Shown: in pieces, positions 1 to 64,000 of the stretch | Layout: each line of letters begins with the position of its first letter | Position numbering within the stretch: the stretch's first letter is position 1 | Assembly (NCBI GenBank): GCA_963855995.1 | Contig: OY979716.1 | Span: 32,661,594-32,725,593, forward strand | Direction: 5' to 3' | Origin: Muricea muricata | Taxonomy: Eukaryota; Cnidaria; Anthozoa; Malacalcyonacea; Plexauridae | Length of the DNA: 64,000 nucleotides | Translations under genes and position numbers: made by a program | Notes under the pieces: generated by a model | The model's database searches: none | What the model saw: only the letters and a program-made list of their open reading frames with translations | What the model was told of the DNA's origin: nothing

Positions 1-256
1 ATTGAAAATTTCTTCCTCCAAAGATGTTTCAGCAAGAGGCAATCTAAAATGCAAAAGTGTAAGAAAATAGATTTTGGTGTAATAAAATGGCATCATTTTG
101 TGTCAAATAAGCTAAATTATCACAAAAGGTAAAAGGAATAAAATAAGCAATAGTATAATGTAAAATTTTAGACATGTATATAAATTTTTCTTTTCCTGAT
201 ATAACAATTTCTTAGACAACCATCCTGATTTCTAAAAATCATTCCTATAAATTTAC

Positions 257-1303
257 CCAACACTTGCTGTCAATGTTGTATCACCATGACAACTTGCATC
301 CATAGCTAATGTAGTTGTTGCTGTCAAGGTTGTTTCATCTGCAAGGCTTTCAGAACTGGAATCATCATCACTTGTATCCAATTTATCCTCTAAAGGATTT
401 CTATTTAATTTAGAAGATTTATCACACACAATGATAATAAACAGCATTTTAGTTTTGTAATCGTTTGTTTGGATAACACATGTTTAACACCAACCTGAGA
501 GATATGGCAGACAATGTTGGACTGTCGGAAAGTAAACTTCGTCTAACTGCACCAGATGATAAGTCTGCATGGGAAGCAATAACTATAAGAGAAAGGTGAT
601 CAATCAGATATATGATTATTTGTATGGATCAAGTATAACCACACAGCATTGAACCTACTTGGTGAAGGAAAGCTGTCTGACTGCTGAATGCATGCTCCAG
701 TAGCTAGTGTATAAGGAGTAGAGGTTGACACTGCAAAAAATTGATTCAAGTATTAAAAGCACGAGAATTATATTTGATGATATGACCAAACATTAATATT
801 TTTCAATCAAAATCTAACCTGGCGAAGGTAAATCAGATGACTCTTGAATGGTTCGGGGAGGTGTTGTTTGGCTTGCTTGAGTAGTTTGGCTGGCTTCTAT
901 ACCATGCGGTTCAGTTTCCGGGTTTATATCGACTAACATAGGTTCAGTCTGGCTCTCAACAGACACACTATAACAAACGTAGGCTGTAGTAATATGTCAC
1001 GGCAATAATATTTATGAGTTCAAAATATTTTTTAAAGTCAAAACCTATTTATGCATATAAAACGTACCGAGATTTATTTTGTGACTGATATGCATCAAGC
1101 AAAAGTTGTGCCACATCCTTGTCACTTCGGAGGTTTTTTTCGCTTTTAAATTCTCTCCATCGTCCAAATACGTCGTAGAGGTAAATTTTACTAGCATGTC
1201 TATTTGCGAAGTAATCTTTTCTGTCAGTCTTTTTTCCCCGACGGCTTACACGAGGATTTAAATTTGGCCCAGATGACGACGAAGGAGCGCTACTTTCCGC
1301 CAT
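257..1303 (-). CDS. Multi-exon gene of unknown function, 5' part
   Basis: Five exons can be proposed on the minus strand from splice-like borders and open frame: 1069-1303 (starts MAESSAPSSSSG), 819-967, 659-730, 495-564 and 257-400. The first exon has a basic patch (SRRGKKTDRK) followed by a charged block around YDVFGRWREFKSEKNLRSD, which resembles short N-terminal modules seen in many uncharacterised cnidarian proteins. The later exons are Ser/Thr/Pro-rich with recurring SD-x-PSP motifs (SSDLPSPG, SDSFPSPS, SDSPTLS), and so are probably disordered. Donors read GTACGT, GTTAGA, GTAGGT, GTTGGT and GTAAAT. No catalytic motif is visible. The gene probably continues left of the window. The exon model is inferred by eye; the first exon is the most secure. 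Confidence 0.45.
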
Positions 1304-1460
1304 ATCTGATATGTAAACACGCTAGCGCACAGTCGTGCTAATTAAGGAATACGGAGCCTGGGAACAATAGACATTCATTTCCGGTGAGGACAACATCAAC
1401 AAAAGCATGTGCATGCGCAGAAGGGACTTTTCCCCCTCTTTAAATATAATTTCATTTGAA

Positions 1461-1508
1461 ACTAATACTTTGACCTCTGAAATTCCATTCAAAGGTCAAA
1501 GTATTAGT
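1461..1508. repeat. Perfect 16-bp inverted repeat (hairpin)
   Basis: Arm ACTAATACTTTGACCT at 1461-1476 is matched exactly by its reverse complement at 1493-1508, leaving a 16-base loop. It lies about 150 bp upstream of the minus-strand gene that starts at 1303. It could be a small MITE remnant or a regulatory palindrome; the arms contain AGGTCAAAG, which resembles a nuclear-receptor half site. Confidence 0.7.
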
Positions 1509-1594
1509 CAACCATTTGTATTATTCCTTAATTATTTTATGCATAGTGGTGGGATTAGATTTGCACAATGCAGCACATACTCTTACAATATCAT

Positions 1595-2225
1595 TTGCTA
1601 ATGGTAATTCATGAAAAACTTGGTGAAAAACTTCATCATGGCAATAGCTTATTCAACATAAATTCTGACATTTGCAATGCTTGACGTTTTTCTTACATCA
1701 GCTGGAACCATTTGCATTGATGCAGCCCTATTAGGTGGAATACACAGAGAAACCATTCTCAGCATCGGCTCTTATCTCGAAGCCCCTATCAGCCATGACT
1801 TCATCATAAGGTACCAGATTATCCATAAACCCACTATCCTTAACTATAAATATGTCAGTTGCTCTGCCAAAATGTAAGCAGAGAATACATATATGGCACC
1901 AGTTGGGGTTATAGCAACCAATACTTTGATTGTATAATGATGTTTATATTCACTTCACATGGTTGCTGCTATATCTACTCAACTAGGTGTATTTGTGAAA
2001 CATTAGAAACAGTCAATGATGCATCTCACTTTAGGGTACAGCTTGCGAAAACAGTTCGGAAGAGTTTTCTTTAACACAGTTTTATCTAGGTGATTAAAAT
2101 ACTGCTAGTGGTCTCAGTTAAAATTTTAAAGCAAAAAGCCAGATCTTCAAAAAGCAAAGCAAGTCTTAGTTCATTGATGTTAGTAATAATTCTTGTTCTA
2201 AACTTAACTTTCTGAGTGGCCCCAC
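1595..2225 (-). pseudogene. Decayed Harbinger-like (DDE_Tnp_4) transposase
   Basis: Reading the minus strand in several frames gives a recognisable PIF/Harbinger nuclease order. KKTLPNCFRKLYPKVRCIID is followed by TIKVLVAITPTGAIYVFSAY, then GRATDIFIVKDSGFMDNLVP with DEVMADRGFEI, then RAASMQMVPADVRKTSSIAN with VRIYVE. The family hallmarks are the CIID aspartate, the MADRGF aspartate and the terminal VRIxVE glutamate. Stops and at least one frameshift interrupt the reading (for example between the ADRGF and RAAS blocks), so it is a fossil. The plus-strand frames over this stretch are shadows. Assignment to the DDE_4 family is from remembered motif order, not a search. Confidence 0.7.
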
Positions 2226-2690
2226 TCGAATATCACTTCTTCCAGCACACTGTTGAAATGCTGAAGGCTCTTTTTGCTGTTCCTTTTGGGTGTGCTTGGC
2301 ACTCCTCCAGTAATATTTGCAAAATATTTCGTTGTTGGAGCAAATAAATTTGTAGACAATATACTTTTACATACATCTTCTGTGAAGGGCCACCGTTAAA
2401 AATGCATCGAAAAAATCGACATTTTTGCGATGTCTCCCGCCTCGAAGTACGTTGAAAGCACATTCTGGAGCCAGGGAAAAACAAATTTTGGACCCAAAAA
2501 GTAAAAACTTTAAAAACGCCTCAATATTTCAACAGAAAATCAAGATTATATGTGTATTAAATTTTTTCTCACTCATTAGTAAAACATATGCACGCCATAG
2601 CTGAACACGCACCAATGTTTTTACACCCCCTGTAACATGGTGGATTAAACCTTGAAAGGGCCCATTGCATGGTATCACATTCATTTATGT
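2226..2690. other. Stretch without recognised gene
   Basis: No convincing exon, tandem repeat or inverted repeat was seen here. A minus-strand frame at 2233-2484 is open but has no family resemblance. Confidence 0.4.
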
Positions 2691-2695
2691 TTATT

Positions 2696-3445
2696 ACTCT
2701 GCCTGCCGTAGGCGAGGCAGAGTTTTAAATTCGCCCTGTTTCTATTTTTTTTTATTTTCTTTCAGTGTCGCCAGTTGGCGCAGCACTCATGGGTGATACC
2801 GCTGGGCACAAGCCGCATGAGCCGACCTAAACACAGTGTTTAAACTTCTAGCGGAATATGTCAACAAAACATACATTTTAACATGTATGCTAGAACATCT
2901 GGCAAGAAGGTTTTACGTGCAAAGATTCTCATGCAAAATGTTTTAAAATGAGAAATTCCACCACGAAACTTCAACCACTACCGAGGAGCGATGTATCGCA
3001 GTGAAGTTTTGAGATCGTGTTTCCGTCATTTTCTGTTGTGTTCCTACTTTTAAGGAAATTTAGAAATTTCTACCGAAGAATCAAACGCAAATTCTACTGA
3101 AATATCTATATACAAAACACAATTTTTAACATTTAATAGTCAACAAAAAGGGACAGGAAGGTTCTTTATCAAAACATTGCTCTAGAAATGTTTTAAAGCG
3201 GCAAATTTTGATAGACTCCATCATTCCATGATTAAGGAGTGAGTCTAGGAAATGTGTTCCTAATTCTAAACATGTTGTGATTTCATCTCCTGTGTGGAGA
3301 TGCTAATATTTTGCGCAAAATGATTTATTTGCTTGTGGGATCTCATATAATTATAAAAGGTAAGAGACATTTTACATTCCAATTCTAGAAAAACATATGT
3401 TAGTCTAAAGTTCCCGACAAATTATATCGTGGAGACTTCAGGCAG
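2696..3445 (+). repeat. Dispersed repeat A1, copy 1
   Basis: This begins with a short palindrome (TACTCTGCCTGCCGTAGG with GCGAGGCAGAG). The block returns in inverse orientation at 15797-16385, ending in the equivalent CTCCGCCTCGCC/GGCAGGCGGAGTA. The copies share long stretches, for example around ATATCGTGGAGACTTC at the inner end. Copy 1 carries about 160 extra bases near 3200-3357. A TTA sits immediately outside each terminus, which would fit a 3-bp duplication of the Harbinger type, but no transposase lies inside. It is probably a non-autonomous element. Confidence 0.6.
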
Positions 3446-3493
3446 TGTGCTAAAGAATAGATTCAAGTGATGCTATCAGGTTAATATATTTAT

Positions 3494-4916
3494 GTATTGG
3501 ATACACTTTTAGTAAAATTTTCTTTACTTGCAAAATAAAACAGCTATATATTGGTGGTATTATGACAAAAGAATCTTGTTTAACATATGTACTATGAAAG
3601 TCTTTAATTTACATAAAATTCTAAAAAATGCAATCCTACTAGGACTCTCTGGACAGAGTGCCTGGCAAGTCACTCAGACATTGATTTTTGGTTATCTTAG
3701 TGATTACATAAAATGTGCTAGAAATGTCTTACTGGCAAAATGCCTTGGAAGGTATCGTAATAACAATTGATTTAAAGTGGCACTGCAACGAAAAAATTTT
3801 TGATCCAATTTCAAACACAACAGAATAACATTTCTAGAGTCAAAATGGTGTTTTCAGTTTCTCACAATCTCATTTCATTTTCGAGGACCCGATCCGAACG
3901 TTGTATCCCAATAAAATTATTGTCTCCAATAAATTATTGGGATTGTTAGGATTAGGGTCAGGGTTGGGGTCTGGGTTCATTTTATTTGCATGAAATGACA
4001 ATTCCAGTAACTATTGGAATTATCAAACGTTGTAACCAGTAATTTTATTGGAGTACAACGTTCGGATCGGTTGTTTTGAGATATTTAGGTTTTTAAAGTA
4101 TGCAAATTAGATGTCTCTTGACGTCATTTACTCACGAATAATAAACAAGACGCCTGCTAAGGCGTTCACTCCGCCTGCCAAACGAAAATGGGCACAAGCA
4201 GGGTTGGCAGATGTTCTTATGTTAGTTGTTCTTATATGTCCTTATATTATATAAGAAAATTTTGTGGAGGCAAAAATGTTCTTATATTTTCTTATATTAT
4301 TCTCATTAATTATTTTACTTCAAGGTTGTAAATCTCCACTATTTGAGAATCATCTTTAAAATAAGATATACAAATAATGGTTGTGTAAATACTGCAGTAA
4401 TAACTATTTTTGTAACTTTGAAAGCCCATTGTACCTAATGGAGTAATTCAAGGTTTTTGAAAATGTTCTTATATTACAAAAAATGTTCTTATATTAATAT
4501 AAGAAATAAGAAAATTACATTTTTGAAAAAATGTTCTTATATCCAATCCTGGGCACAAGGCCAGGCAGGGCTGTAACTAGAGAGTTCATTGGGGGTGGGG
4601 TACATTCACTTATTTCTGTTCTGCCCAACTAATTCCTTTTTAAATCAATTATTATTAGGGTACCTTCCAAGGCATTTTAAGACATTGCTAGCACATCTTA
4701 TGCAATCACTAAGATAACCAAAAATCAATGTCTGAGTGACCTGCCAGGCACTCTGTCCAGAGTCCTAGTAGGATTGCATTTTTTAGAATTTAATTTAGAT
4801 TAAAGACTTTCATAGTACATATGTTAAACAAGATTCTTTTGCCATAATGCCACCAACAAAATAGCTGTTTTATTTTGCAAGTAAAGAAAATTTTACTAAA
4901 AGTGTATACAATACAC
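3494..4916. repeat. Long inverted repeat, arms 3494-3778 and 4638-4916
   Basis: The two arms of about 280 bp are reverse complements with scattered differences. They share TTTTACTAAAAGTGTAT, AATCCTACTAGGACTCT / AGAGTCCTAGTAGGATT and AAATCAATT at the inner edges. The spacer 3779-4637 is made of repeat A2 (also at 16805-17130, there uninterrupted by the arms) plus a hAT MITE. The order of A2 sub-blocks here is circularly permuted relative to the other copy. Confidence 0.65.
4199..4551. mobile_element. hAT-type MITE (353 bp)
   Basis: The termini are CAGGGTTGG at the left and CCAATCCTG at the right (inverted, one mismatch). A perfect 8-bp direct repeat GGCACAAG lies immediately outside (4191-4198 and 4552-4559). 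The interior is AT-rich with repeated GTTCTTATAT tracts and no coding capacity. The empty site is visible in the related repeat near 17090, where the flanks are continuous. An 8-bp duplication and CAGGG ends are typical of hAT. Confidence 0.85.
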
Positions 4917-5264
4917 CAGTCTATATATAGATATAATTTGTTGGGAAAATGTTCATGACAAAAATTCCCCCGTGTGAATGTGTAATTCTGTACCCGTTGC
5001 ATTCTGGGATGTTTACCACTCGGGCACGGGGCAAGTGTCCCACAATTCTTCATGAGCTGTCATCTGTGAGTGCTTGACTGCCTGCAGTGCTCTTCCGTAG
5101 ACTGGGGGATTTATTCAAGAGAAATATAAGAATGAATTTGAAAGTCTATCACATCAATCTAAAATGCTTCATAATTATAAATCAACTGGTAATAAGCTAA
5201 AATATTTGTTGGCAATATTGCCCAGTATATGTTCGGAATGGCGCGTGGATAGTTATGAATCAAT

Positions 5265-8200
5265 ATGACAACAGATAAACATGGAATTTACATAATTGAC
5301 TCGAGCACAGCGTCTTCATTTACATGTCTGTCGTGGCTTTTGTTTCTTTTGAATGTCTTTGTATGCTTGTTCTTTAATTTGGACCAGTCTCAAATAAAAA
5401 GGGCAGGTCAAACACGTTCGTGGAATTGGCCTGTAGATTTAGAGTACTACGAGAGTCATGATGGGAGAATCTTCTTCTTAAACGAGCAAGCAATTCCCCT
5501 GCTTGGGCTAAAGCAAGAAATATCTCGCCGTGGATATACGCGAGTAGACAAATTCTTGTCAGGACAAGGTAAGGCTGTTAGTCTTAGCTTAAATTTTTAG
5601 ACATTTATTTTCTAACAAAACTGATTGTTAATTTTGAATTCTTCTTATGCGATTTGTAATTATGTACTGACGCAGTATGCGATTGTGCAATGAGGTGTAA
5701 TGTTTTTGATGTTAATTTGTTCCTTAACCCAATGACTTCATTCTCAGATGTTCATGGCTTCATCCACACACAATTTTCAGTATATGGTTCATTGATCGAG
5801 CTATTTAGTACCATATGAAATACTGAATTATTTTCTACTACCTAAACAGTTACCTTTGGTTTTATAAACTTGTAATGAAGCAGGTTACAACATAGTATTG
5901 GTACAATGCAATTTTATTATTTGAATAGGTTCACAAGCATATATAGAATTTTGTTGCAAAACAATGGCAGCTATTGTTAATGTATTGTTAATGTTATTGC
6001 TATAGGTGAACCTAGCCATTGTAAGTACTATTATTTTCTGGAAATTGATTGCATGCAAGCCATCAATTTGATGGTAACCTGTATAGTTTGGTTGCTCTGT
6101 TTCAACATTGTATTGTACTTGTGAAGGGAAGGGACCGAAGGATGCTAGGTGCTAATATTCAATTTTCTATTGACCCATGAAATGTGCTATGTACCGGGAT
6201 GCACATTGCACCATATTTTAGTATTACATGTATTTTACTCTAGCCAATGCATGCCAGCTTTACTTGTTTGTATATCAAACATCATGTTTGTCATGTTTTA
6301 ACCTGGCATTCAGATAATATGCTTTTTGGGCAAGTTTGTTTTTAACTATTTTGATTCTGAATTACTAAACAGCAGTTTTTATTGTATAAACCTGCTGAGC
6401 TGATTTGTTATGAATTGAAATACAGTGTATGGTCTAGGTGTTGCAATATTGGTAGGGTTTATTAATGAAGATAAAGCATAAAGTTTAATATATAGTTTAG
6501 TTTAATAGCAATTGCCAATTTTAAATACATGGATAAAAAGAAAACCTTTTCAATCAGGTTTGTTCTGTGCATATTTTCTTTGCATAACAAAGTTTCATGA
6601 TATTGTAGACTCAATTGTTAGAGTTTTTCATTTACACTTCATGTAAATTCAATTTGCTTAAATGAATTAACTGTGAGCTCTGGTGAGGACTTGAATATGT
6701 ACAGAAAGAATGTGCCTCTTCCAGCAAACAATGTTATTGGAAATTCTTGTGCCTTACTTGATTTTTGTGCTACACTGAATTGTTTGTGATAATTTGTTAA
6801 CAGGTACTTCAATCAACCTGGATGGTTCTAGATCTGAGTATCACACAAACCTCAGTGTTAACTTATTTATACAGACATTGTTTTGTTTTAGGTATTTCAC
6901 ATTCATTTGTGTGTGATGGGATGAGAAGAAAAATGATTGGATATGAAGCTTTTATGTGCTTGGTGATGGGATTTTGTGGACACAACATTAAATTAGATAA
7001 GAGTACTGAAGAAGTCATCCTTAAACTTCGTCAGTGCTCCCTCAGCGGGATGCATCTAGTTGAACAAAAGAAACTGCTGCAAAGAAGTCATTCACCCCCC
7101 AGGCATTACACTTCCAAAATTGTACAAACTACACCAAAGAAGCTTTTAACTAACGCAGCTCAGACACCACAATGCCAGGAACAATCCCAAACTGAGAACA
7201 GAACAAGCCAAACTACATCTGTTTTGATAAACAAGGAAAACATAAGACAACTTGAACAGAAAAATAATGGCAATGGTGGAAGAATATTCAAATCAAGACC
7301 TCTTGCAAAGCGCTGCAAAGCACAAGAAGCAATACATAAAGAAATAGCTGAGTCTATTCATCATGGTTCCAAGGAAGATTTTGTTTTAGGATTTGCTAGA
7401 ACTGCATCCCATAAAGCAAAAGATGTGTCCTCTGATTGGGATGGAAAATTATCTGCTCAGGACGTTATTGAAATTGCCAAAAATGCTTACTGTCCAACAA
7501 CCAAAAAAACAGCATACGACATAATGACTTGTGATCACGCAGTCCAACGATTTCATTTGGATAAAACGTATCTGCTAAATGTGCAGGACAATATGAATTC
7601 TACAGAGTTCGCGTGTGACCTTAGACGAAGGATTCCTGGTCTGTTGGATAGTGCTTATTCTGTTGATCAGCTGAAGAAAGTTCTGAAAAAGGAATTCAGT
7701 GTGGTGTTACAACCCCAGCGAACAGCAACAGGTTGGAGAATTGAACCTGGTCGTCTGCATCAATGTTTGAAATATGTTTATCCATGGATTCCTGAACAAG
7801 AATATTGGCGTGTCTATGGCGATGCGAGGACTTATGGAAAGCAGAAAAGTGTCCTTGTAGCAATTGGTAATTTAAACGATGAGCAGTTGTTAAATAATGT
7901 TCAAATTCAAAGTCCACAGGAAATATGGCCTCTATCAATCTTCTATTTCCAAGATTCAAGGTTAAATCTGGAACTAAATCTAGCAGGTGAAGAGTCGGCT
8001 GGCTACAGTTCAGGGTGGTTAAATCAATGGATCGGAGAGATGAAGAAATGCTGTCACAAGATGTATTTGACTGGAGACTCTATGTTCTTAGATGCAATAG
8101 CTGACCCTAAACTAGATCCAAAAAGTGAAACTGGTATAAGTATTTATAATTACGAAATTAATGCTACAAAGGGCGATGTTTGTGAAGATACTGGCTTGAG

Positions 8201-11200
8201 GTAAGTACGTGTCACCAATTGAACTACTTCAAGATGTCATAGTCGGATAGACTTTATGGTCGTTAACAGTTTCATTGCGTTTACCCGGCTAAAACCAATT
8301 TTTCATTGTTTTACATTATCACAATAACTTGTGACGGTGCTCACAATGAAGATAAAACAGGAAAACAAGAACAGCTCTTCATTTTCAACTAGTTTTGACT
8401 TTAAGAAAGTTTGTTCTTGACAAATACGCATATAAATAGCTATCACATGAAATAAAGTTGTAACATGCATGCTTAGATTTGTTTGACTGTGATTACAGTA
8501 CCGTCCTCGAATAACATACCATCCATTCGCGAGTAGTGAGTGCTCGCAACACTCGCGAGTGGGCGTACTCGTGCGCGCGTACTCGTTTGACGCAGTACTT
8601 GCGAGTCTGAATGAAATATTTGAGACGCGATAGTACTCGTTTCACTCTCGTACTAAATTACACTCGCATAATTAATTACACTTACGAGTGTTGCGAGTGA
8701 ACAAAATGCTTACGTAAATGTGGATTTATTAGTTACAAACCAGTTAAAAACCGAATCATTTCATCTTTACAGGAAATAAGATTGACAAAACAGCAGGAAA
8801 ATTGAATCGCAAAATGGCAAAGAAAGCAAAATCGTTGTTATCAGTCTTTCCATTACTGCTTGCGTTTTAGCAGTCTCTTAAATATTTTGAACAGACCTTA
8901 TTTCTTCACAAATGCTTTCGTTATCTGAACTTCTTAGCTGCATTTTAATAAACTAAAGTAGCGTTTTTTAAACTCCCAGCCGGCATACAGCATTCGGCAT
9001 ACACTCAGTATAGGGTGATTTTGTGTTGTTGTGATATCAGTATAGGCGGGGACGAATTATCCCGTGTTCGCCAGTGAATATTCAAATAAGTCGCTACTGT
9101 TTTCCACTGAAAGAGTATTTAAATATCGCTTTTCTTAAATCCTTTTCGTTGCAAATCCGTAATGATCCATAACTTTGAGTTTTAACTATTTGTAAGACGT
9201 CGCATGCTTGACAAATGACGAAGGTTAAACTTAGCAATGGTATTTTGACTACTTATCATGTTAACAATGTGACAGATTAGTAAACAGTCATTAAAATTCT
9301 TTAACACTAACAGCTTGGTATGGCAAAAAAATACAATGAGTAGGCAGCTTCATAAAACTTTTATAGTTCTAGACAAAAAATAGCGTTATTATACACATTT
9401 AACGGATTTACTGTAGCCTTGAAAACATAGATTTCCTGAATCAAATGTTCCGTGTGGTAGAATCATGAAACAATCGCGACGATGATCAAAGACATTTGAT
9501 TGAAAGCTTTTCGACGTTTCTGACATGACTTATTGTAATCGAAAATTGGTTTTTATATTAAGATAAAAAGTTTGTCACGTGAGATATAATAAGCCAAACA
9601 ACTTAACAAAAAATTTGCTAAAGGATTCTTAAATATCAATAGATTTACTTACCTGTATAAATATGATTTTAGGTCTGGATTAAAGCGCTCAATCACAAGA
9701 AAACTACCAGAATCAATCTTACCTGCCCTTTCCACATCGGAATATCTTCTATGTTGTGACCATATGTTTACGAGAATGACAGAAACATTGTTAACATTGC
9801 GTGTGAAGTCGATATTTAATTTAGAGGCTGAATCTGTTATTTCCAAGAAGGACAGGGACTGCTCTCTCAAGCATTTAGAAAATAATATCAACGTGCGGGG
9901 AGTAAGAAGTGGACATTTTAAGTTTTACTTTGAGGCTGGAAAGAACAAACTGGCTCCAATATCGTTAAACAAAACGTGCGCTCAATTGATTTCAGCTCCC
10001 CCTACCTATTTTCAAAATTCTGCATACCCACATGTCATTGACGATGTAGCTCCAAGGATTACGTGTCCAGGTGAGCTGAGCAGTGCTCTCCAGAGAGCAA
10101 TTGGGTGGCCCAGTAAACGTATAACGGAGTATGATTGTGAACTGCTCATATGGGCTAACCATTTTAGAATGCATGAAATATGTAGACTTGATCCTGCTCC
10201 ACAGTTAAAGCAAGATAAACCAACTGGTTCGGTTGATGTGAATGACTATTCTTTTGGCGTAAGCGAGGCACTAATTAACGAATATGTGAGATGTGCAGAC
10301 ATCTTTCATGGACTCATGAAGTTCCGTTATGGTAAAGACAAACTTACTCCCTATATCATCAAAGCAATTGATATAGTTCCTATTTTACTTAAGTCCCTTC
10401 CGTTTCACTCGTTAATGCGTGTGTCCACAGAGGGGGGAGAACATCTCCATTACCAGCATCAGCAGCACTTCTTTCATCACACTTCCCGAGGTGGTGGGCA
10501 TACATATCATGATCCAATACTGGCAGTTTTTGAACATATGTACCGACAGATTAAAAGAATGGTTAGTGAGAAATCTGAAGCTGTCCAAGAAAGATTTGAT
10601 CAGTTTGTAAGCAATTGTATAGAGTCTGATGAGGAGGAACCGACATTAATAAATACTGTAACTGACCCGGACACATCAACTGTTGTTAACGATAATGTAT
10701 TGGAAGCAAAAACAACTACAAGCACCTTATCAGTTCCTGAAACAAATTGTTGTCTGGCAGGACGTCGTTTTGTGATTGCCGGTTCTTTTCAATCTTACAA
10801 GTTAAATCAGGAAAAGTTGACAGAGCTGATCAAAAATAATGGTGGGCATGTTTTGAAAGCGGAAAGTATTCCGGACGGACTGCCGGTCAAAATTATTCTA
10901 ATCACTACGCAGAAAGAATGTGATAAGAAGGAGAAAATCAATTCATCACTTGCTGTTGGAATCCAAAGAAAGTGGAAAATAGTTTCTCCCGCGTTTATTA
11001 TAGATGCAATAAAGCACAATTACCTTCCATCGACTCAACTTTATGAGCTGAAACTGGACCAAATAAAGGATGCCCCACAGACGTCGTCTATTCATATCGT
11101 AGCTCGGAATGTCAACGAGACACATTTTAAGCGAACTGGGGCTTTTTCTGACCTGAAAAAAACCCTAAAAGCTAATGCGAAAGGAGAAAAGAGGGATTCA

Positions 11201-11446
11201 GCAACAGCAAATGTTAGTGATAATAAAAAAAGTCACAAGAAAAAGAGAAAAGGTCCACTCAAGAAACCACCAAACAGCTACATGATGTTTGTAAAAGAAA
11301 ATTTTCAAACTGTTCAACAGCAGATGAAGGAAATGGATGGAGATATTACTTTTGACGAAGTGAACAAAGAATTAAGAAAGCAGTGGCATAGCAAATCACC
11401 TGAAATCAAAGATTCGTACAAAGTTAAAGGCTATGAGAACTTGTAA
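5265..11446 (+). CDS. RNase H-like transposase-like protein with BRCT and HMG-box domains
   Basis: Three exons join in phase: 5265-5568, 6892-8200 and 9673-11446, predicting about 1128 residues. Donors are GTAAGG and GTAAGT; acceptors are TTTTAG. Residues about 405-510 contain VYGDARTYGKQKSVLVAIG and, 80 residues on, LTGDSMFLDAI, the spaced aspartates of an RNase H-like fold. A STEGGEH motif follows near 788 in a block (SLPFHSLMRVSTEGGEH, TSRGGGHTYHDPIL) seen in abundant uncharacterised cnidarian transposon proteins. A BRCT-like domain (AGRRFVIAGSF, NNGGHVLK, KWKIVSPAFIIDAI) spans about 897-1000. An HMG box (LKKPPNSYMMFVKENF, LRKQWHSKSPEIKDSYK) ends the protein. DNA binding and repair or targeting roles are inferred. 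The reading frame is intact, unlike most neighbours. The first methionine is uncertain because exon 1 begins with a hydrophobic stretch. Confidence 0.7.
8515..8705. repeat. CpG-rich short palindromic segment within an intron
   Basis: Repeated ACTCG/CGAGT words stand out in an AT-rich intron. GTGCTCGCAACACTCG near 8541 is mirrored by CGAGTGTTGCGAGTGAAC near 8685, suggesting a MITE of about 165 bp with inverted ends. No duplication was resolved. Confidence 0.4.
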
Positions 11447-11563
11447 GTTTTAATGAAATTTTAATGAAAATGTTTTTAACATGTTTTAATAACGTTAACT
11501 ATTTAAAACAATAAAATATTTAACTCTTTATAACTATTTAAACAACAAATATTTAACTGCTTA

Positions 11564-12252
11564 TAGTTGGGGAGGCAGAGGTACAAAAATATATGTTTAC
11601 TTACCATAGCGAGGGACAATTTCTTTTTATGTTTATATTGTACCTTTAGGCCTAATAAATATATTTCTGCATGTTGAATGCGATAAAATTTCTTGTGGGC
11701 TCCAGCCAACACGTTTTTCCCGAAATTTACTATAAAACTATATATTATTGTTAAGAAAGGCGAAATTTCAGATTTATTTTTAGGAAAAACCACTTACGTC
11801 ATCAAAAAGGTAATAAAAAATTACATATAGCACATTATGGTTACTTTTATTTTTCACATTTTTGTTGAGTTATGAGCATTTGAAAACTTATTTTCCAACT
11901 AGTGCCCAGGAAATTAGCGCCATTTTAGGACACTTTCCCATTTTGAAGCAGCAATAACTCAAAAACGGCTTGAAAAACAAGGGTGCACGTAATGTTATCT
12001 TATATGTTGTTTTTTATAAGCTTTCTTATGACACAAGTTATTTTTCAAATGAGCGAATATGAAAGTTTACTATTTTTGACCACATAATAGTTATAATAAA
12101 ACTGAAGAAAAACGTGTTGATCGAAGCCCACAAGATAAATTGGGCCACACAACGTTCAGAATTGTGATATTAGGCATCCAACGGACAATTTAAGAGCAAA
12201 ATTGATTTGTCCCTCGAGAAGGTAGGTAAAATTACCTCTGCCTCCCTGACTA
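11564..12252. mobile_element. Harbinger-like MITE (689 bp), family M1
   Basis: The ends are TAGTTGGGGAGGCAGAGG and CCTCTGCCTCCCTGACTA with a 3-bp TTA on each side (11561-11563, 12253-12255). The inverted arms continue inwards (CTTACC, GAGGGACAA / TTTGTCCCTCGAG). The same family is found at 35266-37628. Three-bp duplications with TWA preference point to PIF/Harbinger mobilisation. It has no coding content. It sits just past the stop codon of the BRCT/HMG gene. Confidence 0.8.
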
Positions 12253-12595
12253 TTACTGTTATGCCTGTGATCCCAATGTCAAGCATGTCATTAAGAATGT
12301 TATTTCAGTTATGACTGATATGTTTCGACCCTACTTTAAAATAATGATAATGCATTGTGGGATCATGTGGAATCACAGGCATTTTTCAGAAATCAAAAAA
12401 GTTCAGTTGTTGTGAAACAGTATTGAATAAAAAGTTCATAAATAAAAACTGTATTTGACAAAAAGTTCGTAAATAAAACTGCAATCATGTGATGGGCAAC
12501 ATTATTTTGACAAGTTTACTAACCTACAGTATTAACTCCTGTCTATTGGCTAATTCCTGTTTTTTTCCCAGTATTACACCTTTACAGGTTTGTCG

Positions 12596-14612
12596 GTATT
12601 CATTGCAGAATAGGAACTTGGATTCACTGAATCTTACATTTACATACAAAGCAAAATCAGTATTCCTTGAAACTTCAACTAATGTTACAAACTTGAAAAA
12701 ACTATCTGCATCCTTGCCTAGCTTTATATCCCATCTTCCACCCATTATTGAGTCTAAAATGGGAAAATCCCCATCTTCAAGTATAGAAAACTTTCTAGCA
12801 GTGCTTTGACCAAGTCCAAAAATTTGACCATCACAAAATGCATCAAAAGGGCCTAAGGAGAACCTTGTACAATTTAGATTGGAAAAGCCAGACTGGATGT
12901 TATTTCTTAAAACTTTTCCAAGTATAACTCTTCAATAGCATACTCTTAATGCAGGACAATCGTTACATGCCAAAAATGAAAAATACTTCAGAGAAGCATT
13001 GTTATATGCCTCATCAGACACAGTTTTGGACTTAAGCCTCTCTCCATCCCATAAAGATATGTAATTAAGGTCACATTTTATCTCAAAATCAATAGAAATA
13101 GCAGTAGTTGAAACATTAAAAGGACAAAGCTTTGCTAGAAGTGCCTTGTGTTTCTGTAACAACTCAACTATCATGAGAGGACCAACAAAATTTTCTACTT
13201 TTACTATATTTCCTACTTGAAGCTTAAGCCCATCATTTGTTCGTAACACAAACAAGTGAGGTACTTCATCCATGTCACATTCAACAAATGATGATGTAAC
13301 TGCCGGTTCATCATCCTCTGCAAATGAAGAGCTTTGCTTGATTGGTTTGGATTTATCCAGACGTTGTCGCCTTTCTTGACGATTACATTTCTTTGGTTCA
13401 GGGGGAGGATCACAGAGGGAAAAAGCAGAAATCATCTGCTTCTCTCCATCAGGTAACTAAAACAATGTTATAGCCATTAATTAATCTACATGTATGTTGT
13501 ACTTAATCTAATCTATGATGTAACCTGTAGCATTATTATGCTCTAGACTAATGTTTATTTATACATTTATATTTTTATCAGACTGAGTGCAAATCATGAA
13601 GATTTTAAAAAGATCTAAGATTAAAGATCAAAATCTTTGCAAAATGAAGTTTTAAATAGCAGTGCTTTTTACCAAAAAAAAAGATACATGTTACTTCATA
13701 ATGCAATCATGCAAGTATTAATATTATAATATTATTATAATATTAATAGTATAATATTATGGAATCATATAATGAATAGTAATATTGACAGAATAAATCC
13801 CAAAGTAAGGCATGGGGGGTGAATGGCAATCTCCTGACTGACAAATTGATGATGATACGACATTTAGCTTTATTATTCTGAAAATTTAGTTTCGCCTATG
13901 GAAATATTTGTACAGCATTATCAAAAAAAAGTCAGTTTTCTAAGGACACAGTGAAGTACGGTAACAAGTGTGTTTAGTAACCATGTAGTACAAAATACAC
14001 AACTGGCCATGGCATCTGGACGAGACTGGACCCTAGTTTTCTTCAAAGAGCTGGGATTGAAGTTTAAAGTTCTGACCATATGTGGAGACAAATTGAATCT
14101 AAAATTCTTATAAATTTTTGATACCTCAATTTGCAACTCCATCAAAAATTGATCAGTCACACAGACCACAGCTGGGATTGGCAAACCTACTTCCTCCGCT
14201 CTAAACCAAACTGGATCACCGCTTTCTAATCGGCGAATTATGCTATGAGCTTTCGTTACCTAGTGCACAAAAATCAAAAGTCAACACTGACCTGCACTAT
14301 AGAACAATAAAAAATAGTTATGTGCAGAAAAGTAGCAGAAAAAGCAAAAATACATGTATAACTTCATATATCAATGAGCGAATGAATCACGCATACCTTG
14401 TTTTCTTGGCATCGCTTTCGTTTCAACGAGCTTACCACTGGTGTGGGGGATCTGATTTCAGAGCAGTTTTTAATCAAGCGATCGTACCGAGTACTGTAGC
14501 CATCAAATGTAACAAGTAAAGAGCCATCATCATTTCTGTTCAAAACTTTCCCACTCGCCCAGATTCCACAATCATCTACAGCTTCTACAGGACTTCCAAC
14601 GTCAAAATCCAT
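12596..14612 (-). CDS. Gene with N-terminal Tudor/Agenet-like domain, otherwise unknown
   Basis: Four exons are proposed: 14397-14612 (start MDFDVGSPVEAVDDCG), about 13935-14259, 12944-13456 and 12596-12892. The first exon reads GIWASGKVLNRNDDGSLLVT then FDGYSTRYDRLI, the beta-barrel signature of Tudor/Agenet/MBT-type modules, here usually bound to methylated or basic peptides. Exon 2 begins VTKAHSIIRRLESGDPVWFR; exon 3 has a basic N-terminal patch (NRQERRQRLDKSK) and then a globular-looking segment; exon 4 contains FSILEDGDFPILDSIMGG. A GTAAAG donor after exon 4 suggests a further exon not located. The gene converges on the BRCT/HMG gene with about 1.1 kb between, most of it the MITE. Its start is about 220 bp from the putative element end at 14833. 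Confidence 0.5.
13715..13762. repeat. AT-rich palindromic low-complexity tract
   Basis: Runs of TAATATTATAA on both strands make a self-complementary tract inside an intron of the Tudor-like gene. Confidence 0.6.
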
Positions 14613-14874
14613 GATTACAATACAGCTTTTAATCAGTTCTATCGTTAGACTGTGTAATATCTTTAAATATCTTCGAAAGAAGTGCTCAGTTCTGTTCAAT
14701 TTGACAATAAATTACATTACGTTTTAATTCATGTTGTTTCCATGACAACATTTTCATTCTTTTATGCGCGTGCGCCCCGTAAATACCGCAACGCATTTTA
14801 AGTGCAGGCTCAGTTACACACTCACACGGGGGGAAAATCGTAATGGGCTAGCCTTTTGATATATTGACAAGCTT

Positions 14875-15345
14875 TGAATTAGATATTTGATGTGTTGATA
14901 AGGTGTCAGGTAAATATTTGGCATGTTTATAAAATGTTGGTAAGGATTTTGACTAGTTGACAAGTTTTCGAGCAGACTTTTGACATGTTGATAAGATCTG
15001 AGTTAGTCTTTTGATATGTGGACAAGCTTTGACAAGCATGTTGACAAGATGTCGGTTAGGTTTTTGGCTTGTTGACAAGATGTCAGTTAGGCTTTTGGCT
15101 TGTTGAAAAGATGTTGGTTAGGCTTTTGGCTTGTTGACAAGATGCCGGTAAGGCTTTTGGCTTGTTGACAAGATGTCGGTAAGGCTTTTCACTTGTTGAA
15201 AAGATATCAGTTAGGCTTTTGGCTTGGTGACAAGATGTCGGTTAGGCTTTTGGCTTGTTAACAAGATGTCGGCAAGGCTTTTGGCTTGTTGACAAGATGT
15301 CGGTTAGACTTTGACCTGTACATGCCCACAAGTTGTCAGTTAGAC
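14875..15345. repeat. 31-bp minisatellite
   Basis: A degenerate tandem repeat has core words GGCTTTTGGCTTGTTGACA and AGATGTCGGTTA. The best-conserved units between about 15050 and 15300 are spaced 31 bp apart. The flanks of the array (14875-15040 and 15300-15450) are more diverged copies using GACAAG, TTTTGA and GTCAG. No open frame runs through it, and it separates the two-gene unit from repeat A1. Confidence 0.8.
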
Positions 15346-15796
15346 TTTCGACATGCTGACAAAGTATTTACTTCCAGAAAGCTTCAGGTGTCAGTTAAAA
15401 CATTGGTATATAGGCAGGGTGTCTGATAAAGTTTTGGCAAATTAAGAAAGTGCCAGTTGAAATTTTACTAAATTTAAGTTAAATTTTGTTCTTTTTTTTA
15501 TTTTGCATTTTTGAGTTTTTTTCTTGCTATTTTAATAATTATAGCAACAATCTTTACAGTACTCGACTTAAAAGCATTTCTGTGATCTGTATTTTCTGTG
15601 ATATCCAATTTGAAATCCTTTCTCTGAGTCAACTATTCAACAATAAACATGTCAATTTTTTTATAAAGAAAGTTATTATAAATACTATAGATAAAGACTA
15701 AAATGCCGCACTCAGCTATGACTGTTGACGTTCTAACAAAACAAGTATTAAAATCGCTCATAAAAACAACAAAAATTAAAAATTAGACTAAGCTAT

Positions 15797-16385
15797 TAAG
15801 TCTGAAGTCTCCACGATATAATTTGTTGGGAACTTTAGACTAACATATGTATTTCTGGAATTGGAATGTAAAATGTCTCTTACCTTTTATTTACCGTTTT
15901 AAATCATTTCTGGAGCAATTTTTTGATAAAGAACCTTCCTGTCCCTTTTTGTTGACTATTACATGTTAAAAATTGTGTTTTGTAAATAGATATTTCAGTA
16001 GAATTTGCGTTTGATTCTTGTGTAGAAATTTCTAAATTTCCTTAAAAGTAGGAATACAACAGAAAATGACGGAAGCACGCTCTCATCGCTCCTCGGTAAA
16101 GTTTCGCGGTGGAATTTGTCGTTTTAAAACATTTTGCATGAGAATTTTTGCACGTAAAACCTTCTTGCGGTTTAGATGTTCTAGCATACATGTTAAAATG
16201 CGTGTTTTGTTGACATATTCCGCTGGAAATTGAGTTTAAAGGACGTGTTTAGGTCGGCTCACGCGGCTTGTGCCCAGCGGTATCACCCATGAGCGGCGGC
16301 ACCGACTTCTGACACCGAAAAAAAAAAAACAGAAACGGGGCCATTTTAAAACTCCGCCTCGCCTACGGCAGGCGGAGTAATTATA
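15797..16385 (-). repeat. Dispersed repeat A1, copy 2 (inverse)
   Basis: This is the reverse complement of 2696-3445, starting at the GAAGTCTCCACGATATAA edge and ending at the CCGCCTCGCC/GGCAGGCGGAG palindrome. It lacks the extra 160 bp of copy 1. It is followed outward by TTA. Confidence 0.65.
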
Positions 16386-16804
16386 TATCTAAAATAATGA
16401 GTATCTTTGGATGTAATGGCCAGAACCTTTTCTAACTTCGCACGAGTGTAGTGATTAGGTAAACGCACACTACTGTTCACACTATGCTGCTGCCATGGAG
16501 ATTGTTTGGATACAAATGTCTTGTATTTGAAAAACAAAAATTTCTTATTTCTCTCCTATTAAACGATATTTACTTCACTGCACATAATACAATTGTTGTA
16601 TGTACATTTAGATCGCATTTATTGAATTTAAATTATTATACAGTGTAAAGGAAAAATGAAAATTAAGATATTTATTTTACAGTTTAAAAGCTTTTATTCC
16701 AAAACCGTTTATGTTGCAACAACACAATAGGAATAGTAATGTGAAGCTACCAAATTGTTATAGTCATGCAAAGTGTGAAAAATGTCTGCCTGCTATTTAC
16801 AGAG

Positions 16805-17130
16805 ATATTCACCATTTGATAAATGTAATTTATTATTTGTGAGTAGATGACGTCAGAAACACCTAATTTGCATGTTTCAAAAAACCTTAATATCTCTAAA
16901 ACGAAACAAGATATCGAGAAACTGAAAATGCCATTAAGGCTCGTATGGAAATGTTCTTCTGTTGTGTTTAAAATTGGATCAAAGATTTTTTCGTTGCAGG
17001 GGCACTTTAAAAAGGAATTAGTTGGCCACAACAGAATTAAGTGAATATATCCCACCCCCAATGAACTCTCTAGTTACAGCCCTGCCTGGCCTTGTGCCCA
17101 TTTTCGTTTCGGCAGGCAGATGAACGCCTT
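16805..17130 (-). repeat. Dispersed repeat A2, uninterrupted copy
   Basis: This contains, in reverse, the blocks found at 3779-4198 and 4552-4637: GACGTCA, TTTTTTCGTTGCAG, CCTTTTTAAAGTG, CCAATGAACTCTCTAG and CCTGCCTGGCCTTGTGCC. Here CTAATTCC and GTTGCAG are adjacent, whereas in the other locus they lie at opposite ends. Copies are therefore circularly permuted. There is no coding potential. Confidence 0.6.
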
Positions 17131-17189
17131 AGCAGGCGTCTTGTTGTAATATTGCAAATCTTGGAAACATGAGCGTTCCTCTACACGCG

Positions 17190-17520
17190 TAAAAATCATC
17201 ATGTTGTTGCAAGCTGTGAACAAGTTGTTCAACGCCTGTTGAGATCAGGATGTAGCAATGTTGTTAGGGCAGCATTCCACAACCCAGGTTATCAATTTGT
17301 TCCTGGTTGTCAGAACAATGCTGTTCCCGGTTGATGAGACAGTACTGTTCCCAGTTGTTGAAACAACAGTGCTGTTCTCGGTTATTGGAACAATACTGTT
17401 CCTGTTTGATGAGTCAACAAGCCTAAACAATGCTGTTAGAACAACTAAAATCAACATGATAACAGTAATGTTTTTTGCTGACAACAACCCTGAACAACCT
17501 TGTTAAAACAACTGGTGTCT
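17190..17520. repeat. AACAA/TTGTT palindrome-rich segment
   Basis: Dense short inverted words (GAACAATGCTGTTC, GTTGTTGAAACAACAG, GAACAATACTGTTC) resemble the larger array at 32840-33900. They produce several meaningless open frames on both strands. Confidence 0.6.
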
Positions 17521-17529
17521 CACGCCTTT

Positions 17530-18630
17530 TCCTGGGGGGATATTTTCCAACCTCGTCCAAGAACGACCACACATTCAATAAAATAATAAATCCATTACAT
17601 TTTGATCTGAAATTCAATTTATTTACAAAACCCATAATGATCACATTGGTTAACAAAAACTACAAGCTACAAAGGTAAGAGTTGTAAAAGTATTTCTACA
17701 ATGCTGTTAAAAACATACTTTATCGATATCTCAGTACATTAAAAATGAAATGTAGTAATGTACTGTATATAAACAAATGAATAACTAGCTAGGAGGTATT
17801 AAAAAACTCTAAATGCAACAAGCATTATCACTGATGACGTGTATTTATTTGAGTAAGATCCTTATGCACCTGTCACTATATATGACATGTTTAGTTGACC
17901 CTTATACACTGTACAGCCAGTGTCAACTTTAAGTTTCAATGAAAGTTTGTCATCAAAACCAAGAACTTGAATGTATCATCGTTTTTCTATGAATAAGGGC
18001 AAATTGTATAGGCTATATAAAAATATGTAATCAAAAAAGGTGTGATCGACATAAAAATGTATATTAATTAACTGGTGAAACATAACTAAATCGCTGCAAC
18101 TTCCTAAATGTACAACAGGCAATTTGACTATGAAATTTGTCTCAAAATGTGACACTAAGTAATGCGCACATTGTGTATCTTGCATGAAAAGTCTAAGTTA
18201 AAGATATATCTGGCTGGGTAAGGCAATGTAATCACACAACTATATAAAAATTTAATATTATAATGTATGTACACATAATATGTGACAGTGCACCATTTTT
18301 AATGTCATAATGACCAGTGTTATATTTTGACGAAATTAGGGTTGGTAGAAAAATTGATTGAATAATTTTTTTTATGGTTTAGCAGATTAGTGAGTACTTG
18401 GTTCAATAATTGATGTGATAAGACATGCCATTTTGGGAGAAAATAGGTTTGCATGGTCATTATTTGCATTGAAAAAATAATAGGCTAGGTGCAGATTAGG
18501 AAAGGGTGGGTTGGGGAACCGGAACCGGAGGTATTTTTCTACGTCTTACTCCATAAGCTTGGAAATTTAAATCACGAAAATTTGTTTCTCTTTCATCTGA
18601 AAGAACATACCAATACCTTTTCAAAAAGAA
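17530..18630. other. Stretch without recognised gene
   Basis: AT-rich. Short frames at 17976-18185 and 18489-18680 show no domain or splice support. I see nothing else in it. Confidence 0.4.
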
Positions 18631-21600
18631 ATGTTCACTTGAGCACAAAATTAAAAAATTTTAATGATTCCCCAAGATAAAATTTGTTCACCAGGTAGTA
18701 TGCATGAATTAAGTGGTGAACGTAGGAGTATTTCACCTTTGTGATGTCTTCTCTTTCAATTGTAGTTGTGACATCTGCTTCTGTAAATGCACAATTTCCA
18801 CCATTGCAACCATGCACCAACTAAATCTGATCAAAAACATTCACTGCAGGTATTATTGTTATTTGGTCTGTTCTTTTTACCTTGGGGCACTGAAAACTAC
18901 CCAACACTTGCTGTGATTCGTTCTTTATCAAATCTACCATTTCAATTTCCACCATACTTTCACCTGTGGACTCCATATTGATGTGTCTCTTGAAAATGCC
19001 TATGTGGTGCTGTAATAAAATATGATATTCCTCATCATAGTGCACTGTAACTTAAATAGGAAATCCTTAATGACAAATTGCAGGTCATTGTGTTTTTTAC
19101 ACTGGTAATCAAGTTTGAAAATTCATTAACACAACACAATTAAAAAGAGCTCTTGCATTTTTATAAACTAAATGTGTTTGGTTTAGTAACAAATATGTTT
19201 AAGTTTTGAGTCAGCCCTAGCTGACTGATTTATTACATTCACATTTGATCATTCCATTAAACATACCTGAAGAGAACTATCCACATATACAACTAGTGTG
19301 CCAGAGTTGATTAATGTTAAGTTCTCACTAACAACAGCCTTGTGAATTGTGCACAGTTCATCACCATCAAGTCCTAGTTCCTGTATGAGCGTCTGTGACA
19401 AACACTGCTTGAGGTAATTGCTTGTGAGCTACCCCTTCTCATAGGTCCCCTGCAAAGAAATTCAACACATACTTGTCCATACTGGAAAGTTCGTTTTTCA
19501 TCCGCCGGATATTTACGCCGCTAAGTTTTATCTCAAAGTTGGGTACGCCAACTTAGTCAGAATGCATTTAAAATCATACGCCAGACCAAGGGGCGGGGCA
19601 ATCTGAATGCCTCCGACTGTGTCTGCATGTGCGCTACATCAGTGGCTACAACTACAAGCTTCTACAATAAAGTATAATTTACCTTTTCCACATGAGAAAT
19701 TTGTTATGAGAATGAAGAGATTTGAAACATATTAATATCACAATTTTTTTTCAATTGTACGGATTGTCGGATTTGTGATTTTCTCAAAATTAATTCATAA
19801 AATGTAACACTTCACATATGCATAGTTAAAGGGGGGCAATTGCCAATTTTGTTTACGACCTAATCAACGACTTTGAACTTTTTCCGATAAATGAAACAAA
19901 TGAACCGGCTGAAGTTCGGGTGGGAATAAGTACCCAAGAACTCCAAAAGGACTGATTAATAAACATCAAAATTACTGTTTTACAAGCATCAAATGTTAAT
20001 CTTTCTAACATCATGCTCAGTTGTGATTGTTTTAGAGTAAAAAAGGTAGTCGAACATCATCAATGCGTAAACGCTTCATCACTTTGCCTTCACGCACGTA
20101 TTTCGCACGATCACCCGGGTACTGGTACAGCATGCTTTGAAATGGAATGATCCTTGTCTCCATTTAGGTAGATTTCTGATATCTCCTTAACTGCGCGCCC
20201 AGATTGTGGACACGATGGCAAACACCAATCTAGTTTGGTCCTTTAAAGGAGTGAAAAGAAAATAATTACTTCTTAAAACTGGAGCGATGATCTGGTTAGC
20301 GTTTAAAACTAAAAGTGTTCCAAACTAACCTAACTCTGAAGACTAAAGCGTATTACCTTAATGCTAAAGTAGTATTCGATTGTGGACCAAATTTCTTCTG
20401 CGACTTCATTACACTGTAATAAGACTCTACCACTGCTTCACTTCCACCTTTTGCTAAGGCGATGTCAATCGCGATGCATCCCTCGTGGCCTATTGAATTA
20501 AACAGGGTCTCGTCTGTGTAAATGCTACGGTACACTTCAATTTCATTTAACATTACTTTCATCGGACGGCTGCTACCTTCTAACGTTATTAAAAATGTGC
20601 TAGACATGCATGTGACGGACGTGTCCGTACTCTGGTCAACTTTCTGAAGCTTAATCATGCGAGCTGGGCATGGCAACTTTAATGAAAACCATTTCATTAG
20701 ATGTTCTCCAGAATCTTTCCACAAGAACAATTTTAGAGCTTGTTTCATTTTGTGGAAAATGATGTTGGCGAAGGCTGGATCAAATGAAAGTTCTTCTTCT
20801 ATTAGTGCAAGTTCTTTGATATGTGGAAGCGAGCAGATGTAAGAGTAAAATCGTTCGAAATCTTTTCTTTCGTGAAGTTCTAGCGGTCCTTCTCCTCCTA
20901 ACAGTTTCACTTTGCCGTTCTCGAGCCGTTTACCACACATTAAACAAAATATCGTGTCCAAATCTAGAGATGTTAACACCTTCTGGACCTCTTGGGTACA
21001 AGAAGTTACTCTTTTACCAAAGGAAGCTAGTAGATCGATTAAAAAGGTTTTTAACTCCTTTTCAACATCTGACAGCTCTCGGGATCGCCATGTTGTAACT
21101 TCTGTTCGCTCTTCATTTTTGTTGACACTGTTCTCGGTAGACACTACCATCCATCCACGTACAAGCTTCGTACCTTTGAACGTTTTAGAGTTAATTTCCG
21201 CAGCATGCTTATGCAGCAAAGGCATACTCAAAGGAGGTTTCTTCAATGAAAGCTCTGTCACCATCCGCTCCATATGGCTCTTCAGCTTTGGCCACCATGT
21301 AACAATCTTCCAACAAGGAACACTAAGATTCTGCAACTCGACCATCATTTCCATCATTGGAGCAAAAATATCGCAGACGCCACAAAGGTAAAATAGAAAA
21401 TCATCTCCAGCTATCATATACTCCCCCACCTCGGAGAATTGAAATTGACGAAATGTTTGTATGTATAACGGAAGACTATCTAGTAGCTTGCGAAACTCGA
21501 CATACTGGGATGTTGAGAACCTAGTGCTGCAAGTTCTACTCATTACCTTCAACACTAGGTCGTCATCTTTGCTCATCATTTCTATTGCGTGTTTTAACAT

Positions 21601-23916
21601 TTTTCCTCGTTGAAATATCTTGTGAACTACACACGATCTTTGCACCATGCGATCCATGAACGACTTGGAGGTTCCAATCTTGCCTTCAAAGACATCAGCG
21701 AATGCTAAATCGAGAAAATGTGCAGGATCCCACAAAACTGAAAAAAAATGCAGAATCGTCAAGGTGCTCCTGTTTTAGAATTGACTTCAAGGTTGAAGCA
21801 AATTCTGCCGCCTGGTACGCACCATCACATACAGTGCCTATCCAGGCACCACGAATGACTGACTCTTCAATAGAATATGCTTCTGCAATCTCATCATAAA
21901 GGATTTTGGCCAGCTCTGGTGCAGTTGCCCCACGCACATCTCCATCTATATCATTTTTAGCATCATTGTATACTTCGGATGAGCTGACAGCAATGGCCTT
22001 GCGTTGACCGTCGATAACCGGGCAAACCATAATAGCCTGGTTGGTGATTCGACTAGGTGTAGACTTGTCACACGTCACGTAATAGTGAGGGGGCAGCTTT
22101 GTTGATGGTAATGGGTTCAGAAAGATATTTTGAAACTTCCCGGTTACACCAGACATCAGCGCACCGCAAAATTTCATTAAACTGTTTCCGGCTGTGTCCG
22201 AGTTCTCCTACATCGGAGCCCATAAAAGCATGGGTGGCTACCATTGTTTCATAGTGCACAGCAGGTGACTTTGCTTTTACTACTGTTAAAGCAATGCTGA
22301 CGAGGTTTTGAGTGACAGCTATACCACGATCCATTCGCTTCCTGAATTCTCTATCATACTAAAAGAGGCAGTACATTGTGGCTCAGAGGTAATGCTGCAA
22401 TAAACTGAAGGCCTCGCAGTATATAATAAATATGCCTTTATTCTTACCTGTAGAGCTTCATAGTGTAGTTGGCTACAAGTCCCGCCAGCCAAAGTGATAT
22501 GATTTTTTACTACACTTTTCATTCTATTGAACTCCTGGTTTCCGCCCTCTAGATATAAAGCAGTTTTCTCTGCAATGACAAGTAAACCAGTAGCAAGTGA
22601 ACCACAGTAACTTAAAAAAAAATTTCATGATTGTAATACACAACTTGCAATCATAAGATTCAGCCCCTTGGCAATTAAAACCATAACTTCAGATTAGGAG
22701 AGTTTGCGATTCATTATTGCATGATTGTATTACTTGGAAATCACAATAATACATTAATACAGGCTTGCAAGTAGCATACAGCATACATACATGCATGCAT
22801 GTACGCAAGATGTTATATAAGCATACCCTCCAAGTCCTCTTTTTGCCACCTCTGAAGGACTCTGCATTTTTGATGACTTTGGTCGCTTGCTCATTATAAA
22901 GTTGAAACATGTTTCACATCGTAGAACAGAACAAGCTCCTTGATTTGCATCTCCTGTGAAGAATCTGATGTTCTTACACAGTTGCACCAGATCTAGAATG
23001 TTTTTCACATCAGTCCAGTGTAATAACATGTATGCTACTTCATTAGCAAGTTTACCATCAATTGCTGCCAAGGATGTATTAAAGTGCACAAAGTTTGGTG
23101 ATGATTTAAGTCTGAACTCCTTAAAGTCATTAATTAGAGTATCCACCTTGTCATGAAGAGACTGCATAGTAGAAGAAGCATTTGACAAATCTTTATCTTT
23201 ACAACTGGTTTTAGAGTGAGCAAAAAGAGTCGATTGTATTAAGTTAGAGCCATTCTGAAGTGAAGAAGAGGTAGTATATCCAGTTTTTGATGTTGATTTA
23301 CTCGGCTCAAGCACCGGTGAATCATTCACTGTCAATGGGGATGCTTCTGCTCCAGAACTACTACATGCAGTGTCTTTCTTAGATTGTGATTTATCATTGA
23401 ATGTTCCATTGCCTGGTTGATTCTCTATGTATTCCCGAGCTTTCTTTACAGTCTCAGCGGTGTCGCAGTAAGGTTTCACAACAATTTTGCTTGTGCCTTT
23501 ATGACGACGATTAATATGTCTGTCTATGGTTGATTTATCTCTGCGACAAAGTTTTATGACATTTGGATGTGCACCAGAACTACAAAATAACAGACTTCAT
23601 TTTAAGTGATGAAGTCTAATCTACAAATAAGTTCATGGTTCAACATTATGTGTGAACTTCACAAACATATACTAATTAAAAAATGTTACCACCATGAGTA
23701 TACAACAATCAATTTTAAGACACATGCTAACATTTGTATATGTTTGTGACTACTAAGAGTACTGAGTGGCATGCTGCATTCAGGGGCGTAGGAAGCATAT
23801 ATAGGTTGGGGGGGCCATTAACTTCTAGGGCACTTGACACGTGTTATTGTATACTGCTAAAATAAAGTATATCTTACATCTAACTTCTAACACAAGTAGC
23901 GACTCCATTATCGTCA

Positions 23917-26528
23917 TCAAAATTTTCCAAAAAACCTTAACCTGCATTCGTTTTTTCCAACAAATTCTTTTGCAATTGTTTTGAGGCAAATGGAATCCGT
24001 TCTTGCTTTGTGCATATTGAGCATCAAAAGGTTATTGTACCACTTTTCGGTAATCGCGCTTCTTAAATATGTTTTGAGAGATCTTTGCACGGAAAACGAT
24101 CTTTCAGCAGATGCGGTTGTTAATGGAGCCAGCAAGTATATATGCATTAAACGAAGAACGTTAGGAAGTAAATGAGTCCCATTCTGCCCATAAGTTAAAA
24201 TTGACACCACAGTTTCCATCGAAGTCACACGTTTAATTTCAGGGAATGTTTGTTTGGTAACAGTTTCAAGTAATTTTAATTCCGACTGCAGAGAATCGAA
24301 GTTCACATCCTTCTCGTATGACTTCTGAAAGTTCTCGCTCAATTCGAAACTAAGACCATTAGCAGCACTTATGACTGCACTTTCAAATTGCTGAAGTGGT
24401 GCATACGACTCTTCGCGAAAACGACGATTAAGTTCGACAAGGCAAGCGTCAATGGCCACGAAACACTGCACACGGTGCATATCTTAGGCAGAGTTAAATT
24501 GGTGTTCGGCAGCGGAACCATTATCTAGCCGTCGAGGCACTTTTTTATGACGTGGAAGAACCGGTTCTTCTAGTTCTATTATAGGCATGCAGGAGGCCAA
24601 ATCTCTTGTCTTGCGGAAAAAAGAAGAGTAGTCATCTCTTTGTCATTGCAAAGCATATCTTTCAGCGCTTTCACTCCATTCATTACTGTTTGCGCTAAGA
24701 TTCCCTTTGTTTGGATGGTGCATGCCAATTGTTCACAAACGCTGAAAACATTCATTGCAAAACGCAGGCCAAGAAATGTGGCAAACTGCGTCATCTTTTT
24801 GGCTATGCCTGCTGCCTTGTCGCGGCTGTCTCTCGTTGACCCGGTTTCTGAAATGTTCCTTAGGGTGTCATATATACCCTGATAATTGTCCAAGACCGCT
24901 TTTATCGCGCAAAGAAGATGGAGATTTTCTGCCCCAACACAGTTTTCGTTGCTGGCCAGACATTCTTTGGCAATACTCTCATACACAGACATACGGACTG
25001 GGGACTGCCTGATGAAAACGGCCAACTCCTGCACAAGACTAAAGACATCACCGATGAGCTTGCTCTCGTTGGCGCAGGCTTTCAAAACCAAATCCAGGCG
25101 GTGGTTTGCACAGTGGATTCTATAAGCTACGGGGTTTTACGCCTGCAATCTTACTCCAACACCACTTAAATGGCCGCTCATCGTTGATGCCCCATCGTAA
25201 GCTTGCCATCTGCAATCATCAAGCATCAGGTTACATCTTAACAGTATATCTTTGAGAGATGCTGCTATCGTTTCGGCGTCCGGTTTTTTGATCAAATACA
25301 TCCCAATGAAATCTTCATTTATCTCCAAATCTGGAAGAGAAACCCATCGGAGAATGCACGTCAGTTGTTCTTTATTACTTATATCACGAGATTCATCAGC
25401 GAGAAGAGAAAATAGTCCAGAATTATCTTTTATGTCCTTCAAAATACCACGCAAAAGGGTATTGCCCATCATTTCAATTAGTTCATTGATTATCGGCGGG
25501 CTAAGGTACTGTCCATTTCTGACCCAGTCATTCAATTCTGGAACATCTTCTGACCTTGTCTTTAGCAGTTGAATTAGGTTGCTATTCAAAGATTCATGCC
25601 CACGGAGCGGAAGGCCCTGCCGTGCTAAGTATTTCAGACTGCTAAGCTGCTTAAGGAAAAGTCGTCGATGAAGATCTTGTTCACTACGGTACTGGTTGTC
25701 AAGTTGAGCGCCAGTATCATTCTTCTCATGAACAATGTGTGCAAGTTTTTCAACAGCTTCTTTATGGCAATGAGAATTTTGATGTTTTTCCAGCTTTTCA
25801 TGGCACTTTTTCCAGTTGCAAAACTCTCCTGAAGAAAATGCTTTCTCGGTATGATAACTAAAAGTGATTAAGTTTCTTTCCATGGCTTTCTTGCAGTGAA
25901 AACAAGCTATAGTACCACGTGTCAGGCAGTAGGTCATCCAAGAAAACTTTGAAAAGACAGAAAATGGGCAGTGCCTAAATTGGCCATCAGTGCGTAGCTG
26001 CTTTATGGATGTTTTCTTCAATTCATCTGAGGTGGGATGGCAGGGAAAACCTTGTGTACAACATGCGAAGTCACAGTTTGCAGGTGAAATCTTATTTTCC
26101 TGGACATATGTGCTTGGTAGCAGATCATCTAACTCAGTTGTATTTGAAGACGTTGGACTTACTTCAAAATCATGCATTTGAGATGAAGAAGTAGCAGGCA
26201 TTTCACGCATTTGATCAACTGGGAAAATTTGATTCTGTTGCTCTCTACCAGAATTTAGGCCAGGGGTTTGCAATCTTGATGAAACATCGAAGTGATCTGA
26301 GCTAGCTTCATTGCGAGGTTGACCGGAAACGTTGATACCTTCATCCGTAAGGGAGCATGGCAATATTTCCTGTCCCAAATTGTCGAGTGGAGATGTGTCA
26401 TCAATGTTGGATGAATTATGTGACGCACTTGTAGTAGTAAAACCAAAGCTACTGAGTTTTTGAGTGCCAGAAGCTGCTTCATAGAGTAAATTTTCACGTA
26501 CTTTTTTACATCGTTCTTTCCGTGGCAT
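23917..26528 (-). pseudogene. hAT transposase, TTF/MYM-type zinc finger, decayed
   Basis: Reads from MPRKERCKKVRENLLYEA (start 26528). A TTF-type finger follows (TRGTIACFHCKKAMERN, GEFCNWKKCHEKL, NSHCHKEAVEK). The catalytic core has LLADESRDISNKEQLTC and WQAYDGASTMSGHLSGVG, then IHCANHRLDLVLKACA. The C-terminal hAT dimerisation segment (LLAPLTTASAERSFSVQRSL) ends at 23917. An in-frame TAA lies at 25137, a frameshift near 24610 (just past CSARQ/RKTRDLAS), and a TAA near 24480. These make the copy inactive, although the three open blocks still cover nearly the whole family. This type resembles zinc finger MYM-type protein 1-like genes that descend from hAT. Single exon. Confidence 0.88.
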
Positions 26529-26622
26529 GTCAGTCTTTGGTTAATGTCAAACGCTGTCTGAAATCTTTTAAAAATGTGCACAGTAAATAGAAAAATATAA
26601 ATTAGTCTTTAAAAAAGTGCAC

Positions 26623-26784
26623 CAGTAGCGTAGAAAGATCGATAATTGGGGGGGGCACATATTCATATATTCAAATTCACATACCTTAAAAACAGTCGAT
26701 TTCAAAAGAAATTAATAATGCAGAACACGAATATATGAATATGTGCCCCCCCCCCCCCCAATTATCGATCTTCCTACACCACTG
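26623..26784. mobile_element. hAT MITE (162 bp), TSD AAGTGCAC
   Basis: The sequence is almost entirely two arms. CAGTAGCGTAGAAAGATCGA is mirrored by TCGATCTTCCTACACCACTG, and CACATATTCATATATTC by GAATATATGAATATGTG. Perfect 8-bp duplications lie at 26615-26622 and 26785-26792. It is nested in the hAT element and shares the CAGTRGCGTAG end with the MITE at 40802. Confidence 0.93.
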
Positions 26785-28167
26785 AAGTGCACTACAAGGA
26801 ATCGTTCACAAATCAAAACTTAGAATCATACTATAAGCGATTTAGTTAAACGTGGAATGTGTAAAGAATGCTTACCTGTGCAAAATATGCTCAATATTTC
26901 TCAATACTATATCTTTTGCAATACCGTAAATTTTAAAATTTAAATTAGGTTATTATATATGGCTCAGTGTTAGGAAAAAGCATAACAAGATGACAATACT
27001 TCATGTAAGAAGATTATATGTAATTAAGAAATCGTATTGTTGGTATTTGGGGAGCATAGTGTGAGCAATAACTTTACGACGAGTTAAATTTGTTTCGAGG
27101 GCATAGAACTGTTAATTTTATGGCAGGGCGCTTTTTCCCAAATTACAGCTCATTCGAAGAACGTTTCCTCAATTAAAAAGGGCACTTTACCTCTGAGTAA
27201 AGGGCACTTTACCTCTGAGTAAAGGGCACCATTCGTGTGATTTTAAAACTTGGGGGGGGGCCTTGGCCCCCTTGGCCCCCCCGGTTCCTACGCCCCTGGC
27301 TGCATTTAGAAAAGAGGAGACATACTTGAAACATGTCATACATATTCCCCATTTATTCTTAGCGTCTTTTTCAGCTTCAGAGACAACTTGAGTTTTCATG
27401 ATTTTGGCTGGTTTCAACCACCATGCCTCATCGAGTAATTTTGAAGATGTGTTGGTGACTACCAGTAAATTTGGATACCATGTAGCTGAAGATGAATTTA
27501 TTGAATTAAATATATATACATATTTTTCAAAATGTATTCTTTAATTTTATTAATACAGTGATAGGCAACTTAGCTATTTGTCCATGTTATATAACCAATA
27601 TAATAATAAAGTTTTACCTGTGGCAGCTTTGCGTTTGATGGCACTGCTTTTGAACACTAAAGAAAGCATAATGGGAGATTTACTGAATCAACATGTTCAA
27701 CAGTATATGTATGCAATATCGATTATTCTATAGCCCATAGGGGAAAAATTGATCTTTTCTGGAACAATCCATTTACCTCCTTCACCTGCACATCCTAAAC
27801 ATAGGACTTTTGAGCCAAAACCCTCAAGCTCTTCTAAGTTTTCTTGATCCTCAATAACTGATGCACATGTGCTTATTGTGTGGCAGGACATTTGACATTT
27901 TCTGCATTTATGTGCTCCACTTGTTTCACCACTACAAGTTACACATTTCAAATCTACAATAGATGGACAATTACTTGAATGGAGAACTAAGGTATCTAGT
28001 AACTCCTCATACAGTTTAAATACAGTTTAATAAGGCACAGCATACATGCTTTTGAAGTGATACAGTGAAAGTTTTACATTGCGAACAATTTTCATTGGAT
28101 AATTCCAAATACCAATCACCAATTGACACATATTACACTTTTGCTGTTATGTGAGCCGACCGTAAAC

Positions 28168-28392
28168 CCAATCTTGAGGCTTAGGCCACAGAGTATGTAC
28201 ACAGAGGTTGTACTTCTCATTACTTGTATGTAACTACAGCTTAGCCAGTATGATGAAGAGAGGACTTCACCCCCCTTAAACAAATCAAATTTACTATAAA
28301 AATGGACAAGACCGCAAGAGGAGAAGACCTCATTTTAGCATGTTGGCTAAGCTGTGAGAAGTTGAACCTCTGCATTGTCTGGGCCTTAAGCT
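28168..28392. repeat. Imperfect inverted repeat, probable MITE
   Basis: The arm CTTAGGCCACAGA...GAGGTTGTACTTCTCA followed by CAGCTTAGCCAG is mirrored, inverted, by CTGGCTAAGCTGTGAGAAG-type sequence ending GTCTGGGCCTTAAG. The left arm has about 15 extra bases. Both arms end close to GGCTTA/TTAAGC. No clear duplication. Confidence 0.55.
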
Positions 28393-29564
28393 TAACTTAT
28401 TGTGTTGTCTACTAGTCATAATCATTCAGCAGTAGACCACATTATTTATTGTCTAATTAAAGAGTATGAGATATTCAATTACCTATGATTCTCTCCCCAT
28501 TTTCCACCACTTAGCACAAATCGTAGACTCTCCATTTTTCCAATTTTCATGCAAATATCTAAACTTGAGGCGTGGCGATTGCTGTGAACCTCTGTTGAAT
28601 TGAATGCTTCAAATCTACAAATGAAATTACCAAATATACACTGTAACATCTGAGCACAGGCTATTATATATACATGTGTGAATTCTATGTGACTGCTAGC
28701 CACCTTAAAAATTGACTCACCTTTCTGTACAGAATCCATTGGCTGGTCAAAGATTCTCAATGTCGTCCACAAGGTGAAGAAGTGGATTTTTTGCTTCTTT
28801 AGGAGTTCAGGAAATGTGTTTTTAATAGTGCCGAGGAATGTCCTTAACATCTTTGCAGCATCTTTGCTTCTTTTATCGAATCCACTACTTGCGTATGCAA
28901 AGGAGAATATCTAAAAGAACTTCTACAGTGAATATTTGTTTGTATATCACAGGTAACTTCTATATTCTATTCTGTAATTTTCTTCTGAATAACCGGTGCC
29001 ATGGTGATTAAACTCATGATTTGCTCTGTGAAAAAAGTAATTATTAAAGGAAAGTACCATCAATTTATGTTTATTCATTTAGACACTACGGTGGTCATAC
29101 AGCATTATAAATATATATTTCTTTTATTTTACGTGCGGTGTCTTAAGCCCATGTTGCACACAAAATGATTTATAATGATGACAATCAATTCGCTTATGTC
29201 GTACGTACCTCACTTAGCAGTTCCCAGACGATAAGTTGTTCGTCGGGAATGATGTCTTGAAGAACAAATACTGCAACTTGCATCCACAACTTAAAATCGC
29301 GTCCAACATATGAGCCATAATCCCTGGTGATGTTTCCTCTCAGCTTTGCAGGAAATGCACTCATGTCAAGAGATGCAACCTTTGCATGAACCTGGTCTTT
29401 CCGTTGTTGGTTCAAATACTCTCAAAAGCATATATACAACTTGGTAGGTTTATAAAACCAAATGCAAGTAAGACTGTAAGTCCATCAATACATTAATCTT
29501 TACAGATATAATCTAGTTACTCTAATTAATCGAAACAATTTAGTATATACATATAAAATGTCGT

Positions 29565-30630
29565 CTAGGACCAACTGAAATTGGAACTGCGGAATTCGCC
29601 TTATGGCATGAAAATAGAAGAACTCATGCCATTAGCCGAACAGTATGAAAAAGGCAGATTTACCCACTGGCAATCTGAAGAAAGGAGAAGGGTAAAGAAA
29701 AAACATACTTTGTTATAAGAACCAGTGTTGCATTGTGTTGTATTATCTTATTTGTATTGTGTTTTGTTGTGTTGCATGGTATTGTGTTTGTATTTGTGTT
29801 GCATGGTATTGTACTTGTGTTGTGTTGTGCCGCATGGCATTGTACTTGTGCTGTTTTGTATGGTATCATATGATACTGTATTGTATTGATAGAATACTGA
29901 AGTTTTCTTCAATCACAAAAACATATTTTCCTTACATGCAAATAAAATTGCTCCTCTTCCTCACTCTAACTTCAGTCGCAACATTCTTATGTTTATGTTA
30001 CATGCAATGTCATACAATGGGTTGGTTGTAGACTATACAAGAACTTGTTTACAATGCACTGATGTCTGGTGTACACAAGCCCTTATAAACACCCAATGCC
30101 CAATCTTTTAAACCAGCCTGAATGCCATTCATAGCACATGATTATAGGAGTGGTATAGTATAAAACCTAGTAATTCAAATGGACATTATAATTGCTAATA
30201 GTAGAAAGCAACGATGCTAGCCAATGGTAACAAATAACAATAGAATGAAATACTAGCATCTGGTGTCATTGTTTCTTGAAACCCATGTTAATTTACAAAG
30301 AATACTAGTGTCATAGCTAGTTTTTAATAGAATAATTTGGCAGGTGCTTCAGGTTACTATCTGGTAAACAAAAATTCATTTTTTCATTCAATATTTGCAA
30401 TTGCCTGTTACTATCATGCTCAAAATTCCATTCCTGGTATTGAAAAGGCATAAAAATATAAAGTTTAGTTACATTTATATTCTGCCTCTGTCTAGCTTTT
30501 TGGCATCGGCAGCAGTTCCAACATACAAGACGCCAGTTTGCACGAGGTGGCCGCCAAGATATGTAGACTCTTGGAAGTCAAGTTCAACAAAGTGTTGGAG
30601 ACAGCTGTTCTTCGCAACACAGCACTCGTG
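29565..30630 (+). CDS. Two plus-strand exons of an unidentified gene
   Basis: Exon 29577-29690 reads DQLKLELRNSPYGMKIEELM then PLAEQYEKGRFTHWQSEERR, between a CTAG acceptor and a GTAAAG donor. Exon 30496-30630 reads FGIGSSSNIQDASLHEVAAK then ICRLLEVKFNKVLETAVLRN, after a pyrimidine-rich acceptor (CTGCCTCTGTCTAG) and before GTAAAT. Amino-acid composition and splice context favour this strand over the minus-strand frames. The exons fall inside an intron of the Plavaka-like gene on the opposite strand. I do not recognise the product. Confidence 0.35.
29725..29890. repeat. Degenerate TGTTGTATTG-type simple repeat
   Basis: A run of TTGTGTTG, GCATGGTATTGT and TTGTGCTG words is repeated irregularly. 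It generates open frames on both strands (CCVAWYC-like and CNTNTN-like) that are not genes. Confidence 0.7.
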
Positions 30631-30989
30631 GTAAATTTCTCAAACACATAAATATCCGCGTATACATGATCTATCGATCTACAACGAACAATTCTAAAAT
30701 AAAATAGAACAACAGTCATACACTTAATGAATTTGTATACATTCAGATATGTACTTTGATCACATACATGTTTTTGATGGCTTTTTATACCTAGTATTTC
30801 TACGTCTGTACCCTCACATCTAGAAATTTCATACCTCGATTTTTTTTGTCGAACACCAACCACTGAGTTCTTTCAAGGATCAGTTGAAATTTTGAAGCAT
30901 TGTCTTGACTCTTGAGTACTACAGCGTCCATTAAAGTTGGAAATCCGTCCTCCCAATGAACGTTTAACCACCGCACAACTTTTCACTTC

Positions 30990-32270
30990 TACAAACAATC
31001 AATGGCAGCAGTGAGCAAAGCCAGTGGTACACATACAAATGTTTTTTTTCTCGAAACATTCTTTACCCGTCTCACAAACACAAACTGACAAAGCAAATGG
31101 TAAACGAACTGCTGACGAAGGCACGAACACGAAACAATGTGACAAAAAGATGTGACCGGCAATTAATTAATATTCTGGTAGCTGCCACTGCAGTGATCTC
31201 TATATAAATAACGGAACAATAAGTCCAGGTCCAAACATGGTCTGGGACACAGCCTACCAAGATAGGTGCAACAACTATTTATGAACCTCATTAGTAGTTT
31301 TAAAGACAATAGACCCAATTAACACCAATTAAAGTTTTCATTCATTCATTAGTTTGTTCCTACGTTCGTTTTAGTATCATTTCACCAAACTATTAATCAT
31401 CATAATAAACCTTAACATTACTTCTTACACAGATGCAAGTTGTGGACTTCACTGGCTTGATGCAAGTTTGCCTCAAAGTTGTTGGCTTTGTCAAGTTGCA
31501 TCAAATCTATGAAAATCAGACTTGATAGAACTTGGTATTTGCAAACTTGCTGCAATTTGTTGGAACAACTTGCAACAAGTAATGAGTCAGGTGATGAGTC
31601 CCTGATATCAGCCAAGTTATCATTCCAGCCTAATACAGAGTTCACAGGCAGAACAAAAAACAGATTTATAGCAATGTAATTTATATAAGTACATTTACCA
31701 TTTATAGCGAAAATATACTACTGAAGCAACTTGCAATGCAATCCTACTTATGGGAGATGTAAAATTAGCAAATACAAGAAAAATTGCTCGTGTGACAGGG
31801 CCTAAAGTCCATACTGCAGAGTATGCCAGTTTTCGACAAGATCTTGGGTGCGGAGAAGGCACAAATCTTAGGTGCAGGTGGGTCAAACAGTTGCCAAGTG
31901 CAGATCATGAGTGAGTTAAGGGGCAAAAGTAACAAAATATGTTTTAAAAACAATAAAAATTAGAGCTTTGAGGGCAGATTAAATCAGGGAAAAAGAAAGT
32001 AGGTGCGCTAATTTTTCCCCCAAAAAAATCTCAGGGGCACTGTTGACAAACTCTGCAGTCTGGCCTAAAGTTAAATCATACAGCTCTGAAACCATCTGAA
32101 TGCAAAGGTTTCAGGTTTCTTCATGCACTATGTATTATTATACTGTTTAACTAACAACAAATGGCGGGGCAAGATTTGTTGTCTGTTTTTTTATCTATTT
32201 ACTAAATAATTTTATATAACAGAAAGTTTATATATTTTGAATAAAAATTACCTTTCTTCATCTGTTGTTT
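30990..32270. other. Stretch without recognised gene
   Basis: Only a loose cluster of ACTTGCAA/TTGCAAGT words at 31430-31600 stands out. The open frames there have no splice or family support. Confidence 0.4.
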
Positions 32271-32276
32271 TCTATA

Positions 32277-32464
32277 GGGACGATGCGGGATTCGCTCTTG
32301 CCACTTTCCACGACGTTGCAAACAGATTTCAGAATACAAATTTGCAATCTCATTGGCGGTCAGGAAGCAGTCAAACTTGTACAGCCAATAAGATTGCAAA
32401 TTCGTATTCTGAAATCTGTTTGCAACGTCGTGAAAAGCGGCAAGAGCGAATCCCGCATCGTCCC
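32277..32464. mobile_element. Snap-back MITE (188 bp)
   Basis: Two arms of about 82 bp are nearly perfect reverse complements (GGGACGATGCGGGATTCGCT at the left, AGCGAATCCCGCATCGTCCC at the right) around a 25-30 bp centre. The transcript would fold into one long hairpin. No target duplication is obvious (TATA at the left, ATGC at the right). Confidence 0.85.
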
Positions 32465-32839
32465 ATGCAAAAATTTAACAAATATGCAGATGTTTTTCAT
32501 ATTTTTGTTCATTTTACAAACTTGTTTCACAAGTTAAAATACATTGAGTATATAAAAAAATATTGTAGATTTTTTGATATCGCAAAGTATTTTTCGATTA
32601 TTTACCGGTCTATGTATCGTTAGTTTGTGCGAAGTTGCCTACCTTAGGATAATTATAATTATGCATACGTCACATCGATAAAAACAAAACAAAACACTGT
32701 GTTCCTGGGCTGCCTATGATTAGACATTAAAAATTCAGTTTGTACTCAGTCAGCGTAGCTAATTCAAGTATAATAATAGATGAAAACATGTTGTATCATT
32801 TCTATGCAAACAATTCCAAGGATCCGGCTACTATAAACG

Positions 32840-33900
32840 CATCAAGTCCGAACAATGTAGTTACAACAATATTGTCGAGGCATCAAAACGCCACTCATGC
32901 TTTCCTCTTGGATTGCAATTATGTGAATTACCTTCCTTAAACTGGGTTCACCGTATTGCCAGTATCCGTTAGCCCGACGCCTAATGCCTAACAATACTGT
33001 TCTGACAACATTTAACATCTTTGTTTTATCAGTATTGTTGAGCCTTGTTCCAACAACATGGAACAGCATTGTTTAACCATCAAGTCTGAACAATATTTTT
33101 ACAACAATATCGTCGAGGCATGATAAAACAACAATGCCTAACAATATTGTTCTGACAACATTTAACATCGTTGTTTTATCAGTATTGTTAGGGTTAGGGT
33201 TAGGGTTAGGGTTAAAACAGCATTGTTAAGCCTTGCTCCAACAGCATCGAACAGCATTGTGCATCCATCAAGTCCAAACAATATTGTTACAACAATATTG
33301 TTGAGGCACGATAAAACAACAATGCCTAACAATATTGTTCTGACAACATTTAACATCGTTGTTCTATCAGTATTGTTAAGCCCTTGTTCCAACAACCTGG
33401 AACAGCATTGTTCATCCATCAAGTCCGAACAAGATTGTTACAACAATATTGTTCAACAATGTTGTTTCAACAGTACTCTTCAACCATGATAACAACATTG
33501 TTCCGGTGTTGTTCAACCATCATGCGCCAACAACCTGTTCAATTTTTGGTCGTGTACACGCGCAAAAATCGACCAGGTTAATGCAATACTGTTCGCTGAA
33601 CAACGGTGTAACAATATTCTTATCAGGGATGAACAACACTTGTTAAAATGACAATATTGATGAGTATTTTTTCAGCAACATTGTTCGTAGTTGGTGAAAC
33701 GACAATAGTTGTTGCAGTATTGTGAGAACCATGGCCGACAGCACTTGATTAATCAAGCTTGTTAACTGCTGTCAGAACGATGTTGTTCAGCGCTGTTGAG
33801 TCATCAGGCATCAACAATACTGTCAGGCCAGGCCAGAACAATGTTGATGAAAGAACAAGTTGTTTCATGTTGTTGAAACAACCGTGAACAGTAGCCCACT
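32840..33900. repeat. Palindrome-rich tandem repeat with a short telomere-like tract
   Basis: Three copies of a unit of about 150-170 bp start near 32987, 33147 and 33327. Each has CCTAACAATATTGTTCTGAC, GCATTGTTCA and GTTACAACAATATTGTTGA. The middle copy contains four TTAGGG units at 33187-33212. Beyond 33480 the repeats degenerate into AACAATRTTGTT words. Many small frames here are artefacts. Confidence 0.8.
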
Positions 33901-35090
33901 TTTGTTTCGACTTAATAGTTTATTAACAGTCTTCCAGACTGAATTAGCGCCGATTTGACAAAGCTAATAGAATAGGGCTAATCCAAAGCCAAATTATATG
34001 CCAGTAACTTCGTACAACGATATTAAATATTCTGACATTAATCCACATTCTGATTGGAATTTTTCCCATTGTGAGTTTGTTTGCAGTTGGCATTCATTAA
34101 TCTCACAAATGTCTTGTATTAAATTTGCAACCCTGAACAAGTGAACAACCACATAAGTGCCATAGAAAGTAAACAAATTAAATGAAATAAATGAATGCAT
34201 AATATATAATGTTAATGATATATCAGTCATTTTTGTTGAAAAGGCAGTATTAAATATTATTTTAAAAGATTTAGGATTATTCTTTTTTCTACATCCAACA
34301 TCAGATTTTTATATCATTAAACAATGATCCCTGACCATGGATAAAGCAATTTATCTCAGTAGTTTACTTACAGAAATTTAACCTGTATTTCATAGAAGTA
34401 ATTTTCACATTTAAAGCTCCCATTTTCAGGCACCAGAAATGACCTGTTTACACAGCAAAAATGTATCAACTGGGTTCAATTAGTGTCATAGTGTCACATG
34501 TCAGTGAGATAACTAATTTAACTGCCCAATTTGTATGCCCAATTGGGGTGAAGCGAAAAACGAGAGAACATGAAGCAAGAAGTGAAAACATTCAAATACT
34601 ATATAGCACATATATTGTGTATCATGTGAAACTTGTAACTCAGCTAGTCTAAAATGTTGTAAAAAACAGACCGTTGAAAATGGCATTTCAGTGATAATTG
34701 AGAAAATTCTCAATCCTCACCCACCCTCAAATATTGGAACCTGGCCACACCCCTTGACCAAGCCAAGATGGTTACTAATCAGAGTAAAGTTATTGACTTC
34801 AAAAACACAGCAAGTACAAGCCATGGCTAACAACCAAAAAATCTTCGTATGGCAACATCCTATCTCAAATTTTTGAAGATAGCTCTTAATCATGAAGCAT
34901 TTGAACTTTTTAATGCAAAAGAATACACAATTTTTCATTTCAATTGCAAATTTATATTCAATTATTATTATAAAATTTAAAAACATTTACAAGTAATTTT
35001 TACATGTAATTTACAATTTATCAACAGAAACTGAAAAATAAAATATGATTTAAAGAAATTGAGGATGAATGTGACCAACAAATGTAAGTG
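33900..35090. other. Stretch without recognised gene
   Basis: AT-rich, without a convincing exon or repeat. It is the left flank of the large TATGGAA element; the last six bases (TAAAAG, 35091-35096) are its target duplication. Confidence 0.4.
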
Positions 35091-35144
35091 TAAAAGTATG
35101 GAATGCCATAGCTGTCTTAGGTGGTAACTTTTCGTTACGTTATA

Positions 35145-38050
35145 CGCTTTTGCATTATATGCGGTGCTTTCAACATTATATGCGGTGCTTTTTACATTAT
35201 ATGCGGTGCTTTTAACATTATATGCGGTGCTTTTTTCTTTATATATGGTGCTTTTTACATTATATTAGTCCGGGAGGCAGAGGGAATTTTACTTACTTTC
35301 TCGAGGGACTAATTCTATTGTTGATAATATTGTAGTTTAGATGTCCCTTAATATGAATTCGAATGTTGTTTCGGCAGATTTTTCTTGAGTAATGTGTTAA
35401 ACATGGTTTTCTGCTTGACTTCAAAACATTCGAAAAGGCGCCATTTTGTTTCTAATTTTAGTACAAGAAACGAGCCCACGACATTTTCGATCAGCGGGCC
35501 ACGGAATAACTTCATGTATGCACATTAATACGCAAAATATTCATGCTTTCGCATGGGTAGTCTTAGCGTTAATGCTCAAAACATTTGATACAATTCATAG
35601 TTATTCTGATTCATGAAATACATATAATTATTTATCTTTTTGTTGTTTTAAAAAATTAAAATTTTTTTGAATGACTCAAACAACTGTGAGGCGCAAATAT
35701 CCAGGCAAATGAATCATTGTTACACAGTCATGCCTATGCTCATACGTGACCGGTCTAAGGGTGCCCACCAGCTGCTGCAATTAAAATATGGTATGCTCAA
35801 TATATTATCATCACCTAAAATGATGTATTCTTTTTGATAACCCCCCCTTGTTACAGATTTATTTTGGTTTTATATTGGAAGCAAGAAATCAAGTAGCGGT
35901 GGAGGTCATCTGCTGTTTGTTTAATTTTAATGAACGTTCTTCAGTTTCTTTAAGTATTCTTGTTTTAACTTACTTCAGTACAAAGTATAAATGATTTTCC
36001 ATTACCACCTTTTTTCCCCTTGCATGAAAATTAGTGAACCGTTTTTGAATCGGCCCTCCCCCAATAATTAAAGAAGATAATAACATGAAGAGTTCCTTCC
36101 TTGTCCGCCGTGGTCATATCCAAACAACATTATTCAATTAACATTACTTCCCTTATTTTAACCGTGGTGCTGTTGAAAGAAAAATTACCAAACGAACAGG
36201 TTCCCTGAGTGGTCTGGTGCGTAGCAATCGAACTGTTGGTAGTTATATTATGGGCTGTCCATTAAGGGAAATAACACCACCGTAAACCAAGCAGCATATA
36301 CATTTTACCAGCATTCATTGCGGACATTGAGCAAAAACGACTGAAAAAAATGCCAAGGAAAATATCCCAGGATATAAAACTTTAACAACACAAAGAAAAT
36401 AACCTACTTGTAATAGTTCAAACACAAGTAGAAGAACTTCCTCCAAGACAGGTTGAAATACGAGGTGAAGCCGAGTATTTTTCAATTAAGTTGGCGGATG
36501 TACATTTTCAGAATGCATTGTGGTCGGAAATCATTTCATATAGGAGTACGAGCCAGGGGGGCTGGGAGGGCTGCAGCCCCCCCCCCAAAGAAAAATTGGA
36601 AACTGCCAGTTTTTCGGGGAATTTATTTCCAAATTTCGGAGAATTTGGACGCGGAGACACTGGCCATGGAGGAATTCGGGAAAGAAATGATAGCCCCCCC
36701 CCCCCCAGTTGACAGAGATCCCGTACGCCTATGTCCTTTTACAAAGCACATTGAACGTCTGTTGAAGGACAAGCACAAGAGGTTCTTTAAGCATCACCAC
36801 GGCAGAAAAAAAGAAGAATAATCATCTTCAGACATCACCACAGATGGAAGAAAGATGCTGATATAATTTTCTTCTCTATACATCATCAGGCAGGAACTTG
36901 AAAGGTGAACTTTAGACATCGCCACATTAGGAAATGTAAGGAACTTTTCATTTAGGTTATGGTAGCAGAAGGGAGGAACTGATCAGTTAAGTTAGCATAT
37001 AATTTTCTAGTTGATACATCACCAGAAAGGGGGAGGGACTGTTCATAGACTTTCACAGTGGGTGAGGATAAAAAACTTGAGGATACCATATTTTAATTGC
37101 ACCAACCGGTGCCCCCACCCACCTCGCCTTATGACCGGTCACATATGAGCATAGGCATGGCTGCGTGACAATGGTTCGTCTGGCTATTTGCGCTTCACAG
37201 TTGTTTGAGTCATTCAAAAAATTTTTAATTTTTTAAAACAACAAAAAGATAAATAATTATATGTATTTCATGAATCAGAATAACTATGAATTGTATCAAA
37301 TGTTTTGAGCATTAACGCTAAGACTACCCATGCGAAAGCATGAATATTTTGCGTATTAATGTGCTTACATGAAGTTATTCCGTGGCCCGCTGATTGAAAA
37401 TGTCGTGGGCTCGTTTCTTGTACTAAAATTAGAAACAAAATGGTGCCTTTTCGAATGTTTTGAAGTCAAGCAGAAAACCATGTTTAACACATCACTCAAG
37501 AAAAATCTGCCGAAACAACATTCGAATTCATATTAAGGGACATTTAAACTACAATATTATCAACAATAGAATTAGTCCCTCGAGAAAGTAAGTGTGCATA
37601 CATTTTAGACCCTCTGCCTCCCTGACTATATGCGATGCTTTTAACATTATATGCTGTGCTTTTTTCTTTATATGCTGTGCTTTTTACATTATATGCGGTG
37701 CTTTCAACATTATATGCGGTGCTTTTTACTTTATATGCGGTGCTTTTCACATTACATGCTGTGCTATTCACATTATCTGCGGTGCTTTCAACATATGCGG
37801 TGCTTTTGACATTATATACAGTGCTTTTACATTATATGCTGTGCTTTTAACATTATATGCTGTGCTTTTTTCTTTATATGCTGTGCTTTTTACATTCATG
37901 TGGTGCTTTTGACATTATATGCTGTGCTATTCCATTATATGCGGTGATTTTGACATTATATGCGGTGCTTTTGCAATAGATGCTGTGCTTTTAACATTAT
38001 ATGCTGTGCTTTTTACATTATATGCGGTGCTTCATTACATGCAATGTTCC
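35145..38050. repeat. Left subterminal array of a 21-bp repeat, split by a MITE
   Basis: Units built on GCGGTGCTTTT plus ACATTATAT repeat every 21 bp. There are about six at 35145-35265 and about twenty at 37629-38050, originally continuous. Because 21 is a multiple of three, all frames stay open and produce repetitive pseudo-proteins (ICGAF or YAVLF repeats). The inverse array lies at 53530-53970. Some units have CTGTGC for CGGTGC. Confidence 0.92.
35266..37628. mobile_element. Harbinger-like long-arm non-autonomous element (2.36 kb), family M1
   Basis: The ends TAGTCCGGGAGGCAGAGG and CCTCTGCCTCCCTGACTA are followed inward by inverted arms of about 530 bp (to about 35795 and from about 37085; shared words include CTCGAGGGACTAATTC and CATATGAGCATAGGCATG). 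A TAT is duplicated on both sides, and its removal restores the 21-bp repeat register. The unique core 35800-37085 holds a further GC-tract insert near 36546-36735 (CCCCCCCCCC tracts, GGAGTACG / CGTACGCC ends). No transposase is present. Same family as 11564-12252. Confidence 0.85.
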
Positions 38051-39139
38051 ATTATGTGCAAACTTTGTGATGTGCAATGTACGTTGTTGCCACCAAAATA
38101 CAAAATGGCACCAAATATGTGAGTGGAAAGTGAATTTTACGTCTGTGAAAGTTTAATAAAGTATATTGCCAATGGCGTCTGTAACAGATATGTCAAATAT
38201 TTTGGAAAAGATGAGTTTAGGTTACGTCAGCCAACGATTTATAGATGAAAATATAACTCCAGATATTGTATGCATGCTCTCCTTGTCCGAACTGAATCGG
38301 TTGGGCTTACGTAATCACAGCAAAATCATGGCAGTGCGAATCGAGTGTATAAAGTATTCAGGTGGGCAGGTGTTAAAAAGCCAAGACCTAAACGCACATG
38401 TCAAGTATGAAATACCATGGGAAATGTTGGAAGGTTTTCTGGATGAAGTTTTTCTTATTAGCGAAATCGCTACGATGATGTCCGTGTCTGAAAGTACAAT
38501 ATATCGACGAATGAGATGTTATGGTCTAAGCAAACTTACCTTTTCTGACGTTACTGAAGAACAGTTAGATGCCCACGTGGCTGAAATTGCAAAAGATTTT
38601 CCGTTTTGTGGTGAAAAAATGTTCAAGCAAATTCTGGAGCAGAAAGGCATAAGAGTGCAATGAATGAGACTACGAGACTCCATACACCGGGTAGATGCTG
38701 AAGGTGTTGAAAACAGAAGGAGGGAAGATTACATGGACGAGTCTATGACGTTAAAGGGCCTAATCATCTACGGCACGTAGACACCAATCCCCAGCTGGTA
38801 AGGTGGAATTTCATAATTGTGGGAGGAATCGACGGTTTTAGCCGGTTACCAGTTATGTTTGTCTGTACTAACAACAACAAATCCGAGACATTGCTGTCAT
38901 GCTTTTTGGGCGCCATTTCTGAATATGGTTTACCTAGCAGGGTTAGGACAGACAAAGGCTTGGAAAATGTCCTCATTGCAGACTTAATGATTGAGAAAAG
39001 AGGAAGTGGTCGTGGAAGCATCATTACTGGTCCAAGTACACACAACCAAAGAATCGAAAGACTTTGGCGAGACGTTTTTCAAGGTGTTTTGTATGGAACG
39101 CAATGTGTCCAAAAATTATTTAGCGTTTTTTATTTGAAA

Positions 39140-39560
39140 TCATGAGTAAATGTGTCATTATATGTAAATAATTAGCGAACGACGCGTTATTATATCAAAT
39201 AATGAATAACTTGTTCTTGCCACGATATGATATAATGTTGTTTGTCATTAACATGATATGATATCATGACGCTGCGACAAAATCATTATTTGATATCATG
39301 CTACTTGTATTACTTATAAGTATTATATCATATAATATCATATACTTATAAGTATTATATCATATAAAAATCCCATCAGTTCATGGTATGATAACATGCT
39401 GTTTGTTGTTTTCATTATATCATATAATGACAGCTCCTTGAGTTCATAATATGATATCATGCTGTTTGTTATTTTCATGACATCATATAATGTAAAGCAG
39501 TGAAAAGTCATTATATCAAATCATGAAATGCGCATCATACGCCATGTGTGCAAAAATCAA
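39140..39560. repeat. Subterminal palindrome cluster of the nested element (left)
   Basis: At least seven copies of ATGATATCAT- or TATATCATATAATG-type palindromes recur every 50-70 bp. They are mirrored in the right arm at 47050-47370. Clustered subterminal palindromes often are transposase binding sites; that role is inferred. Confidence 0.65.
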
Positions 39561-39709
39561 TTAACAATGTTACATCCTGTTGCAATACTTCCGGCGCGTT
39601 GACTTCCTCTTTCCCGCTCTTGCGTCAGTGAGCTCAGTGTGCGAGACTTTGAAGGCGCCATAATAACAGTCAGTCGACTTTATCAAAGCGAGGAATAAGT
39701 AATTTCAAA

Positions 39710-44266
<4,557 letters not shown>

Positions 44267-44499
44267 ACGTTTTTCCAGTTTTGTAAAGATAATTACAGAG
44301 CAATAGAAGGAAATTAGAATGTACACATGAGTTACATGCCCGGTAGTCACTGCGTTTAGTTATAAGTAAAATGGAATAAGTTCTTAATTGGTGAAAACAT
44401 CAAGTAAGGCAAAAACGGCTAAACAAGTCATTAAATGCCTTTTTGTTTGACTTAGATTCATGTATTTGATTTGTACCAAAAAAAACCCAGGCTAAAAAC

Positions 44500-44996
44500 T
44501 GTAATCGACGCCTGTCATAAGGAAACATCGAGTTAGACTTGAGTTCGTGTTCGACTTCGTGTCAGAAGCACGCAAAAAATGTATTTTTATACTGGTATAT
44601 TTCAAATAAAATCATTCTGAAATGTCTTTTCTTAATTTTTGTTTATTCCTCCCTCTGCAAATAAGTAAAATCCATTTAGAGTGCAATATACATACATATG
44701 TGTCTATATACCAAAGTATATGGCTCGCTGTGATCCGACCACAGGATTTTAGTTTAAACATTCAGATGTTCACAATCGCCGTTCGATTATTGTACGCCCG
44801 ACAAACTGTAAAACGTTATTAAAAACCTCCATTATTGGTATGTCCGCTAATGGGTCTGTAAAAGATTTTAATAGTGATGCTTACAACCTCGATGTCTAGC
44901 TAGAAGTGCCAATAATTCCTTGCCGTAAAGCCCTAAATCCTAGAGTACTTATTTACATAATTGACTAATATCTTACCTACTTAAACATATATTACA
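44500..44996 (-). mobile_element. LTR of a gypsy-like retroelement (497 bp)
   Basis: On the plus strand it begins TGTAATCGACG and ends TATATTACA, giving 6-bp TGTAAT/ATTACA inverted termini. Immediately outside, 44997-45010 reads TCTCCCTTTTTTTC, the complement of a polypurine tract, so this is the 3' LTR of an element on the minus strand. Coding sequence of the matching kind follows at 45164. The 5' LTR and most of the body are missing. Confidence 0.7.
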
Positions 44997-45163
44997 TCTC
45001 CCTTTTTTTCAAAATTTTATTAAGATACTTAACCTATCATCTCGACACAATACTATATGCAAATTGCAACATGCATACACTGATAGAACCTAATTAACGT
45101 CTTTGATTACTATATTCATTATAATACAGTTTTGTAAGTTCTCACATACTGCTGTTTTACAGT

Positions 45164-45755
45164 TTACTGTCCATATCTCTCAGGCTTGCGAATAACCCTT
45201 CCTGATCGAGTTCTATAACATGCATCAGTTGCTGTATTCTTTTGTTCCTGTTCATTATTGGTTTGGCGCATAGACACTTCTGATTGTCCTGGTTCCTCTC
45301 CTACTTGCGCTTCTGATACACGTCCTAATTCAGGTTCCGTTGTTGGCCGGATGTGCCGTCGGTTTCTACGTAGCCAATTACCGTTTTCAGTTTCAACCAC
45401 ATATGCTTGTGGTTCCTGGCATTTCCTCCGTATCGTGCCTTGTTGCCATTCTTTAGTTCTGTGATCTTGAATCCAGACTTCTTGTTCCGGTACTAGGCCT
45501 TCAGTACGGAGGGCGTGGTTGTTGTGTGCAAATGCAAACTCTTTCACTAATTTCTTGACACGTGGTAGCAATACATAATGTAAGCAAAACATGTCTGTTT
45601 CATTGTTTATGTCAAGTAACCCGTTATCCTCTAAATCCTTACGTTTTGGACTGAGGACCTGGGCAATATTGACATTCAAATCTCTGTTAAATCGTTCTAC
45701 CCGTTGGTTATGGACAGAGCTGCCAACAATTACTGATCTCCTTTCAGTCCCCTAT
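45164..45755 (-). pseudogene. In-frame chimera: IS3-like transposase fragment fused to a gypsy-type pol 3' end
   Basis: Reading leftward, RRSVIVGSSVHNQRVERFNR (about 45755-45690, the third acidic motif of an IS3-like DDE core) continues through LLDINNETDMFCLHYVLLPR and FAFAHNNHALRTEG. The style then switches to a gypsy integrase C-terminus: EQEVWIQDHRTKEWQQGTIR, NWLRRNRRHIRPT and a final TRSGRVIRKPERYGQ before the stop. The polypurine tract and LTR follow. The upstream transposase domains are absent (stops and a MITE follow at 45740-45934). The fragment is the expected minus-strand transposase of the nested element, damaged by a retroelement. Confidence 0.7.
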
Positions 45756-45789
45756 CAGTCAAGAATTTCCTGATTGGCTTTTTTACAGC

Positions 45790-45934
45790 AACCGATATAA
45801 ATCCCCACATCCCCAGGGTCAGTGCTAGTGGGGTGTTAACCGGGGATTGTGCCCTTATTGGTGAACTAGGTCATAAGCAAAACAACAGAGTGCTATACCC
45901 CTGCCTTAGGTCTGCAGGGATTTATATCGACTGG
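45790..45934. mobile_element. Small MITE with GATATAAATCC ends
   Basis: ACCGATATAAATCCC at the left is mirrored by GGGATTTATATCGACTGG at the right, about 145 bp apart. A related end (AGGATTTATATTGACTGG) occurs near 51832-51849. The duplication is unclear. Confidence 0.6.
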
Positions 45935-46523
45935 CGTATTACCCCCCCCCTATTTGGGGTTTTTAACATTTATCATGTCAAAGATTGAATCTTTATTCTG
46001 ATACATGCAATAAAGTATTTTCTGACAACAATACACAGCTCATCACATATTGCTTTATGGTGTACATAATACCAACCCACTCTCTTACCCGAAGCAGTTT
46101 GCACCTCGTAGAAGGTCATGTGTGACTGACTTGTTCAAATGCTTACTGTTTTCCCACTTAACGAATGTGAATGGTAGTGTTTTTTTTGAAACAGCGAAGT
46201 GCTTCTTTTGTTTTTCAAATGTAAAGATGGTCAAGGTGTTCAAGTTGGTCTCTGTAACCTAACTCTAACACACACCCCCCCCTCCCTCCCTAACCATATG
46301 TTTTCAAAATTTCACATGGAATCAGTCATTCTGATTGGAGAAAGCCAAAACCAGTACTAATCCTTATCAACCGACCAATTAAAACTAAGTGGTGCAACTC
46401 ACCAGTCTTACCCAAGCCCCAACAGATAGCACTGTTAGTAATTTTTTTGACAGGCAAAGTAAACACAATACATAGCATTTATTTTGTATATTGATTTTAC
46501 AAAAGCATTCAAGCCTATTGTGC
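45935..46523. other. Unassigned interior of the nested element
   Basis: Between the MITE and the right arm. No exon of the expected transposase N-terminus is recognisable; C-runs at 45942-45951 and 46272-46280. Confidence 0.4.
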
Positions 46524-46679
46524 GGCAGCATTGTTTGATTCAACGCTCTGTTGGCGCCATTTCGTTCCAGCGTGCTGTTGTCCACGGCCTTTATGCAAAA
46601 TAAGTAAATAGATATTGTGCTGTTGGGCTGTACGTAGATTAGGGATATTTGCATATACAGCTGTATATGTACCTACCTG

Positions 46680-46862
46680 ATTAATGATATTAGGCGCTGA
46701 AGCTGTGGTCGATGTTGCCGTGATTGTCGTTGCTGTGCCGGTGCCAGTGCTTGTGCTTGTATTCGTCCGCGACAGCGGCGTGCTGTTTAAAACGTTCCTA
46801 ACTGCCCCTTCTACGGCTCTAGCAAGAGCCTCTTCGAATGGTAGTCCGGTACTGCTAGACAT
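46680..46862 (-). CDS. Second copy of the transposon first exon, in the right inverted repeat
   Basis: Reads MSSSTGLPFEEALARAVEGA then VRNVLNSTPLSRTNTSTSTG and ends at a GTAGGT donor. It differs from the left copy at 39710 by a few residues and a small deletion in the Thr/Gly run. The second-exon start (AVDNSTLERNGANRALNQTM) also falls within the repeat and is cut off at 46524. It points inward towards the transposase remnant, so both genes of the element would start from identical promoters and exons. Confidence 0.7.
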
Positions 46863-47877
46863 TTTGAAATTACTTATTCCTCGCTTTGATAAAGTCGACC
46901 GACTGTTATTATGGCGCCTTCAAAGTCTCGCACACTGAGCTCACTGACGCAAGAGCAGGAAAGAGAAAGTCAACCCACCGGAAGTATTGCAACAGGATGT
47001 AACATTGTTAATTGATTTTTGCACACATGGCGTATGACGCGCATTTCATGATTTGATATAATGACTTTTCGCTGCTTTACATTATATGATATCATGAAAA
47101 TAACAAACAACATGATATCATATCATGAACTCAAGGAGCTGTCATTATATGATATAATGAAAACAACAAACAGCATGTTATCATACCATGAACTGATGGG
47201 ATTTTTATATGATATAATACTTATAACAAGTAGCATGATATCAAATAATGATTTTGTCGCAGCGTCATGATATCATATGTTAATGACAAACAACATTATA
47301 TCATATCGTGACAAGAACAAGTTATTCATTATTTGATATAATAACGCGTCGTTCGCTAATTATTTACATATAATGACACATTTACTCATGATTTCAAATA
47401 AAAAACGCAAAATAATTTTTGGACACATTGCGTTCCATAGTTTTGAGTTGCTACTACCACTTGTTCTATCTCTTAGAAGACCAACTAGTTTTGGATCCAT
47501 TCGATGACAAACATATTGCTGCATTACACTACACATACATGGACGAAATAAACAGTAAACTTCGAATTTGGCAAAAGGCATGGTCAAATCACCGAATGCG
47601 TACCACCCGGTCTAGTCCGTATAGATTATGGATTGCTGGTCAAGCTCAGAATCCTACTGGCCTGGATCAGTCAATAGCGGATTGGCAAAATTTTGGAGTT
47701 GAAGGTAATGTTGACCTCGAAGATGATCTCGAAGAAGAAGGCCGACCAATATTTTCTCCACCAGTGCTGGAACTTAGTGAAAACTGCAGATCTGAACTTG
47801 CATCTATTGTTTCACAAGAAAATAATTACAGAGTAGAGCACTATATGTTGGCACTAGAAATCATACAAAGGAACACA

Positions 47878-48840
47878 TAAATTTAACATGAGGAACTTCG
47901 TTCTAAATAACGGGTATAAAAACTTTAATATGAACAATAATCACTACGTTATATTCTATACGTAAATCTATTTTGTGACTACCAAGAACACACCTCCTTG
48001 CAAACTTTCTAATGTTATCATTTAACTCATTATATCATTCACTATGATTGGTAATGAAAGAAATAATGAAAAGAAAATTCTTGTCTTGGTAGTCACTAAC
48101 AGATTCCTGCAGTATAATGAATAGGGTTGATACCTGGCCTAAAGATAACAAATTGCAAGCGTAGCGTCTGCTCTATACAACATGTACTCAAACGTGACTA
48201 AAATGTACACTACAGAATGTCCCATCATAAAGTCTGAATAATTGATCATCAGATGGTAAAAAGGAAAAGATAAATTTAACATGTGGAACTTCATTTTAAA
48301 TAACAAATATAAAAACTTTAATATGAACAATACAAATCACTACGTTATATTCTACAGGTAAATCTATTTTGCGACTACCAAGAACACACCACTTTGGAAA
48401 CTTTCCATTTTAAGACCATTTTCCACTTCAGGCATGTTGTAGCGATATGTACCATACTTCATTCTTTCGCCCTTGAGCAGTCAAGCAGAACTAATGATAT
48501 GGACACAATAGTATGCGCTACAGTATGTTTCGCCACGATACGGTTGAAGTAGAAAACTGGCTTTAATGTTAGTATTTACCTCAATATATCATTCACTATG
48601 ACTGGTAATGAAAGAAATAATGAAAAGAAAGTTCATGTATTGGTAGTCACTAACAGATTCCTGCCTCAATGAATAAGGTTGATACCTGGCTTAAAGATAA
48701 CAAATTGCGAGCGAAGTGTGTGTGCTCTATACAACATATACTGTACTCAAACGTGACCAAAATGTGCACTAGAGAATGCCTCGTCATAAAGACTGAATAA
48801 TTGATCATCAGATGGTAAAGGCATGGTAGTATGTGACGCA
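47878..48840. repeat. Tandem direct duplication between the two outer genes
   Basis: The block 47880-48250 (AATTTAACATGAGGAACTTC, ACTACCAAGAACACACC, GGTAGTCACTAACAGATTCC, TTGATCATCAGATGGTAAA) recurs at 48271-48820 with about 160 extra bases. It includes the last codons of the HECT gene, so a truncated second copy of that 3' end lies at about 48139-48250. Confidence 0.8.
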
Positions 48841-50384
48841 TACAGTAACATCATCACATTTGTACATGTGTTTGCCATTGGAAGGAACGACGTTGTCACT
48901 TCGAAGAATGTTATAGAAGGTTGAAGTTTGAAACCCAATAATGGTTCTTCGTCACAGCAAGTAGCATACTGTAATATGGAACCAAACGTGACATCACCCC
49001 TTCTTCCAGCTAGAATAAACAGCAAATTTCATTTTTGGTAATTAACAATGCACGCATATTGTTATTAACATTATTACTTATACTGGGTTTCGAAAAAAAA
49101 TGTTGCATAAATAAGGAGTCCGTAATTATTGTACATTTTACACCAATCTGGAAGGTGAAACTATTAATATCAATGTACTCCCAAAAGTATGTTACTTTAA
49201 ATTCATTATTGATTCCAAGGTCACTAATTATATTTCAAAACATGATGCTCTACTATTATTATTGTGTGACACATGACAATATATATTTTGTACATAATAG
49301 TACATATTTTGTGTTTCTTGCCATTGGCAACTACAACACTAGCATACAACATTTTGGGGGCAGAACTCAACAGCTTAAAAACAACACAATTCCTATACAT
49401 TTTGAACAAATGATATTTTTTTATGCATACAGACTACACTTTTATTACAAATCAGACATAACATATAAATCCTTCTTATTGACGAAAATTGTTAAATTTC
49501 GGTCCATGACACTCAATGAATATTGTTCTTAAGCAGTAAAGGATACAATTATACCACTATATGATATGGACACTTCATGGTTATTTCTTCTACTAAATAT
49601 TTAATCTCATCAGCAACTTGTCGCATATACTGGCTCAGCAACGTATACACAGTTGTTTCATAAATCCTTCTATTCGAGCCAACTGGACTGAAGTGTGGTG
49701 TCAACAAAGTGTTTAGTTTTCTCATCGTAAGGAAAGATGTCAGATTGGCCCTGAAAATTTCCCTTAGAAATGGCATTTCATCACAAATCTAAAAAATGTG
49801 GTTCACATTGCACATATTGGCCCACATGTACGTACTCTACAGCACATCTGCATAAGAATAAAACAATCCACTTGGCAGTCAAATATCAAAATTTGATTGA
49901 AAATCTTAGAAAATGTCACACCATTGGTACATTGATACTTGAATTATTCCACATGCTGCTAATGTTAGAATTATCCCACATATTGCTACTATTTGGAATA
50001 ACCTTCGCTATAACCCAGCCCATATGCAAAGTCAGCAGTAAGCTGTAATTGGGGAGGGGGGTTATATATATTCACATATATAACACTGCGAAATATAAAA
50101 TTCGCTACCTGGAATATACCAACTTTTTCCAAGCCTTCTCTTAAGTTGATAAGTGATTGCAACATGTTATCAGGGTCAAAGACTGCACCAATTACATTTT
50201 CAGGCAAAAATTGTGGGAGTTTGCCATTTTGCAATACACTCAAGCCTACAAGAGAAGTAAAAAGGAGAGAAATGAATAACTGGCTTCTATAATCAATTGT
50301 TTGGTTTCTTTACATAAACAGAAAGAACTAGTAAATTTAATTAGAAGAAAATTAACATGGTTGGGAATGTTGCAACTGCTAAGG

Positions 50385-50620
50385 AACCACAGGTAGCCAA
50401 GCAGTTAGTGCATTGCAGCTTTCAGCCATAAGAAAGCCAAACTGAGTCTGCTCTCCACTTTAATCATTTTAAGTGTGCTGGGTTTCTCATAGTTGATCAA
50501 CCTGTGCTTTGAGGGTTTTTATCCAGTTGCTCCAATTTTCTTCCCTCTCTAAACCAGCAAATATATGACACATAGTTGTGCACTTCCTGTGTCAATGACT
50601 TTAAATAAATCATACTTGTT
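50385..50620. mobile_element. Possible tRNA-derived SINE
   Basis: GGTAGCCAAGCAGTTAGTGC resembles a tRNA A-box region, and TGAGGGTTTTTATCCAGTTG followed by TTTTCTTCCCTC recalls cnidarian SINE bodies. The B box is poor and the tail is not clean. It lies in an intron of the outer HECT gene. Confidence 0.35.
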
Positions 50621-51107
50621 CCACAATCAAACTTGTTGTTCAGAAATTTGTTTTTTTTTAAATTTCATCAGCAATACTTACTATAATGTGCTCTAATTTA
50701 TTCTTTTAGTATAGCACTATGTGGTTTTACTCATCAAATGAAACATTAATTATATTACTACAGAAAGACATTAAAGAGGCCCTGTTAGGGGTTTTAGGTA
50801 TAAGGTATATTTACCCAAAGTATTTTAGTTACAAAGTATAAATAACAATGGACTTTTGGGTATAAAGTATAAGTGATCACTGGCGTTATACTTTTAGGTA
50901 TAACAAAAACTGACCACAAGACATTTTGTGTCAGCTATTCGAGGCATTTGGGAGCATTTATTTGTCAATAGTTACCAATACTGATCGCTTCTAATACCTC
51001 GACAGCCTCAACCTGAATTTGCAGAGTTGAAGTTCCACGGTGGTATTTGTTAGAATATAAAATCTGCTAAAAGTAAGTATAGTAGTAGAGACATCATGTT
51101 GCGAATC

Positions 51108-51599
51108 CAGGGTTGGTAGGCCCTCGCGCATGCTTGGAGCCAAATAGTTACCCAAAAAAAAACCAAAATCTACCAAAAGAGGCCAAATTTATCGCAATTT
51201 TCGGACCTCTCATGCAAAAAAAACCCGCTCTTAGCTTCTAATTGTCTTTTTCGATTTTTCCTATTGGCTGGTATACCAGCATTACAATTGGTTAAAAGCA
51301 CAACTAATTTATGTCATGAATACTAAACGTCCTCATGAATATTAAATGTCCTAATGAATACTAAATGATCCTAATGAATACTAAATGTATTTGATATCAC
51401 AATTATTATACCTACATTATTATGATGATTAAACATCTATAATCAAACTAAAATCGAAAAATCTTTCCAAAAATTAGTATGAAGTAAGAAGAGGCCAAAA
51501 AGTAGCCAAAAGGCCAAACTTTTTTTTCGAGGCCAAGCGAGAAAAAAAGAAGCCAAAATCGAGTTATTTGGCCTCTAATAGGCCAAACTACCAACCCTG
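51108..51599. mobile_element. hAT MITE (492 bp), TSD TGCGAATC
   Basis: The ends CAGGGTTGGTAGGCC and GGCCAAACTACCAACCCTG are near inverses. A perfect 8-bp duplication TGCGAATC flanks it (51100-51107, 51600-51607). Inside are GAGGCCAAA repeats on both arms. CAGGGTTGG is the same end as the MITE at 4199. Confidence 0.93.
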
Positions 51600-53529
51600 T
51601 GCGAATCCCCCGCTATGTCTGTCAAATAGCATAAATCGAGTAATGATAACATAAGCAATACTTCATGTATTACTGAGTATGATCGTGTGGACACGTGACT
51701 TCCTCCATGTTGTTCTTTCTGTCTGTCTTTGTATTTCATATTTTAAACATGTAGAACATTTTATAATTAAATCCTTTTACATCGAAGAGAATGCGACCGA
51801 TTATTTTAACAGTGTCCCAGGGCTGGGGGTGCGAGGATTTATATTGACTGGTGCATAATTCTCCTAAGATGTTGGGAAGTGCAGTAATACAAATATTTGA
51901 ACACAAGCAAGGAAAATATTATTAGTACTATAATAATAATACAACCTCTCCATAAAACTGAACATCCAACGTTAGAAATGGATTTTCTAACCCATTTATC
52001 TGCTCCATCCCAGTGTCCAGAATATGGTAGCGACCATCAATATGTAATTAGTTGATCCCTCTGGACAGGTATCTACACTTTCAATCTCCAAACTTCTTCC
52101 TTGAACAACTTTTGACTGCATTAATCGTATAACCTCTTCAGTACTAGTAATGTTATTTTCCTTACACATCTTGACCATATCCTCAATAATGCTATTGACA
52201 TCAATATCAATGATTGCTTCATTGGCATCAACTACAGAAACTACCTGTATGTTATCATCCAATTTTTGTGGTTCTAAAATGGTGACATGCTGATTCTCTA
52301 CTGGTAGATTATTTTGGGAAATAATTGGAACAGTGATATCATAAACTTGGTCATTGTTTGTATCACCCAATGGCAAAGTAGCATCTGTAATACCAAAGTC
52401 ATTACTAATATTAGAATGACTTAAGTGGCCATGGTTAATGTTTATATCTTCTCCATTGTGTATGTTTTCATTATTGCTGGTAGCATTGTCATCTGACTCA
52501 TCTGATTCGTCATTTAGACCAGCACTGCAACTATACAAGTGACCCCTCAACTCACACATAAAAAACTCCTTTTGGCAGCCATTGCAGGTTTGTTTCACTT
52601 TAACTGTATTTTGAGTTTGGATGGACTTGGTTGACAAATTATGCTGAATTGGTCGAATGTATATCTTTGATTGAGCTCCCAAATTTGCTTTTAATTCTTT
52701 CACTGACCACTGACAAGAGATCAATGATAACTGTCTGCAATTTGACAGGCATTGAAGCAGATCGAACCCCCCGCCGTCGCGAAGCTGCGGGAACCCTAAC
52801 GTCTCGTTTTCCTCATTAAGATTAGCAGATAAAATTTTCTCAGCCACTTGCTCTTCACTGTCATTAAGGTGCAGTTTGATTTTCTTCAAACCTAATCCAG
52901 CATTATGAAGTATCTGCTTTGTACTTGCATTAGGAATTTTGGATTGATTCCTATCAGCTAAACAGAAAAACTGAGCAGTCCAAGTTTTATTGGCACCTAC
53001 CGTTGGTTTTCTCTTTCTAAACAAATTTCTAGAGTAACGAGGATTGAACAATCTTGCACGCTCCATTGCTACTGAAGCAGCAGAAACAACGTCAGAAGAA
53101 CTGGCAAGAGATACCGAAGACGACGCTACAGCATCTGAGCTTGAAGGTGCCACAGCATTTGTACTTGATGTACTCTCATTCTCGGTATAAATATCTTTCT
53201 TCTTCCTGCAAATACTACGAAGACGAACACGATCTCCTATAGTTGTTACACCTAGTCGAGTAAGCTCCGCATCAGTCATGGCAACTATTAACTCTGGTTT
53301 GATTCATTCGTCGTTAAAATGTGGCAGTAATGTCGAAAGGCCAGCTTCTTCGAGTATTTTATCCATTTTGACCGAATATATATACTTCTTGACCATTTTG
53401 ACCGAATATATATATTCTTCAATACCGTTGATTGCAACTACAGGTGAACAGTTACAGATAACGAAAGGACAAATTGTATTTCTAGGGAGAGGGGGGGAGA
53501 TGTGGAAGGGGTTGCACAATATATGGTTG

Positions 53530-53970
53530 CACAGGATATAATGAAAAAGCACCGCATGTAATGTGAAAAGCACCGCATAAAAAGAAAAAAGCACAGCATA
53601 TAATGTCAAAAGCACCGCATATAATGTCAAAAGCACCGCATATGATGCAAAAGCACCGCATATGTTGAAAGCACCGCATGTAATGTGAAAAGCACAGCAT
53701 ATAAAGAAAAAAGCACAGCATATAATGTTAAAAGCACAGCATATAATGTAAAAGCACCGCATATAATGTCAAAAACACCGCATATAATGTGAATAGCACC
53801 GCATGTAATGTCAAAAGCACCGCATATAATGTAAAAAGCACAGCATATAAAGAAAAAAGCACCACATATAATGTAAAAAGCACCGCATATAATGTTGAAA
53901 GCACCGCATATAATGTAAAAAGCACCGCATATAATGTTGAAAGCACCGCATATAATGCAAAAGCGTATAA
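53530..53970. repeat. Right subterminal array of the 21-bp repeat
   Basis: About twenty units containing AAAAGCACCGCATATAATGT, in inverse orientation to the left array. It abuts the 70-bp unique terminus and ends about 165 bp upstream of the HECT start codon, so it probably overlaps the promoter. Confidence 0.92.
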
Positions 53971-54019
53971 CGTAACGAAAAGTTACCACCTAAGACAGCT
54001 ATGGCATTCCATATAAAAG

Positions 54020-55556
54020 GGTCTTTAAATTAAAATGCTTAAAAAAAAATTAAATGAGCAACTCAATTTATAATGCTTGCAGGCTCAATTTTCATCAACA
54101 GAATGTCAATGTATAATCCTCATTTAGCAATATAAAATTATTGCAAATGCTTCATTTTGATTGGATATACTTTACCACTGATTCTACCAAAGCTCAAGAT
54201 TGCATCTCCAGCTCTCGATTTCTATGTGGCTATGAGTAAACGGCAAACCCAACCTGACAATTTGGTAATGCATTGCAAATCATTTTAATCACTCATTTTC
54301 TGAAAAGATTGACTGGTTTTGTCTCTGGAAATAGTTGACTCAGGCTTTGCCTCAGAAAACTTAAGCTCTGATGATCTAATATAATTGCAAATTAGTAAAT
54401 TGACAAACAGCATTAAATCCAATCCTAACCAGATCCTTTGATTCTGTGTATAAAAGGTGAGCTAGTAAAGAGACACTTTAATACCTGTCATACTCCGCTA
54501 ATTAATTTTTTTTTCTTACTGGCCCTGCCATTTTTACACATTTCGAAAACGAATGAAACTGGAATATTTGTGAAGCAAGATTTGTTGAGAGATTTCATGG
54601 CCCATTCATTCCCCAGTTGACAAAAATGCATGCAATAACAAGCAAGAAAAGACTACCAAACATTGAAGTCCACATTTGATTAGGTCAGACTGTTATTCCT
54701 CTTGCAGAATAATGTCCCACTGCAGTTCAGAAAATTGACCCAAAAGTGATCATCTTTCGTGTAATCTTCGAGGCCATTTTCTGCAATGTATGTTCTCTAT
54801 ATACAAAAGAGCAAGTATAAAAGAGCAAGTATGCAAAATCTTTACATTTTTGCATGGCATCGGGCAGTGTTTGAGAGTGACTGACGATCATGCAAACGAG
54901 GCTCGAGAGACGAGAAGTAGCATATTTATACATTGTAATTGTGTGATGCAGCTTTTTTATGTTTGTGGGGTGATTTAATCTTCAAACAGCACCCCTGAAG
55001 CAGATTTGACTTGTTTCATTGTAGAATTACCAAAGTAAAATTCTAAGGAGATTATTAAATGAAGAAAATATTTGACCACCTATCAAATAGAGAAGATGGC
55101 TGAGACGAGTTAATACCACGAGGTCACCAACGACGAATGATACAATTTATATTTGAGGGCACTCCAACCACAAATCTTGCAAGGTAGAGTCCTAAGGCAC
55201 ATAGTCACGTATGTCTGATGTGAATGCTTCCTTTGGATCCGAATAAAACTGAATCAATTGAAACTATTATTTGATGTACTTTTAGAAGTTTATTAATATG
55301 TAATTTTCAGAGATTCTAAAACAGTTGGCAGGTTTTCTACAGGTCATTTTTAACCACACATGCCAAAAAGATTGCTAACCATTGAAGTTTTGCATTGTGC
55401 TCTGTGTATATTTATACAGTTAGAGTTGGTTTACAAAATGCAAAAGTGCTCAATGATATACAAAGAAATTCCACATGCTGTGGATAAAACAGGCTGTTGT
55501 GATATGTTTTGAGGTATGTTGTGACTTATACATTTTATATTATTTATAGATTGATA
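54020..55556. other. Stretch without recognised gene
   Basis: AT-rich flank of the large element. Short frames at 54438, 54727 and 54790 show no domain, and only a small AGAGCAAGTAT duplication near 54810 is visible. Confidence 0.4.
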
Positions 55557-55558
55557 TA

Positions 55559-56083
55559 CAGGGTGTATCAAAAAAAAGGTAAGCTAAGTAAAAAAAGGTT
55601 TAGCTTTCGATTGTCATCATTTTTGTGAAATTTGAAGAAAGATTGGGCAAATATAAATCAAATGAAAATAGCCGGTCGAAATCGCATATTTCCACCTCTG
55701 AGCATTATTAGGGCAGCGAATAAGAAAAGAAAATTTCATTAATCATTTATCTGTCACGACAAACAATTAACATCACTAATAAAATGCCAGAAGTTTACTA
55801 CCTAAGCTAAAATTTGTCAATTAATTTTGTAATTTAATTCCCTAATGGGATTAAATTTCAACAGATTTTCAATAAACTCCCAACGATGAAAAAATGCAAT
55901 TTCAACCAGCAATTTTTATCGCATTTGTATTTGCTTGATTTTTCTTCAAATTTTATAAAAACGATTGCAATTAAAAGCTAAAAGCCTGGTCTTTCCAACT
56001 ACGTAAGAATTATTTCTGTATGTTAAATATTGAACGCCCTAGAGCACATCAAAGTTCGATTACCTTTTTTTTGATACACCCTG
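55559..56083. mobile_element. Tc1/mariner-type MITE (525 bp), TA duplication
   Basis: CAGGGTGTATCAAAAAAAAG at the left and CTTTTTTTTGATACACCCTG-type sequence at the right end are inverted, flanked by TA (55557-55558 and 56084-56085). The CAGGGTGTATCAAAA end is typical of mariner/pogo derivatives. No transposase. Confidence 0.85.
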
Positions 56084-56085
56084 TA

Positions 56086-57090
56086 TGCTGTATAAACTCC
56101 AAAGATGTGGATGGAAGTTTAAAGCATGCATCTACAAAAATATTACCACAAGTGCAGTTTGTCGGAGTATGGCTGTTTCCAGTACGGCATTGAACTTTAC
56201 TCCAAGAAGACCATTTATTTTTGATGCTATTTCCCTTGTTGATGCTTTCTGAAGTGCAGACCAGTTGCCAATAACAAGAAGCTGGACAAAAAAATGAAGT
56301 AAAACTAACTCTTCAAACTCAAAGAAGTTTGTTTTTTTGTGTGAAATCAGTCTTGGGATAGATTGCCTTAATGAATCTTAAACAAATATCTGCAGGCAAG
56401 TCAACCTATTTTGGCTTGCCATCCATTATTTGGATTACATAATAAATATTAGCACAACACTGGGAACACAACAATGTTGGTTAGGGTAAAGCTAATATAA
56501 TTTTTTTTAAATCAGGCTGAAATGCTTTTTGTAAAGTTATTTGGTGCAGATATGCAGTATTTAAGAGCGACTGTCAGTAACCGTCAACTGAGGCGTTCCG
56601 GGCCAAAAAAATATTTGTTTTTAAAAACATACTCCTTAGTTAGGTGTCTTCGGCACAGAAGGGATTTTTTCATTTTATTGATAATACACGGAAGAATGGC
56701 CGTTTTTCTATTTTTCAGGGGGCTGGGGCTTATACGCATGCACATTAGGGGCCATCGGAAACGTGCTAATTTCAGAGATGATATTTAACCAACCGAAATA
56801 AAGGTTATATCACCAGAAAGAACATTTCCAAGAAAGCTTTCTTCTGAGATGTAGCATGTGAAAATCTGATAAATGCAAAATATTTTTCAGATTTTTGAAT
56901 ATTTTCCAAAAAAATCGGGTTTTTTACCTTCAAAATTTTGTTGATTTTCACGATCAAATGTCCCCAGTGTTAATGCAATTTTGCAAAAAAAGTATATTAC
57001 CATCAGCTAGAGCATCTTTTTGTCTACCAGCATATGCAAAAAAAATTGGTGGAATTAAAACTGCGAGTTTTGATTATTAAATCAAAACAC
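56086..57090. other. Stretch without recognised gene
   Basis: A plus-strand frame at 56522-56788 lacks family resemblance. The final 100 bp show weak inverse similarity to 60890-60980 and may be the outer part of the next element's arm. Confidence 0.4.
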
Positions 57091-57804
57091 CCATTTGACA
57101 GTCCAAGTTTCGCGTATTTTTTGAAGGCAAATAGGAACAATAACACATTAACTCGAGACACTGTCTAAAAATTCAACTTCTGAAGTACAAATATGCTTAT
57201 AAACTCGAATACTAATGACAATAACTATTTCAAGGCACATCTATAAATAGTTTTGAAGGATATTCACTAATTGCAGGCTTACGAAGAACAACGTAGGACG
57301 TCGACATCAGTTTATGGTTTGAAATAGTGTCTACTTGTCACGCAATTGTGTGCATTTCTGGTATCTTCTGTATCTATTTAGTGAACCCAGGATAATGGAT
57401 TTGTAGAACAATTATTACATTTTTCCCGGGATTAAAGAAGAAAAAGAAAAAAGAAAACATTAACTCAAGCTTTACCTTTGTCGTGACCTTACGTTGTTCA
57501 TTGTATAATAAATGTTTACACAGAATTCCGAATCTGTGTTCCAAAATGAAAAGCTATATGTGCGAACTGAAATGACTAAAATTAAAAGAATTATTTTTCA
57601 TATCATGAACAAGAAACTTCGAATACTCCTTGCCAAGCAAAAATGTAAACCGATCTTTGTTTACAATAGCAGAGGTTAGAAATATTCCATTGTTAGTAAC
57701 AGTGGGAAAGGTTAACATTCAAAGCCACAACTGAACTTTGATCGTGGGAAAATCCAGGAAGCAGAGAGAGAGAGAGAGCGCGAACACGTTTCAGGAATGT
57801 TGTA

Positions 57805-60125
57805 ATGGCTGCGTGCGGATTCTCTTCGTTAGCTGGTGGCAATTGTGGATCCAGCAAGGGCAGCCCAGCAATTACTTGCTGTGTTACTTTAGGAAATTGC
57901 CATCGAGATATCAAGCCCCATTTGCAGCGCTGCCAAGTCAGGGATAGTAGTCTCACATCGGAGGCCAGCTTGCCGTTGGCTCGAGTTGGTAAGTTGAACT
58001 TTTATAGCTTTAAGCAGCAAAGACATATGATGTGAACGAACCCTCTGAAATGCCAATTTTTTGGCTTTGATATCTAAAATAAACAGATGAAAATAACTCA
58101 ACTATTTTAGCTGTATAAATTAATCGACTCAAATCGATCAGTTAATTGCTTTGCACATGGCTCGGGATTCAAAGCGCGTAAAGTAAAGATGTTTCTTTAC
58201 TGTCCCATTTAAGGTATATTTGATTTACCACAAAATATACAAGAAACTACTATTTGTCCACGGCACAGAGACGTATATGGAATAAGATGGCTTTCAAAAA
58301 CCTTCCGCGGCCTCACAGTACCACAATCCAAGAAGTTATTTGGAATAACAAAGCAGCTTCTTCCTGTTGGCTCTAGTAAGTGAAGTAGCCAATAAGTAAC
58401 ATTAGTATAAGCATTCTCTTAGCTGCAGGCTCCACTGTGTGGCCTGCGTCACAGCTATTACCCTGGGTACTAGAGCCTTGAACGTCGCTTTGTTTAGGGA
58501 TCAGCCAACCTCAATGCCGCGGCAGCGGCGCTAACCTTCTCGTGCTCAGCGCCACTTCCGGAGCACTAAGCTTGGCTGGTCACTAAATAAAGCGACGTTC
58601 GAGGCTCTGGTACGCAGGGTATGCAGCCACCCATCATGTGCGTGTTTTGCAAGATTCGGGCTCGTTGTTTTTTTTGTGGGGGGAGGGGTTGGAATGAGGG
58701 CGAGAAATATTATGCCTCCTAATCCCATTAATTTTCCCTCGTGTCTAGTCTTCTCACACGTCAGCGTGGTCCTCTGGCGCTGAATTCTGGATTTTCAGAC
58801 TAAAGACTTTGTGGAGGAGGCGGCCAGCATGCCTTATGGAAGTTACCATGCATTTGCTTGATTCGCATTCTCTGGTCTACATGTCTGTGACACCCGCCCA
58901 GCAAAACGACTCGACATGCGCGAGTCCAATTGGTGGTTTGTCATTTATAGACGCTTCTGGAAGACAGTTTTGCTCCGAAAGCAATTTCGCCGTAATTCAC
59001 ATTTTTTCCTAGCTCTGATGGGTCTAAAATGACTCCGCTCTTTGAACACCAGAGTCTGTACGTATGGCACAAATATTGCGACCATCGTGTATTCTACCCA
59101 TTCGCCCACTTCAACTCTAATTTTCACCTTGGGTGCAAGCACTAAACTATGACTTTAGGTGCAACAGATGTTTTGTGTAGTAACGAAAAACCTAGCTTTC
59201 CTGGGTTTCAAAGCTTACGTTGTTTTTTTTTATTTCACGCTCGGTGTCAGGAAAATTTCACAAGTGTGTATTATTTCTGCTGGGATGACAAAGACTCCTT
59301 TGCATCGTAAGTTAGAAGCTGCGCGTGTGCAGTGCATTTTACCGTGGTGTCCATGTCTGTATGTTTCAATTTTAGCCATCTGCAGCAGTTGTTGGGGCAA
59401 TCTACCCAGAGACTCTTGAAAATATGAGAACCTGTTTTTTTCATTTCCATGTTTCACGTAATTTACGCATCAGTAATTGTATTTGTTTTCTGCTTGCAAA
59501 AATGAGGACCTCTCAGATGACATTACTTTGTTTTTAGCCAAGAGATGACACAGCTCCGCCACCAGCAACTTTCTCCGATACTTTGTCCCCACCTCAATCA
59601 GACGCGAGGCTGCCAAAAGCCATTCCGCTTCCGGAGAGTACTTCACTAAGTGATGAGGTTAGTTGCAGTGGTGGCGTTTGTCCTTCACGGGTGATGAAGA
59701 CCATGACTTTCATCAGGTAGGATGGTAGCGCAGATAGCTCAGTATTTATTTCAAAAAGAGAAGGAATGTGATTTGAACTAGTTTTATTTTAGCTAACATT
59801 CAGTATTCAACTTTAGGTTGATCCCATGACCAGTGTGGAAGAACTCGTGACGCCATTCAACCGGTTGGCTCTGGCAGATGATCCATCGGCTAGTGCTACT
59901 CCTGCGTTCAGCTCAGAGGAAACTGGAAGCAGCATAGTAGATCCCGGGACATTGCCATCTTTGTCTTTGCGCAGGGTCGCCCTCAACCACTTTCTGACTA
60001 GCTGTGGAAAAGATATCAGCATACCTACGCTTGGAAGAAACGTGAAGCCTTTTATAGATCTCAGTAAAGCAGCAAAGAACACTTATGTGCAACGAGCAAC
60101 TACGACCATTGTGTCTACTCTTGAG
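57805..60125 (+). CDS. Cys/His-rich N-terminal part of an uncharacterised transposon protein
   Basis: Four exons: 57805-57988, 58214-58375, 59538-59657 and 59817-60125. Exons 1-2 join in phase and give CCVTLGNCHRDIKPHLQRC followed by TTICPRHRDVYGIRW, a probable zinc-binding module. Exon 3 is Pro/Ser-rich (DDTAPPPATFSDTLSPPQSD). Exon 4 ends SLRRVALNHFLTSCGKDISI and TYVQRATTTIVSTLE before GTAATA. I recognise the overall type from uncharacterised, repetitive cnidarian and fish proteins whose C-terminal half is missing here, probably because this is a deletion derivative. Function unknown. Confidence 0.55.
58461..58619. mobile_element. MITE (159 bp), TA duplication
   Basis: CCCTGGGTACTAGAGCCTTG at the left pairs with CGAGGCTCTGGTACGCAGGG at the right; inner arms ACGTCGCTTTGTTTAG / ACTAAATAAAGCGACGT. 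TA lies on both sides. Situated in intron 2 of the zinc-binding gene. Confidence 0.85.
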
Positions 60126-60889
60126 GTAATAGCACCGTCAGATCCCACTGCGTTCAAACACAATATATAAACACATTATACGTGCAACGAACATGTTTGT
60201 TCCGAATAAGTAGTTTGTTTCATTGCAATACTCATTCCACGGTGTCATGTCTCTCATCGCTGTTTTGCTCTCATTTTGGCATGTAGGATTTTTACAACAA
60301 CAGATAGAGCTTTTCAGTCACCATTTTTGCCTTGCAGGAATTTTTTTTCGAAATCATTCACCCCTCCTCCTTTCCGTCCGTGTAAGGTCCGTCCCTTATT
60401 TTAATGTGCGAATAACTGTGTAAACATTTTTCCACACAATGAACAACGTAACGTCACGACAAAGGTCAAGCTCGATTTAATGTTTTTTCTTATAAGAAGC
60501 AAAAATAATTCCGAGAGTTCCTTTCTAATGTTCATCAAACCCTAACAGGATGAAAATGTAATAATTGTTCCACAAATCTATCAGCCAGTGTTCACTAATT
60601 AAGTAACAAAAGTACAGAAGATACCAAAAATGCAAGCAATTGCATGACAAGTAGAAAGTATTTCAAACCATAAACTGATGTCCTATTTTGTTCTTCGCAA
60701 AACTGCATTTGGTTAATATCCTTCAAAATTATCTATAGATGGGCCTTGAAATTGTTATTATCATTTTTATTCGAGTTTATCAAGATATTTGTACATTAGA
60801 AGTCGAATTATTAGTAAGTATCTCGAGTTAATGTGTTATTGTACCTATTTGCCTTCAGAAAACACACGAAATTTGTGCTGTCAAATGGC

Positions 60890-61480
60890 ACGTCTATTAA
60901 CTTCATACTCATTTTTAAAACTCCAGTTACAGCTAAATTTTGTAATGTTTTTACAGCTATACCTTCAAAAATGTTGCTCGGAAAAGGACGTTGACTATAG
61001 TCCCTTGAGCCACAACGTGTTTCGCCAAAAAATAGATTGTTCAGGTCCGTGTTTCTGTATAAATTTTAACAAAGTAATTTAAAAAAGCCTACCCAAATAG
61101 ACTCGCTCGCCTTATATAAATATTATTTGTACATGATACATAATACATTACGTGTTCAGTCCATGGCCTTTTTCGTTATGCCGTGCCATTTCCAAAGAAA
61201 TTTTAATCAAGAGATTGTAAAAATACGAGATTTTAAAAGTCTCGGCTAAAATCCAGACGAAATCTACAAGGACTTAAAATGTATTTCCGGTTGTTATTGT
61301 TTTTGAAAATTTTAACCAATGAGAGTGAAGCTTTTTTGTCAAGCTTTCAAAATCGATCAATCAAACCGCTTGACGTGCCAGCAAAGTGATGCGGGAAATT
61401 TGTCCTGAGCAATCTGGTTTGCATTTTGAACAATTATCGGAACGTGCAAAATACTTATTAAAAAGTCAAGGTCAAATTTG
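60890..61480. other. Stretch without recognised gene
   Basis: AT-rich intergenic DNA preceding the second Plavaka-like gene. No repeat or exon seen. Confidence 0.4.
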
Positions 61481-61485
61481 CCAAA

Positions 61486-64000
61486 ATGAAGAAAAGAGTG
61501 TGTCGCTATCGCTGCCGGGTTAATTTGAATCCTGGGATAGATTCAATATTCATTCATCTTCAAGAGCGCATCATATTCAGGAGTTACAAAGGACACAAAT
61601 GACGAGCAAGTTACTATTTTAAATGAACAGCCGACGCACAACATTGTGCTTTGTGGCAAAGGGGATGGCCTATTGACACTGGATCTGGTTCAACACATCG
61701 CTGTGAATTTCGACGAAGATGTGACTTACACTGACGATATTGTCGAGTATTTTAGCAATGTGGACGTCTCTGAATCATGTGTGAGTGGTGACAACGATTA
61801 CTCGACCGCAAAGCAAAAAAGCGCATTTTTTTCGTTTCCATCAGAAATTTTTTCCTGCTCTACAGCTTTGCTCATAATATTTCAAGGCCTAAGGAAATTT
61901 CTGATTATTTATTTCAATGTGCTGAGTATTCTTTGAGTTTCTTATGCACGCAGATTCAACAACTTGATGAATGTTGTTAACAACTTGTTCCGGGTTGTTC
62001 TCGGCCGCTTGCGGCAGTGCGCAAACAGACAAGCAAAACTTGTCTGCCAAACGTGGTCTGGCTTAAATTTAGTGAAGAAAATGATCCACTTAAAAAATTA
62101 AATCAGGCTATGCCTTGTAGTAATTGTCGTTAGCTTGTAGTCTGGGGCCGTAGGGAAGTGGGTACTAGAGGGGCTGAGGTGTGGTACCCCCTAGATTAGC
62201 AGATTTCACCAATTTGACATCTACTCGAAATATATATATATCTTAAATGAATAAAAAATAAAAGAATTCAAGTACATTCCTAAATGTTGGTCCTAAATCT
62301 TCCAATTTTTATAACCAATCCATGAGTTTAGACGTCTGGATACGCACTGCATTATTGCAACATCTGACCCTATACAAAAAATTGTGAACAATTTTGTTTG
62401 CTACAGCCCTGATGTAACCATACTCTTTATAGACTTGCCCGGACTTGGAATTTCTGTGGTTGATATTCAAGAAGCTTGGAGTTAAGGTGCCTTTCTTGAA
62501 TTCAATCTTGAATTTCAAAATCAAGGGACTGGAAGAGATGCTGCAACCTCAAAAGGTATTTTTATATGTAGACTGACTGACTGCCATTTTGAAAACTGTT
62601 CATTTTTTTAGGGCTATTATGATAACAACCTGTATTACTGGCTACGACCCTCAGGTTTTGTACAACTTCAATTTGCAATACCAAACAAAGGAAAGTTGCT
62701 TGCAAGATACCCTGAGGGAACTGAAAACTATATTAATGAAATGACACAGGTAATCGTAATGAAGCCTGCTTGTTGGGCTTTCCCCCACCTAGACCAATTT
62801 TTTGCAACGCCTTCAGCATTAATACTTTCCTCAAATGAAGCAATTCATCATTAGGATAGAATGTCTTTTACCATGCATGAGCAAAACATATGTTTGTAAA
62901 CTTTGTATGTATAACGGAATATTTGTAAAACGTTTTTTTTATAGGGATGCAAGTGGATCGAAGACGAACATTTCCAGAGCTCGTCCATTTTTCTGAACCA
63001 AAGGCCATATTACCTTAATTATATCATGTAATTCTGTACCAATGGCATCACTCATCAAGGAAAATTGCCAATGAAAATTAAGTTTTATACAAAGGTACAA
63101 AAGAGATTTTTGCTAGACATTTTTGGAGAACTCAATGCTCATTTAGATTGTTGCCAAGTTGAGAAATGAGACAAACTTAAGTTGTTATTTTGCCATATAT
63201 TCCTATAGTATGATTGATGAAACAGAATGATTTGGTTCTAATGTTTGTTATGTTTTAGATCTTTGACAATAATACTGAAATCATCGCCAATATCCAGTAC
63301 CTCCACAATGAAGGAAATAACTGTTATTGCATCTGCCCAGATGTAATGGTGGCAGAACCAGTGTCAAGTATAAATCGGACAATCCGTGTCGACGCAACTC
63401 AAATTAGACACAAATATGTAAATCATCAAAGTGTTTTGGTGTCTGAAAAGGCGGGAGAAACTAGTCACTGAGATGGCATCAAAAACAGTAACTAAAGTTT
63501 TTCACTTTTAAAAATGTTTTTAGGAAGCTGCAGAATATCTCAAGCCATACATCGACAATGTTCTTGCTGAGGTAAAAAACCAACTGTTACAGTTCCACTC
63601 CTTATCTTCAGTGACGAAACGAGTGGTAATACTACAAAAAAGTGGAATTGTCTGGAAAACTATTCCATGACCTTCGCAGGCCTTCAAAGGAAGGAATTCA
63701 GGAAGGCTGAAAACATCCACTTTTTATCGACATCAAACATAGTGCCATCTGTTCCACTTGAGAGATCCATTGCCAGTGACCTACAAGGTAAGGATTAACA
63801 TTTTTTGCTGTTAGCTAACTAAGCAGTACCACCTGTACAGATCATTTAGTGAACTTTCATTTAATTCGTTGCAATACGTAAGAAGTGTACATCAGGCATA
63901 CCCTCAATGAAAATAAACAATGCAAAGAATCTTGTTCATTACAGAACTCGAAGATGGGAAAATGGTGTACGACGCGTACCTTGACAGTGAAGTTTTGGTG
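61486..64000 (+). CDS. Plavaka/KDZ-like transposase gene, 5' half (runs off window)
   Basis: Exons: 61486-61518 (MKKRVCRYRCR), 61581-61780 (NEQPTHNIVLCGKGDGLLTL), 62612-62749 (RPSGFVQLQFAIPNKGKLLA), 63259-63417 (CYCICPDVMVAEPVSSINRT), 63524-63571, 63612-63787 and 63945 onwards. The sixth reads DETSGNTTKKWNCLENYSMT then FAGLQRKEFRKAENIHFLST. The last reads ELEDGKMVYDAYLDSEVLV. SDETSGN..KKWN followed by AGLP-like and IHFLxTSN motifs is the hallmark of the Plavaka/KDZ-type transposases; the aspartate of DETSGN is likely catalytic. All borders have GT/AG and no stops were met. The C-terminal half of a related gene is at 18737-30978. A short exon at about 62520-62552 is possible. Confidence 0.6.
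61940..62510. other. Intron stretch of the Plavaka-like gene
   Basis: No repeat with clear ends. A minus-strand frame at 62309-62524 has no support. GTTGTTAACAACTTGTTC near 61974 belongs to the AACAA-type palindromes seen elsewhere in the window. Confidence 0.4.

Follow-up and report, generated by a model that had tools for sequence, protein, structure and literature searches.

DNA transposons of the IS3EU/GingerRoot superfamily have TA..TA termini, usually 6-bp duplications, and a DDE core without an upstream HHCC motif, as laid out in the available part of their description (PMC10045372). In the fungal TET+ IS3EU elements, going by the accessible portion of the source, the ends are TAYGG..CCRTA, the duplications are 6 bp long, and an alpha-kinase gene lies opposite to the transposase (PMC12730594). 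No paper joining HECT with IS3EU was found in the literature searched; a description in Repbase only, or an unpublished one, is possible. None was found in which HECT, SAM domain, DNA transposon, and transposase occur together, and 'sterile alpha motif' with transposase gave none among the matches listed. To our knowledge, few DNA transposons carry their own protein-modification enzyme.

The window analysed here is a stretch of 64,000 nucleotides from Muricea muricata (contig OY979716.1), and all positions refer to it. Positions 35097-54013 hold a DNA transposon, present as a decayed copy, which fits the IS3EU superfamily. We are highly confident of its anatomy, that is, of the ends and genes of an element in which a SAM-bearing transposase is paired with a SAM-bearing HECT ligase. 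It is a plausible explanation, to which we incline only tentatively, that an IS3EU lineage has a SAM-HTH-DDE transposase and a convergent SAM-C2HC-HECT ligase that is recruited through a SAM link.

Ends and nested elements

The outer element begins with TATGGAA at 35097 and ends with TTCCATA at 54013. These inverted ends are 96% alike over 169 bp, and the 6-bp duplication TAAAAG flanks them (35091-35096 and 54014-54019). The filing under IS3EU fits on the basis of ends, duplication, and core: TATGG..CCATA at 35097/54013, and again at 39092/47439, agrees with TA..TA termini (TAYGG..CCRTA in fungal members), the duplications TAAAAG (outer) and GTTTTG (inner) are both of 6 bp, and the core is integrase-like and of the DDE type (PF24764; integrase/IstA/TnsB folds). 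The TATGGAA motif alone was rejected as evidence, with 11 in the window against 13.7 expected; what is significant is that the motif occurs in inverted pairs, accompanied by long repeats and duplications.

The initial annotation had described one element with perfect ends and a 6-bp duplication. The inverted ends and TAAAAG bear this out, but a single intact 18.9-kb element was rejected since other elements are nested inside 35097-54013. Without both nested inserts and their duplications, the outer element would be about 8197 bp (~8.2 kb) by subtraction.

A second IS3EU-type element of 8348 bp is nested at 39092-47439, with TATGGAA..TTCCATA ends and the duplication GTTTTG at 39086-39091 and 47440-47445. 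Its inverted repeats, 39092-40057 (966 bp) and 46524-47439 (916 bp), agree at 92.7% over 966 columns. It sits within the coding sequence of the outer transposase, and when its flanks are joined, the frame is restored into the C-terminal part. The inner HECT exons at 43331-44263 (+) contain the NTC motif, and the upstream exons, at about 39653-43041, were modelled by eye; PF00632 was matched at 8.0e-8 by the last exon and at 8.7e-14 by the composite. On the other strand, the C-terminal half of the inner DDE domain (45167-45751, -; PF24764, 5.7e-23) has the Glu and lacks both Asp. The genes, HECT on the + strand and DDE on the - strand, are again convergent. Since the outer and inner transposases are only 29% identical over 112 columns, the inner element is a distant relative with an equal gene pair.

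In the inner element, the long inverted repeats also encode a near-identical ORF start at both ends (39653-40093, +; 46518-46919, -), and the one next to the transposase gene may have taken the place of the 5' half that this gene lacks. Its ends (39186-39530 and 47045-47345) contain 31/63-bp repeats with palindromic ATGATATCAT-like cores. The third insert, a 2.36-kb element at 35266-37628, has TAGTC..GACTA ends, a 3-bp duplication, TAT, and inverted repeats of about 560 bp (90.7%); no Pfam match was found in the two of its ORFs that were tested.

Elsewhere in the window, a further transposon remnant lies at 23920-26540 (-) (Dimer_Tnp_hAT, 3.3e-6; DUF4371, 2.3e-20), and a 617-aa ORF at 9593-11443 (+) matches BRCT (8.2e-7) and HMG-box (9.1e-7). 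Scattered inverted repeats, 82-97% alike, join 2693-4915 and 15802-17153, and an inverted repeat pair (76%) is found at 57091-57523 and 60416-60888. Tandem arrays have 62-bp units at 14917-15319 and 188-bp units at 33030-33378.

The two convergent genes

The initial annotation had placed two convergent genes in the element, and this order is confirmed, with the transposase on the + strand and the HECT gene on the - strand; both of the peptides that it quoted are present, at 38277-38330 (+) and 53220-53279 (-). The N-terminal part of the outer transposase (38172-38660, +) comprises the SAM domain, at about 38190-38366, and the HTH (PF13384, 0.0035). The stretch at 38661-38729 (+) is damaged: an in-frame stop occupies 38661-38663, and the reading frame shifts somewhere between about 38714 and 38729. 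The first part of the DDE (rva_4) core, at 38714-39091 (+), contains all three triad residues, two Asp and one Glu (HVDTN, RTDKG, RIERLW), and the C-terminal part of the protein is encoded past the nested insertion, at 47440-47880 (+). The core matches PF24764 at 4.4e-46. Among 26 transposases (set A1), D204 and D261 are invariant and E296 is found in at least 90%. Structure matches are to integrase/IstA/TnsB folds, in fold lists that cover residues 190-377, outside the SAM domain.

The SAM-C2HC-HECT gene of the outer element (48750-53366, -) encodes a SAM domain, a C2HC-type finger, and a HECT domain, in matched pieces at 53307-53366, 52035-53303, 51940-52035, 50094-50252, 49612-49788, and 48753-49013 (-). 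There is an in-frame stop inside the SAM domain (53304-53306, -) and a frameshift near 52035. The protein had been taken to begin with a SAM-like part, MTDAELTRLG; SAM it is by the present assignment, but this peptide falls in the middle of the domain, which starts at 53366. The HECT domain has a profile match at E 3.5e-5. By the gene map, positions 441-480 of the HECT profile were not found in the outer copy. Both the HECT fold and the HECT profile were recovered, the fold list for the model covering residues 91-659, outside the SAM domain. The catalytic-Cys motif NTC, whose Cys is the catalytic residue of HECT E3 ligases, is present in 12 of the 12 full-length rows of set A2, as well as in the outer and inner copies. 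The outer SAM-C2HC-HECT product is a predicted ubiquitin ligase. The 3' end of its gene is partly duplicated in direct orientation (48010-48260 and 48564-48819, 87%).

The outer transposase is broken three ways, by the stop, the frameshift, and the nested element. Since both outer genes are broken, the outer copy is a fossil and cannot work in its present state. P0001 and P0121 are near-identical relatives (both 96%) with longer open frames.

Relatives and the pairing of both genes

Of 7085 candidates, 1914 transposase relatives passed E 0.001, 120 of them listed, and at least 71 HECT relatives were found among 7995 scored candidates. That the transposases found far outnumber the HECT proteins (1914 vs at least 71) counts against the SAM-link explanation. 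Three contig sizes (30226, 468268, and 1466850) are common to the transposase and HECT lists, where a crude simulation expects 0.003; this comparison was one of sizes, not of adjacency, and it covered 118 of the 120 listed transposases and 69 of the 71 HECT proteins, on contigs of 10 kb-5 Mb. By size identity, the 30226-base contig would hold two transposases and one HECT protein. Neither the matches in short contigs (1544, 2293) nor one in chromosome size (62650966, Pinctada imbricata on both lists) was taken as evidence of pairing. Related loci were found neither among 59 pattern matches in viral contigs nor among 11 in genome contigs. On the co-occurrence in relatives that the initial annotation had offered as a check, the evidence is that both protein families are kept and that they share three contig sizes, which is short of adjacency. 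As far as seen in these relatives, their sequences indicate that the pairing of a SAM transposase with a SAM HECT ligase is real and conserved.

These relatives bear on a different reading, that the element captured its HECT gene from a host and carries it as a passenger without a role in transposition. Transposons do capture genes, and HECT and SAM are common domains in animals. Against this, at least 71 HECT relatives have one architecture in Cnidaria, Mollusca, and Hemichordata (those named are from corals, octocorals, a hydrozoan, an acorn worm, and bivalves), the NTC motif is kept in every one of the 12 rows, and the divergent nested element has its own HECT gene in a repeated convergent order. 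We regard a mere passenger as very unlikely.

The SAM domains

Family profiles assign the two N-termini to the SAM domain, as the initial annotation had proposed for both proteins, and the predicted models, with five helices, would agree with this. Within A1, a set of 26 from among the 120 listed transposases, SAM_1 was matched in 10/26 and SAM_2 in 8/26 at E<=0.1, and HTH_23 in 24/26, while SAM_1 was matched in 7/7 HECT relatives at E<=0.1, four of the seven above Pfam's cut-off. The SAM pieces of the window itself had no Pfam SAM match at E<=1, which counts against the SAM-link explanation; P0001 showed no SAM match either. Single sequences are too weak to reveal the domain. The transposase SAM model has five helices at 4-62, with a block pLDDT of 77-89; the fold searches covered other domains. 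When a single transposase SAM was compared with the PDB, no SAM stood above chance (tankyrase, E 1.5), and a Rab-family protein came first at 0.061. The transposase SAM profile (A3), by comparison, has tankyrase-1 as its best PDB match (31.4 bits, 1.2e-6), and the HECT SAM profile (A4) has Bicaudal-C (39.6 bits).

The two families also find each other. Profile A3 matched 50/50 HECT SAMs (median 40.7 bits, range 27.3-51.2) and A4 matched 101/101 transposase SAMs (median 37.8 bits, range 25.8-49.5); 19 of the 120 transposases and 21 of the 71 HECT proteins, with N-termini too short, were left out of these cross-scores. Profile-profile comparison (hhalign) gave 1.8e-19, and a second comparison 3.9e-19. 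These scores mark the two families of SAM domain as homologous. Profile A3 scores the HECT SAMs (median 40.7 bits) above its best PDB match (31.4 bits), so that, of all the SAMs compared, those of the HECT proteins are the nearest to the transposase SAM. Counted against the SAM-link explanation are that the HECT SAM scores with Bicaudal-C (39.6 bits) much as it does with the transposase SAMs (median 37.8), and that the transposase profile scored the window's own HECT SAM at E 1.9 and 4.8 bits only. The related first domains suggest that transposase and ligase may work together.

At the start of helix 5, where basic residues form the usual end-helix surface of SAM domains, the HECT SAMs have G in 50/50, R in 49/50, and R in 48/50. 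Where the first R stands, the transposase SAMs have M or I (95/101), and at the place of the second their residues vary; that they are without two of the conserved basic end-helix residues is counted against a SAM link. They do have an acidic stretch (E in 87/101, D in 96/101) in the mid-loop surface region, the ITPD region, and this hints at a contact in which the end helix of the HECT SAM could dock there.

The same motif speaks for a reading in which the HECT gene is dedicated to the element but acts apart from the transposase, as a soluble ligase by which silencing factors of the host are marked for destruction, with its SAM domain forming only oligomers of its own. In the HECT SAMs, the end-helix motif of the polymer type is complete (50/50, 49/50, 48/50), and they resemble self-polymerising SAMs. 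In the inner HECT model, no SAM domain was recognised, and this absence both fits a soluble ligase and counts against the SAM link; as none is seen in the inner HECT gene, the link is not universal among HECT-carrying elements. Fungal IS3EU elements, in the accessible portion of their description, carry other accessory enzymes, an alpha-kinase and TET/JBP (PMC12730594). A soluble ligase would, however, leave the homologous SAM on the transposase unexplained, and we consider this reading possible but doubtful.

The 21-bp end arrays

Both ends of the outer element contain arrays of 21-bp units. The left array is cut by the 2.36-kb insert into a first part at 35148-35265 (+; 5.6 units) and a second at 37627-38040 (+; 20.0 units), and the right array lies at 53529-53962 (-; 21.0 units; all by Tandem Repeats Finder), giving about 25 units at the left end vs 21 at the right. 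In P0191 and P0175, two of the HECT relatives, the sequence opens with 7-residue (21 bp) tandem repeats upstream of the conserved part; the best lag identities are 0.75 (lag 14) and 0.65 (lag 7), against a shuffled maximum of 0.24 (191 proteins). The P0191 array unit scored 102 against the window unit (control mean 41.6), a value reached by 7 of the 300 permuted controls, so that its resemblance to the window's unit is suggestive only; the P0175 unit has no likeness to it. The internal repeats of two further relatives, P0173 and P0180, differ in period.

As 21 bp is about two turns of DNA, this spacing would seat proteins on one face of the DNA. It is conceivable, though unlikely, that SAM domains join transposase and HECT ligase in one filament that runs along the arrays. 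With units two turns apart, every transposase would face one side of the DNA, and the ligase would be incorporated as a filament component, giving the transposon a self-assembling platform for ubiquitylation at its ends. The arrays could also seat many transposase copies at both ends, as would suit a transposase SAM that serves only self-assembly there, its likeness to the HECT SAM being one of common ancestry without contact, and related sequences need not bind one another. The acidic ITPD region of the transposase SAMs and the basic end helix of the HECT SAMs look complementary, which speaks weakly against such separate roles, and we consider them quite improbable.

Proposed mechanism

The best reading is that the lineage carries a dedicated SAM-linked ubiquitin ligase, which may assemble on the end arrays with their two-turn spacing. 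Under this recruitment scheme, the HTH of the transposase would bind the end arrays, and SAM-SAM contacts would hold the ligase on the transposase-coated ends. The ligase might then ubiquitylate the transposase, remodelling or releasing the complex after strand transfer; alternatively, nearby host chromatin and silencing proteins might be ubiquitylated.

A lineage found in Cnidaria, Mollusca, and Hemichordata appears to pair a transposase with a ubiquitin ligase by SAM domains that are akin, and HECT is also carried by the inner element, its distant relative in the window. This opens a testable question, namely the use of the host ubiquitin system by a transposon at the site of transposition. 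If the pairing is true, transposon genes would account for some of the HECT and integrase-core proteins that lack names in the gene sets of invertebrates.

Comparison with known systems

The outer element has its termini, duplication size, and integrase-like DDE core in common with IS3EU/GingerRoot, whereas the available part of that description has no SAM in the transposase and mentions no HECT gene, the words 'HECT' and 'ubiquitin' being absent from the text (PMC10045372). With the fungal TET+ IS3EU elements it shares the duplications, the ends, and enzyme genes on opposite strands; however, the accessory genes there are an alpha-kinase and a TET/JBP dioxygenase, not HECT, and 'hect' is absent from the accessible text (PMC12730594).

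The HECT protein of the element has the HECT fold and the TC motif in common with the HECT ligases AREL1, UBE3A, Smurf1, and UBR5, but differs from them in its N-terminal architecture and in being encoded by a transposon. The SAM domains of tankyrase, Bicaudal-C, ANKS6, and SHANK3 polymerise, and those of the element resemble them in profile and probably in a five-helix fold; unlike here, the polymer-forming SAMs are not in transposons, and the transposase SAMs are without part of the end-helix motif. In RAG1/Transib, RING ubiquitin ligase activity is tied to a DDE recombinase. The tie between a ligase and a DDE recombinase would be common to both systems, whereas there it is formed within one RING protein and here through a separate HECT protein.
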